From assembly GCA_030068145.1 (NCBI GenBank), contig JAPJBO010000302.1, forward strand, positions 166,501-230,500: 64,000 nt of DNA. The letters are read 5' to 3'. The notes under the pieces are model-generated. The model saw only the letters and a list, made by a program, of their open reading frames with translations, had not been told where the DNA came from and searched no databases. Positions 1 through 64,000 of this stretch are shown piece by piece (position 1 is the stretch's first letter; every line of letters starts with the position of its first letter). A program made the position numbers and the translations under genes. The stretch comes from Diplonema papillatum (Eukaryota; Euglenozoa; Diplonemea; Diplonemida; Diplonemidae).

Positions 1-2181
1 CTCTTCCAGTAAATTTGCGTCACTCAACCCGGTCACCACGAAACTCGCCCGGATGCTCTCGGGTTTCACTTTCGACAACGCCGTCTTTAGCCACTTCAGA
101 TGTCGTCTACGCAGAGATTTTGCGCGGAGGTCGAGACGCGCCATCATCTTCAGCATCTCACCTTCCACAACAGACGTGTGTTCTTCAGCAGACACGGTGA
201 CAAGGGAAGCAAAATGAGCCCCGTCGAACAAGACAACCAGTGAGCTTTGCCGGCACCCGGACTTCAAGTGTTCAGCAGCAGAGAAGGTGCACGTTTCGTG
301 CAAGCGCACTTTCACCCCAAATAGACGCAGCACTACTTCATTGAGAACGAGCGCGACTAATACATCAAGATGATGTTTTTCTTCAAATTCAGACGACGCG
401 GGGGTCTTCGCAAATTCGGCTATCAATTCTACAATTGTCGCACGAGTCCTTGTGACGTTGGTGTCGCTTAATGCAGCGAGATCGGCTTCTGTGCACTTGC
501 TGAGCAGTTGCTTAGCTGTTTCATGCGTTGGTTTATCGCTGGCCTCCTGAACGCACTTTCCGCTGGCAGCCAGCCAGATGCTTTGATAGGCGAACCACCC
601 ACAAGCGTGCGCCTCTTGCTGTCTCCACCATTCCGGAGCGAAGTGCAGGTCGCCAGCTGCCCCTGCTGCTTCGGACAACGAGACCGTCATACTGCTACGC
701 TCCCCGAGACTGTCGTAGAGGATGACACTGTGCTTCGTCTTTGAGTGCGCGACTTCACGAAAGAGCACGGGTGTGGGGACAACGGATACACTTTGAAGAC
801 GTTGGATGTCCTCAGCAGCGTCACCGTCGTTAACACTCTCCACGTCTTTTGTAGCCTTCTTATGCTTCTTGTCTTTCTTGTATTTTTTGTTCTTCATCAG
901 GTTCTTCGCGTTCTTTGCATTTGCTTGTTTCATCAACTTGAGCACACTGTCGCTGTACCAAGTTGAGTACTCGTCCCGCAAGCTCCGCTTCAGAACACCG
1001 TTTAGACCAACATCCAACGGCTGCAACCTTCCTGTCCAGCCAGCCGGAATGCAGACTGTTGCGATGCGATTGTGCACAAGTAGTTCCTTGATACTTTGTG
1101 TGTGCTGGGCAGAGAAACGATCGAGGATAAGGAGGCCCCACTCTGTCTCTCCTCTCCGTGTGTTCATCGCCGGCAGCAGCACGTCATTTACCCACACCTT
1201 CGTGGTTTGTTCGTTTGCCCATCTGTTAGGATTGGCGACAAAAGACCACCCGTCTGGTCTTTTTGCCTCCGGTGGAAGAACCCTGCTGGTTTTCCCGCCG
1301 TAGATCAACTGCGGGGGTAGCAGCTCCCCTGTTGCAAAGGCCGCAAACAGACCTGTGATCGACCGTTTGTCGTTCAGGTTTGTTAGGGCCACTCGCTTGC
1401 TGCCCACCGGCGCGTAGGTCTTCTTGGGTGCTGGCAGGAGTTGCAACAGTGTGTGGTCGGCGTTTACTACCCTTTCTAAGGGGATGTCGTGGAGCTTCCT
1501 TGCACTCTGTACTTCTGCAACGAATTCTGCACGAGCTTCCAGGAAGGGTCGCGTTGTGGTGGCCACTGCTGTTGTTGCAGCTCTCATGGACCAGCCCAAC
1601 CGTCGCATCCATGCACGCGCCCACTCCTTGTTCAGCGTGGTGGCGTCGTGAATGCGCTCGCTTTCATCACTAGCTTTCACCATGCCTCTAGCTGTTGCTG
1701 ACACGGTTTGTGCCGTCACAGCGCCACCTGATGACCTAGCAGAGCGGATGATGCTGAGCACCTTGTTTTCTTCTGTGGGTGACAGTGTGCACTTCCTCCC
1801 TCGTTTGACTTCCCGGAAATGGCTCTCGCTTTCCTCAACATGCAGCCCCATCTTCCGCTTTGCTACGCGCTCTTGTATTGCTTCTTTGTATTCGGAAAAG
1901 GCTCGAGACGCCATGGTTTGGTTGAGCTGTTTCGTATGTCCTTGGAGAGGACTGTTCCACCACTTGACAGTGTCTCGCACCCCCTTTTCTGCAACAATCT
2001 CAGCAATGCGTTCTTTCTCGTCAGCGTTCCACGTCGCTCTCGTTGTTTTCTTTGTCGGCAACTCCTTCGCGACTTCCTTTGCAACCGCATCACCTGCTAC
2101 CTGTTGTGCTGAGCGGGCAAAGATTGTCGAATCTGCTTCGCATGGGGTGAAGGGCTGACGCGGGCGAAGAAATCGGTGCAT
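1..2181 (-). CDS. Pogo/Tigger-type DDE transposase with extra C-terminal domain (partial, runs off left edge)
   Basis: One uninterrupted frame runs from an ATG at 2181 to position 1 (727 codons) with no stop. I translated it by hand. Residues 1-170 contain two helix-turn-helix-like segments, consistent with a psq/CENP-B-like DNA-binding region. The DDE_1 core has NADHT (D about 242), LLILDRFSAQHT (D about 354) and IPAGWTGRLQPLD (D about 390), about 35 residues between the last two aspartates. A lysine-rich stretch (about 425-445) may be a nuclear localisation signal. Residues about 455-727 are not part of a usual pogo transposase. They contain HACGWFAYQSIW and, about 130 residues later, LVVLFDGAHFASLV, an arrangement like the Cys and His boxes of OTU proteases (inference). 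The absence of stops suggests a young copy. The frame lies on the same strand as gene A, just beyond its exon 3. Confidence 0.85.
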   Translation of the reverse strand, partial: MHRFLRPRQPFTPCEADSTIFARSAQQVAGDAVAKEVAKELPTKKTTRATWNADEKERIAEIVAEKGVRDTVKWWNSPLQGHTKQLNQTMASRAFSEYKEAIQERVAKRKMGLHVEESESHFREVKRGRKCTLSPTEENKVLSIIRSARSSGGAVTAQTVSATARGMVKASDESERIHDATTLNKEWARAWMRRLGWSMRAATTAVATTTRPFLEARAEFVAEVQSARKLHDIPLERVVNADHTLLQLLPAPKKTYAPVGSKRVALTNLNDKRSITGLFAAFATGELLPPQLIYGGKTSRVLPPEAKRPDGWSFVANPNRWANEQTTKVWVNDVLLPAMNTRRGETEWGLLILDRFSAQHTQSIKELLVHNRIATVCIPAGWTGRLQPLDVGLNGVLKRSLRDEYSTWYSDSVLKLMKQANAKNAKNLMKNKKYKKDKKHKKATKDVESVNDGDAAEDIQRLQSVSVVPTPVLFREVAHSKTKHSVILYDSLGERSSMTVSLSEAAGAAGDLHFAPEWWRQQEAHACGWFAYQSIWLAASGKCVQEASDKPTHETAKQLLSKCTEADLAALSDTNVTRTRATIVELIAEFAKTPASSEFEEKHHLDVLVALVLNEVVLRLFGVKVRLHETCTFSAAEHLKSGCRQSSLVVLFDGAHFASLVTVSAEEHTSVVEGEMLKMMARLDLRAKSLRRRHLKWLKTALSKVKPESIRASFVVTGLSDANLLEE

Positions 2182-2634
2182 TTTTTTGACTGGTTCAAAT
2201 TTTCTGTCAATTTTCCTGCATCCTTTTTTTTATTGTCGAGCCCCAGTTTACTCTAAGTACAAACCCCTTCAAAACCCCTATGGAAGTGCAGTTTTTAATA
2301 CGAAACGTGTTAATGTTTCATAGCTTCAGATCCGGGGTGTTTCTTAATTAACACGTTTCGTATTAAAACCGTTTCGTACTATACACGTTTCATATTAAAC
2401 CCGCTTACGGTATTCAAAAGATATGTTAAAACAAGGGTTGCCTGGAGGCTTGCTTTACCATGCGAGTGTTTAAGGCTTCGTACGTCTTAGTTCGTGAAAT
2501 GAAAAAAGCGGTTGAATCATGGTGCACAATTGTTAGTTCGTGAAATGAAAAAAGCGGTTGATCTTCTTTTTGGCCATCGGCGGCGGTATTATTGACGGGA
2601 AACTTCACTTTCTCGAAAAAAGACCGTGACATAC
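2182..2634. other. Gap between gene A exon 3 and the transposase: AT-rich with inverted and direct repeats
   Basis: No gene seen. It should contain the start of intron 3 of gene A and the upstream end of the transposon. It has a perfect 22-bp inverted repeat (2293-2314 with 2347-2368, core ACACGTTTCGTATT) with a partial third copy near 2380-2396. It also has a 29-bp direct repeat at 2487-2515 and 2533-2561. Either could be a transposon end. No target duplication could be fixed because the other end is outside the window. Confidence 0.5.
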
Positions 2635-5558
2635 TTGATCTTGCTGACCGCGCTGATCTGCTGGGGCTTGAACTTGTCTGAGTGGTACAGACCGGACCAG
2701 ATGATGTTGTTGTGGGAATACACGTCGCCGTTGACTCCGCAGCGTTCGTCGTCATACACCCAGTCAGTCTTCCCCGGGATGGCGACACCGCGGCACTTCC
2801 CGCGCTGGTAGTTGCGGAACTCGACGTCAGTCACCAACGACTTGACGCTGATGTCATAGAACTGGAACCCATCGTGGTGCTTCGAAGCGAATTCCGCGTC
2901 GACGTTGCCGCTGGCCCCGTTGATGATGGCGTCCGTCAGCCAAACCTCGCCGAACAGTGTGCCGGCCCTCGCGACGTCATGCATTTCAGCTTTGACGATC
3001 TCCACACGGCTCCCCCAGTGCAGCACGCCCTTGTTGCACCCGTACAGCAGCGTGTTCTCAAACACCTGAATGACGGGCGTCCCCTCCCAGTTCTGGTACC
3101 CCGGCTCCTTCTCCACCCTGGTGTTCCGAGAGAACCGGCCGCTGTTGTAGAACAGCTTGCCGCTGCTCTGCGTCGTGAGCTGCCCGCCGATGTAAATGCA
3201 GCCGCCGCTCCCCCAGTACCAACCCGAGGAGTGCACCACGTTCCCTCTGAACTCCAACAGCGGGCGCGATTGCGGCTCGAGGTCGGTCTTCGATGCGTAC
3301 ACCCCAATAGGCTTCGGCAGCCCGGGAAACCCGAAGCCCGACCAGCCACCGGACGCAACGTTACCTGTTATTTACAGTGTCAAGACTTCTTGTGCAAGTG
3401 ATTTGAGTAGGAAGCACAAAGACGAGACTCGTACCCTCTGGCTTGACCTGTCTATTTGTCCGGAGTGGGAAGGAAATAGGTCAGATGCACACCAACAATG
3501 CGGTTGTAGGCGTTCGAGAAGTAGAACCCGGCGGCGCTGTGGTCAGCTGGCTGAACTGTGTCTTGACTAGTGATGCCACCTGGTTTGTCAGCCTCGTAGA
3601 ACTTGTCACCGTCCTGCGAACCACCCGCAGCCGGCTTCCCGATGGGCTTCACATACGCTGCGAGGTTGTAAGAGATAGTGTTGTTCTCTTCAACGCCGTC
3701 TTCCACGTAGAAGCAGTTGCCAGTGGCGTTGAACGCAACGTTTTCGGTGTTCAGAAGCCCGTGCGTTCCGTGGATCACCACACAGCGGAAGTACGTGTCA
3801 CGCAGTGTGTTGTCTGACAAGTACGAGTCAGGCTGATTCTCCATGAGATGCGTATGCATCGGGTATCTCGCCATGACGTTCGTCTGACCCATGTAACGTG
3901 TGGCCACTCCTGCAATGCGAGCACGACTGTTGGAACCCGCCACAAGAAGATGTCCGCCGAAGCCGTCTGCGTCGGGTTCACCTTCCAACATGACGTGTCG
4001 TGACAGCAACGCTACCTCACCTTGGTACTCTGTTCCTGCGTAGTGAGTATACAAGGCCGATTCTGTGAACTGGACCACCTTGCCGTCGGCGCTGACAGCT
4101 TTGACAATACGCACTTCGTTCTGGTTCGGCTGCCCTATATCAGTGTCATCGTGGATCGTCGTTGTCAGGAGGATCTCTTGCCCTGGGTACCAGTTGACGG
4201 CTTCTTGCAGGTACGCTCTGTCGTCGTCAGGTCGCACAATGCGCGCGAGACGCGACCACGTTGGGTAGAACCGGCGACCGAATATGTCGACCTGTGACAA
4301 GAGTTCTGTTGATGAACACAACGCGATTCACCATGAAAATGTAACGACTGCTTGCATGAGCTCAGAAGCTCAACCAGCAGGCACATCTTGTGTGTTTCTA
4401 CCAATACTGTGGCTGGAGTTCCCTGTGTGCCTCCGGCCGACAGAATTAAACAATCCTGATACCAAAGGTCGGCTATGCACATACCTTGCTTCCATCGAGA
4501 CCAGCGAAACCCTTGGTACCGTACCCTTTAAGTGGGGTGTCACCGTCGGACTTCGACCCGAAGAACGTGATGCGGATAGGCCCCTCCACACGGCACGTCG
4601 GCGACCCGATGAGCAGTTCTCCGGCCACAACGAACGCCTTCACTGAAAAGGAGATCTCTTCGTCGGCGAACACCAGCGTCGACGTAGCAGGCACCTCAAT
4701 CTTATCGAACCTAGCGTCGGCATCCAGCGAAGCTTTGCTGAGGAGGATCTTCTTCCCCGCAGGCAGCGTGACAGAACCAGACGACTTGCCGATTTCTTTC
4801 TCCCAAGACACAAGACCGGCTCCATTCCAGGGACAGCCCGTTTGCTTCGTCATGACGTCGTTCCCTGGGTGCGGCGGTACCAACAATTCGACTCGCTCTG
4901 AGTAAGAAGCGATCGCCGGCGGTGGGTTGATGGACTCCCCCACCTTCTCAACGCACACTTCCCCCAGGCGGTACGTCACGGGATCCGCCGCAGGCCTTTC
5001 GCCCAGTTGAACGTAGATCCACAAAGACCCGGAGGCATCAGCAAAGTTGACCGAGCTCTGCCACTCGACCTCGTACCGGTTGCTTCCCGCGGACGACGTG
5101 AACAAGAGGTTGGCCCCGTCGTAGATTAGATCCGGTTTTTCAGCGGTGAAATTCACGGGCCACACCACTTCCTTCTCGTACCACGACGCCTGCCCCTTCT
5201 TGTAGCGGAGCAGCTCTGGTGGGGAGGCCAAGCCGCGTGTGTTGTTCTTCGAGTCGGAAACGTCCATCGTGAAGCTCACTTTGTACCGCCTGTCCTTGAC
5301 AAAGTCTGGGTACTCCGCTGTGAGTCGGAAGTAGACGTACGAGCTGCCCCACGCCTTGGTCGTGAACGAATTGGAGTCGGCTGTGGACTCCACTACTCTG
5401 CCGGAGGCTTCCCATTCACCGCCGCTGGTCGATGCTTTGAAGTTCAAGCTGCATTTCGACACCCCGTCAATCGTTATCTTCGGCGGGATGGCAGGGCTGG
5501 CCGGTGTGGCGAACTGCCCCAAGACTACTGCGGCCGTGCAGGCCAGTAGCGCCGCCAT
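2635..5558 (-). CDS. Gene A: G8-domain / beta-helix secreted protein, CEMIP/PKHD1L1-like (3 exons seen, last exon missing)
   Basis: Exons 4485-5558, 3493-4291 and 2635-3364. Donors are GTATGT, GTGTGC and GTATGT; acceptors end in CAG; intron phases are 0, 1 and 2, as in genes B and C. Exon 1 begins with a short hydrophobic signal peptide (MAALLACTAAVVLGQ). A module of about 190 residues unique to this copy follows, with a beta-sandwich, carbohydrate-binding-like look, and then a G8 domain (from about PHPGNDVMT to RITFFGSKS). Exon 2 carries the beta-helix signature RYPMHTHLMENQ and VVIHGTHG...VEDGVEENN, typical of CEMIP/TMEM2 relatives. Exon 3 continues the helix (KPIGVYASK to SAVSKIK). The homologue of exon 4 is not found downstream, where a transposase frame lies instead. 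The gene may therefore be cut, or exon 4 may lie beyond the left edge. Hyaluronan or other glycan binding is only family knowledge. Confidence 0.8.
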
Positions 5559-6192
5559 TGTACCGGCTGGGGTCCTGTCTGCTGTAAGCGACCGCCTTTT
5601 TTTTTCCTTTTTTCTGTGTTTCCGGCGATAGTCGCTCAGTCGGTTGCCTGTGGCAGCGGTCTTTTTGATTGGCTCAAAGTATCAGAGTGCTTGAATTAGG
5701 TTGCATTCAGTTGCTTCCGTCTCCTTGGGCTCATGAGGTTGCTGATCTGCTGCGGTGTCCAGCACCACGCGTGAAATCGAAGGCAGGGTTCGCATGCACA
5801 GGCAGGAAAGGGAAAGGACGCAAAGCGGCCGCGTGAAATTCCAATGAGTGCGAGCACCTGAAGCACGCGGTACCATCGAAGAGGCAGTCACCAAGTGGCC
5901 ACGCAGATTTTCTGCATTCTAACTGCAAAGTGCTGCAGTGCGGTCGTAAGTACGCTCTCAAATATCGACAGGTCGAGTGCTCTTTCTTGATAAATTCGGG
6001 GTTGCACGGCCGCTATGAATCGTCAGGTTGATTACCTTGTGGGTGGTGTGGCCGCGTACCACAGCACCGTACAGCTACCTGTACCAAGAGATTGTAGTGG
6101 GGACTGTGTCGTTTTGATGTATGTAGGATCGAGATCTGCTGTCCGCGCAGGACACACATAGTAATGCCTTTTTAGAGGTATAGGTCGCCTTT

Positions 6193-6243
6193 CGTTTTTT
6201 AGAGTTAAAGTTCGCTTGAAGGGGGTTTAGGGTCTCCGTGTGA
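6193..6243. repeat. Dispersed ~55-bp motif, copy 1
   Basis: Consensus starts TTTTTAGAGTTAAAGTTCGC and ends GGAGTCTCCGGGTGACC. Related copies lie at about 31388-31443, 31915-31975 and 32459-32515 (upstream of the BTB gene and in its truncated copies) and, more diverged, at 22208-22262 at the end of intron 2 of gene C. Confidence 0.6.
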
Positions 6244-7133
6244 CCGTTCATGAATGGTTGTTCTCAGAGCAAGAAAGGGCTATAGGGTTACGGGTTGTAT
6301 ATTTGGTGCACGCTTTCGTTGTGGGCTATGGCTAGCCATGTCCGGGACTGTTTGTGACCGACACCAAGTACATTCCGTCGTGGAGTGTAGTTCTCCACGT
6401 TCTACAACTCCACGTTGTTTTCGTCGGTCGGTTGCAGTTACGGTCACAGAAAGGGGAGAAGAGTGCGATACTTGTTTGTGAAGTCGAGCTAGAGTAGCAA
6501 TGGTGCGCACGCACACGAGCGGGAGAACCGCGAACACGAGTGAAAGCAAGAAGAGGTTCCAGGGAGGTGTCAGCACCAGGAGGGGGTAGACCGTTGCGGC
6601 TTCGTCGGAGCGGAGCATTTGCGGTGTCGGGGGCTTGTACAATTTCGGCCCTGCTAGCGAGGAAATGTTGAACGGAGGGGGTTATCCTTTCGAAACGAGG
6701 CGAACAACACTCTACGCGTGAACGGGGATACCGTTTTCTTTTGTAGGCGCCTACCTTGTAGGGAGGCCGCCGGCTCCGAGGAAAACGAGCTGTAGCCCAC
6801 ACGAAACAGGGGTCAATCTGGGTCTCAGTGACGGGGTTCAGTGACGGCCGTAAGCGTTCTAGCACACTTCGGCTCAACTTTTACAATGGACAGCCGTTGT
6901 TCGAGACATTTGCTACCTTGTACATGTGGCTTCACCCCGCTACCCGACGCTTCGAATTCCTTTCTTCTCGCCCATCAGACTTTCGTCCTCCGCTGGTCGC
7001 ACGCACTTCGTTGGCAGCAGACTAAAACTACGCTAATCGGAGGGCATATATTGTTTGACGACAGACTAAAACTACACTTCTTTGAGGTATCCGTATTTGT
7101 GTTCCGTGTTTACGAGAACCCGTACAGGCATAC

Positions 7134-7338
7134 CATGCAGGGTCAAAACCTTGTGTCTTTTTAAACGCTGCCGCGGGGCCGATGGCCCCCAAAAAAAATT
7201 TGGAAAAAAATTGCTCAACTTCATCAAAAATTACTGCAGAGTTTGTTCCAAAATTTTAAAATTTAAAAGACCCAATTTTTTTCCGGAAAAGAAATGGTGG
7301 CCGTTTACCAAAAAGACACAAGGTTTTGACCCTGCATG
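7134..7338. mobile_element. Intact 205-bp MITE with 29-bp perfect terminal inverted repeats
   Basis: The ends are CATGCAGGGTCAAAACCTTG... at 7134-7162 and its exact reverse complement at 7310-7338 (29 of 29 bases). The 4-bp direct repeat ATAC flanks it at 7130-7133 and 7339-7342, as expected for a target-site duplication. The interior is AT-rich with short A/T runs and codes for nothing. Perfect ends and duplication suggest recent insertion. The superfamily is not assigned: a 4-bp duplication does not fit Tc1/mariner (TA) or hAT (8 bp). Confidence 0.85.
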
Positions 7339-9076
7339 ATACGTACTTTTCGACCTATGGTGTTTGCTTGGGGTGTTCACTTTCGGTGGTTGGTGGTTGT
7401 TTTTTGCTACAAATGTAAATGTTCGCTTGAGGATCCTTTCAATTTGCAAAGTCGGGCTAGGGCCATGCACGGCGGGGCTTGGTTCAGGCGGCACCTATAT
7501 CATACCTCCCTGTGCAACAAAGGACAGGGGATGCCGCGATGGCGCGACGATTTGTACGACGGTCATTCACGGGGTGGACACGCTAGGCCCTCTTCTCCAC
7601 GTGTCTCACGGAAGAAGACAAGCTACGGCTACTGACTGCAAGGGTTTGCTTACTTTTTTTGGTGGTTTAAAAAGCTATATGGAATCTGGGCAACGCGGCG
7701 TCTCCCGAGCAACCCGGCCGTAGAAGCTGGATGGGCAGACCACATACACCTGCTGATGGTATCCTGCGTAGTACGGCGATTAGGCTAAAAGGCGTTGCAC
7801 ATTTTGCAGACGAAGCACACAGGTCCCGACGACACTTCGATTGACGAGAACAGAAGCGTCAACCTCAACGCCATTTGGCACATGATGTGGTGTGCGTATC
7901 TCTTCGTCTCTTTGTTGCAAGAGGCGGCCAGACTCTGGTGCCGGTTGGTCGACGGAAACTACATCGAGGGCTAGCAAGCGCAGGCGCCTGGAAGGCAGGC
8001 ATGCACTGTATACGGGCTAGAACTCTTTATGGCGTCGTCAAACCCAGGCACTTGTGGGGTTCGCGGGCTGCGAGCGAGCATGCTGAACGTAAGATTTCGG
8101 ATGCGGAAAAATGCTGCTGGCGACCCACGACGCAAAAAAATTTAGGCACGATATCTTATAGAATTCTGATACTATGCAGTGCTTTGTTGGTGTGTGCGGT
8201 GTGTGGACCACCTTTCCACCACGCCCGGAAAGGCGGAAGCCACGCCCCATTTTTTGCTCTATCGTCCATGGATGGAGTCGCCGTGTGAACTCCGTGTCTC
8301 GGACCTTCAATGCGCGGGCACATCGGGTCGTCGCTCGGGCCTTGGGAGGAAGTCGTGAAGGGATGGAGAGAGGGACGCCATCCTGCTGCAAGAAGGCCCT
8401 ACAGTGCTACGCTGCGTGACGAACATTGTAAACCGGAAAATGACAGACCGGGTAAATGACAGACCGGGTAAAACCTGGGACACCCGGGGGGTCTCCCAGG
8501 TAGTCTCCTTCGTTCATCATCCGTGGGTCCTTTTGGGGGGCAGGGTGGTGGCACATTTACGTGCTTCAGGGGGTCCCCTCGAATGCAGAACCGACCTGCC
8601 ACGCTGACCATCTCGCGCCAGTACCGTCATTACACGAGTAGCAATGCTTCAAGCAGAGACGGAAGTATATTGTTCGCCGGACCAGTCCGGCGACTGCTGG
8701 TACAGAATGAATAATCGCTTCGGTTGCGTGCTAAGTGTATAATAATATTGAAAACAAAAAGAACGGGAGAGAAAAATGAGAGGAAGACTGCGAGGAGAGG
8801 GGGGGGTTTCTATGTAGACTAAGTTTTCCTCGGCCGCAGGAGTAGGCACCTGACCGCCGAATGTTGAGGGTTTGCTTTATTTGACGACCATGATCAACAA
8901 AGATACGGGATCGAACGTGGCGGCACAAAATCTTGGGGCGACCGTGGAGTTAAACCACGTACTTGGCACACTGCTGGGATATTAAAAGGGGAGAAGGGTT
9001 CTGGCACAAAGTGTGACGCTGTGCACGTGTGGTACGCGATCCCACATGTGCCGGGAGCTGCATTGCAGCCGGTCCG

Positions 9077-12000
9077 TCAGACCTGGAACTTCATGGGCGA
9101 TCGCGTTTCCGATGGTGACATAGCTGTCGGGGTCGCTGCCGGTGACAGGGCCGGAGAGTAACTGCTCGACGCGTTTTCGATCCGCTCCATGAACTCGTTA
9201 AAGCCAATTTCCTTCGGCTTCTGCGCGAGGGTGTACCCGGCGGCAGCGCACGCGGCAAGAACGGCGAGCCCCGCCGCGACGAGGACGGGGACCACCCAGC
9301 TCTCGACGCCTCCGCCGCCGCCCGGTTCGTCGGCCCTCTCGGTCGCGCGGCATACACCGGACAAGCACTGCTTCCCCTCCCCGGCGGACCCGCAGCTCGC
9401 GCCTTCGCTGAGGCTCAGGCACGCGGTCCGAGCTTCTTCGTCGCTTTCCTCCGGCGACGGCACGGGTGCTTCCGTCGAGTTAACCACACCAGACGGAGCG
9501 TCTGTCGCGGGAGCTGACGTCGCTGGCGCTGTTGTGACGGGCGCACCGGGGGGCACCGTGTCTGGAGCATCCGTCACAGGAGCTGACGTTGCTGGCGCTG
9601 TTGTGATAGGCGTACCGGGAGCATTGGTGTCAGGAGCGTTAGTCGCTGGAGCTGATGTCACCGGCGCTGTTGTGAGAGGCGTTGCCGGGGCCAGGGTGTC
9701 CGGTGCGCTCGTCATTGGAGCTGACGTTGCTGGTGCTGTTGTTGCAGGAGCGTTTGTCGCGGGAGCTGATGTAGCTGGAGCCATGGTGTCCGGAGCACTT
9801 GGCATTGGTGCTGACGTTGCTGGCGCTGTTGTTGCAGGAGCGTTTGTCACAGGAGCTGAAGTAGCTGGAGCCGTTGTGACGGGCGTTGCAGGAGCATTGG
9901 TGACAGGCGCCTTCGTCGAAGGAGCTGATGATGCTGGCGCTGTTGTGGGAGGCGTACCAGGGGCCACAGTGTCCGGAGCATTCGTCAGTGGAGCTGACGT
10001 CGCTGGGGCTTTTGTGGCAGGCGTACCAGGAGCAACGGTGTCAGGCGCGCTAGTCACTGGAGCTGCTGTAGCTGGCGCTGTTGTGCCAGGCGTACTAGGG
10101 GCCAGGGTGTCCGGAGTACTCGTCACCGGAGCTGACGTTGCTGGAGCTGTTGTGACGGGCGTACCAGGAGCAGCGGTGTCAGGAGCGTTAGTCCTTGGCG
10201 CTGATGTGGCTGGCGCTGTTGTGACAGGTGCACCAGGGGACACGGTGTCCGGAGCAGCCGTCATCGGAGCTGACGTTGCTGGCGCTGTTGTGACCGGCGT
10301 ACCAGGAGCAGCGGTGATAGGCGCGGCAGTCCCCGGAGCTGGCGTAGCTGGCGCCGTTGTGACAGGCGTCCCTGGTGCCACAGTGTCCGGGGCAGTCGTC
10401 ATCGGAGCTGACGTCGCTGGCGCTGTTGTGACAGGCGCACCCGGAGCACTGGTGCCCGGCGCGGCAGTCCCCGGAGCCGGCGTAGCTGGCGCCGTTGTGC
10501 CAGGGGCCCCGGTGCCCGGAGCACTCGTCCCCGGCGCCGCCGTTGCGGGCGCGGCCGTCGAAGGAGCGGCAGTGGCCGGAGCCGCCGTGCGGGGCGCCGC
10601 CGAGGCGGGCGCCCCCGTCTGCGCCGCCGCCGGCGCCGCCGTGCCCGGCGCGGCCGTCGGGCGCGCGGGGCAGGCCTCGGTTGAGGACGGGACGGTGTCC
10701 AGCGGCTTCACCGTGCAGAAGCCGCGGGAGTCGGCGGCGCAGTCTGCCACTGCCTCGATGATGAACGCGTTGTCCACGTCGTACACCCGGGCGCCTCCCT
10801 TTTCGTAGTAGCCGTTCGTCAGCGACACGGGCATCATCGGCACCAAGTACAGCGTCGTGCCGTCGAAATAGTACTTCTCCCTCGGATTCGCCCACAGGTC
10901 GTCCAAACTCGCGGCGAGGGTCAAATCGTTGTTGTGCTCGCCGTTGTACAGGTACCACGTTCTGACCGCGAACGTCGTCCCCGACGGGTAGTTCGTCGCC
11001 AGCCGCACCACCGAGCCCGCCGGCACCTGCGCAGGCCGCACCTGCCACTTCTTCGGTGCACCCCCGTCGAACCACATCCACCAGCCGGTGCCGGTGATGC
11101 CGGTGATCCCGGCGTTCGACGTGATGATCATCGACCGCTTCGCGTCCCCGAACCGCGGGCCGTGCCCCCACAGTGCAACATGCCCCACGTTGCACGCCGA
11201 GTAATCCGTCCCGTCGACGAACGTCGTGCAGCCTCCGAACCACTGGCCGACGCCGCCGTTCGCCGGGGTAATATCCGGCGTCAGCACCTTGATGTGCGCG
11301 ATGTGCCTCTCCGGGATCCCCGGCGGCGCCTTCGGGCAGAGCCAGACTTGCCAATCGCTCGAGAAGCGGCAGTCGTCGCAGACGTTCCAAAAGTCGACGT
11401 CCGAGCCCACAATTGTGGGGCGTCCCTCGAGGGTGGCTGACCCGTCGAAGTCGATGAAGTTGAACATGCGCGAGGCGCCGTTGCGCGCCCTTTTGAAACT
11501 GATGACCAAGTCGGTATCCACATTCGTGTACCTGTTTTATTTGTGCAGAGGCCGGTCAAACTCTCGACTTCGCAGAAGAAATGCACAGCAACTTCATGTA
11601 TAGATACCGGCTGGACCTAGATTTCAGACCACAGGTTAAACACTCATTTCGTTGTGGGTAAATTCAACTCTAGCGGTGGCTGCAACCTTCACTTCGCATG
11701 TCCCAAAGGTTCCTTGAGTGGAAGCTTCCCTGTCGCCCGACAGAAGAGCAGTGTCATAGTCTGCAACTCTGCAAACCATTCGCCGTGACCAACGAACGAT
11801 CAACAAGGAGGCGGGTGAGCATGATTTTAGACTAAAGCACAACGTCGGATCTCAGCTGAGATGAACACTTGTACACGTGCACGGAGACGGTGCGTTTATT
11901 TGCGGTGGCCCGACGAGCAAGAACATACGTAATCTTGTTGACCGCGCTGATGTGCTCGGGTTTGTACTCGTCGGAGTGGTACAAACCGGACCAGATGGCG

Positions 12001-14925
12001 TTGTTGTGAATGAACACGTTGCCGTCGACGCCGCAGGTCTCGTCAGACTGCACCCAGTCGGTGGTCCCAGGAATAGCGACCCCTCGGCAGTCACTTCTAC
12101 GATAGTTGCGGAACTCGATGTTCGTCACTACAGACTTGACGCTGACGTCGTAGAACTGGAACCCATCGTGATGCTTTGAAGCAAAGCCGGCACCGACGTT
12201 GCCGCTGGCCCCGTTGACGATGGCGTCCGTCAGCCAAACCTCGCCGAACAGTGTGCCGGCCCTCGCGACGTCGTGCATTTCAGCCGTAACTATCTCCACG
12301 CGGTTCCCCCAGTGCAGCACGCCCTTGTTGCACCCGTACAGCAGCGTGTTCTCGAACACCTGAACGACCGGCGTTCCTTCCCAATCCGCGATCCCAGGCT
12401 CCTTCTCGACCCTGGTGTGCCGCGAGAACCGGCCGCTGTTGTAAGCCAGCGTGCCGTCGCTCTCCGTCGTGAGCTGCCCGCCGATGTAAATGCAGCCGCC
12501 GCTCCCCCAGTACCAACCCGAGGAGTGCACCACGTTCCCTCTGAACTCCAACAGCGGACGCCCTTGCGGCTCGAGGTCGGTCTTCGATGCGTACACCCCA
12601 ATAGGCTTCGGCAGCCCGGGAAACCCGAAGCCCGACCAGCCACCGGACGCAACGTTGCCTGCGGTTTCGGTGCAGATAAACAGATAACTACGTGGCTGTT
12701 AAGGATAAGCAGGTTGACTGCCAACGACGGCGAGCCCAGTCAAGACGGTTGATTCCTTTCGTCAGCAATTCGGCGGAAGTTGGTTGGTAAGCTTTTCTGT
12801 CCTCCCCCTGATCACCCGATCAGGGTTACCGTTCCGGAGACCAACTTTACCTCTTGCTACCCTGCTGTACGGTGGCTGTGACTTACTATGTGGGCTGAAG
12901 TGGGTGCTGGCAGTGACTGACGGGGTTGCGGCTAGGCAGTGACAAGGCTGTTATTGTGGTTGCTGCTAGGCATCTGATGTTGTGAAAAGGACCCAACTTG
13001 GAAGAAAATCACACACCAATAATGCGGTTGTAGGCGTTGGAGAAGTAGAACCCGGCGGCGCTGTGGTCAGCTGGCTGAATAGTGTCTTCAGTGGTGAGGC
13101 CGCCTGGATTGGCAGCCTGAGTGAAGCGCTCGCCGCCCTGCGCACTGCCCGCAGCAGGCTTCCCGATGGTCTTCACATACGCTGCGAGGTTGTAAGAGAT
13201 GATGTTGTTCTCTTCAACGCCGTCTTCCACGTAGAAGCAGTTGCCAGTGGCGTTGAACGCAACGTTTTCGGTGTTCAGAAGCCCGTGCGTTCCGTGGATC
13301 ACCACACAGCGGAAGTATGTGTCACGCAGTGTGTTGTCCGACAAGTACGAGTCAGGCTGATTCTCCATGAGATGCGTGTGCAACGGGTATCTCGCCATGA
13401 CGTTCGTCTGACCCATGTAACGTGTGGCCACTCCTGCAATGCGAGCACGGCTGTTGGAACCTGCCACAAGAAGATGCCCGCCGAAGCCGTCTGCGTCGGG
13501 TTCACCTTCCAACATGACGTGTCGTGACAGCAACGCTACCTCACCTTGGTACTCTGTCCCTGCGTAGTGCGTGTACGTGGCCGGTTCTGTGAACTGGACC
13601 ACCTTGCCGTCGGAGCTGACAGCTCTGATCACCCGCACTTCGTTCTGGTTCGGCTGGCCCAGATCAGTGTCGTCAGGAATAGTAGTTGTCAGGAGGATCT
13701 CTTGCCCGGGGTACCAGTTGACGGCTTCTTGCAGGTACGCTCTGTCGTCGTCAGCTCGTACTATGCGCGCGAGACGCGACCACGTTGGATAGAACCGACG
13801 ACCAAAAATGTCAACCTGCGGAGGGAGGTGTGAGGTGGTGGGACACTTTGCACGACGCTAGCCTGTCGAACTCTGACCCTTGAAGTCGAGCTAATCGCCA
13901 CCAACAACAGTAATAAGCTTGAGTCCCCCCTTTTCCATGTGGTGTGTGGCAGATTCTGCTTAACATCGCGCTGCCGCGTGAAGACCAACAAAAAAGACGT
14001 CGGCAGCGTGTTTTGACGGCTGTATCCGAACCGGAATGAGAAAGCAGGGTAGCGAAAACAAGTGTGAATTTTGATTCGCCCGGTACGGCGCAAAGCAAGC
14101 GAAGCTCCTGTCGTTTCCTTCGCCTTGTCTTCTGTGGCCAGAGTTCGCCGGGTACAATGGTGCTGCTATTACTTTGCCATTCCGCTACAACTAGCGGAGC
14201 CGCCGGGCGCCTCGCATGATGTAGACTGACGGCAGCAAGAGTCAAAACGTGCAAGGGCGGTGATGCCCTGCAAGGTCTGTTCATTTTTTCAGAACCTCAA
14301 GACTTAGTAACGTCGGGCTGGCTGTTGAGTGGTTAAGCGGCTAATTCATTAGTCCATGTTGCCCATAGAGCAGAGCAGAACACACCTTGCTGCCGGGGAG
14401 ACCGGCTAATCCCTTGCTACCGTATCCGTTGAGTGGGGTGTCACCGTCGGACTTCGACCCGAAGAACGTGATGCGGATAGGCCCCTCCACACGGCACGTC
14501 GGCGACCCGATGAGCAGTTCTCCGGCTACAACGAACGCCTTCACTGAAAAGGAGATCTCTTCGTCCGCGAATACCAGCGCCGACGTCGCGGGCACCTCGA
14601 TCTTCTCAAACCGAGCGCCGGCCGCCAGTGAACTCGCGCTGAGGAGAACCCTCGTGTTCGCGGGCAGCGTCACCGTGCCGGACGAAGCGCCGACCACCGT
14701 TTCCCAGGCCGAGAGACCGGATCCATCCCACGGGCAGCTCGTTTGCGTCGTCATGACGGCGTCCCCGGGGTGCGGGGCCACCAGCAGGTCGACTCGTTCG
14801 GAGTACCGAGAAATGGTCGGCGGCGGGTTCGTCTCCGCCGGGATGCTCGGGCTGACAGGCGTCTGGAACTGCCCGACGACCGAAACGGCCGCGCAGGCCA
14901 AAAGCGCTTCCATCGGACGGGCCAA
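9077..14925 (-). CDS. Gene B: G8-domain / beta-helix protein with mucin-like stalk and membrane anchor (complete, 4 exons)
   Basis: Exons 14386-14925, 13017-13815, 11929-12658 and 9077-11531 give 1507 residues. Donors are GTGTGT, GTGTGT and GTATGT; acceptors are CAG; phases 0, 1 and 2. Exon 1 has a signal-like start (MARPMEALLACAAVSVVGQ; the second Met is an alternative) and goes almost directly into the G8 domain. Exons 2 and 3 form the beta-helix part (HTHLMENQPDS, CVVIHGTHG, FYVEDGVEENN). Exon 4 has a conserved globular part (DFWNVCDDCRF, ALWGHGPRFGD, GITGITGTGWW) and then about 400 residues of T/A/P-rich repeats, likely O-glycosylated in the secretory pathway. One membrane helix (WVVPVLVAAGLAVLAACAAA) and a short cytoplasmic tail ending MKFQV follow. 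It is predicted to be a type I surface protein. Family relatives are CEMIP, TMEM2 and PKHD1L1. It is the best-preserved member of the array. Confidence 0.88.
9470..10700 (-). repeat. Mucin-like T/A/P coding repeat in gene B exon 4
   Basis: The coding unit is variants of TTAPATSAP plus a TxAPDTVAPGTPV half. It recurs at about 69-72 bp, with shorter 42-48-bp steps in the 5' part of the plus strand. It makes the stalk between the globular ectodomain and the membrane helix. The same DNA is fully open on the plus strand (GADVAGAVVTG), a by-product of the repeat. Such arrays usually vary in length between alleles. Gene C ends exactly where this repeat would begin. Confidence 0.85.
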
Positions 14926-14944
14926 GATCCTGCCGGGGTGTGTC

Positions 14945-14983
14945 CCTCCTCTCCTCTCCTCTCCTCCTCCTTCTCTTCTCTTC
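14945..14983 (-). promoter_or_regulatory. GA-rich tract upstream of gene B start
   Basis: On the minus strand this is an almost pure GA run (GAGAGGAGAGGAGGG type) 20-60 bp upstream of the gene B ATG. It may be 5' UTR or a promoter element. Genes A and C lack an exact counterpart; gene A has an A/G run at 5598-5620. It could equally be a simple repeat. Confidence 0.3.
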
Positions 14984-15078
14984 TACACGTTCGCCCGGCC
15001 TTCGCCCCCTTTTCCTCTTTCCCAACCTTAAAATGCCGATAGAATGCACAAACAGAAAAAGCACACACACACACACAT

Positions 15079-15714
15079 ACTAGCAAGCTTGCTTGAGCGC
15101 CGAAGGCGCGTCTAGTGGGATCCACTACGTTCTGTGGATAGGCAATGCATCCCCAGTTTCACATCCACTCGTTACGAGGTTGGACGGGAGGGATCACAAT
15201 CCAACACACGTCGCAGGCTGGGTGTTGGCCCCCCTTTGGTTGGGTTCCCCTCCCTCTCTCTCCCTGGTTGGGTTCCCCCAATGTCGTTTTGCAGGCGCGG
15301 GCCCTGGCCGCCGGGGCCCGATTGACGTGCGCGAACGTCGGAGCAGTGGATGGAACTGCCTGCTGCGGACGCGGCGAGCGGCGGAGGTTCAGCGACAGGC
15401 TCGGCCTCTGGCGGGCACCCTTCGGGCTTTCCGTGACGATAGACGCCAGAGGGTGATGCCGCCCGGACCCCAGGGGATGCATCGCACAGAGGTCCCTTTG
15501 GTTGGGTTCCCCTCCCTCTCTCTTCTTGTGCCATTTTCGGCCCTTTCTAGCTTGCCTGTTTCCGTTTCCTTTTGTTGCCCTGCATCCCGCAGTTGCTGCG
15601 AGGACGTGCACCCGCTGGAGAACGCCAGCGCGAAGCAACCGGCCAGTGTCGTGGCCAGTGGAGCTGAGACCTCCAGAGACGTCGACAAGTCCATAGAACG
15701 GAGTAAGGATCCCA
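15079..15714. mobile_element. MITE-like unit 1 of the (CA)n-linked array, with internal insertion
   Basis: It begins with a connector, ACTAGCAAGCTTGCTTGAGC then GCGCCGAAGGCGC, followed by GTGGGATCCACTACGTTCTG at 15115. It ends TCCATAGAACGGAGTAAGGATCCCA, so the ends are an imperfect inverted repeat. About 260 bp (about 15262-15520) absent from unit 2 is inserted between repeats of GGTTGGGTTCCCC. A (CA)9 tract (15062-15077) precedes it. Confidence 0.6.
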
Positions 15715-15715
15715 T

Positions 15716-17243
<1,528 letters not shown>

Positions 17244-17320
<77 letters not shown>
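17244..17320. repeat. (CA)n microsatellite, about 77 bp
   Basis: Third CA run, closing the array on the right. Confidence 0.95.
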
Positions 17321-17322
<2 letters not shown>

Positions 17323-20288
17323 ACCCACTTGCGAGTTTGCGGATACCACCAAGTGGCATTCGATACGGTTTGGCCGCAGGACATTCGCTGGCGATGTCGA
17401 GCAGCTGGTGTGCGTTGCTTTCAATAGGACGCGCAGCAGCAACCGTGCTGTTCGGCGTACTCGGCCAGAACTATCGTACCCACGATTCGGACGGGACGTG
17501 GGCATCGGCCGGAAGCCGCTTGTGCACTTCTTCCATGAGAAGCCGGGGGCCTCAAACGGGAGGCGTAAAACTTCTCCATGACGCCTCTCGTCCACGACAG
17601 TACCGCACTCTGCAAGAACGCGGCCCGTGGCGTCCCAGTAGCCACGCTGTTGTGGAGGGGGCTGAACTCCAGCCCCGGTCGGCCCCCGCACTGCTGCGAC
17701 TTTAGTCACTGCTGAGGATGCATCAAAGGAACTTTGCTTCAGAAGCGTCATGCAGTTTCGACGACGCGAACCGAGCATCCACACGACGGGCTACGAAAGC
17801 TGGCGCAGAGCAACACTGGCGTGGAGTCGATTGCGAGGATAGCCTGGCGGGATTTCGTCGCCTGAACTACAACGACGGAGAGTTGCGCTCACGTGAGGCG
17901 TTCGATCGAGATCTGGCCACGTGTGATTGTGAAGGAAGACCTGCGAAGGAGTCATTCGCAGGTCTGCCCGTCGTCGCTAGTTGGCGACGCACGGTGACAC
18001 GCGCCCTGGTTTTCGGAAGGAGAAAAAGTGCAGCTGAAGTGGTGGCGCGGTCCCGAGCTAGGCGGGGAAGTTAGCGGACAGCTGGAATGGAACGGGAGAC
18101 AAAAAAAGCTGTGAACAAGCGGTGCGACTACGTTGATCGGCCTGCCGGCTTTTTCTCACCCTTCGAAAAAGCTCGCCACGCCAATAAAACGTTTGCTGGC
18201 TTCGCGTTGTCCTCGAGCTTTAGAGGGAGGTGGATTGGTTGACAATTTGACGAACGGAAAAAGAAGGAATGCGTAGCTTTAAATTCTCTTACTTGTTTGT
18301 TGCTGAAGATAAGGTAGACTCGGGAAAACTACTCTGGTGTCGGCTTTGTCTTCCGATACTCCTGTGCAAGCGGGAATGCTGCCCGACACGGTGGGCTGGG
18401 CCTATTCTTCTTTGTGGAAGGTCTCAACATCAAACTCGCCGTACCGTTTGGTAGCGGCGCGTTCGGGTCACCTTTGCGTCGACCACTGGAAAACAGTGGT
18501 CCTGCCGCCTTCATACTAGTATCGCTGCTCAAAGTGCATGGAACACGCCGTGCAGAGCAAAAACAACTTGAGCAACCATCAGTCCACTGCGTGGGCATCA
18601 TCACGTTGCACACTTGCGCGGGGTCGAACAACTTGTTTGAGTGTGCAAAGAAGGCCTGTGTGTGGCAGGCGCAGATCGTCGTTGTTGTTGCGCTGACTTT
18701 TAGCGTTATTTGACATAATTTGTGGATTTTTTCCCTATTTTTCACCGGCGACAGAAAAAGAACCGGCAGGAAGTCCGGCGTCTTCTGCGAGGTCAGGACA
18801 AGCACGGAACGGCGGGTGCGGCGATGGCTCTCTTGACGGTGGCTCTTATCTTGTCCAAGCCTGTCCAGCCCACCAGAGCACTGGCAATGATGGCTGGCCA
18901 AGTTCTTCCGTTTTCTCGCTGGCTTCATTTCCGTGATGTTCTGGTGCGGTTCCAAGAAGCCGCAGGCCAAGCACTCTGGAATGTTTTGTCGGATCTCGAC
19001 CCTTGAGGCCGGCGGGTCGTGTGCTCGGGTTGCCGTTCGTAACCGGTGGCTTGCTGTTTGACCACCGTGCGCACGTCTTGTGACCGGGCACATGTCTTCG
19101 GCAAGCTGTGGCGCTAGGCGCACACTACTTCTTGCGGACACGGCTTGGACAAGCCGCCACACTCTCTTCGAGTAACCAAGCAGAGATAGAAGAGCCGAAC
19201 CGGCCGCGGAAGGGAGGTGTGAGGGGAGACCGACAGAGACAATGAAGCCCCTCTTTCTGTTTACGACTGCAATTGGGTTGAGGACATAGAAATGCAAGCA
19301 GACCACCTATCTCGCATCATCTCGCTTCCGTTCAAAACATAGTCGGAACAACATACGTTTTGTTTTTTCAATGCGTTTTAGACTGGTTTGTGTTAAACCA
19401 AAAACCGGGGAGTCGGAAAAGCAAGAAAGTGTCTAGTCATATGACAAGAAGGTGTCTAGTCATGTGGCTAGCCAAAACGATGACTACGTCGCAGTGTGCC
19501 TGTGGTAGTTCGGCTGCTTGCCTCGTCAGGGACACTTTAAAGACCCTGCTTCGAAATGGACATTCTGCTTGCAATCTACGCAGGGGAAGAGAGCGAGGAA
19601 CAGGCCCTCTTTCTATCTACGACTGCTTTGTCGCTGAGACGGAAAACGGAGAGCTGCGGATATATTTTAATTCTGGCAGGAAGCCGTCAAGACGCCGAAG
19701 GGACCGGGGCGTGACATTCCACCGGCACCCGAAGCCACGCTCACCGCATGCAAAGCAGTGCGGGGGTTTGGCTTGCTTTCAAAAAAAAAACAGCGTCGGG
19801 TTTACATCTAATTGCCATCAGGTAAAGTTCTTGCTTTGAAGCCCCAGCCGAAGCGGCGTGGAGATGGGGAGGAGGTTCAGTTTCGGCACGTAACTTGGCT
19901 GATCGTTCTTCAATGCCACGCTACCACGGACCCTTGGACTGAGGCTGACGGTCAAATGCCGGAGTACAGTGGGCGACCAACGCTCAGGTAGAGCTGCATG
20001 GCAAGATGCCATCCCTCCTTAGCATCTTGGGTCCCGGGATATTGGTTTTACTATTGAGGTGGTTGGTGGAACAATCCCGCGGACTGTGTTCCAACGAGCG
20101 CACCCCTCTTCTCTGATCTCGAGGTGAGGGATGGGTGTCGGCTTTTTATTTTGCAGGTTCCCAAACATGCCGCCTTTTCTCTCGGCGGACTACTTCCAGC
20201 GACGTTTGAACATTCCGGAGGGTTGCAGCAGCATCAGAGACGGAGACTGGTTTTGCGTGCCCATCACACCTGCTAGGTCGACCAATGT
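17321..20288. other. Intergenic region between the (CA)n array and gene C
   Basis: No recognisable gene. The longest open frame is 18329-19306 on the minus strand (325 codons from an ATG); its protein is rich in Arg, Ser and Cys and has no motif I recognise. A minus-strand frame at 17360-17784 has a short natural-looking stretch (GYWDATGRVLAECGTVVDER) and could be an exon or fossil. The sequence TGTCTAGTCATATGACAAGA is followed by a near repeat at 19430-19470. Confidence 0.35.
18329..19306 (-). CDS. Hypothetical open frame, doubtful
   Basis: A 325-codon frame without recognised domains, membrane segments or signal peptide. It is listed only because it is the longest frame in this 3-kb gap. 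Composition (many R, S, P, C, H) is like translated noncoding DNA, and no splice pattern or repeat supports it. An orphan gene cannot be excluded. Confidence 0.12.
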   Translation of the reverse strand: MVCLHFYVLNPIAVVNRKRGFIVSVGLPSHLPSAAGSALLSLLGYSKRVWRLVQAVSARSSVRLAPQLAEDMCPVTRRAHGGQTASHRLRTATRAHDPPASRVEIRQNIPECLACGFLEPHQNITEMKPARKRKNLASHHCQCSGGLDRLGQDKSHRQESHRRTRRSVLVLTSQKTPDFLPVLFLSPVKNREKIHKLCQITLKVSATTTTICACHTQAFFAHSNKLFDPAQVCNVMMPTQWTDGCSSCFCSARRVPCTLSSDTSMKAAGPLFSSGRRKGDPNAPLPNGTASLMLRPSTKKNRPSPPCRAAFPLAQEYRKTKPTPE

Positions 20289-23200
20289 CTACGAAGACGG
20301 GGCGGCTGTAGGACGTGCCGGAGGACGCGCCGGGCAGCTGGCGTTCCAGGCAGGGATTGTGTGCAGCGGCTTCGTCGCGCAGAAGCCGAGGGAGTCGGCT
20401 GTGCAGTCTGCTACGACGTCGATGATGAAGCCCTGGTTCGTGTCGTACACACGAGCACCTCCCCTTTCGTAGTAGCCGTTGGTTAGCGACACGGGGATAG
20501 TCGGCGCCAGGTACAGCGTCGTGCCGTCAAAATAGTACTGTTCCCTCGGATTCGCCCACACGTCGTCCAAACTCGCGGCGAGGGTCATTTCGGTGTTGTG
20601 TTCTCCGTTGTACAGGTACCACGTCCTGACCGTGAACTTCGTCCCCGACGGGTAGTTCACCGCCAGCCGCACCATCGAATTCTCCGGCACCTGCCACGGC
20701 TTCACCTGCATCCGCTTCGGCGCACCCCCGTCGAGGGACAGCCACCAGCCGGTGCCGGTGATGCCGGTGATCCCGGCGTTCGACGTGATGATCATCGACC
20801 GCTCGTCGTCCCCGAACCCCGCGCCGTGCCCCCAGAGCGCCACGCGCCCCACGTTGCATGCGGTGTAGTCAACGAGGTCGACGGACCGCCTGCAAGCGCC
20901 GTACCAGACGCCGATGCCGCCGTTTTCGGCGGTGATTTCGGGCGTCTCGACCTTGATGTGCGCGACCTGCCTCTCCGGGATCCCCGGCGGCGCCTTCGGG
21001 CAGAGCCAGACTTCCCAGTCGCTCGAGAAGCGGCAGTCGTCGCAGACGTTCCAAAAGTCGACGTCCGAGCCCACAATTGTGGGGCGTCCCTCGAGGGTGG
21101 CTGACCCGTCGAAGTCAACAAAGTTGAACATGCGCGAGGCGCCGTTGGGCGCCCTCTTGAAGCTTATGAGCATGTCGTAGTCGACGTTCGTGTACCTGTG
21201 CGTGCCGGTTGATCGTTTTCCCACCTGTATTTACCCTGTGTCATTTTCAGGTAAGGAACTCTGATCAGCCACACCAAAACACGCTGCCTATTCCAGCCTC
21301 AAAACAGTGAAGGGCAACCCGCAAGATTGCTAGTACTAAAAAAATACAGTGAAGGTTCGCTCGAAGCTTCGGGTGGTCCGAACGTCCTTCGGGTGACGTT
21401 CAGGAACGGAACTCGCGCGGCAATGCAGGAGGGGTAGCCTCGGTACCAGCCTCGGTACCGGTAGGCGAGCAGACATACGTGATGTTGTTGACTGCGCTGA
21501 TGTGCTCGGGCTTGAACTCGTCGAAGTGGTACAGACCGGACCAAATGGCGTTGTCGTGAACGAACACGTTGCCTTCGACAGCGCAAAGCCACGCGGGGAG
21601 CTGGTTGTCAGCGTTTCCGGCTGTGACGACATCTCGGCAGTCACCCCCGCGATAGTTGCGGAATTCGACGTCGGTCACCACCGACTTGACCGCCACGTCG
21701 TAGAACTGGAACCCGTCGTGGTGCTTCGAACCGAAGCCCGCGTCGACGTTGCCGCTGGCCCCGTTGACGATGGCGTCCGTCAGCCAAACCTCGCCGAACA
21801 GTGTGCCGGCCCTCGACGCGTCGTGGATTTCAGCTGTGACGACCTCCACGCGGTGCCCCCAGTGCAGCACGCCCTTGTTGCACCCGTACAGCAGCGTGTT
21901 CTCGAAAACTTGGACGGCCGGCGTCCCCTCCCAGTCCTCGTACCCAGGCTCCTTCTCGACCCTGGTGTGCCGCTCGACCCGGCCGCTGTTGTACAGCAAC
22001 CTGCCGTCGCTCTCCGTCGTGAGCCGCCCGCCGACGTAAATGCAGCCGCCGCTCCCCCAGTACCAACCCGAGGAGTGCACCACGTTCCCTCTGAACTCCA
22101 AATTCGGACGCGCCCGCGGCTCGAGGTCAGTGTTCGATGCGTACACCCCAATAGGCTTCGGCAGCCCGGGAAACCCGAAGCCCGACCAGCCACCGGACGC
22201 AACGTTGCCTGATTTTAGAGAAACAGTTCGCTGTTGAAACTCCGGGGGTTGAGAGTCTCCGGGTGAGTTTTTTTGAAAAAAATGGGAATAGTTGAGTCGC
22301 AGCTCTTGACGAAAGACAGATGGAAACAATGGAAACAAGAAGATGCTTTTATTCTTCGCTTTTCCTCACGAACGGGGGGGTCGGTCCTGCTTTTGGCTTT
22401 GTAGGTCCTCCGACTCCCCAAATCGTGGTCAGCACAAAGTCAAGAGGTCTAGTCAAATATTCCCTGCAGTATTATTAGCATGCTTTCAAGAAGATAGCCT
22501 ACATGCTCTGCGTGGACTTGACGAGGTCTTAGTGGTTCCGTCGATTCCGAGGGAGGGACGGTTGGTGCCAACATCGAGCTCGCTCTCTTTTACTCGCTCT
22601 CTTTTACATGGTGTTCAAATCACAATTGTGCGTCCGGCGATAGTCCGCTCAGTCAGTTCGACCGTGACTGCATCCTTTTAATTGGAGCTCAAAGTAGTAC
22701 ATAGGGGAGCTGGCCCTCGACTAATAAAAACAGCGCGCGCAAAAATCTGTCGAATAGTCGGTAATAGGCAACAAAGATACACGCACAAGTACACGTACTG
22801 CCACTACAGCAGATACGATACGCACACTAACATACTATATGTGCGAGCCTTTTGATTACCTGAGCCGAGGAGGCTCCAAGCCTCCCACAACTGCAGTTTA
22901 GAGAACCAAACAGCTGGAAGTAAGACTCACAAGCGACAATAGCAGGAAAACCTCCCGCAATCACGCAATAGCCCTCCCCGACCACTCCCCACCCTCACAC
23001 CATCCAGAAAATGAGAGTGCTGGTCACCTTGTTGGACGAGCTCCGGGAGCAAAAGCCGTTTGGCTCGCGAGGCACACAGAACGATTCCGCCAAGCTAGTG
23101 ACGACGGAACTGCGGAAAGTTCTAGATGTGCTGAGTGGGGGTGACGCATCTGAGATGCTGAGGGCTGCAAGCACCCAGTGTCACCCCTTCTCGGACACTG

Positions 23201-26200
23201 GACCTCCCCACAGGGGCAGCACTCACCTCGTTGTAGTGGCTTCTCACTGCCGTCGAGTTACCCCAAACCAACAGTCATCTAGATCCTTCCGAATCTATCC
23301 AGCCTCCGCAAGGGTGCTGCTCCTTCTTCAAAGCAGTTTCCTGTACTGCAAGAAATGGAGCCAGGTCACTTCCTGCAGCACTTTCCCACAGTTCCTTGTG
23401 GGTAAATGCCTGCCTCAGCATCTCAGATGTGGCACCCCCACTCAACACATCTAGAACTTTCGTGCCTTGGCCCATTCTGCCCCCCGTCTGTACCTGCAGG
23501 TCATATTCTGAAAAAAGCCTAAATTATCAGGTAATAAAAAGACGCTCACATATACTACCTCAAAGGATCCTTTACGACAATGGTCACCCGGAGACTATAA
23601 AACCCCGGATCCCTAAGCGAGCTTGCACTCTAAAAAGCAAGGTGCGTAACCCCATTTTCGCTGCCCCTAGCCGACGGAGAATTCTCTATAAACTTTATGA
23701 AAGGGAAGCGCTCACACCGATAATGCGATTGTAAGCGTTCGAGAAGTAGAAACCGGCGGCGCTGTGGTCAGCTGGCTGGACAGTGTCGCCCGAGGTGAGG
23801 CCGCCGGGGTTGACGGCCTCGTAGAACTGTTCCCCGCCTTGCGCGCTGCCCTCGGCGGGCTTCCCGATGGTCTTCACATAGGCGGCGAGGTTGTGCGACA
23901 CTGTGTTGTCCTCCTCGACGCCGTCTTCAATGTAATAGCAGTTGCCAGTGGCGTTGAACGCAACATTTTCAGTTGCCAATGTCCTGTGCGTTCCGTGGAT
24001 CACCAAACAGCGGAAGTACGTGTCACGCATCGTATTGTCTGAGAAGTACGAGTCAGGCTGATTCTCCATGAGATGCATGTGCAACGGGTATCTCGCCATG
24101 ACGTTCGTCTGACCCATGTACCGTGTGGCCACTCCTGCAATGCGAGCACGGCTGTTGGAACCCGCCACAAGAAGATGTCCGCCGAAGCCGTCTGCGTCGG
24201 GTTCACCTTCCAACATGACGTGTCGCGAAAGCAACGCTACCTCACCTTGGTACTCTGCTCCTGCGTAGTGCGTGTACGTGGCCGGTTCTGTGAACTGGAC
24301 CACCTTGCCGTCAGCGCTGACAGCTCTGATCACCCGCACTTCGTTCTGATTCGGCTGGCCCAGATCAGTGTCGTCAGGGATAGTCGTTGTCAGGAGGATC
24401 TCCTGCCCTGGGTACCAGTTGACGGCTTCTTGTAGATACGCTCGGTCTGCACCAGCACGCACGATGCGCGCGAGACGCGACCACGTTGGGTAGAACCGAC
24501 GACCGAATATGTCGACCTGCGATGTTTTGCTAAGTGAGAGTCGAATGCGAAAGTCACGGTGTAGTTCTAGACAAACAATCCGCAAAAACGCAAAACAACA
24601 CCAACCAACTGGTAACCGTGTTCCGGGTAGGTACTAAGGCTGCTTACGCTCGCCTGCGTCCGTCCGCATCAGACTTATCAGATCTTTTTCTTTGACCCTG
24701 TCGAATTCGACCCGTGCGCCTTGACTAACAGTGTTGTTTGTCGACCGGCCGGTGACTGCGCTGAAAATGAGACAGTGCATGTAGGTGCGGGCCGTAGCCT
24801 GCTTATTCGTTTTTTTTTTTTTTTTTTTTTTGGAGCGCGGCCACGAGATTCTTGCGATCGACAGATTCGTTACGAATGCGGCGTTTATGCTGCGTGCTGC
24901 GTAGGAAACGGGTCCACACCTTGCTGCCGGGAAGCCCAGCGAAACCCTTGGTACCGTACCCGTTGAGCGGGGTGTCGCCGTCGGACTTCGACCCGAAGAA
25001 CGTGATGCGGATAGGCCCCTCCACACGGCACGTCGGCGACCCGATGAGCAGTTCGCCTGCCACAACGAACGCCTTCACTGAAAAGGAGATCTCTTCGTCC
25101 GCGAATACCAGCGCCGACGTCGCGGGCACCTCGATCTTCTCAAACCGAGCGCCGGCCGCCAGTGAACTCGCGCTGAGGAGAACCCTCGTGTTCGCGGGCA
25201 GCGTCACCGTGCCGGACGAAGCGCCGACCACCGTTTCCCAGGCCGAGAGACCGGATCCATCCCACGGGCAGCTCGTTTGCGTCGTCATGACGGCGTCCCC
25301 GGGGTGCGGGGCCACCAGCAGGTCGACTCGTTCGGAGTACCGAGAAATGGTTGGCGGCGGGTTCGTCTCCGCCGGGATGCTCGGGCTGACCGGCGTCTGG
25401 AACGGGCCAGAAGGCGACGCTGGAGGAATCGTGGTACCCGGTGGTGTTGGAGGGGCCCCAGTCGTCGGCGCAATCGGTACCATCGTGTCCGGGCTGTCGG
25501 TCGTAGGTGCACTTGTTACACGTGCAGGAGGCTCGGTGGCAAGGACTACAGGCGGTTGTGTAGGGGGGGCTCCGTTGGGTGCGTCTGTGCCCCAAGCCCG
25601 CGACCACGTTATGCCGTTGCTCCACGTGAAGACGGTGCGCAAATCGTCGAGCGCCCCCGTGACGCCGGTCGCCGCCCAGTCGCCGGTCAGCGCCGCCACG
25701 CTTTGGCCCGTCACCCTCGCCTGCCCGTACGGCGAGTACAACGTGCAGCCGTCCTCCCACACCTGAATCCCGCCGCTTCTGCCGCTGTCGTACCAAACCG
25801 CCTCCAGCGTGTCGCAGTTAGCCCAAGGCGTCGGGGTGGCGGCCGGCAACGCGACCGGCACTGCTGTTTCGGGTGCGGCCGTCAGCGGTGCGTTCGTTGG
25901 GGGCGCTGCTGTGTTGGGTGCCGGTGTGGCAGGTGGAGGCGTGGTGGGGATTCGCGTGTGCGGGGCGTTGGTCGAGGGTGCCGGCGTACGAGGCACAGGC
26001 GTGGCGGGTGCTCGCGTTGGCGAGGCTCCCGGCGCGGGCGTATTCCACGCTTGCGACCACGTATTCCCGTTGCTCCAGGCGATGAAGGTCCATCCCGTGA
26101 GCACCCCTGTGACGCCGGCCGCCGCCCAGTCGCCGGTCAGCGCCGACACGCTGGAGTCGGACACGCTGACGCTCAGCTGCCCGTACGGCGAGTACAGCGT

Positions 26201-26341
26201 GCAGCCGTCCTCCCACACCTGAATCCCACTGCCCGTGGCACTGTCGTACCAAGTCGCTTCCATATCTTGGCAGGGGCTCCCGTAAACGCCAGGAGCTACG
26301 CACAAGGCAAGCACCGCGACGGCTCGCGTGGTCGACACCAT
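20289..26341 (-). CDS. Gene C: G8-domain / beta-helix protein with two N-terminal WYD modules, no membrane anchor (4 exons)
   Basis: Exons 24920-26341, 23718-24516, 21479-22208 and 20289-21195 give about 1285 residues. Donors are GTGTGG, GTGTGA and GTATGT; acceptors CAG; phases 0, 1 and 2. Exon 1 has a signal peptide (MVSTTRAVAVLALCVAPGVYG). Two modules of about 75 residues follow, each with ATWYDS/AVWYDS, GIQVWEDGCTLYSPYGQ, ALTGDWAA and WSNGxTWSxAW, separated by Pro/Thr-rich linkers. The G8 domain that follows is nearly identical to that of gene B. Exons 2-4 match gene B. Exon 4 stops at TAG (20289-20291) after RPTAAPSS, exactly where gene B enters its stalk, so this form would be secreted. 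GTAGAC overlapping the stop could be a donor to an unseen exon. Intron 2 (1.5 kb) holds an inverted repeat; intron 1 has a T22 run near 24810. Confidence 0.83.
22208..22262. repeat. Diverged copy of the 55-bp motif at the intron 2 acceptor of gene C
   Basis: It matches the dispersed motif (ATTTTAGAG...GTCTCCGGGTGA) at roughly three quarters of positions. On the minus strand its TCTAAAATCAG end forms the 3' splice site of intron 2. Confidence 0.45.
23116..23460. repeat. Inverted repeat inside gene C intron 2
   Basis: Arms 23116-23163 and 23413-23460 are 48 bp with three differences (AAAGTTCTAGATGTG...). Read outward-in on opposite strands, each arm encodes KVLDVLSGGxxSEMLR. The roughly 250-bp loop has no recognised gene. 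Confidence 0.7.
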
Positions 26342-29289
26342 TCTCGCCGACGCGAGTCTGCTGCTACGTGTGAATTGGTTTGCGATGCCCGGGGACCCTG
26401 GCTCTTTCTTTTAACTGGCTCTTCTTGAGTTTCGAAGGTGGAAGACGGTACCTTCGACCTCCAGGTTTGTTTAAGTTTTAAAACCCCCTTCCGACGGGCC
26501 GGATATGTCCGGTGTAATCGGATCTTATTTTTCTCTGGTGCTTCAGATGTGACCAAAATACTCGAGGGACTGCCTTGTGCTTATTTCGAAGGAGGCTAGA
26601 GGGGGAGAAAACAATACAACTACAAAGTGTCTCCTTTTCGTTGAACGCTTACGCCCGCCACAAAACCCAGATTTACCTGTGTTTCGTGTGGGCTACAGCA
26701 CATTTACCTCCTTTGATCCATCGCAACTGGCAGTCTCCTCAAGCATTTCCTACAAAGCGGGTGCTGATACAAAAATATGGAATGGAACGAATTGTGACGT
26801 GTCTTTCCCGTGCCGCTCTAGGCTAGGGTGGCCAAAGATTCGGAACAACTCAACCGATAAGAATCGGCGCCAGCATGTTCGCCCACATTTTGCGCCACAA
26901 CCCATTCATCCGTTCCTGCTCCTTTCGAACGAAACGCCGGCAAAAAGCCGATCAGTCCGCTTAGGTCCGGACAAAACAAGCCAAAATCCCCAGGGAAAAG
27001 GCAATGCTTCCCGGTGAGAACGCGTCTTTAAACTCTTGTCCAACCGCCACCTGCTCCATGCGCCCCCGAAAGGAAGAGCGAAAAAGGGGAGAACTGCCGC
27101 TCGCACTGGTCCTCAGAGGGTTGCGACGAAAAAATGTCTTTCTTCTTTCTTCCTTTCTGTTTTCACTATCGAAGGAGCTGAAGACACTGGTCCGTTCATT
27201 TAATTTCTTTCCGATTGTGCTTTGCTTGCAAGAGCACGCATGCAGAGGAGGCTGAGGGCGCTGAACCAGGGCGGCTTCGACCGTTTTGCGTTCCGCTCTT
27301 GTATTTGTCTTGGCACTCACTGGGCAGGTATCGAACACACTTATCGGTGCATTCCCGCATTGGTTTATTAGGATAGTATCCAACAGGCTATGGTTCGGCA
27401 CTCTTGTAGCTGGCCGAGGGCAAGAAGGAGGAGCGAAGCGTTTCTCAGAACCGTGACTGGCAAATCCGGTTTCAAACAGCAGCAGCAAACGTGAGGCGCT
27501 CAGCTGTGATGATGTGAGCGGAGGGTTTTCGTTGGTACATCTTCGAGAGTCAGCATGTATTTTGTGTCTTTCAGATCAGTCCGCCCACTTTCGCACACGA
27601 ACTCGGAGGGTTGCACAGAATACTTTTACGAAGGCAATCCTCGCTTTCAGTGCGGCTTGAGCTAAACACCCTAAGCTTCGCCTGTCACAACTTGCCCTCC
27701 AAGTTGCGGCAGGGACGTTCTTTCCGGCCGCGGAAGCTCGCGAACGTGCAAAACGGGTATCGCAAGGTCAAGAACGCGGACTCAGGGATGGCACGTGACG
27801 TCGTCGAAGCGGGTACGGACGACGAGAACCGAAATCGTCCAGTGGCCGCGATCGACTCTTCGGTGCCCGACGGGTGGTAACAATCGCTGTCCTGTGGGCG
27901 GCGATCCACGGCAAGGCCGGTGGGGGATGGGCAAGGACGTTGTCCACTGGAAAACCGCCGCTTGCTGCCCGCCGAAAAAGCCGCGGGTCACGAGTGGAGA
28001 CGTCACAAGCAAATGGACCGCCCTGATTTAACGCCAGCGGACGGAGTGAGGCGCGGGGGGGGGTGGTTGCAAGAACGTGCTCGGAAAGGTTTATGTGTTC
28101 TGCCGGGGTGGGTTACTGATTCGGTGGGGGATGTGGCGGCAAGCGGGGCAAGCTGGCCCCCTCAAAAGGGGAAGGAACTCGCGGGGGCCGCGGAAATGAG
28201 GGAGCAGGAAGACTGCCTGCCCCAAGCACCGCGTAGCATGCAACAACACGGACACATTCAAGAGCCGTGTGGTATCGCCAGGCGCGATTTATTGGACCGT
28301 GTGTGGTATCATTATTACCGTATTTCTCAAAATGTTGGCCGGAAATAAACCTGGCGCCCCCCGAAAACCCGGGCAAGACCGCCAGGTTTATTTCCGGCCA
28401 ACATTTTTGCAGGTTTTTTGGGTACTTAGCAGATTGGACCGTGTGGTATCATTATTATTTAGCACCGGGTCCCCCTGTTTCCAAATCGCATCATTCGCGG
28501 CCTGGTTGCGGCTCGCTTAAAAAAAAAATAGTATGGGTCATTGGCGCTTTCTTTTGTTTGTGCGCACTAGCGGAACTCGCCTGCTTTGGTAATTTTCATG
28601 TAGTACGCTGCCAACTACTATTTTTTAGTATCAACAATGCATTGTTAACACAAGAAAACACCCTACCCGCCCTCATGAGGGCACAAATATTCTGCAACGA
28701 GCGATGTGTTGTGCATGTAGGGTATGCAGCCAATCTTCATCATCCCTGTCATGCGCTTCGCGCCGGTCTCTGTTTCGCTGTGGAAAAGAATAATATGGAA
28801 CGAACCAACTGACAACGGCCTTCGTGTCCTCGAGAGTGCTTACAAACAACCCCTGACCACGGCCCAGAAAATGGGCCGGAAAGAACGCTTGGCGGCATGG
28901 GAAAAACCACGCGACTACACTCGACTCAAAAGCCCGGAAGGCTTCTGGTGGTCGATATCCTCATAACTTGAGGACATTCCAGAGTAAACCCAGGTTTCCA
29001 CTACAGGATGCAGAAAGCACTCCTTGCATCTGGCTGAGTAGTCATCTTCGGTAAAACTTCGTGCCGGCATAAGTGGCAGCAGCTGCGTTGAGTTGGCACG
29101 TACTCCTGAGTTTTCAAGTCAAGTCACGCGGCGCAGACCACGTCGCTCACGTCGACTACCCCTTCGTCCGATTAATCGGTCACGGCAGCAGCGGATCTGG
29201 ATGGACCGTCACAAGCTCCGACAGTCGCGACGCAACAATGCAGATATACTTCCCTGCTGGAGACATAATACTGTGGGAGGCGGTCGTGG
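26342..29289. other. Intergenic region upstream of gene C
   Basis: No recognised gene. Open frames on both strands (for example 26961-27488 minus) lack domains. It contains a sequence near 26660-26715 related to one near 6780-6830, and a strong hairpin flanked by direct repeats at 28291-28457. Confidence 0.4.
28291..28457. repeat. Hairpin insertion between 25-bp direct repeats
   Basis: Arms at about 28328-28355 and 28381-28409 (AAATGTTGGCCGGAAATAAA and its complement) enclose a 25-base loop rich in C and G. Direct repeats ATTGGACCGTGTG..GGTATCATTATTA lie at 28291-28317 and 28433-28457. This looks like a small foldback element or a tandem-duplication scar. Confidence 0.65.
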
Positions 29290-31350
29290 TCACGACTCGC
29301 TCTGCGGAGGTGGCTCCCTGAGCACGTCCGTTAAATCGACGACCAACGTGCGAGTGGGGTGCACACGAACGTTGGGCATCGCTTTGCTGAAGGAAACTCC
29401 GTCGCGCGAGGTCGAGATGCTCACCGCGAACGGCCTGCACGACCCGTGGGTCGCCGCCGGCGGAAGGGTGAGCAGCAGCAGGGCGGAAGAGACGGGCTGC
29501 GCCGGGTACGGCACCGCGTACTGCGCCCACGACGAGCTCTTCGAGTTGCGAGGCGCAGACCAGGTCTCGGTCTCGCGGGGGGTCAGCAGGTTGCGCTTGT
29601 CGAAGCGGCGCTCGCCGGCCGAAGCGTAGCAGTCGGAGACGCGCAGGAACGCCTCGTCGAGGGGCTGCTCGCCGGCCTCGGTGACGTACCGGATCTGGAT
29701 CAGCTCCCACTCGCTCCGGACGCCGACGGGCGCCAGGCGGACGAAAAGTCGGGTTTTCGCCGCGAAAACGGCGCCGGCCACCGCCGCCGCCGCGACCAGC
29801 AAGTGGTCGATGCAGTCGTGCAGCGCGGCCCGGTCGCACCGCAGCCCGGACGCCCGCCGCCGTGCGTCGTCCGCCAGCCGCCGCGCCAGCGCGGCGTCGA
29901 ACCCGCCGCCTTCCTCCTCCTCGCACCAGCCGGCCGCCGCTTCCCGCGATCCGCCGTCGCAGCCCCGCGGCAGCGAGCAAACAACGCTCTCCAGCAACCT
30001 TTCGGCCGGCCGGTCGGTAGCTTCTTCCCTCCCACGCGCGCGACCGAGCGCGCCGCCGGCGGAAAAAGCTTCCCCCGGCCCCCCGTCGAACCCGCTGCCA
30101 TCTTCCTCCTCGCACCAACCGTCTCCCGCTTCCCGCGATCCGCCGCTGGAGCTCCGCAGCGGCGAGCGAACAACACTCTCCAGCAACCTTTCGGCTGGCC
30201 AGCCGGGCGCTTCTTCGCCCCCACGGGCGGATGCGTCCCCCGGCCCCCCGTCGGACCCCCCCCTACGTTCCTTGCCGCGGGGAAACGCGACGAACCCGCC
30301 GGACTCCGGCGGCGGCGGCGCGGCTTCGCGATCGGCGCAAGCCTCCGGCCGACCGGGGCCCAGCGCGGCAAGGGCAAGGAGGGGAGGAGCCGGCGGCGGC
30401 GGCGGCGGCTGGCGGTCGCGGCTTTTTTCGGAGAGCACCCGGGCGACCAGCGCCGCGACCTCCTGCTCGCCGTGCGTGCGCGGGTCGAGGTTGTCGGAGA
30501 GGAAAATAGCGCAGAGGTCCGGCAGCGGCGCCGACGACAGGCCGCGGACGACGTCCGCCCCGTCGGCGGCCCCCGCCGCCGCCGCCGCCGCCGCCGCCGC
30601 GGGATCCGGTGCGCCGGCGCAGGCGGAGAGGTACGCCGAGAAGTCGCGGTGGACGACCGACAGAGACGCCGCTTCGATGAGGCCGTGCGCCGGGTCGAAG
30701 GAACACCCCGCTTCGGACTCCCGCTTGACCGACTGCGAGTACAGGAACACCGCCAGCGCCGCTTCAGCGGTCAACCCGCCGAGCAGCGCGCGCAGCAACC
30801 CCTCCGCGTTGTTCTCGTACGCTGCGCGGATGAGCGACACCTCGTGGGACCGGTCTGTGATGTGGAACTCGCCGTCTAACAGCAGCTCTCCCGCTTGGTC
30901 GAGTATTCTGTCGTCGGTGATCCCGCTGCACAGCAGGTCGGCGCTGGTGGCTGTCCGCAGGAAGGTGAGCGACTCTACGCGAATTGCGTCGCAGAGCTCG
31001 TCCATGAGGAGATACCTCGCGAGGGACAGCAGGGGCTGCACGTCTGGAAGCCCGTCGACGGAGATGTCGCCGCCGTAGCTGTAGGCGAGCACGGCGCGGA
31101 CGTGCCGGGCCGCGACTGGGCCCGGCAGGCTGATCTCGACCTGCCCCCGGCTGGCCTCGACGCTGCCGGCGCCGACCGAGAACAGCCCCGCGAAGTACGG
31201 GATCCGCCACCGCAGGATCAGGCCGTGCGCCGGCACCCGGCAGCCGTTCACGACGACGTCGAAGTCGGTCGGGACGCCGTCCTGCAGCAGCTGCGTGACG
31301 AGCAGCGCGGTCGGCGACACGACCGGCATCTCGCCACTCCCCTCCGGCAC
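29290..31350 (-). CDS. BTB/POZ-domain protein, single exon
   Basis: 686 residues from ATG 31350. Residues about 14-120 are a BTB/POZ domain (DFDVVVNGCRVPAHGLILRWRIPYFAGLF, ... VRAVLAYSYGGDI, ... LLSLARYLLMDELCDAI). A BACK-like helical region runs to about 240. A GCC/GGC-encoded alanine run (about 249-262) and low-complexity Pro/Glu/Arg sequence follow. Two copies of a unit of about 55 residues come next (PAERLLESVV...GGSREA..GWCEEE..GFD). The C-terminal domain of about 190 residues (LFVRLAPVGVRSEWELIQIRYVTEAG ... FAVSISTSRDGVSFSKA) has a discoidin-like beta-sandwich flavour (low certainty). BTB proteins often serve as Cullin-3 adaptors; that role is family knowledge only. GC content is far above neighbouring DNA. 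Three truncated copies of the 5' end occur upstream. Confidence 0.75.
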   Translation of the reverse strand: MPEGSGEMPVVSPTALLVTQLLQDGVPTDFDVVVNGCRVPAHGLILRWRIPYFAGLFSVGAGSVEASRGQVEISLPGPVAARHVRAVLAYSYGGDISVDGLPDVQPLLSLARYLLMDELCDAIRVESLTFLRTATSADLLCSGITDDRILDQAGELLLDGEFHITDRSHEVSLIRAAYENNAEGLLRALLGGLTAEAALAVFLYSQSVKRESEAGCSFDPAHGLIEAASLSVVHRDFSAYLSACAGAPDPAAAAAAAAAGAADGADVVRGLSSAPLPDLCAIFLSDNLDPRTHGEQEVAALVARVLSEKSRDRQPPPPPPAPPLLALAALGPGRPEACADREAAPPPPESGGFVAFPRGKERRGGSDGGPGDASARGGEEAPGWPAERLLESVVRSPLRSSSGGSREAGDGWCEEEDGSGFDGGPGEAFSAGGALGRARGREEATDRPAERLLESVVCSLPRGCDGGSREAAAGWCEEEEGGGFDAALARRLADDARRRASGLRCDRAALHDCIDHLLVAAAAVAGAVFAAKTRLFVRLAPVGVRSEWELIQIRYVTEAGEQPLDEAFLRVSDCYASAGERRFDKRNLLTPRETETWSAPRNSKSSSWAQYAVPYPAQPVSSALLLLTLPPAATHGSCRPFAVSISTSRDGVSFSKAMPNVRVHPTRTLVVDLTDVLREPPPQSES

Positions 31351-31445
31351 CCCGAGCGTTTTTTTGCGAAGGGGCGGGGGGTCAACTACATTTTAGAGTT
31401 AAAGTTTGCTTCAGAATCCGGGGTTTTGGAGTCTCCGGGTGACCT

Positions 31446-31911
31446 CTTCTTTCGTGTACACGCTATATGCTTTTTGTCCGTGATTCTTTTTTGATGGTAG
31501 GACTTGCTGGCACGAGCGCGTATCAACTGAATCGCTTTTGCGCCTTCTGGGGACAGCAGGGGCTGCACGTCCGGGTGCCCGTCGATGGAGATGTCGTCGC
31601 CGTAGCTGTGGGCGAGCACGGCGCGGATGTGCTGGGCCGCGACGGGGGCCCGGCAGGCTGATCTCGACCTGCCCCCGGCTGGCCTCGACGCTGCCGGCGC
31701 CGACCGAGAACAGCCCCGCGAAGTACGGGATCCGCCACCGCAGGATCAGGCCGTGCGCCGGCACCCGGCAGCCGTTCACGACGACGTCGAAGTCGGTCGG
31801 GACGCCGTCCTGCAGCAGCTGCGTGACGAGCAGCGCGGTCGGCGACACGACCGGCATCTCGCCACCCCCCGGCACCCCGAGCGTTTTTTTTGCGAAGGGG
31901 CGGGGGGTCAA
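31446..31911 (-). pseudogene. Truncated BTB gene copy 1
   Basis: It repeats the BTB gene from its upstream region through the BTB box (GEMPVVSPTALLVTQLLQDG ... ISLPGP). A frameshift follows, then DVQPLLS, and the homology ends after about 105 codons. There it joins a foreign tail (CQQVLPSK...HGQKAY). It carries the same start context and the same flanking 55-bp motif as the parent. Confidence 0.75.
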
Positions 31912-32059
31912 CTACATTTTTTTAGAGTTAAAGTTTGCTTCAGAATCCGGGGTTTTGGAGTCTCCGAGTGACCTTCGTCGAATGGGTTATTTTAAAGCTA
32001 ATACGTACTGGTCCGGGGGTCTACGGGGGGTGGGGCATGCATGGCTTCTTTCGTGTACA

Positions 32060-32440
32060 CGTTATATGCTTTTTGTCCGTGATTCTTTGATGGTAGGACT
32101 TGCTGGCACGAGCGCGTATCAACTGGAATCGCTTTTGCGCCTTCTGGAGACAGCAGGGGCTGCACGTCCGGGAGCCCGTCGACGGAGATGCCGCCGCCGT
32201 AGCTGTAGGCGAGCACGGCGCGGACGTGCCGGGCCCGGCAGGCTGATCTTGACCTGCCCCCGGCTGGCCTCGACGCTGCCGGCGCCGACCGAGAACAGCC
32301 CCGCGAAGTACGGGATCCGCCACCGCAGGATCAAATCGTGCGTCGGCACCCGGCAGCCGTTCACGACGACGTGAAGTCGGTCGGGACGCCGTCCTGCAGC
32401 AGCTGCGTGACGCGCCGCTCACCCCGGCACCCAGCATTTT
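32060..32440 (-). pseudogene. Truncated BTB gene copy 2
   Basis: A shorter, more decayed copy (NGCRVPTHDLILRWRIPYFAG..SLPGP, then DVQPLLS in another frame). It joins the same tail sequence (VDTRSCQQVLPSKNHGQKAY) at the same point as copy 1, so the chimera formed once and was then duplicated. Confidence 0.7.
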
Positions 32441-32599
32441 TTTGCGGGGGGTCAACTACAATTTTTTAGAGTTATAGTTCGCTTGAGAATCCGGGATTTT
32501 AGAGTCTTCAGGTGACCTTCGTTTTTGTCCGTGATTCTTTGATGGTAGGACTTGCTGGCACGGGCGCGTATCAACTGGAATCGCATTGGCCTTTTGGAG

Positions 32600-33600
32600 A
32601 GTTGTTCTGGTGAAGCTAAGTTCGGGCGAAGCAACGTTCGGGCAAAGCTGAGATCTGGTGAAGCAAAGTTCGGGGGGCCAATTACGTCAACCTTTTGACC
32701 CATTATAGACCGTCCTTGAAACCTTTGACCCATGATAGACCACGATTCAAACTTTTGACCGTTTTGCGTTGCACAAGGCATCGGTGTCGTTAACTAGGTG
32801 CACTCCGCTCGTTTCGAAGCAAACGCACAAGCTCGGAAGCCGCGGTTTCCAACAGCCCGAACAGTGTCGACTGCAGCGTGTGCAATGAGTTATCGGGGTG
32901 CAGCAGCCCTCATTCTAACTCCAGACGACCGTGGTAGCCAGCGGCAGGCAAAGCAATACAGTTCAGGTGATAGGGGTGGACCGGTTTACGACTTGTGCCC
33001 TGAAACAAAGGCGCGTAGCTTTTCCGGTCTTGCCAAGACTTGGAATCGGCGTTGGAGCCTCGGCGCGAGCTTGTATCCGGAGCAATGAACATGAGCAGAT
33101 GGAGAGCAGAGCAAGGGAACGTTTGCGACAGCGGAGAGCCGGACTCGCAGGGCCGCCCTCCGCAAAAATTGCCGTCAAAGAGCTGCGGAGTTTTCAAACA
33201 TTTCGTTGAAAGGTCGTCCAGCCAATAGGCCCACAGAGAGAAGGGGGGGATCGATTACAATTGTACTCTTCCGTACCAGTACATTCGATACTATTCTGGC
33301 AGTGTGTCGGTAGCGCGCGTGACGGCGGATGCCACAGCGGGTTGGTTGTTACCAGCTACGTCTGTCGCAACGTCTGCTAGAATCGTGAATTCTGGACATC
33401 ATCGCGGTGCCGCCTTTTCAACACCACGCCAATCAATTCGACGTGTAAAATTTGACCTGGTTCATCCAGGAACAGAAGCCAGTGTCTTCCGTGTGGTCGT
33501 GCCGTAGCAGATGGCGCAACCCGGACACGCTTGTGACTCTGAGAAATTCTTTGGAAATCTCACCGTCATTCTTCCATGTACAAAGGGATTGAATTGCAAT
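32600..33600. repeat. Segmental duplication, copy 1
   Basis: About 1 kb repeated in direct orientation at 38455-39520, and in part at 39720-40110. Landmarks: GTTCTGGTGAAGCTAAGTTC at the left, GCAATGAGTTATCGGGGTGC, and GTTCATCCAGGAACAGAAGC near the right. A frame of about 65 codons (SVARVTADATAGWLL...VFRVVVP, 33304-33507) stays open in both long copies with only a few replacements. I assign no function. Confidence 0.75.
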
Positions 33601-34293
33601 CGACTTCCTCCCCGCCCCCTGTAGGCCGCTGCTCGTGGGCGGGTGGAGTGGGCAGAACAGGGTGAGCAGAACAGGGGCCTACGCTGGCCCGCTCAAAGGC
33701 AGACTGCCTGCTTCCCAGGGGGTTTCTAGATTCTGGGTGAAGGGGACGATTATCTGCTCTCTTAAATAAGCACCTGCTCGGTGGAAATACTAGAGGAGGC
33801 CGCCAGTTCCGAAACACAAGCAAGAATTCTGAGTCAGCGACCAACACAGTTTGCAACTGCAGTATTTGCAATCAAGAGGTGCACTCAAGAGGTCTAGTCA
33901 GCCGCGCTCTGCAGTCTGCGCCCTTAACAGGCCCAGCCAGTTGGAACAGATACGAGTCGTCCCCCAGCCCACTTCAGAACCCCCTGTTTCCTTTTCCGCG
34001 CACGAGGACAGCGTTCGCATTGGCATGGCGTGGCGAATCGTGGTGAGCAATTGGATGAGGAGGTGGGAGGAGATGGAATTCGGCGCTGACCGGATCGGAG
34101 TTAGGCCAATGCTACAACGACCTTCTGCTATAGAGACTAGACCGTACGACGGTTCAAACTGCTGACTAGCGTTGTGGGTGAATCCTAGGATCGCAAGGGC
34201 GGTTCTCGCTGGACGAGCCAGCGTTTGCTGTAGGAACTCACCTGGGTCTGGTAAGTCCATGTAGTACGCTGCCAAGCACTAACCTTTTAGCAC
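33601..34293. other. Spacer between the duplication and the SAP gene
   Basis: Nothing recognised. This stretch lies 3' of the SAP-domain gene and should include its 3' UTR. Confidence 0.4.
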
Positions 34294-36258
34294 TCAACAA
34301 ATGCGCGCATTGCACACCAGCTCGGCCACGTGCATGTTATACAGCTGGCTCGAGAGGGCCTCGTCCGTCACGATCTTTCTTGCTCCCGCCACCTCGTCTC
34401 GCTGCTGGTTGGGGTCGCGGACAACGATGCTGGGAACTACTGTGTCGCCCAGTTTGGCGGCGGCAACCCGTTCAGCAGCAATTTGAGACAATCTTGCTGC
34501 CCCAAGAACCACGCTGGCGTACGTCACATGTAGCCAGCCGTCGACTACTAACCGGCGTGACAGGACATGCCTCCAGCCGGACACGTGTTCCGCGAAGCTG
34601 CGTTTCAGGTTCGCAGGTTCGCTGAAAACGCCAGCCCCTTTCCAGCACCATCTTTCTCCCAACACGGGGGCACCTACCAATTCCCCACGCTGCCGGCAGA
34701 GCCTGCAAACGAACCGACCAGGGTCAACTTCCACGTAGCCTGAAGCTGCCGCAGCCCATGACGTGTTTTGTGACACGACCGGTTTAACAGGGGCCGTACG
34801 AAGGCGAGCAAAGAACGGGTGCAACTCTTTGTTGGTGGGTGCCGGCAAGGCAGTGGACGCTGCCTGTCTAGGCAAAAACTGCAGCACGAAGAAGTGTCCA
34901 ACCGCGTCGTAGCTTTCTGCAACGAAAGCGATGCACACTTCGTTCGGGGTGATACCGTGAATCCTGGGGACACACGTTTCATGTTGGCCCCGAGAGATGT
35001 AGCGCATCTTGTGATGGGAACAGAAAGCGGCCACCTCGTTTGTCGTCAACCCCAGGAAGATCTCACTGGTTAGGGCATCCGTCACTGCAGAGTGTCTCGC
35101 CTTCGTCATGTGGAGCATGGAAGGGGTGGCAACATCCCTCCAAAACTGCTGCAGCTGTAGTACAGTCGGCAGGTGGGCTGGCCCGCACTGATTGCGCTGC
35201 AGAGCCGAAGCCACGTACAGCGTTACGTACGAGCAACTCATATTGTATTGAGTTGTCGTCGTTGTCGCGAGGTCGATCGTAAACCCTTGCGACTCTAACG
35301 ATTCGAGGAACAGGCGCTTCGGGCTTTCCACCAGGGCCCATCCGTGGTCGATGACGCGGGCCTCAAACCTCGCTTCTTGATCGCCAGAGGGCACATCCCC
35401 CGTCGCCTGGGCCAGCCTCGATTCCAGTTCGGCCCGCGTGCCCGTCGTCGCAAGGTTTTGCGCCCTCAACAGGGCCTGGATATCGGCAACCATTTTCCTT
35501 CGCTTCTTAGGCGGCTCAGCAACCGTATCAGCGGTGCTTGTGTCGTCTGTTTCCGCGTCAACAACTTCTTCGTCGACCTTGGTAGCGCCCTCGTCAATGT
35601 GCTCAGCCCCCTCCATAGCCGCGCACTCGTCCACTGATTCGTCTCCGATATCGTCTGCAACGACAGCCTGCAATCTGGCACGAGCCTCTGCCTCAGCAGC
35701 AGCCAGGTCACTGAACTGCTCCTTCCAAATGCTGGTCAGACACGCTGTTACGGCGGTGGAACTATCCTCGTTCCAGGCGCTACCGAGGCACCGCTTTGCA
35801 AATGCCTGCAAGTCGCCGTACTTGCCAGCGTACAGCTCCTTCCCTGTCTTCGAACGAGAAGGGCTGGGTTCTGGTACCTGCAGTGCTTGCAGGGCGTCGA
35901 GAGCTGCTTGCAGCGTCGGAAAGTCTTGCTTCCAAAGCGTCTTCAACTCCTCCATGGGTGCACCGGGACGTTTGCCCACAAATGACTGCCAGTCGTTCTT
36001 GAACCACGCCTTGGCAGTCCGTTCCTTTTGCGACAGGGGAAGCTCGTTCGTCATGCGCACTACAGCACTCATGACAGCGGCAGTGTCCGCGAACTTCTCG
36101 TGCTTCCAGATGCTGCCCAAGTTGCAATTCGCAGCATTCCAGTCGGTTGGTGACCAAATCAAGCTCGCCGGAGTCGACTTGATGACAGCCAAAGCCTGCT
36201 TATAGAAGTCAGGGTGCCCGACAGGGAACAGTTGCTTGCAAGTGCGCAGACCGGACAT
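34294..36258 (-). CDS. SAP-domain nuclear protein with possible OTU-like and zinc-finger regions
   Basis: 654 residues, single exon, ATG 36258. The N-terminal third has three copies of a short motif (GSIWKHEKF about 48-56, KTLWKQDF about 106-113, TSIWKEQF about 175-182). An acidic stretch (202-247) is followed by a PKKRRK nuclear localisation signal (250-255) and a SAP DNA-binding motif (MVADIQALLRAQNLATTGTR onward, about 256-286). The middle has TTQYNMSCSYVTLYVASAL and, about 110 residues later, CIAFVAESYDAVGHFFVLQF, placed like Cys and His boxes of OTU peptidases (inference). CRLC (518-521) and HVSGWRH (558-564) could ligate zinc in a BED-like way. An accessory protein of a DNA transposon is plausible, as is a host gene. 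Composition is even and there is no frameshift. Confidence 0.7.
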   Translation of the reverse strand: MSGLRTCKQLFPVGHPDFYKQALAVIKSTPASLIWSPTDWNAANCNLGSIWKHEKFADTAAVMSAVVRMTNELPLSQKERTAKAWFKNDWQSFVGKRPGAPMEELKTLWKQDFPTLQAALDALQALQVPEPSPSRSKTGKELYAGKYGDLQAFAKRCLGSAWNEDSSTAVTACLTSIWKEQFSDLAAAEAEARARLQAVVADDIGDESVDECAAMEGAEHIDEGATKVDEEVVDAETDDTSTADTVAEPPKKRRKMVADIQALLRAQNLATTGTRAELESRLAQATGDVPSGDQEARFEARVIDHGWALVESPKRLFLESLESQGFTIDLATTTTTQYNMSCSYVTLYVASALQRNQCGPAHLPTVLQLQQFWRDVATPSMLHMTKARHSAVTDALTSEIFLGLTTNEVAAFCSHHKMRYISRGQHETCVPRIHGITPNEVCIAFVAESYDAVGHFFVLQFLPRQAASTALPAPTNKELHPFFARLRTAPVKPVVSQNTSWAAAASGYVEVDPGRFVCRLCRQRGELVGAPVLGERWCWKGAGVFSEPANLKRSFAEHVSGWRHVLSRRLVVDGWLHVTYASVVLGAARLSQIAAERVAAAKLGDTVVPSIVVRDPNQQRDEVAGARKIVTDEALSSQLYNMHVAELVCNARIC

Positions 36259-36529
36259 TTTGGAGACGAGAAGAATTTAGGTAAGGTGTTGATTTCGACA
36301 AGAAAAATTTGAATAGTCCTGGATTGGTGTTGTGCTGATGTCTTGCGGTCGTTCGGGTCACTCGATGATACTCAGGGCACTCATCAGTGGTGGTACTCGG
36401 GGCCGGCCTCTTTGTGGCAAACGACAAACGACAAACGCAAGTGAGAAACCGTCGCACTGTGTCGGGGCTAGTTCTTCTTCTTGGCCAGAAACAAAAAGCG
36501 AAAAAACTCCCACCGACTGGGCAGGCAGA

Positions 36530-37285
36530 TTCGTACAAGGTGAAAAGGTCAAGGTCAAGATCCCCTGCAAAAATGGGCCCACAAAATTTTTTCCGAAGTG
36601 TGGTATTTGGGGTATTTGGGCCCCAAAAAAAAAATTTTTTTTTGACCATTCACCGTGGCGACCACCTTAGAGCGTGACAGGTACGGTCCACCTCCACAGT
36701 GCCAATACCAAGGGGGGGGGGGCAGCGCTCTTGTTAAGGATCAGCCACTTTGGCCGGATGGCCGGATAAACCAGACCCCCCCCCCCCCCCCCCTCTACAG
36801 TGCAGTTGCCTTGGAGGCTGGGTGGTCAAATTCTCTAAGGTGAAATGGTCAAAATTCCCTGCCAAAAGTGGGCCCACAAAAATTTTCCAAAGTGTGGTAT
36901 TTGGGGTATTTGGGGCAAAAAAAAATTTTTTTTTTCTGACCGCCCACCGTGGTGACCACCTTAGAGTGTGACAGGTAGCGTCTCCCCCCTCCACAGTGAA
37001 AATAGCCTGAGGGGGGGGGGGGGGGGGGGGGGGGGGGGTCAGCCGGCTGATGGATGGATGGATGGTTCTTAACAAGATGCCTGGGGACGCTACCTGTCAC
37101 TCTCTAAGGTGGTCACCACGGTGGGTGCTCAGAAAAAAAAAATTTTTTTTTTTGGCCCAAATACCCCAAAAACCACACTTTGAAAATTTTTTGTGGGCCC
37201 ACTTTTGCCAGGGAACTTTGACCATTTCACCTTAGAGAATTCGACCACCCAGCCAAGGCAACTGCACTGTGGAAGGGGGGGAGGG
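36530..37285. repeat. Three copies of a ~170-200-bp unit, two forming a long inverted repeat with G and C runs
   Basis: Unit copies are at about 36537-36701 (direct), 36797-36994 (direct) and 37083-37270 (inverted). Each contains TGGGCCCACAAAATTTT, a long A/T run, GGTGACCACCTTAGAG and GTGACAGGTA. Copies 2 and 3 form arms of about 190 bp around a short centre. Homopolymers mark the borders: C at about 36777-36793, G28 at 37011-37038, G near 37331-37342. A (GGAT)4 run sits near the centre. Probably a foldback or MITE cluster. Confidence 0.7.
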
Positions 37286-38235
37286 GGGAAAATGTTTCTT
37301 GGGTTTGAAGAGCGCGTGGTGCTTGCACCACGGGGGGGGGGGGTCCCTTGCAAAGTCGTTGGGGGCTCTCAGGGTAGTGTCAGCACTGCCCCACCCAACC
37401 AGACTCACACCGCAGTCCTGTCTGCAGACACTCAGGTTCCACGCTGATGATGGTCCGCCTTATGTGTCCGTGGCTTAAAGGACCGAAACACGGCGCAGAC
37501 GGGACCAGTGCGGTGTTGAGCACATACCCATTCCAAGCACGTTCTTGCAATCCCCCCCCCCCGTTGTTGTTGGAGATTTCCCGAAAAGTTAGTGTGAGGG
37601 CTGGTCCCACCCTCCAGATGACGATTTTTGCGATTCCTGAGCTATCCCACCCTCTACACCGCGCTAATCACAATTTCCCGAGCTAACCCACCCTCCACAC
37701 CGCATTATTTGCAAACTCTTGAGATAGACTGGCACCACCATAAGTAAATTTTTGGATGGTGAAAGAGGTCGCCAAACTGCACGAGCTGTCCAAAATATGG
37801 CATTACACCAAGAAAAAATGATGTTTTCGGGAGGAAGATGTGGGTTTTTAGCTCAAAACCCATGATTGCGAAAATCTCAAAAAAATGGTATCTGGGAAAA
37901 AAAAAAACGCTGAGTGCATTTCCCCAGTAAACCGTCCATGAAAAGTACGATGTTCATCTGGAGGCTCGAAAATCAGCCAATCTGGGGAGGGAAAATGTGG
38001 GGCAACATCCGGGGAACATGTATGAAGGCAACAAAGTTTTCCGCGGCACGAAAAGCTTGAGCAACCACCTCTTATAATTTTTGTCCCAAAAAAAAAGGGG
38101 GTACGTGGGCCCCCCTAATCATAATAATTTACAAAAGAAAAGTCTATTTTCGAAAGCGAAAAGAAGAAGATTTCTTCTGGCCGCTCAATTTTACATATCT
38201 TGAAGAATCTTTCGTAACTATGGTTGTATGATTTT
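37286..38235. other. AT-rich and G/C-run intergenic sequence
   Basis: Short C runs near 37550-37562 and A-rich stretches. No gene or ordered repeat recognised. Confidence 0.4.
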
Positions 38236-38410
38236 TGTCCGTGATTCTTTGATGGTAGGACTTGCTGGCACGAGCGTGTATCAACTGGAAACGCTTTTGC
38301 GCCTTCTGGGGACAGCAGGGGCTGCACGTCCGGGTGCCCGTCGACGGAGATGTAGCTGAAGGCGAGCACGGCGCGGACGTGCCGGGCCGCGACGGGGCCC
38401 TGGCACGGGC
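38236..38410 (-). pseudogene. Truncated BTB gene copy 3
   Basis: Only the end of the BTB box remains (GPVAARHVRAVLAFSYISVDGH then PDVQPLLS), joined to the same VDTRSCQQVLPSKNHGQK tail as copies 1 and 2. It lies at the left border of segmental duplication copy 2, 6 kb from the others. Confidence 0.65.
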
Positions 38411-38454
38411 GCGTATCAACTGGAATCGCATTGGCCTTTTGGAGAGAGGACGCT

Positions 38455-39520
38455 AGTTGTTCTGGTGAAGCTAAGTTCGGGCGAAGCAACGTTCGGCGAA
38501 GCTGAGTTCTGGTGAAGCAAAGTTCGGGGCCAATTACTTCAACCTTTTAACCCATGATAGACCACGATTCAAACTTTTGACCGTTTTGCGTTGCACAAGG
38601 CATCGGTGTCGTTAACTAGGTGTACTCCGCTCGCTTCGAAGCAAACGCACAAGCTCGGAAGCCGCGGTTTCCAACAGCCCGAACGGTGTAGTCTGCAGCG
38701 TGTGCAATGAGTTATCGGGGTGCAGCAGCCCTCATTCTAACTCCAGACGACCGTGGTAGCCAGCGGCAGGCAAAGCAATACAGTTCAGGTGATAGGGGTG
38801 GACCGGTTTACGACTTGTGCCCTGAAACAAAGGCGCGTAGCTTTTCCGGTCTTGCCAAGACTTGGAATCGGCGTTGGACTCGGCGCGAGCTTGTATCCGG
38901 AGCAACGAACATGAGCAGATGGAGAGCAGAGCAGAGCAAGGGAACGTTTGCGACAGCGGAGAGCCGGATTGCCGCTTGTTGAGGAAGAGGGTCGGAGCAA
39001 GGTTGGCAGCGTGATTGGCGTCGCCCGAAGAGAGGGGGAGAGGAACTCTCGCAGGGCCGCCCTTTGCGAAAATTGCCGTTGAAGAGCTGCGGAGTTTTCA
39101 AACATTTCGTTGAAAGGTCGTCCAGCCAATAGGCCCACAGAGAGAAGGGGGGGATCGATTACAATTGTACTCTCTTCCGTACCGGTACATTCGATACTAT
39201 TCTGGCAGTGCGTCGGTAGCACGCGTGACTGCGGATGTCACAGCGAGTTGGTTGTTACCAGTTACGTCTGTCGCAACGTCTGCTAGAACCGTGAATTCTG
39301 GACATCATCGCGGTGCCGCCTTTTCAACACCACGCCAATCAATTCGACGTGTAAAATTTGACCTGGTTCATCCAGGAACAGAAGCCAGTGTCTTCCGTGT
39401 GGTCGTGCCGTAACAGATGGCGCAACCCGGACACGCTGGTGACTTTGGAAAATTCTTCGGGAATCTCACCGTCATTCTTCCATGTACAAAGGGATTGAAT
39501 TGCAATCGACTTCCTCCCCG
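38455..39520. repeat. Segmental duplication, copy 2
   Basis: Direct copy of 32600-33600 with a small extra insertion near 38965-39050 (GATTGCCGCTTGTTGAGGAA and following) that is also present in the third copy. The 65-codon frame is kept at 39165-39413. Confidence 0.75.
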
Positions 39521-39719
39521 CCGCTCATACCTTCTTGGGGAATCTGATCTGTGGGTCAAACTCGAGAGTTTTACGACTTCAAAATGGGAAACATAGTGAT
39601 CCTTGGTAGGCTTTCGTAACACATCTCCTCACAGCAGCAAACGTCGATCATTTTTTGATGTGCCTTTGCTCGTCGGAGGCCCGGGAGTGTCCGAATGCCG
39701 GCTCGGGTTCTGGCTTATT

Positions 39720-40110
39720 CGACATGAATATACGTCCCCCGTCCGTATAGGGTTAAGCCCGGCCCTTTTGGACCGGTTTGAGAATTGCCAGTTCGCGCCC
39801 TGAAATAAAGGCGCGTAGCTTTTTCCGGCTTGCTAAGACTTGATTCGGCGTTGGAGCCTCGGCGCGAGCTTGTATCCGGAGCAAGAAACGTGAGCAGATG
39901 GAGAAAAAAAGAGCAAGGGAACGTTTGCGACAGCAGAGAGCCGGACTTGCCGCTTGTTGGGGAAGAGGGTAGGCAGCGCGATCGGCAGCACCCTAAGAGA
40001 GGGGGAGAGGAACTCTCGCAGAGCCGCCCTCCGAAATTGCCGTTAAAAAGCTGCGGAGCTTCCCAACATTTCCATTGAAAAGGACGTCCGGCCAATAGGC
40101 CCTGGGAGGG
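39720..40110. repeat. Segmental duplication, partial copy 3
   Basis: Shares the middle of the duplication, from GCGCGTAGCTTTTTCCGG to GGCCAATAGGCCC, with more divergence. It ends in a G run (40110-40122) next to TIR element E1. Confidence 0.65.
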
Positions 40111-40137
40111 GGGGGGGGGGGGTGTAGAATTCGGTTA

Positions 40138-42673
40138 CACGGTGCACTAGTAAAAGTGAAAAAGGTGTTTTGACTAGTCATTTTACTAGTGAAAAAGCAT
40201 GACTAGTGCACTAGTAAAAATGACTAGTGCACTAGTAAAAACACTAGTAAAAATGACTAGTGCACTAGTAAAAATGACTAGTGCACTAGTCAAAATGACT
40301 AGTGTCCTAGTAGAAATCCACCTGTTCCGAACCGAAATCTGGGCTATTTTGTAGATTTCAGAGGGTCCCACGGCACAACTGTACCCTACCGTTGCGCTTA
40401 CAACCGTGTTCGGAATAATGTTGGACGGGGAAAAAGTCGAAGTACTTTTCAAAACCCCCAAAAGTCCAAAAAGGTTCCGGTCCAAATATTTTACAGTAGG
40501 GTTCACGCCCACAAGGAAGTTTAGAATCCAAGAATACGATAAGATATGATACATGTGGTGCCTACAGTCAAGGGCGCGCCCAAGTCCGTTAACAGCGCCC
40601 TACAACTTGGAGGTCGCTACTTTAGCCAGACGCAGAAGGTGGCGAGTCGCTGAGCGTAGTCGGCACGCGGCGTCGCCGGGCCATACGGAGCAGGGCCGGC
40701 GGCATGCCCGCGGAAGGACTCGACCTCGGCGAGCTCGCAGTGAAGCGAGCGTCGCTGAGTGAAGGCGACGTCCTGGCCGCCGAGTGGCGGTCACGCGCGT
40801 TTTTGACGGTGGATGCCGACGACAGCGGGCTGCTGGCGTTCAAGGAGTTGATCAAGTATAGCCGGTCCCGGACGTCGTGTTCCGGCACGTGGTCGGCGAC
40901 GGGGGCAATCTCATGAGTCGCCCCGCCATGCTCACCCGAGCTGCTTGTCTACGCGACCCAGGCTACGCCCATAGTCATGATCATGCAACCACGAGTTTTA
41001 AGGACGAACAGAAACTAAAGGTAACCTGAACCAATTTGGACGCGTTTGCGGCCCGGAATTCGGGAAGCTTTGGAATGTTCGCAAAATCTGCCGGTCCCAT
41101 CATTGGTGTAACGGAAACATGAAACAGTGCAAAAGCTGCTTCGGTCAGACTTCAAAATACCGCCAAAAACTGAAAACCCCAGGGAAAAGTCCAAAACTTT
41201 CAGAACCTCCAAAAGCCCAAAACGTTAACTCTAAAAAGTCCAAAAAGATTCCGGTCCAAAGAAGTTCCGGTCCAATATTTTTCCGAATGCGGTTCCCAAC
41301 GCGATTCCTTACTGTGCGATAGACGAAAGCTGGGGGTCAGTTGTCTGTCACGAGCGTCATTCAACAAAGCCAGTTCTGCAGGAATAAGTTACGATTACTC
41401 GTCGGTTTGTGTTTTGCGGCTGAACATGCAGAACTGTGGTCGCTTTTTTGGTGGGCCACCCCGACTCTTCCCCCACAGGAACCGGGCTGAGTATTGAGTT
41501 CTAGAAAGTGCAAGTGCCATGAAGGCAAGCAGCACCACAGCTGAGGACGGGGAGTTTCTGGGAACTTGTTGCCAACTGGGAGCGTTATACAGCTTGCCTG
41601 CCTCATGCTCTTCCGCACTTACTACTAGTAGCTCTCAATGCCCGATAGACAGTGCGTTGTGAATTCAAGCTAATCCGAGGCGGTGATTTTTATTGTCGTT
41701 GTGAACAACCGAAGATGCGAAAGAAGCTGCTTTCACAAATAGTACACCGGCTACGTTACTGTGCGGTAGACCCGACGTGTAGAAACCAGAACCTGCTGGT
41801 GTCCCACCCGACGAAAGCTTTGAGCAGTTGATCGGTGGGCTCAATGGTCGTTAGCACGTCCCGAAACTACAAAGAAACGTGACTTCCAGGCATTCGAAAT
41901 GCCTGGACAAAGCACCACGACGTGTTGACTGGCACACAACGCGCGCGCCACAGGCTACAAGACTGGTTTTCCGCGGCGGCGTGAAAGAGGAAGCACGCAA
42001 TGGGAGAGTGCCTCCAACACTAGAAAGCGGAGCACATAGCAGTGAGCAACGACACTATTTGTGGAATGTGCGCAACACAAAGCCTTGCATGCAAACAGTT
42101 CACAGGCGGACAAAGCCAGCACCTGTTGCACATTCATGTTGGGAAGCTCGGCAAGAATCGTGGGTTTTAGGGAACCCACTACTGTAAATGCACTGTGTCC
42201 GGTGCGATGCCAAGGCGATAGGAGCGCTATGAACGACAAACCGAATCTACGGACCAGAGTTTGAATGTGGTCGGAAGCCCGCATTATTCCAGTGTCTGAA
42301 ACCTGTCACGACATGTCTCTGACCTCACCGTGCAGGGATAGCACTGTCGTTTGCACTATGTTTGCTAAGCCATACAAGCTCAGGGACTTTCCCAAGAAAC
42401 CAACCAAAACCCTCGCAACTCGGCCTGTCTCGCGAAAACTGGGGTTGCCCAGGTGGTTTGTGGTGTCTGGGCACCGGTGGTCACGGTAGTGCCGTGGAAC
42501 CCCTCGAAAACTCTCAAAACACCCAGGACTTGGGTGGATTTTGTCTAAATCACTAGTCATTTTTACTAGTGCACTAGTCATTTTTACTAGTGCACTAGTC
42601 ATTTTACTAGTCAAAATTTTGACTAGTAAAACCACTAGTCAAAGTCAAAAAAGTCCTTGACTAGTGCACCGTG
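40138..42673. mobile_element. Element E1: ~2.5-kb TIR transposon with ACTAGT subterminal repeats
   Basis: Ends CACGGTGCACTAGT (40138) and ACTAGTGCACCGTG (to 42673). Subterminal arrays of AAAATGACTAGTGCACTAGT units (about 40141-40315 and 42550-42665) are in inverted orientation. Weaker inverted similarity continues inward (AAATCCACC..., TCCCACGGCAC) for about 300 bp per side. No transposase recognised; an EF-hand fragment lies inside. No clear target duplication. Confidence 0.65.
40704..40916 (+). pseudogene. EF-hand calcium-binding fragment inside E1
   Basis: A 70-residue frame with one canonical EF-hand loop, FLTVDADDSGLLAFKELIKY, where positions 1, 3, 5, 6 and 12 of the loop (D, D, S, G, E) are right. 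The helix before it is also natural (DLGELAVKRASLSEGDVLAAEW). Immediately after the EF-hand the frame degrades; a natural-looking continuation (VPDVVFRHVVGDGGNLMS) sits in the next frame, so a frameshift or lost intron is likely. Probably a host gene piece captured by the element. Confidence 0.5.
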
Positions 42674-42680
42674 CATATGA

Positions 42681-45226
42681 GCCTATATTCTTATTATTTT
42701 TTGGGGAAACGCGAAAATAATCGAATATACTAGACTGCAGAATTCATCATTTTGGTCATTATAGTTCACAATACAGGTTTGGGCCCTTAGGCAAGAATAC
42801 CTGTAGCTCAGAACGTTTATGGCATGGATGCCAATGGCGCAGCCCGAGACGATGATAATTGCGAGCAAGAGGTCGGACCTCGTTTGGAGCAGGTCTCGTC
42901 GGTCAAGCACCCCAAGCTCAAGCTCCTCGTGCAGAAAACTTGTGTTGGACAGGACATCATCGACAAAGTCGGCGCAGGAAACGGGCTGGGCTGGATCTGC
43001 GCCGCCGTGCAGGGTCTTCGAGCCGAGCCGTGACACGCTGTTCAGAACAACCTTCAGGCTCTGCAAAACGTCCTCCTCCTCGAATTGCTCTGCCTGCTTC
43101 AGCGAGTCCATGTCCGTGTATGTGTAAAAAACCGCCTCAGCTTTGCGAAGGCGCCCTATTTTCGGTTAAAAGCGGTCCGGATTCACGACATTAGTAGAAC
43201 AAAACTAAGACTGGAGCTGAGGGTGAAGTGTCTCAATCACACGCGTTTAGGCAGGAATGAACATGTACCAATGGGAGCACCACTGGATCGACACACTGTA
43301 CGAAGGTTCAGGAGGGGGCGCGAAGTAACGCGCCCTTTGATGGTAGGTGTCAGGAAGACCGAGTTTCTGACACTCGGTGTGTTTGCCTTATTTCCAGATG
43401 TTGCATCTGGTTGCGGGGACCTCGAACCTGCAGTCGTTCTCGTGGGATCAGTAGAGAGCGAGTTCTCACACGCTTAACTCCAACAACTGCGGGCCTGTAA
43501 GCCGCAAATGATCAACTCCAGACAGGGTTTCTTGCGCGAAAATCAGGCAGCCGACGCTGTGACTTCGGAGTGTCTGAGATGAAACACCAAGTCTCAGCGT
43601 CGGCCAGCATCAGAGGGACATAATGTTGTACATCGATCGCTTCACTCATGCTGGTCGAAAACAGTGTTTCCCTTTACGCGGAAATGGGGTGTTCGGGCCT
43701 ACAGGTGTCACAGCGCCACAATAGAAATACACTGCGGGTTGTAACGCAACAGCCTTCTGATACGAGCTCCGTAGCCGGCAGAGAAATCCCCTCGTTGATT
43801 ATTACTGGCATAAAACAGTCTGTCGCAACAAAGCATACCCTGTGCTTCTAACGCTGCATGCAGACTGCCTTGAGACGGTGCAGAGCTTTGCGAGGTGACC
43901 CAGGCTGAACTCATCTCGGTTGCGCTGATAGCCGACATCTGTTTGGTGGAGTACAGTCTGGTTGGAAAAGTCAGAAAGTGGTCAACTAGCGGATTTCTAA
44001 TTAGGGTGGGCAGACTTTTGTGTTGTCGGCGATACACGCTTGTCAGGTGTCCGGGTGGACCTTTCTTTTGCTTGTGACTTTCTTATTTTCGCGAAAATTG
44101 TCGGTTGTAGACTGTATTTTGTGTGAAGATTTTCGAAACAGCCCGAGGATATTCGTCAATCCTTTCTTTCTTCCGGCGTAAAAGGTCGTCCAGGTTACTG
44201 ACTGTGAGAAGGGGTTCCAAGTACATGCTGTCACTGTTTACTTGCTGACCGGTGCGAACGTTGTCCCACCTATCAGCCTGAGTTCAGCTCCACAAGGTTC
44301 GTTTCGTTAAGGCAACTCATGATCACTTCGGTGTGAGGGATTAGTCCTGTTAGAAACTACTTGTGGGCGCCTGCTCCGTTGCGTGGTCTTCTCTCCGTAC
44401 AGTGTTCCACGTCTGGAAGGTCCTTGCGTTCAGTTCGCGCTTGGCACAAAGACAGCCGATGACTTCAGGAAGGAATCAGCCATTCTTGCGTGATGTAATG
44501 TGGAGAGCCTCAGACTCCGTCTGTGGCCATTTGGGTTGTTAGCCCACCGTCCTTCGCTTGCGTTCGGGAAATGCAGATCAACCGGAAGTAGAATGTGCAC
44601 ACGCTTATCCGTATCGTGGCTCACTATGCCGTGTTCTGAAAGCTGTCGAGGGGCCCCTCCATAGGTTCCCGCATGATTCGTTCGCCTTCGTAACACTATC
44701 CGTTTGCAGTACGCTTCGCAATTGTGTTCTTGCAATATCTAGCCGAATGGTGGGTGGCGGATTTCCGCGCTCGTGCGCAAGACACAATTATGCTGCTTTT
44801 GCAGTGCAAGCCGAACCCGGTTCGCGACTTCGGTTGCGGTAAAGTGCAACACAGTCTTCGGCTTTCAGATCCGGATACGCCTTATGCAACATGATAGTTA
44901 GAGGTCACTTGAAGGATACCCGTGTGCAGCGTTCGAAAGAGTTTGCATATCTGGTGTCTTTTTTGGTGGAGGGTGCGATGCTAAGTTCTGGGACAAAAAC
45001 TTTCCGAAATGCGGGTTTTTAGGGATTCCGGCCCAAAAGAAAAACCCTTCAGGCAGCCAGCTAGACCTGCCAGAACCTGAAAACCTCGTTCAGGTTTCGT
45101 GGCTGTCGAAAAATACATTTGCCTATATATTTTTTGCGGCGCATATCATACATGTACGCCTGTATATATTTAGCCTATATTCGATTATTTTCGCGTTTTT
45201 CCCAAAAAATAATAAAAATATAGGCG
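42681..45226. mobile_element. Element E2: ~2.5-kb element with ~50-bp inverted ends, adjacent to E1
   Basis: Left end GCCTATATTCTTATTATTTT at about 42682-42733 is matched in reverse at about 45173-45226 (TCGATTATTTTCGCG ... AATATAGG), about 50 bp with a few differences. The element begins 8 bp after E1 ends. No transposase recognised. Between about 43490 and 45170 I see nothing coding. Confidence 0.55.
42683..43111 (-). CDS. Small one-pass membrane protein frame in E2
   Basis: 142 codons: a soluble, acidic N-terminal half (MDSLKQAEQFEEEDVLQSLK...) and one hydrophobic helix (LLLAIIIVSGCAIGIHAINV, about 83-102). The last 18 residues are read from the inverted end of E2, so the stop lies in transposon DNA. 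It looks like a truncated or captured gene piece. Function unknown. Confidence 0.35.
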   Translation of the reverse strand: MDSLKQAEQFEEEDVLQSLKVVLNSVSRLGSKTLHGGADPAQPVSCADFVDDVLSNTSFLHEELELGVLDRRDLLQTRSDLLLAIIIVSGCAIGIHAINVLSYRYSCLRAQTCIVNYNDQNDEFCSLVYSIIFAFPQKIIRI

Positions 45227-45326
45227 AAATATAGTGAGCCAATTCACCTACCCCCTGATCGAGCGTAATCGTTTGGATTAGAAAGCAAAGAATCTGTGGC
45301 GATAATCTGCATCGCCGACGGCGCGG

Positions 45327-47027
45327 TTATCTCTTCGCACGTGAAGTGTCATGCTTTCGCCTCTTTAGCTCGTCTTGATCGTCGCGCTCAGGCGCGCGTT
45401 TGGTGCTTCGCTTCTTCTTCGATTGCTCGTCGAGGTTCATCGGTTGCGCGTCGATTTCTGCTTTTTCTCGGCGCCTGGGCGATGGTCGTGGCGCATCGAC
45501 GCGTCCTTTGCGTCTTTTCGGTACCGGCTCCGCCGCGGAGTCTGTTTGTAGCTTCTTCGCTGGCGTTGGCGCCGGCGCCGTCTTCCCGACCTTCGCTGCT
45601 GATGTCGGCGTTGATGTTGCGGGTTCTCGCTCGTCTTCCTCTGCTTCCGGCAGAACGAGCACCACGTTCTCACGTTTCGCCTGTCTCGGCGCTGGCGCGG
45701 GACCCTCCGGCTCCGCCTTCCTCTTCTTCGTTGTTGTTTCTTCACCTCTCGCCACGGCCGCCCGGTGGTGCCCTTTCCTGCAGCAGTGCCCGGGTCTCCT
45801 ACTCCTCAGGTCGGCGTGTTTCTTACAGCCGTCGCACGTCGGCATGCCATGATCGAGGCATCGGTGGTGATGGTTGCGACAGCACTCCGCTGTCGTCTTA
45901 CACGTGGCGCACTGCGTCATCCGGTGCTCGGCACACATTTTTACGGCTAGGCCATCACCCTCCCTGTGATGGGCCTGGCAGCACCACGCCACCGACTTGC
46001 CCCGGCGCTTGCACACGTCGCACTTCACCTTTTGGTGCCCGGGGCACACCCGCTCACCCCACTTTTCGTGTCGGGGAATCCCTTCCGGCACGAGCCACGG
46101 ATCCCCTCCGACGACAGCCGACTTCTTGCCTTTCTTCTTCTCCGTAGCGTCATCGAAGGCCGCCCATCTCGCCGCACGCTCCGCCCTTTCTCTTCCGTAC
46201 GTCGGGAAAAGGTCCATCCCCCACGCCTCGCCGGTGAACGCATGCCGGCTCGCCTTCAGCTGCGTCTCCAAGATTCCCATCGTCTCCTCGCCGCCGCGGA
46301 AAATTGGCCTCATCTCGTAGCCCGTGAGGCATGGGGGGGCCCCTACCGTTCTCAATGAACCTATCTTCTCCAGCTTTCTACCCGGCAGAAGCGGCCCCAC
46401 CCCTTTCCGCTCAAGCGCTTCCCCGATCGTTTTCAGCATCCGCGCCAACATTCTCGCACGGATACACAGCGGCGTCCCACCTGTCGTCGCCACTAAACTG
46501 CCCGGTAGATCGAGCCCGGTGTACACTTCGAAGTCTACTGCGAGCTCTGCCGTCGAGACGTCACCCGCTACCGACCAGCACATCCCATCCAGCCAATACT
46601 GCAGCGCCCGGAACCACCTCTCTCCTGCGACCGCCGTGAAGGTCCCCGGTCCAGCGATCGCTTCGAAATTCAGCCGGCGCGGGGGGCAGTCGTCAGGGTG
46701 CAGTTGTCTCCAGGGGTGGCCGACTGCCCGGTCTCTTCCTTCTCTCTCCAGCCGTCGTCTCTCTTGCATGACTTCCGCCATGAATGTGTGCAGCACTTCG
46801 ATGTTGATCCGACTTCCCTTCGGCAGAATCCCGTGTTCTTGCAGGCACGGAGGCCAAGTCGAGCGATCTGCGTCAACAATTTCGGCATACTGCTGTTGCA
46901 TTCGGATTCGTTCATACGCCCGGCACTGCCACCAAATGTGGCCCAGAGTTTCTTCCGTCGCCTCGTCACAGCGTCTGCACAGCCCGTCACCTCCCCACAG
47001 CTTGGCAGCATGTGATTCCGTCATCAC
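45327..47027 (-). CDS. C-terminal part of the retrotransposon protein: CCHC finger and Cys/His array
   Basis: A 566-codon open stretch, the C-terminal frame of the decayed element. It begins with a retroelement-type finger after the RT (C17-x2-C20-x9-H30-x4-C35, in GLCRRCDEATEETLGHIWWQC). A region of about 250 residues with no known domain follows. Residues 328-421 hold three tandem units of the form CxxH-x4-CxxC ... CC-x3-H(H): CPGHQKVKCDVC, CAEHRMTQCATC and CLDHGMPTCDGC. The tail is very basic (Lys/Arg-rich, many PKR-type patches), fitting nucleic-acid binding or nuclear import. This frame alone has stayed open. Confidence 0.65.
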   Translation of the reverse strand: MMTESHAAKLWGGDGLCRRCDEATEETLGHIWWQCRAYERIRMQQQYAEIVDADRSTWPPCLQEHGILPKGSRINIEVLHTFMAEVMQERRRLEREGRDRAVGHPWRQLHPDDCPPRRLNFEAIAGPGTFTAVAGERWFRALQYWLDGMCWSVAGDVSTAELAVDFEVYTGLDLPGSLVATTGGTPLCIRARMLARMLKTIGEALERKGVGPLLPGRKLEKIGSLRTVGAPPCLTGYEMRPIFRGGEETMGILETQLKASRHAFTGEAWGMDLFPTYGRERAERAARWAAFDDATEKKKGKKSAVVGGDPWLVPEGIPRHEKWGERVCPGHQKVKCDVCKRRGKSVAWCCQAHHREGDGLAVKMCAEHRMTQCATCKTTAECCRNHHHRCLDHGMPTCDGCKKHADLRSRRPGHCCRKGHHRAAVARGEETTTKKRKAEPEGPAPAPRQAKRENVVLVLPEAEEDEREPATSTPTSAAKVGKTAPAPTPAKKLQTDSAAEPVPKRRKGRVDAPRPSPRRREKAEIDAQPMNLDEQSKKKRSTKRAPERDDQDELKRRKHDTSRAKR

Positions 47028-48609
47028 CGACCCAGCTACGACCTCGGCAACGTCCCGCGCGGCCGTCAGCGTTGTCGACGCCTTCAGCCCGTAGGCATTC
47101 GTCGCGGTGTAGTCGACACCCGCCCGTACCCCTCCGAAGTTTGTGCGCCTCTTCTCGAGCTCCTAGGCGCCAGCCGTGAATCGCCTTTCTCAGGGTGTGC
47201 CCTCGCTCCCCCTTGCTTCGTCGCACCAGCCTCAGCACATTCCCTGCCTCGTCCTCGGCGTCGTCGAAATCTTCCGTCCATCGTATACCGAGCTTTTTTG
47301 CATGCTCGGCCGCAATACCGACCGGTCCCCACGCGCGGATTCTGCTGCCATACGCCCGTCGAACCGTTGCGACGCGGGCCCTCCACGCCGGCCTCTTTCG
47401 GCATACTTCTGCAATCATGCCGAGCGACCGATACGGCAGCACTGTGTACGGGTCGAGCAAGTGGGCCTTGTTGAGAATGCCCAACACGGCCTTCTGCGCC
47501 CTATGCAGCCTCACCGGGTCCCAGACGCGCTGCGGTGAACTTCCCCAGCCCCCGCACCGTCGGGAGCGCGAACTCGGAGCCGTACGTCGCCGCCGGTAGA
47601 ACCGCCATCGCCGCTAGCCCCGACCTCTGCGCCCTCGAGATCGGTAAGGCACCCAACCGTTCGGCCTCCTCTGCACGCTGGTCGTAGCGCAGGTCCGTTG
47701 TCCTGCGTGTTCGCTTCGTGCCGACCAGACATCCTACGATGGTGAGCTCCTCCTTCGTCACGATGTCGGCGCCACCTATCTTCAACTTCGCTTCGTACCT
47801 CTTCGGCGTCCCAAAAGCGAACGTCTTCGGTACCCCGATAGACATGCCGGTGTTATAACAAAAACGGTCGACCTCCACCAAGGCGTCCTGCAAGCATGCT
47901 TCTCTGAGACGCGTCAGGAGGGTGAGGTCGTCCGCGAAGGATTCGCTCGTCACCCCCCCCACGTCGTCCACTCTGCGCACTACGATTGATAACAGCGCGT
48001 TGATGAGGATCACGCTCAGGGGGCAGCCCTGCAGTATCCCGTTGGTGGTGTAAAAGATGTCTCCCAGCCCCATGTGCAACGTGTACCGCCTTCGTAGTCG
48101 TGCGTAAACATCGCGCAGCGGTCCGAGAATCCTCTCGTGGAGGCCAAAATCCCCCACCAGCTTCAGCACGACGTCTCGTGGCACTTTGTCGAAGCACTTG
48201 GCAAAGTCTAGGGCCACGCCGTACAGCTCCTTCCCGTCAAGAGAGCCTCTTCAATCTGCGAGGCGATTTCAAACACCACGTCCACGGTTCCGTGTTTGGG
48301 CCTGAACCCGTGCTGGCTATCTGCTATCCAGCCTTCTTGCCACTGGACGACGTCCCTGAGCCTCGTGCTCGCCCACAAGCGATAGACCGCGCTTGTGACG
48401 GTGATGGGCCGCAATGCCAGCGGGTCGAGGGTTTCGTCTTTTGGGATCAGCGTGACCGCGGCTTCCAACAACGCGTTCGGCCACGTTCCGGTCGCTTCTA
48501 TCGCGTTGAACACCTTCGCCAGGGCGCTCAGCAACGGCAGTGGCAGCTTCTTTAACTCTGCTGTGCTTCGCCCGAACTTTGCTTTGCTTCGCCGGAACTT
48601 TGCTTTCAC
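45327..48609 (-). pseudogene. 5'-truncated, frameshifted non-LTR retrotransposon (reverse transcriptase onward)
   Basis: Reading 48609 downward, RT finger motifs come first (TLIPKDETLDPLALRPITVT, SQHGFRPKHGT). The palm follows in a shifted frame from about 48217 (VALDFAKCFDKVP, GILQGCPLSVILINALLS, SFADDLTLL, where FADD replaces the usual YADD). A second shift near 47510 leads to VRLHRAQKAVLGILNKAHLLDPY and a third near 47160 to the zinc-finger ORF. The first shift looks like one lost base. No endonuclease domain is present: upstream DNA is a CCCGAACTTTGC array from about 48570. Class not assigned. Confidence 0.8.
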
Positions 48610-48735
48610 CAGAACTTAGCCTCCCCAGAACTTAGCTTCACCAGAACTTTGCTTTGCTTCGCCGAAATTAGCTTCACCAGAACTTAGCTTCGCCCGAACT
48701 TTGCTTTGCTTCGCCCGAACTGTGCTTTCACCACC
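48560..48735. repeat. AACTTTGC / AACTTAGC array, block 1
   Basis: Irregular tandem repeat of CGCCCGAACTTTGCTTTGCTT and CACCAGAACTTAGCTT words. Short reverse-oriented pieces are in both segmental duplications (near 32608-32670 and 38458-38525). It forms the 5' boundary of the decayed retrotransposon. Confidence 0.75.
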
Positions 48736-49438
48736 CCGAGGCCTCGTGCCGGTGGTGCTCATGCCGGTGGCGGTCTTGCTGCCTCTCCAAGACGAAGGAC
48801 CGTTGCCGCAATGCCGCTGTTCTCTCGCGTCAGGAGCTGGACGCCCTCGACGCCCGGCTGCTTTCCCTCTGACAAAGCATCGCGAAAACGGGAAAGCGAA
48901 GATTCCGGTTCCTTTCCGTGGCTGAGTGGGTCAGCAGCCTACAACAGTTGCAACCGACAAGTTGCACCACGACTAAAATCTGGCAAAGTGCGGTCCTCAT
49001 TTGCATGCAAATGACTCCCCACTAGCAACAAGAACAAGATGAATGCGTGGCACAGCCGTGTCTTAAAGGTGAGAGAGGCATGGCTCGCGTCAAAGGACAA
49101 TACCACAACGCAACAAGACGACGGACACAGGGCCGGGTGACAGGCGGAACTGCGCGAAAGCAGTTTGATCAGAGCCGTCCGCAAGACAGCCTTCGGGCTC
49201 TTGACCGGGAAGACGCTCATCACCGACCGCCGAAACTGGCTCGGACGCCATCACTGGCCGCGTCTGGCGAGACAACTGACTGAGTTACCGGACCACTGAC
49301 TCCGCCGTCTCAGGTCAGTCTGGCAGTGAGTGCCAGCCTGGCAGCCCCTCTATTATTAGGCTCTCATGAGGGAGCCAGCTGACAAAAACCACAAAAACGC
49401 TAAAAAGTTTGCGCATTGCTGAACATTGTCTTGTACGC
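48736..49438. other. Spacer without recognised gene
   Basis: Short unconvincing frames only. Confidence 0.4.
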
Positions 49439-49439
49439 A

Positions 49440-49549
49440 TAGAATGGGACATAAGTTTGGCTTATGGTCTATAATGGGTCAAAAGTTTGAATTTTGGTCT
49501 ATAATGGGTCAAAAGTTTGAAGTATGGTCTATAATGGTAATTGGCCCCT
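49440..49549. repeat. TATAATGGGTCAAAAGTTTG array with GGCCCC terminus, block 1
   Basis: About four ~30-bp units of GGTCTATAATGGGTCAAAAG type. The block closes with TATAATGGTAATTGGCCCC. Interpreted as the subterminal array and right terminus of a DNA transposon. Confidence 0.6.
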
Positions 49550-49837
49550 TTGTAGTCCGTTTGTCGCGTTAAAGTGCGATTCCGTGTCTCCACGACACGT
49601 CCTTTTGCTCTGGGTCTGCACTACTGTATCCCAAACTTGATCGCAGTTGCAGCCCGGGAATTTGCAGACGAAAACGAGGCACCCTTTTTAACTTCCGGCA
49701 ATATCCGTGGATTGAGCCGCGATGATGACTGTCAATGAGCGTCGAAATTTCTAATTTGAGCTTTAACGAGCACTCCAGTGTTTTTTGAGGAATCCGTGAC
49801 CCGGCGTGGGTGATCCAATGTCAAGTGTCAATGCAGG

Positions 49838-50088
49838 CTATAATGGGTCGAAAGTTCGAAGTATGGTCTATAATGGGGCAAAAGTTTGGAGCATGGGCTA
49901 TAATGGGTCAAAAGTTTGAAACGTGGGTCAAAAGTTTAGAACGTGGTCTATAATGGGTCAAAAGTTTGGCGGTTTGGTCTATAATGGGTCAAAAGTTTGG
50001 CGGTTTGGTCTATAATGGGTCAAAAGTTTGGAATGGTCTATAATGGGTCAAAAGTTTGAAGTATGATCTATAATGGTCATCGGCCCCC
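49838..50088. repeat. TATAATGGGTCAAAAGTTTG array with GGCCCC terminus, block 2
   Basis: About eight units of the same ~30-bp family, closing with TATAATGGTCATCGGCCCCC. The flank after it (GGAGTCCCGTTT) resembles that of block 1 (TGTAGTCCGTTT), so the two ends share ancestry. Confidence 0.65.
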
Positions 50089-50369
50089 TGGAGTCCCGTT
50101 TTTGTGGGGTTCAGTGGTTTCTGGTACGAGTCTGGCAAGACTGGGCCATGTGCAGGCTACTGCAACCAACTTTGTCACAAGTTTGTGATGCTAATTGCGG
50201 GTTCTGTCGTTTGTTCGGCTGTTGCACGGATTGCGCTGAGTTCTTCTGTGAATCCCTGGTGTATTGAGTGCAAATAAACGGGCTACCCGTGCCACGCGGA
50301 GTTCAGATCCGCAGGCACGAGACTTCTTCGACTGCACCCGGCTTGGCCCGTACTGTACGCAAGAAGCCG

Positions 50370-50900
50370 GTTCGAAGGACGCACTGGAGGCCGCTGCGGC
50401 ATTCTCCGTGGTGGCGTGCACCCGAGACAACGGAGGCGTCGCTTCGCCAGTGGCCCAGTCAGACTTGCCGAGGCGCGCGAGGCGGCAGCCGCTGCCGCGG
50501 GCTGGGCGGTGCTTCCCCGGAAGCCGCGGAGCCCGCCGTCTTGGAGGCCGGCGCCGCTGGAGCAACCCCCGGACTTGGCCCTTCGTACACCGGTTCGAAG
50601 GACATCAGAGGACGCTGCGGCATTCTCCGCGGTGGCGTGCACCCGAGACAACGGAGGCATCGCTTCGCCAGTCAGTTGCCGAGGCGCGCGAGGCGGCAGC
50701 CCGCGGTCCTGGAGGCCGGCGCTGCTGGAGCAATCCCTGGGCTTGGCCCTTCATACACCGGTTCGAAGGGCACACCAGAGGACGCTGCGGCCTTCTCCGC
50801 GGCGGCGTGCACCCGAGACAACGGTCGCTTCGCCAGTCGGACTTGCCGCAGGAGACGACCCCCTCGCGCGCGAAGGAAGAAGTCCGTTCGGACAGGACAG
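50370..50900. repeat. GC-rich tandem repeat of about 160-220 bp, three copies
   Basis: Each copy has GACGCTGCGGC(A/C)TTCTCCG, GTGCACCCGAGACAACGG, CCGAGGCGCGCGAGGCGGCA and CTTGGCCCTTC(A/G)TACACCGG. All frames on both strands are largely open because of composition. No domain is recognised, so I do not call a gene here or in the following frames to 51250. Confidence 0.65.
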
Positions 50901-51719
50901 ACACCATGGGCTGCGAGAACGCACTCGCCGGCCGGGCTGGGGGCTGGTTCCCCGCCGGGCGCCGCGTAGCAACGGGCCGGCTCGGGCGGCTCGGCGGAGA
51001 CCGCGTTGAGGAACTGCGCGATGTTCTTGACGACGGCGTGCAGCCTTGGGGACTGCGAGCAGACAAGTGCAGATAGAGCACGGCGGATACCGCACCGGCA
51101 CGTTGCTCGTGGTCGACAGACGAGGTGAACTGCGAACAAGGCTGCATCATGTGAATGGAGAGCGTCGGAATGCGTGCTCGTCGAGTGCGGAACACGCGAA
51201 GCGACGTGCGACTACGAAGGGTGCCAGCGGGATGTCGAGGATGCAGATGCAACTGATCATCTACGTAGGCAGAGTCACTGAGAGTGTGACTTTAGCTGCA
51301 GCTCCACTGCTATTTTCTTCTCACCGGCAGAATCTCAGGCAGTGCTCACCGCCACGTTTCTTCAGAAGATATATCCTTTCGCAGACGCCGACACTTTCCT
51401 TCCTCCTTCTCGTTGACGGTACTGGCAAGACAGCCTACGGTAGCCATCGGTTGTACCGAAGACTACAGCTATGTGAAACACGGTCGCAGCGAAACCCCCA
51501 GGTTTTGAGTGAGAGAAGAGCTCAGTGGAAGAGATTTAGGTTGCAAAAACTAGGTTTTTTTTTGACTGCCGAAAGTACCCAAAAAATGAGTTTTCAGAAG
51601 GGTTTGCTGGTTTTCAACCAACCAGGAAAATTGACACAAAGAAACACAACTTTGTGTCAAAAATTTGTGTCAATTTCTGACACACTGTGTTTTGTTGTGT
51701 CGCACAAGCCTGCGTAGCA

Positions 51720-52290
51720 TCGCCCATTTGCCTCACCAGAACTTTGCTTCACCTGAACTTTGCTTTCACCAGAACTTAGCTTCATGCTTTGCTTTTTGCT
51801 TCACCAGAACTTAGCATCGCCCGAACTTTGCTTCGCCAGAACTTAGCATCACCCGAACTTTGCTTTGCTTCGCCCGAACTTTGCCTTCACCAGAACCGGA
51901 ACTTAGCTCACCACAACTTAGCCTTGCTTCGCCCGAACTTTGCTTTTCACCCGAACTATGCTTTGCTCGCCCGAACTTTGCTTTCACCAGAACTTAGCCT
52001 CATGCTTTGCTTTGCCCGAACTTTGCTTCACCAGAACTTAGCATCGCCTGAACTTTGCTTTGCTTCGATCAGAACTTAGCATCGCCCTAACTATGCTTTG
52101 CTTCGAACGAACTTTGCTTTCAAGAATTAGCCTCACCAGAACTTTGCTCGCCCGAACTATGCTTTCACCAGAACTTAGCCTCACCAGAACTTAGCATCGC
52201 CCGAACTTTGCTTAGCTTCACCAGAACTTCGCTTCGCCAGAACTTTAGCTTCGCCCGAACTTAGCATCGCCGAACTTTACTGTTTCCCGA
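51720..52290. repeat. AACTTTGC / AACTTAGC array, block 2
   Basis: Same word family as 48560-48735, longer and more irregular. It is followed by CTAGTCTCGCTGGGCGCCGG, a sequence repeated after block 3 near 52875. Confidence 0.75.
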
Positions 52291-52439
52291 ACTTTAACTG
52301 CTGCCTCTAGTCTCGCTGGGCGCCGGTCTTTACCGGCGCAAATGTACTTATTGGTCCAATTTGTTGTTCGCTTCTTGTTCGTCTTCAGGTCTAATGTGCT
52401 CGCAACTTGTGTTTTTGCCCAAGCTCGAAACATACGAAC

Positions 52440-52815
52440 TTGGCATCGCCCAACTTTGATTCACCGGATCGTAGCATCGTCTGAACATGGCATCGCCCTA
52501 ATTTAGCATCGCCTGAACTAGCAATGCCCGAACTGAACATCACGATGAGAACTTAGCAACGCCCGAATTTAACATCGCCCGAACTTTGCTTCGCACCGTC
52601 ACTCAGCAACACCGAAGTTCGCATCGCCTGAACCTTGCTTCGCCAGAACTTAGCATCGCCTGAATTTAGCAATGCCCGAACATCACGATACGAACTTGGC
52701 AACGCCTGAATCCAACATCGTCCGAACTTTGCTTCACGCCAGAACTTAGCAACGCCGAAGTCAGCATCGCCTGAACTTTGCTTCACCCGAACCTAGCATC
52801 GCCTGAAGTTGGCCG
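52440..52815. repeat. AACTTTGC / AACTTAGC array, block 3
   Basis: More degenerate block with GCATCGCCTGAACTT words. Blocks 2 and 3 with their shared downstream 55 bp form a larger duplication. Confidence 0.65.
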
Positions 52816-53442
52816 AACCAAGCTTTAGTCGGGGTGTGGGTGCGTACCCCAGCTTTACGGTCACCGCTGCCGCTAGTCTCGCTGGGCGCAGGTCTTTACA
52901 GCGCGCACGTACGTTTTGCAAAGTGCTCCCTATGCAGCAGGTGGGGCATTCAGACATGCTTCTTACGGAGCGCTCTGAAACGCAGCAGGTGGGTTTTTTT
53001 TTCGAGAGAAAGAAAGGTCACCCACGCTCTCCGGGCGTGGGGCGGCTAGGTGTTGCACGACACGGGCACCGTGCCCTCGACGGAGCGTCCTCAAATGCTT
53101 CTTGCGAGGTGTTCTCATTGCCGCTGGCTGGCCATCCAGACGTGCTTCTTGCGGGTGTTCTCAAACGCAGCACGCAGGGCATCCGATTCGCTTTTTGCGG
53201 AGTGTTCTCAACGCAGCAGGTGTGCTTGTGTTGGCGTTGACGGACCCAACGGAACAACAGTGCCCGCATGCAGCGCCGGATTCAGTTTTAACGAGAGAAC
53301 GAAGCCGTTGTTACTGCAAAGATGCACGACGGTTCTCATCGCAAGTTCCACCGCCAACTGAGAAGACTCTTTGAGAGGCATGTCAAGTATTTGAGCTGAA
53401 ATAGGGGCCTGCAAAGAGTTGAGCGGACTCGTCAAAAATACA
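52816..53442. other. Degenerate repeats around 52940-53220
   Basis: Loose repeats of CATGCTTCTT(A/G)CGG and (A)AACGCAGCAGGTG. No gene recognised. Confidence 0.4.
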
Positions 53443-53596
53443 GTAGGGCGGGTCTGTCGGAAACACCCTGTCTCGTGAGTTCTGCCTTCTTTCTGTTTGC
53501 TTCTGCCCCACTCCGGCCGTAGGGCGGGTCTGTCGGAAACACCCTGTCTCGTGAGTTCTGCCTTCTTTCTGTTTGCTTCTGCCCCATTCCGGCCGA
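53443..53596. repeat. Two tandem copies of a 78-bp unit
   Basis: TAGGGCGGGTCTGTCGGAAA to CCGGCCG, near-identical at 53443-53520 and 53521-53596, so a recent tandem duplication. Confidence 0.8.
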
Positions 53597-53710
53597 ACTT
53601 TGCATAAATTTGCTTCAGCAAATTTAAGCTAACTTAAGCAAAAATTAAGAGAATCTGAAGAAAATCTGAAGCCAACCGACTTTGCTTCTTTGGGGAGTCA
53701 CCAACTTTGC

Positions 53711-54328
53711 TTAAATTTGCTTTGCTTGCCAACTATGGAATTGGTGGCTAATCTGGCTGTCCAACTGTATTACAGGAATCGAAGTCGAATATACCTTAAG
53801 GATGGCTCCGAAGAGGGCCAAGTTTGTTCGCGAAAACTCGTTTAGCACGTGAGCTTGTTGTCTTCCGCCGAGGACAATGAGATTCCAGATCAGCTTGTCG
53901 TAGTATCCGAGAGCAGCTGCAATATCGTGATGCGAGAGGTCGGCTCGCAAGCGGTCATTGCGAACTCGATAAAGTTCGGCTTGCCGCACGACCGCAGAGA
54001 ATACGCCCAGCTGTTGAACCCCTGTCGGGTCCTCTTGAACGCTGTGCCTGTAATGATAAGCCCGCAAGTCAACGATAGCGGCGTCGGTGGCTTTATCGGA
54101 TGCATCGAGTGCGATAGCTACTCCCTTCCGTCCGTAGAGCATTGCAAGCTGTATTGGTGACTCTTGTTGGAACGAGATGCTGCCTTTGCAAATTTGGAGC
54201 TCGGGCTGGCGTTTGTGCAACCCCATTTTGCCGCAGAAGTTGAAACTCAAGTCGCCACGATTGTGCAGCCCCTGGACTGAAACTCCTGACAGTGTGGGGT
54301 ATAGCCACCAGCCACCGGTGGCTGCCAT
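53711..54328 (-). CDS. Hypothetical protein
   Basis: 205 codons with natural composition (ALDASDKATDAAIVDLRAYH, DIAAALGYYDKLIWNLIVLG). No domain, signal peptide or membrane segment recognised. It lies between repeat arrays and could be an exon or a transposon gene fragment. An ATG-rich N-terminus makes the start uncertain; no splice sites were modelled. Confidence 0.35.
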   Translation of the reverse strand: MAATGGWWLYPTLSGVSVQGLHNRGDLSFNFCGKMGLHKRQPELQICKGSISFQQESPIQLAMLYGRKGVAIALDASDKATDAAIVDLRAYHYRHSVQEDPTGVQQLGVFSAVVRQAELYRVRNDRLRADLSHHDIAAALGYYDKLIWNLIVLGGRQQAHVLNEFSRTNLALFGAILKVYSTSIPVIQLDSQISHQFHSWQAKQI

Positions 54329-54509
54329 TCTATGGCTCAGGATGGCTCAGAATGGCTGGAAACAAAATTCAACTAGCATACCCAAAAAAAGCTCACAAAG
54401 TGAGGAAAAAAAAAGTGTTGAAACTGGATTTTAAGCCTCGATTGAGGACTTTTGGGCAATATTTTTTCAGTTTGCACCCCCCCCCTTCCCCAGAAGCCCT
54501 TTCGGAAGG

Positions 54510-54670
54510 GCTGATGCCCATAACGGTAGACAAATCTAAGTTTTTGCCCATAACGGTATAGTCGCTAAGTTTTTTGCCCATAACGGTATGAAGTTCTAAG
54601 TTTTTGCCCATAACGGTATGGCCGCTAAGTTTTTGCCCATAACGGTATGGAAATCCAAGTTTTTGCCAAG
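54510..54670. repeat. GCCCATAACGGTATGG array with GGGCTGATGCCC terminus
   Basis: About five units of AGTTTTTGCCCATAACGGTA, period about 28-33 bp. The left border is GGGCTGATGCCCATAACGG, comparable to the GGGGCTAATTCCCATT terminus of element X. Likely the left end of a related transposon. Confidence 0.55.
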
Positions 54671-54711
54671 TTTTGGGTCCAAATTTTGGGTCCAAGTATT
54701 GGGTCCAAGTA

Positions 54712-54920
54712 TCACGCGTGACATCACGGTCCGTCACACGTGACGTCACGCCCGTCACGCGTGACGTCACGGTCCGTCACACGTGACGTCACGCCCGCCA
54801 CACGTGACGTCACACCCGTCACGCGTGACGTCACGGTCCGTCACGCGTGACGTCACACCCGTCACGCGTGACGTTACGGTCCGTCACATGTGACGTCACA
54901 GTCCGTCACAGGTGACATCA
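54712..54920. repeat. Ten-unit 21-22-bp array of TGACGTCA palindromes
   Basis: TGACGTCA or a one-base variant recurs at 54719, 54741, 54762, 54784, 54805, 54826, 54848, 54869, 54891 and 54913. Seven are exact. Between them are CGGTCCGTCAC or CGCCCGTCAC linkers. TTGGGTCCAAGT repeats flank the array on both sides (54670-54715 and 54920-55020). Confidence 0.85.
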
Positions 54921-56945
54921 TCCAAGTATTGGGTCCAAGTTTTAGGTCCAAGTTTTGGGTTCAAGTTTTGGGTACAAGTATTTCGGATTTTGGTTCAAGG
55001 TTTGGGTCCAAATTTTTGGACCAACTTTTCCGCACGAAAAGCTCCTTCTTACTTTTCATGCTCGCCTTTAGCTGTTCAATGTGGCAATTTCTGTTGTGTT
55101 TTCCGCCAGTTCAATTCCGCCAACAGGAACTTCCTTCCACCCGCTGATCAATTCCCGATCTCTCTAGATTTTCGGGATGAAACCGGAGGGACAATTCCCA
55201 TTGTAGTACACTTCCTTATGTTTGTGCCCATTCTCGAACACTATTTAACTTTTTGCCCATTCTCGAACACTCGCTAACTTTTTGCCCATTCTCGAACACT
55301 TTTTAACTTATTGCCCATTCTCGGTAACTTTGTGCCCATTCTCGAACACTATTTAACTTTTCGCCCATTCTCGAACATTCCAGTTTTTGTGGTGAAAATG
55401 TCACTTCCCCGAGACATTTGCCTCAAGTTTCACCGCGAGAACAGCTGCGTTCACTGATTCGAAGACGGTACCCTTGCTAACTTCAGGCCGCAGCCTCTTC
55501 GGCATCTAAACTCGGGTTCTTGGTTGCTTCAAGCTTCTACACGTGACGGTGGTGTGCGAGCTACCCCGTTTAAAAACCCGGCACAGACTTCACTGAGTTT
55601 GCTCGTCTTGCTTGCAAATTGCGCGGCGGCCATTGAGTGACCTTAGTTCACTGACCTACACCAGGAGAAGCAGCTTGCAAACTTTGCAGCAAAGTGATTC
55701 AAAAAATTTGACCGAAATTTTTTGGCTCAAAAATTTTCGGTCAATTTTTGGGTCAAATTTTTTGGGTCAAAAATTTAGGACAAAAATTTTGGGTCAAAAA
55801 TTTTGGGTCAAAAATTTAGGACAAATTTTTTGGGTCAAATTTTTTGGTCAAAAATTCGGGGTCCAATTTTTTTGGTCAATTTTTTTTCAGAGTTGAAGTG
55901 GCGGTTACACTTGGCACATGGCTGCATGATGGCAGGAGAAATGGCTCCTGCCATGCGCCCTGGCGGCTCGCCGGCAATTCCAGTCTCTCTCTCAGCCTGC
56001 CAGCCTGCGGCAGGGAGGACAAGATCCAGTCACCATCCGCCAGCTCCTGATTATTTTCAGACGACTGGCACTTTTTCTTTGCAGCTTCTACTGTAAGAGT
56101 AGCATCACTCAAATCTTGATTGGCTGCGGCGTTACTTACCGCTCTGAGTCTCTCCCGCTCCTCCTCTGGAGTCATTCGTGACGTCGCGCCCGTCGCTGGT
56201 TACTACTCGTGGTAAAACGTAAAACAGTGGCTCTGATTCTGAAGAGGTTTCGGCACAGAATTAGGAAGCGCTACAAGTAGAACGGGCTGGTCACTCGCGC
56301 ATACCTGAATTATGCACGAATCTGTGTTTAGAAAACCGTTTACCCGTAGTCTGCGGTGTAGAATGGGAATTAGCCCTCGAGAAAGGGCAAAAAGTTAAAA
56401 AGTGTTCGAGAATGGGCAAAAAGTTAGCGAGTGTTCGAGAATGGGCAAAAAGTTACTGGGGGGGGCTAATTACTATTGAACCGTATAATACAATTGAACC
56501 GTATAATACAATTGAACTTTTTTTTCGGGGAATCGGCGCATCCCAACCGTCTAATACAATTGAATTGTAATGTTACTGTACGGCTGACACTTTCGCACTG
56601 CCGTTGAGTGTGAGCCAGTCAGTGAGGCGGTTTCAGGGCCGTTTTCGTTTCGGCTTTTTTTTGGAAAAGTCATGTTGGACCTCCAAAGCGGAGAAGAAAT
56701 CTCAAAACGAGGTTTGGTGTGCATTCCGAGCCCGGGTCTTTCAAAGGTTTTGAGCACGATCATGCTGATGTCGCTGGTGCCGTTGCTCGTGCCAACGTCT
56801 TGGAGCTGGCTGTGTGCGGGGATCATGAAGCACAAACATGGCAATGGGCCGGCAATCGCAGTGTGGCGGTGGCTCCGGAGCTGCTGAGCCAGCTCCGGAG
56901 TTGAGCTTCGGAGCCAGCCGGAGACACGCCAATCGTCGGCATGGG

Positions 56946-59122
56946 CAGTGTGAGACTTAGCTATAGCTAGCTGATAGCTAGCTATAGCTAGCTAGCTATA
57001 GCTGAAAATAAATAGCTAAAATAGCTAAAATAGCTAAAATAGCTGACTGAGCATTTTCAACGGAAATGTCACTATTCCGACTGTTTTCTCGGATTTTGTG
57101 CCGTTTTCCACAGTTTACCGGGATTTTTCAGGCAGATGATCAGCATGAGGTTCACACCGTGCCCCCCCCCCCTTCATCGGGCTTCCCCCCTGTAGACTAC
57201 TGCACAGTAGGACTGGACCTGGGTCTGGCTTGCTGCACTCTGGCAGTCTCTGCTAACAATGCTGGTAGACTTGTATCGTAGTGCCTGGGGGGAAACCCGA
57301 CGCACCACAAACAATCCTTTTCATTTCCGGGTCCATTTCTCGCATCGGAGCTGATCGCGAGCAGGAATTCGAAAAACGTCTGCCACGTGGAGTCACGGTG
57401 GACCAGCCAAGAAATGTCACCAGCCAGGGATCGATTCCTGTCCTTCCCACTGCAAACCTGTGGTTTCCAAGCCCGGTGCCTGCATCTTGTAAGGACCCCC
57501 GAACCACGCACATACTGGATGGTCCCTGGTCTCTTTTTCACGGATCTCTTCATCAGAGCTCATCGCGAGCAAAAAGTCGTCGAAAAAGGTCTGCTGCGTG
57601 AACCAGTAACATAATGCCACCACCAGGGGATCGATACCCGTCCTGCTCAATGCACACCGGGTGGTTTCCAAGCCCGGTGCTCTGCATCTTGTAAGAACCC
57701 ACGGACCACGCACATACTGGATGGTCCCTGGTCTATTTTTCACGGATCTCTTCATCGAAGCTGATCGCGAGCAAAAAGTCGTCGAAAAAGGTCTGCTGCG
57801 TGAACCAGCAACATAATGCCACCACCAGGGGATCGATACCCGTCCTGCTCAATGCACACCGGGTGGTTTCCAAGCCCGGTGCTCTGCATCCTGTAAGAAC
57901 CCACGGACCACGCACGTAGTGTTTGATTCCCGGGTCTATTTTTCACGGATCTCTTCATCGAAGCTGATCGCGAGCAAAACTTTGTCGACAAAGGTCTGCT
58001 ACGCGGACCAGCAACAGAATGCCACCAGCCAGGGGATCGATACCGTCCGTGTTCAATGCACACCTGGTCAGGCTGGTGGTTTCTACGCCCGGTGCCCTGC
58101 AAATTGTAAAAACTACTGACCACGCACATAGTTTTCTGTCTCCGGGTCTATTTTTCACGGATCTCTTCATCGGAGCTGTTCGCAAGCAAAAATTCGTCGG
58201 AAAAGGTCTGCTATGTGGACCAGCGGGAAAATGTCGCCAACCAGGGGATCGAATCCCGTTCTTCCCAGTGCACACCGGTGGTTTCCACGCCCGGTGCCCT
58301 GCATCTTGCACGGACCCACGAACAATGCACATACTTTTTCGTTTCCGGGTCTATTTTTCACAGTTCTTTTCATCGGAGCTGATTGCGAGCAAAAATTCGT
58401 CGAAAAAGGTCAGCTACATGGACCAGCGGGAAAAAGTTACCAACCAGGGGGTCGATACCCGTCTTGCTCGATGCCCACCTGGTGGTTTCCACACCCGGTG
58501 CCCTGCATCATGCACGGACCCACGAACCACGCGCATACTTTTTCGTTTTCGGGTCTATTTTTCACGGATCTCTTCATTGCAGCTGATCGCGAGCTAAAAT
58601 TCGTCGAAAAAGGCCTGCCGCGTGGTCCGGCGGGAAAATGCCACCACCCAGGGGATCGATTCCCGTCCTTCTCAATCCACACGTGGCGGCTTCCACGCCC
58701 GGCGCCCTGCAACTTGTAAAGGGCCCCGAACCACGCACATAGTTTTTCGTCTCCGGGTCTATTCTTCACGGATCTCTTCATCGGAGCTGAAAACGAGCAA
58801 AAACTCGTCGAAAAAGGTTTGCTACATGGACCAGCGGGAAAATGTCACCAGCCAGGAAATCGATACCCTGCACACGCCGTGACACGGCCCGGAGAGGGCG
58901 GGGGGGGGTACCAGGGGGGGGTTGGGCGACTCTGAAAACGAGAACGAGGCAGAAAATCTGGTTTCGTCGCAATTTTTTTGCATTTTTGGGCACCTACCTG
59001 AGGTTTCTGACGAAAAAGACGTGAACATATTTTCAGTCGTCTGGGCAGCTATTTTAGCTATTTTTTAGCTATAAATAGCTAAAATAGCTAGCTGGCCAAA
59101 TAGCTAGCTAAGTCTCACACTG
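56946..59122. mobile_element. hAT-like nonautonomous element nested in Y
   Basis: Ends CAGTGTGAGACTTAGCTA (56946) and TAGCTAAGTCTCACACTG (to 59122). GCATGGG lies on both sides (56939-56945 and 59123-59129), a 7-bp duplication that could be 8 bp. CAGTG ends and a 7-8-bp duplication fit hAT. Subterminal AGCTAAAATAGCT-type repeats occur on both sides. It holds the ~200-bp tandem array described separately. Confidence 0.75.
57320..58880. repeat. Tandem array of about eight ~205-bp units inside the hAT-like element
   Basis: Each unit has GGGTCTATTTTTCACGGATC, TTCGTCGAAAAAGG, GGACCAGC, CCAGGGGATCGATACCCG and GCCCGGTGCCCTGCATC. Spacing is about 197-215 bp (units near 57331, 57535, 57733, 57937, 58149, 58355, 58554 and 58760). 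GGGGATCGAATCCCG resembles a tRNA B box, but no full tRNA fold is present. Confidence 0.8.
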
Positions 59123-59700
59123 GCATGGGGGCGATGGCCCATCGGATGGGACATCTTGTTATCCCCAGATTTATCGGTTTATCCGTCTGCCGCCAGCGCT
59201 CTCTGTCAAAAAGAGAAAGCAGTAAGTTCGTCGGACTGCGGTCGCCATGCTGTTGGAAACTCTGATACTGAGCAACCGCCCCAGAAAAAGTGAACCTTAG
59301 GCCCAAGTTAGGGCACTCTCCTGCCGAGAGTCTTAGCAGGAGTCTTGCCAGGTGTTGGTGGAAACACCCACGGCATGCACCAGTTGGGTATTTCCGACCC
59401 GATGCACGAGAAATCAGGGCTCGGAGTCCTAACTGCGAGCTCGAACCTTTCGCTTGTTGTGTGAAGGTTTTCCCTTCAGTTTTTGCTCGGAGTTGCGTTG
59501 TACTCACTGTGTCATTTGGTCCCGACAACAACGTGTTTCTAACAGGCAAGCTGCACTTCAATTGTAATACACTAGTGTTTTTGGGGGGGGTCTGAGACCC
59601 CCCAATTCCACGCCGTGTATCGTTATATTACAATTGAACTCAATTGTAATTGGCCCCCCCCAGTAAATTGTGTTCGAGAATGGGAATTAGCCCTTGCCCC

Positions 59701-61131
59701 GGGGCTAATTCCCATTCTCGAACACAATTTAACTTTTTGCCCATTCTCGAACACTCGCTAACTTTTTGCCCATTCTCGAACACTTTTTAACTTTTTGCCC
59801 ATTCTCGAACAGTCGCCTAACTTTTTGCCCATTCTCGAACATTGAAAATTGCCCAGGGTGGGATTCGAACTCACCACCCATACATCCAAAAAATCCCAGC
59901 CATTTTTGGGTTCGCCATTTCCGATTCCGATTTCCGTCGGATCCGTTCCTCGAACAAGGTGCCAGCATTGTGGTTGGCTGCTGCGTCCCGGCTCGGTATC
60001 CTGGTTGCGCACTGGGTCATTGACACCGCAGACTACGGGTAAACGGTTTTCTAAACACAGATTCGTGCATAATTCAGGTATGCACGAGTGACCAGCCCGT
60101 TCTACTTGTAGCGCTTCCTAATTCTGTGCCGAAACCTCTTCAGAATCAGAGCCACTGTTTTACCACGAGTAGTAACCAGCGACGGGCGCGACGTCACGAA
60201 TGACTCCAGAGGAGGAGCGGGAGTGACTCAGAGCGGTAAGTAACGCCGCAGCCAATCACTTACAGTAGAAGCTGCAAAGAAAAAGTGCCAGTCGTCTGAA
60301 AATAATCAGGAGCTGGCGGATGGTGACTGGATCTTGTCCTCCCTGCCGCAGGCTGGCAGGCTGAGAGAGAGACTGGAATTGCCGGCGAGCCGCCAGGGCG
60401 CATGGCAGGAGCCATTCTCCTGCTATCATGCAGCCATGTGCCAAGTGTAACCGCCACTTCAACTCTGAAAAAAAATTGACCAAAAAAATTGGACCCCGAA
60501 TTTTTGACCAAAAATTTCGACCCAATTTTTGACCGAAAATTTTTGTCTTAAATTTTCGACCCAAAAATTTTGACCCAAAAATTGACCGAAAATTTTTGAC
60601 CCAAAAAATTTCGGTCAAATTTTTTGAATCACAAGTTTGCAAGCTGCTTCTCCTGGTGTAGGTCAGTGAACTAAGGTCACTCAATGGCCGCCGCGCAATT
60701 TGCAAGCAAGACGAGCAAACTCAGTGAAGTCTGTGCCGGGTTTTTAAACGGGGTAGCTCGCACACCACCGTCACGTGTAGAAGAGCTTGAAGCAACCAAG
60801 AACCGAGTGTAGATGCCGAAGAGGCTGCGGCCTGAAGTTAGCAAGGGTACCGTCTTCGAATCAGTGAACGCAGGTGTTCTCGCGGTGAAACTTGAGGCAA
60901 ATGTCTCGGGGAAGTGACATTTTCACCACAAAAACTGGAATGTTCGAGAATGGGCAAAAAGTTAAATAGTGTTCGAGAATGGGCACAAAGTTACCGAGAA
61001 TGGGCAAAAAGTTAAAAAGTGTTCGAGAATGGGCAAAAAGTTAGCGAGTGTTCGAGAATGGGCAAAAAGTTAAATAGTGTTCGAGAATGGGCACAAACAT
61101 AAGGAAGTGTACTACAATGGGAATTGTCCCC
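59701..61131 (+). mobile_element. Element X: 1.43-kb TIR element with ~32-bp subterminal repeats
   Basis: Ends GGGGCTAATTCCCATT (59701) and AATGGGAATTGTCCCC (to 61131). TTGCCCC is at 59694-59700 and 61132-61138, a possible 7-bp target duplication. GTTCGAGAATGGGCAAAAAG arrays occupy both ends in inverted orientation (59710-59845 and 60940-61100). The interior includes a 300-bp part missing from X'. Nothing coding is convincing. Confidence 0.7.
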
Positions 61132-61173
61132 TTGCCCCGACCTCAGCCCGTTCATAGGACGTTAGTAGAAAAG

Positions 61174-61255
61174 TGACGAGAGTGGGGTTTGAACCCACGC
61201 CTCCGAAGAGATCGCGGCCTTAACGCGACGCCTTAGACCACTCGGCCATCTCGCC
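61174..61255 (-). tRNA. tRNA-Leu (anticodon AAG)
   Basis: 82 nt. Acceptor stem GGCGAGA/TCTCGTC (one G-U pair), discriminator A. The D arm contains the A box TGGCCGAGTGG. Anticodon stem TCGCG/CGCGA with loop TTAAGGC gives AAG. The long variable arm (TCTCTTCGGAGG) is typical of Leu tRNAs. T arm with B box GGTTCAAACCC. A TTTT run follows the 3' end, as for RNA polymerase III. No intron. It decodes CUU, and CUC after A34 is modified to inosine. It sits 43 bp from the end of element X. Confidence 0.95.
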
Positions 61256-61263
61256 TTAAAGTC

Positions 61264-61290
61264 AAAAATTCAATTTCAATTTCAATTTCA
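61264..61290. repeat. (TTTCAA)n short microsatellite
   Basis: Four units of TTCAAT/TTTCAA immediately upstream of the tRNA gene. Confidence 0.8.
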
Positions 61291-61299
61291 AAAATTTGG

Positions 61300-63148
61300 A
61301 AACCGCACCCGGGTTAGGCTTGGGGATACGGTGCTAAGGTTCCTTGTGCCTCCTCTTCATCCTTGGGGCGTTTGTTTGTTTTCTGTTTTCTTTGGTTCGT
61401 TCTTGGTATGGTTGTGGGGGGGTTCAGTGGGATTGTTTCTTGCCCGCCCTCCCCTTGTTTCTTGCCGCTGTTTTGGTAATGATGTCCTGGCGTGCCAGGC
61501 TTTACCAGTAGCGGTCGGTGTGTTTCGAGCGATTGCCGTGCTGTCAGTTGCCTGTGATAGTAACTTGTCAAGAGGATTGCTTTGGTTCGCTGCTGATATG
61601 CTGCTTGGCTCTGCGTGTTGTGTGCAGTGATGGTTGTTTTTCCTTGGTTTTGTTGTGGCTTCGTCCTTCGCTCGCCCTCCCTTTCCGGTGCGGTGTTCTG
61701 ACGTCTTTTGGTAACCCTGGCGTGCCAGGTTTGCCTGTTGAGTCGGTCTTCCGTGTCGGTCGGGGGGGGTTTGCTTTCGCTTCGGGACTTTCCTGTTGTT
61801 GTCGGGCGCGTGGCGCTGTTTCGCTGCCGCTGCCCGTCCTGCTGCCTTCGCTCTTGTGGGTTGTTGTTGAGCGTGGTGCGTGTAGCACTGAAACGGGGGG
61901 TTAATACGTTGTCTGTTGTTTTGGCAGGACTCGGCTTCTCTTGCGTGCTTGGGGGGGGGGCGTTGTTATTGGTTCTGGTTTTGTGGGACAAGGTAAGGGA
62001 AAGGTATTTCTTTTTCGGCAGTTGGTGGGGGGTATTTTTTGGACTTGTTGTGCGGCTCTCCCTTCCGGGCGGTGTTCTGACTTCTGTTGGTAAACCCTGG
62101 CGTGCCAGGGTTTGCCTGTTGAGTCGGTCCTCCGCTTCGGTCGGGGGGGGCTGGTTTGGTTGCTGCTTGTCTCTGTTTCGCTTTGCGGCGCTGTTGCGTG
62201 GTGCGGTCCGTTGGGCGCTTCGCCTGCCTCTACTTTGTTCTTCCTTCCGGGGCCTTTGAGCTTGCTGCTTGTCTCTGTTTCGCTTTGCGGCGCTGTTGCG
62301 TGGTGCGGTCCGTTGGCCTGGTCGCTTCCGGCAGCGTCAGAAACACCGGGCTGGTGTTTCCGACGCTGTTCTATCCCGTGCTCATTGTCCGCTCTCGGCC
62401 CGGAGGGTTGTCTTTTTTTTGTTTTGGTTGCTAATGCACTGTTCTTGTGTTGCAGCTACCTGTCTGCCTCAGTGACCGCTCCAGTGCTCACTCTGCGTGG
62501 TGCGGTCCGTTGGCCAGGTCGTCTCCGGCAGTCGGAAACACCGGGCTGGTGTTTCTGACGCTGTTCTATCCCGTGCTCATTGTCCGCTCTCGGCCCGGAG
62601 GGTTGTCTTTTTTTGTTTTGGTTGCTAATGCACTGTTCTTGTGTTGCAGCTACCTATCTGCCTCAGTGACCGCTCCAGTGCTCACTCCACCCTTTTGGAC
62701 CTTCCTATGGTCAGGTGGGTGTGCTGTCGGTGCACCGAGTCTACCCTTCGTTGGTAGTCGTGTTCGGTCGCGGCGCTGTTGCGCTGCTGCGGTGGTACTT
62801 TTGTTTGCCTTCTTTTTTTCCCCTCTCTTTTCTTATTGTTCTCAGGTGCTGTTCGGTCCGGTGACCGGCTGCGTCCGTGTCGGCGTGCGGGCTTCGGCTG
62901 TTCGTCGGCGCCTGCGTCTCCGTTGTCGTGCTGCCGGTTTACTGCTGCCGCCTTGCGGCGGTTGGTCGGTGGCCGTGGGGACTGTGTAGTGCCGGGTGTG
63001 TGCGTCTGGTGTTGGACTGCGCCGTCAGCGTACTGATTCGCGCTTCGCACTCAGCAGCCCTGTTGCGCCTGCACCGGCGGTCGGGTGAGGTTGCTTTGCA
63101 CGGATGTGCCGGGTGTGTTGCCGCCTCAGTCTTCCGACCCGGCCCGAA
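61300..63148 (-). other. Probable 3' untranslated region of the second non-LTR element
   Basis: Strongly strand-biased (G/T-rich plus strand, so C/A-rich in the element's sense) and without a convincing gene. It holds palindromic CCTGGCGTGCCAGG words at about 61484, 61720 and 62097, and two ~198-bp tandem units (about 62301-62695). Stop-free minus frames reflect composition only. It lies directly downstream of the RNase H frame. Confidence 0.5.
62333..62559. repeat. Conserved hairpin repeated twice in the 3' region
   Basis: GAAACACC-GGGCT-GGTGTTTC is a perfect 8-bp stem with a 5-base loop at 62340-62360 and again at 62535-62555. In the first copy AGCGTC/GACGCT extends the stem after one mismatch. 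Confidence 0.75.
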
Positions 63149-64000
63149 CTATGCCCATCCTTCGGCATCCTCGGAGCTTGATCCCTCGAGGTCGAAGGTG
63201 TTGTCGACGCCATTGGTTGCTGCTGCCGCCATGTTGCCGTCGAGTTCCGGTGTGCCGGGCTCAGGTGGGTCTTCGTAGACCTCGTACTTCGGCACAAGCC
63301 CCACGGCCTGAAGGTACGCGAGGGCTGCTTCAGGGAGCTCGAAGAGCAGCGGCCAAAGCAGCTTGTGCCTTTCCCTGGGTGTCGGCTTTTCCCTTGGTGT
63401 GTCCGGGATGGCCTTGTGGACCCGTCTCCACATGGTCGCTCTCTCGTCGCCCCCGATTCTGCATTCCAGGAAAAGGTGTGTTAGGGGGCAGATCGGCGTG
63501 GCGTCGCAAAGCTGGCATGGGCGGGTTGCTTGCCTCTCTTCTGCTGCGAGATCCATCCAGTCGTCCCGGTAGCAGTTCCTGAGGAGTTGGTGGTGTCCCG
63601 TGCGAAGCTGGCGGATCTCGCGCTCGGCTCGCCTCGTCAGGTGTGCCGTTTTTGGGACCTTCCGTCCTCGGACCAACTGCGTGTACGGCAGCGGCCCGCC
63701 CGGTTGGTACGGGGATTCCCGCATTGAAGCCGCGTGTAGTGCCTCCCAGGCGTGCTCGCGGTACCGGGCCTTCGCGGTTCCTACCGTCATCGGCGGCTGC
63801 GTTTCTTCTCCGGTCTGCGAGACGCCCTGCTTCGCTAGCCCGTCCGCCTCTTCGTTCCCTGCTAGTCCGCAGTGGCCGTAGACGAACTGGAGTACTGGTG
63901 TATACCCCTTCGCAACCAGTTTCTCGAGCGCCTGCCAGATTCGGACGTTGTCCCGTTCTTGCTGTTTGTGCGGACCTTGGGACAGCACGTTCAGAAGGGA
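63149..64000 (-). CDS. Second non-LTR retrotransposon: RNase H end and zinc finger (partial, runs off right edge)
   Basis: The frame is open to position 64000 and ends at 63149. It shows the end of an RNase H domain, FVYGHCGLAGNEEADGLAKQ, with the conserved His, Asn-Glu and Asp. A region typical of retroelement C-termini follows (TGHHQLLRNC) and a finger CQLCDATPICPLTHLFLEC (C-x2-C-x9-H-x4-C). The last 60 residues are acidic. It has no frameshift in view, unlike the element at 45-48 kb. The two proteins are not obviously the same family, since only this one shows RNase H. Confidence 0.8.
   Translation of the reverse strand, partial: SLLNVLSQGPHKQQERDNVRIWQALEKLVAKGYTPVLQFVYGHCGLAGNEEADGLAKQGVSQTGEETQPPMTVGTAKARYREHAWEALHAASMRESPYQPGGPLPYTQLVRGRKVPKTAHLTRRAEREIRQLRTGHHQLLRNCYRDDWMDLAAEERQATRPCQLCDATPICPLTHLFLECRIGGDERATMWRRVHKAIPDTPREKPTPRERHKLLWPLLFELPEAALAYLQAVGLVPKYEVYEDPPEPGTPELDGNMAAAATNGVDNTFDLEGSSSEDAEGWA

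Follow-up and report, generated by a model that had tools for sequence, protein, structure and literature searches.

Foldback-type transposons with repeat-array ends in Diplonema papillatum and their probable mobilisation by MULE transposases

The 64,000-nucleotide stretch of Diplonema papillatum DNA analysed here, called the window throughout and at its full length, carries several clusters of tandem repeats with a period of 29-30 bp. They raise two questions: are these arrays the ends of mobile elements and, if so, which transposase moves them? We consider that three of the families, A, X and C (Table 1), are non-autonomous foldback-type DNA transposons ending in arrays of 29-30 bp repeats, and that transposases of the MULE kind most likely move them in trans.

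Table 1. Array-bearing features of the window (positions within the window)
Feature	Position	Strand	Basis or remark
A-like left end GGGCCAATTAC, two recognisable repeat units	32675..32760	+	repeat search, sequence reading
Second copy of A-like left end, 1 recognisable repeat unit	38527..38581	+	within local duplication
A element, one arm: core part, array 49440-49537, terminus ATGGTAATTGGCCC	48877..49548	+	match to A elements, e.g. L024 705-1409
A element, other arm: core part, array 49838-50076, terminus ATGGTCATCGGCCC	49574..50087	+	match to L024 2062-3027
C element, left part: terminus GGGCTGATGCCC, outer 30-bp array 54515-54667	54508..55187	+	first 160 bp 151/158 identical to C end in L056
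Inner 13-bp arrays of C element	54654-54710 and 54921-55029	+	tandem-repeat search
X element, first part, within C core: left end GGGACAATTCCC, 29-bp array 55221-55377	55188..56455	+	C core continues in L054
Inner 13-bp array of X element	55715-55886	+	tandem-repeat search
Y element, CTGGGG...CCCCAG	56456..59663	.	nested in right array of X, TA duplication; uninterrupted site in other X copies and X'
18-bp array of Y	56471-56517		tandem-repeat search
End of X element, GGGAATTAGCCC	59664..59693	+	sequence reading
X', complete X element, inverse orientation, 9-bp duplication CTTGCCCCG	59702..61130	-	duplication reading
All arrays of period 29-30	49443-49537, 49838-50076, 54515-54667, 55221-55377, 56377-56455, 59711-59841, 60941-61097		tandem-repeat search

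Array ends and target duplications of A, X and C

The arrays were compared through 10 repeat units, whose consensuses were read off the sequence, in 45 pairs with 300 composition shuffles per pair. The scores of seven pairs (A-X, A-D, A-G, X-C, X-D, C-D and D-G) were reached by 0/300 shuffles and those of X-G and C-G by 1/300; the A and C units, compared directly, showed no significant likeness (p 0.08). On the strength of these shuffle scores, a common core runs through A, X and C, joined via X and D, and extends to D and G, with Y standing outside it. The earlier note had claimed one core for three arrays; this holds for A, X and C by way of X and D but not for the direct pair A-C. In each family the terminus consists of a truncated copy of that family's repeat joined to a short end in CCC, which bears out the further claim of that note that array and terminus change together.

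The sequences recur across the genome: TATAATGGGTCAAAAGTTTG has 330 exact matches (reversed control, 0) and GAATGGGCAAAAAGTT, allowing up to 2 mismatches, 5982 (control, 93), while the termini GGGCCAATNACCATTATAGACC (1 mismatch) and GGGCTGATGCCCATAACGGTA (3 mismatches) match 52 and 83 times, respectively (control, 0 for each). By coordinates, 11 inward-facing pairs of A ends and 16 of C ends were counted in the genome. The number of repeats per inverted end varies among the foldback-like copies, a feature of foldback-type elements. The termini also proved to be element boundaries, as had been suspected, by virtue of the 9-10 bp target duplications that flank A, X and C copies, a length within the 8-11 bp expected of MULEs. 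Among the 18 both-ended X copies read, 15 have a perfect duplication (12 of 9 bp and 3 of 10 bp), one matches at 8 of 9 positions and two have none; for A and C, the perfect 9-10 bp duplication is seen in 3/5 both-ended copies each, those of C being clean. Altogether, six of the 28 both-ended copies are without a clean perfect duplication: the three X copies (including that with 8 of 9), two of A, and the two of C less L057, a locus with C ends in which a 9 bp duplication lies beside a repeated terminus.

Hence, we propose that A, X and C are non-autonomous cut-and-paste elements: the inverted ends consist of 29-30 bp direct repeats in arrays, the outermost repeat is cut off to form the terminus, and insertion leaves behind the 9-10 bp target duplication seen in the copies above. 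The repeats probably constitute multiple transposase-binding sites, which would explain why a family's array changes along with its terminus; their number would vary by unequal exchange. In the window, the A element is rearranged, since its arms share one orientation, as opposed to the inverted arms of intact A copies; the right end of the C element is absent from the window; and no target duplication was found for the X element (55188-59693) as a whole.

Coding MULE elements and the probable source of the transposase

The same genome holds L053, a 4854 bp element with GGG/CCC ends and the 9-bp duplication ATATTTATA on both sides (one copy), which has inverted outer 29-bp arrays and inner 12-13-bp arrays. 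It encodes a 1091-aa MULE transposase (PF10551, 3e-17; PF00872, 5e-9; both above the curated cut-offs), whose only matches among the candidates scored are two plant MULE proteins. L053 thus combines a MULE DDE transposase domain with a target duplication of the 8-11 bp, mostly 9 bp, kind that is typical of MULEs. A second array-ended, coding MULE, L052, matches the plan in part: the sequence read showed neither a GGG terminus nor a clear duplication. We infer mobilisation by MULE transposases from these coding families; the loci read yielded no coding element bounded by A, X or C ends. The earlier note had suggested looking for a full-length, transposase-bearing member; L053 is coding, of the same plan and with a 9-bp duplication, but does not have the ends of A, X or C.

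This last point leaves some room for another reading, namely that the same foldback-type elements are moved by a different transposase making 9-bp duplications, with the likeness to L053 being convergent. The repeat unit of L053 resembles those of the three families only marginally at best (p 0.04 vs C and 0.06 vs A; 0.17 vs X, not significant), and 9-bp duplications are also listed for Rehavkus in the part of PMC6446971 available to us. Nevertheless, both array-ended coding elements found encode MULE transposases, and X, C and L053 have in common the inner 12-13-bp arrays, which are rich in GGTC[AC] (3.4-6.1 per 100 bp vs 0.35 in window 1-31000). We therefore regard a different transposase as rather unlikely and retain the MULE-based interpretation.

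The plan of A, X, C and L053 is that of foldback-type Mutator elements such as Tm1 and Muta1. In the sections seen of the account of Tm1, a Mutator/Foldback family of root-knot nematodes (PMC3169594), the repeats are 13-15 bp, as against 29-30 bp with additional inner 12-13-bp arrays here, where, moreover, each terminus is a truncated unit from the array of that family. Similarly, Aedes aegypti has Muta1, termed a type 2 Foldback element, and further MULE families with long inverted ends, subterminal tandem repeats, 8-9 bp duplications and many non-autonomous derivatives of variable repeat number; however, their repeats are 9-15 bp, and a core common across families is not reported in the portions of PMC5225508 at hand. 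The Drosophila Foldback-like elements Tetris and Galileo, as presented in excerpts of PMC4079207, also have long inverted ends with internal tandem repeats, and those of Galileo are cited there as holding additional transposase-binding sites; yet Galileo belongs to the P superfamily and the Tetris repeats are about 220 bp. The available part of a survey of MULE lineages (PMC6446971) records 9-bp duplications and SWIM domains as common, and lists minisatellites in some lineages and an Ovarian Tumour gene in one cnidarian lineage; L052 and L053 are likened to these lineages by features rather than placed by a tree.

Several candidates for an autonomous element were set aside. The 660-aa ORF at 34294-36276, considered as an A transposase, belongs to a multi-copy ORF with a SAP domain (1194 aa in L050), of which it is a truncated copy; the remaining copies align with the window from 34312 to about 36726, the longest to 37086, short of the A ends. 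An 8.7-kb element, F, lying within an A array (L029), has ORF pieces that by eye resemble a retroelement reverse transcriptase. L054, with C ends 5.27 kb apart, contains a nested X with part of a multi-copy ORF that reaches 1544 aa or more; in L057 (6.28 kb) no ORF has a Pfam match passing a cut-off, and the position of the ORFs past an internal C array (1371-1460) points to a nested block. Between its C ends, flanked by a 9-bp duplication, L056 (C678) has a single 1577-aa ORF without a passing match in Pfam, NCBIfam, PDB or the protein-search candidates; a single-sequence structure prediction of part of it was uninformative (mean pLDDT 32). Five copies were found at full length and 100% (rounded); a further six, near-complete (C912, C188, C48, C938, C241 and C522), match from 214-226 to 5526 and lack the C arrays, for which reason the ORF block is probably a separate element, Z, lying within a C array. 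On the other hand, C1768, C676 and C17 join C arrays to the Z 5' end at 82-86% identity; these junctions may be older insertions at the same core (two such junctions are visible in L058), though some doubt stays.

The Y element and the bounds of the array-ended kind

Y is not of the array-MULE kind: when it inserted into X, the target duplication was TA alone, which sets it apart from A, X and C. Its inclusion with them in one superfamily, as the earlier note had it in full, is highly improbable: Y does carry GGGGCCAATTAC and has an array beside its end, but its ends are CTGGGG...CCCCAG and its unit shows no resemblance to those of A, X, C, D, E, F, G and H (p 0.39 or more). The Y and L052 units compare at p 0.027. 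A TA target duplication is a feature of Tc1/mariner-like elements, and we offer such an affiliation of Y as a lead only. That the arrays are unrelated satellites merely resembling transposon ends can be practically dismissed, for while some are long and one-sided (e.g., C75, where about 50 A repeats lie on one strand and the left end was not found), inverted pairs with termini and target duplications occur at many places.

Insertion into arrays

X is often placed in arrays of the same or related families, giving rise to nested clusters like that of the window: 7/16 copies with duplications (6/15 events) lie inside such arrays, and the one core counted makes up about 0.06% of the genome. Tentatively, the arrays might constitute a shared landing platform, wherein array-bound transposition complexes target arrays of the same and related families, resulting in preferential mutual nesting. 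If so, families sharing a core would serve as targets for one another in a network, and a transposon nesting in its own kind in this manner would have an unusual means of sparing its host. Frequent insertion into arrays would also contrast with the coding MULEs of maize and rice, few of which, according to the part of PMC3903597 available, inserted into other transposons; MULEs are said there to prefer low-copy or genic sequence. Because one genome contains several families that have a repeat core in common, matched termini and insertion sites that can be counted, it offers a natural series for two questions: do foldback arrays act as multiple transposase-binding sites, and do they guide target choice?

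The pieces near 32683 and 38527, which had been thought to fit the same pattern, are indeed A-like left ends, with no partner right end established for either. They count as one event, because both sit in a local duplication (32600-33616 vs 38455-39522) of 91-95% identity.

Array-bounded families, their boundaries and target duplications

The ~30-bp arrays that the earlier note had reported in the window are present, with a period of 29-30 bp; their proposed common core holds for A, X and C, the window families with inverted array ends, and also for the further families D and G, but not for Y, an element nested in X. When 45 pairs of repeat units were each compared with 300 composition shuffles, strong similarities via the core AATGGGNCAAAA joined the A, X, C, D and G units, the A-C pair alone being non-significant (p 0.08). 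The F unit shows a weaker likeness (p 0.01 against both C and G, 0.03 against X and 0.13 against A), the E unit resembles only X and D (p 0.017), and of two coding Mutator-like elements (MULEs), the L053 unit is marginal (p 0.04 against C, 0.06 against A and 0.17 against X) and the L052 unit is unlike those of the other families. Across the genome searched (271 Mb, 2910 contigs) the core GAATGGGCAAAAAGTT, with at most two mismatches, gave 5982 matches versus 93 for the reversed control.

At the loci read for A, X, C, D, E and F, the terminus is a truncated copy of the repeat of that family, joined to a new end (Table). Left and right ends do pair: by coordinates, we obtained 11 inward A pairs (0.98-3.1 kb) among 52 ends and 16 inward C pairs (0.6-6.3 kb) among 83, matched by eye and with some ends partnerless in the list. 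These termini are element boundaries, and most two-ended X copies are flanked by a consistent 9-10-bp target duplication. For X, 40 of 1702 places were scored; 24 loci outside the window were read, of which 16 are two-ended (L012, L015, L017, L037, L039, L041, L047 and L051, without two clean ends, were excluded), and with the two window copies these make 18. Twelve carry a perfect 9-bp and three a perfect 10-bp duplication, one matches at 8/9, and in two (L014 and the window X) none was found. Duplications are clean in three of five A copies (perfect 9 bp on contigs C40 and C216, 10 bp on C227; 8/9 on C150, partial on C177) and in three of five C elements (perfect 9 bp at L054, L056 and L058; 9 bp adjoining a repeated terminus at L057; none at L055). 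The one F copy read has a 9-bp duplication; D, E and G are known as arrays and ends only.

Y, previously counted as a fourth array type of the same kind, has to be set apart: its insertion duplicated TA only, and its unit showed no likeness to those of A to H in the shuffle test. The uninterrupted site AAAAAGTTAAATTGTG occurs in X', the second window X copy, and in other X copies (23 matches, some loci overlapping), and with Y inserted it reads AAAAAGTTA-CTGGGG…CCCCAG-TAAATTGTG. Despite this different kind, GGGGCCAATTAC lies near the Y end, as in A.

Table. Features of the window (C302:166501-230500) and of related loci
Feature	Window position	Sequence or remark
A part	48877-50087	both arms of an A element; rearranged, because the arms share one orientation instead of being inverted
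C element start	54508	first 160 bp 151/158 identical to L056 right end
X insertion into C core	55188	
Y		inside right array of window X
Tandem satellite, ~204 bp	57398-58868	within Y
X'	59702-61130	starts 8 bp past X; own duplication CTTGCCCCG
Reverse transcriptase fragment	47501-48250 (-)	PF00078 5.7e-16
16-bp-unit arrays	32604-32674, 38459-38528, 48554-48728, 51727-52807	like GTTCGGGCGAAGCAAA; also in L055 and L058
Two opposed arrays	40199-40317, 42551-42611	CACTAGTAAAAATGACTAGTG; ~2.3 kb apart
SAP-domain ORF, truncated copy	34294-36276	
A terminus		TATAATGG-TAATTGGCCC
X terminus		GAGAATGGG-AATTAGCCC
C terminus		GTTATGGG-CATCAGCCC
D terminus		CTGGAATGGG-AATTGGCCC
E terminus		GAGAATGG-TGTTTACCCC
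F terminus		CATAATGGGG-AATGTCCC
X host arrays		L019 in D; L042, L044, L046 in E; L043 between E and G; L048, L049 in X

Coding MULEs and the proposed mobilisation

An approximate MULE-domain probe (itself PF10551 8.5e-21) matched 22 places, with E values of 0.14 to 3.4 that carry no significance by themselves: ten belong to one ORF family and 11 to another, with one further place. One element of each of the two families was read. L053 (4854 bp) has GGG…CCC ends flanked on both sides by ATATTTATA, outer 29-bp and inner 12-13-bp arrays at both ends, and a 1091-aa ORF (PF10551 3e-17), whose residues 300-880 gave two protein matches, both plant PF10551 proteins, among 7994 candidates scored of 5.8 billion. 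The 999-aa L052 ORF (PF10551 7e-12; 31% to the L053 ORF over 794 aa) is flanked by inverted 31-bp arrays, with no termini or duplication made out in the sequence read. X and C contain inner GGTC[AC]-rich arrays too: six stretches carry 3.4-6.1 copies of this motif per 100 bp, versus 0.35 in window 1-31000. By eye, the C-terminal domain of both proteins resembles an OTU protease (DGNC; L053:3780-4274, L052:3902-4396); its otubain Pfam match is sub-threshold in L053 (E 0.1) and absent in L052.

L053 is a MULE-coding element of the same plan as the array families, whereas we only infer that MULEs would move these families in trans. The families are foldback-type, probably MULE-mobilised, non-autonomous transposons. 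The arrays would act as repeated transposase-binding sites, as cited for Galileo in PMC4079207, and such binding could explain why array and terminus change together. The foldback-type plan is already known, and these families are a variant of it (MULE and foldback comparisons: PMC6446971, PMC3903597, PMC5225508, PMC3169594, PMC4079207); none of the literature matches listed concerns these particular families, which is not proof of absence.

Insertion of X into arrays

The point worth following is insertion into arrays. We compared the 100 bp next to each X end with nine repeat units (best background score 23 among 300 random 100-mers from window 1-31000); in 11 of the 24 loci at least one end scored at least 44. 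Seven of the 16 copies with a duplication (the 18 minus L014 and the window X) are array-nested, therefore 6 of 15 events, since L044 and L046 share site and flank. The GAATGGGCAAAAAGTT core, at 29 bp per match, makes up ~0.06% of the genome, a figure for that core alone. If arrays are assumed to occupy 0.2% of the genome, at least 6/16 would fall in them with a probability of 5e-13; for 2%, the probability is 4e-7. Three points count against transposase-specific targeting. The 40 scored places were selected by likeness to the window X, and none of the five A copies, as read, is flanked by arrays. Other elements also land in arrays (F in A, the ORF element Z in C, Y in X), so the arrays may simply be open or tolerated DNA.

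The surrounding locus

Besides a tRNA-Leu gene, the window holds ORFs whose domains include G8, BTB and reverse transcriptase; we regard its DNA as eukaryotic. At L054 another X lies inside the C core, at an insertion point different from the window's. The opposed CACTAGTAAAAATGACTAGTG arrays are perhaps the ends of another element. The truncated SAP-domain ORF belongs to a multi-copy 1194-aa ORF (L050:643-4227), whose C-terminal ERMFS stretch is reminiscent of hAT transposases; distant relatives (25-29%), ORFs of up to 1597 aa, occur in many places. The nested X of L054 contains a 238-aa ORF (L054:3431-4147, minus strand), a piece of a longer ORF that measures 1544 aa at several places, is perhaps a LINE and has many full and partial copies.
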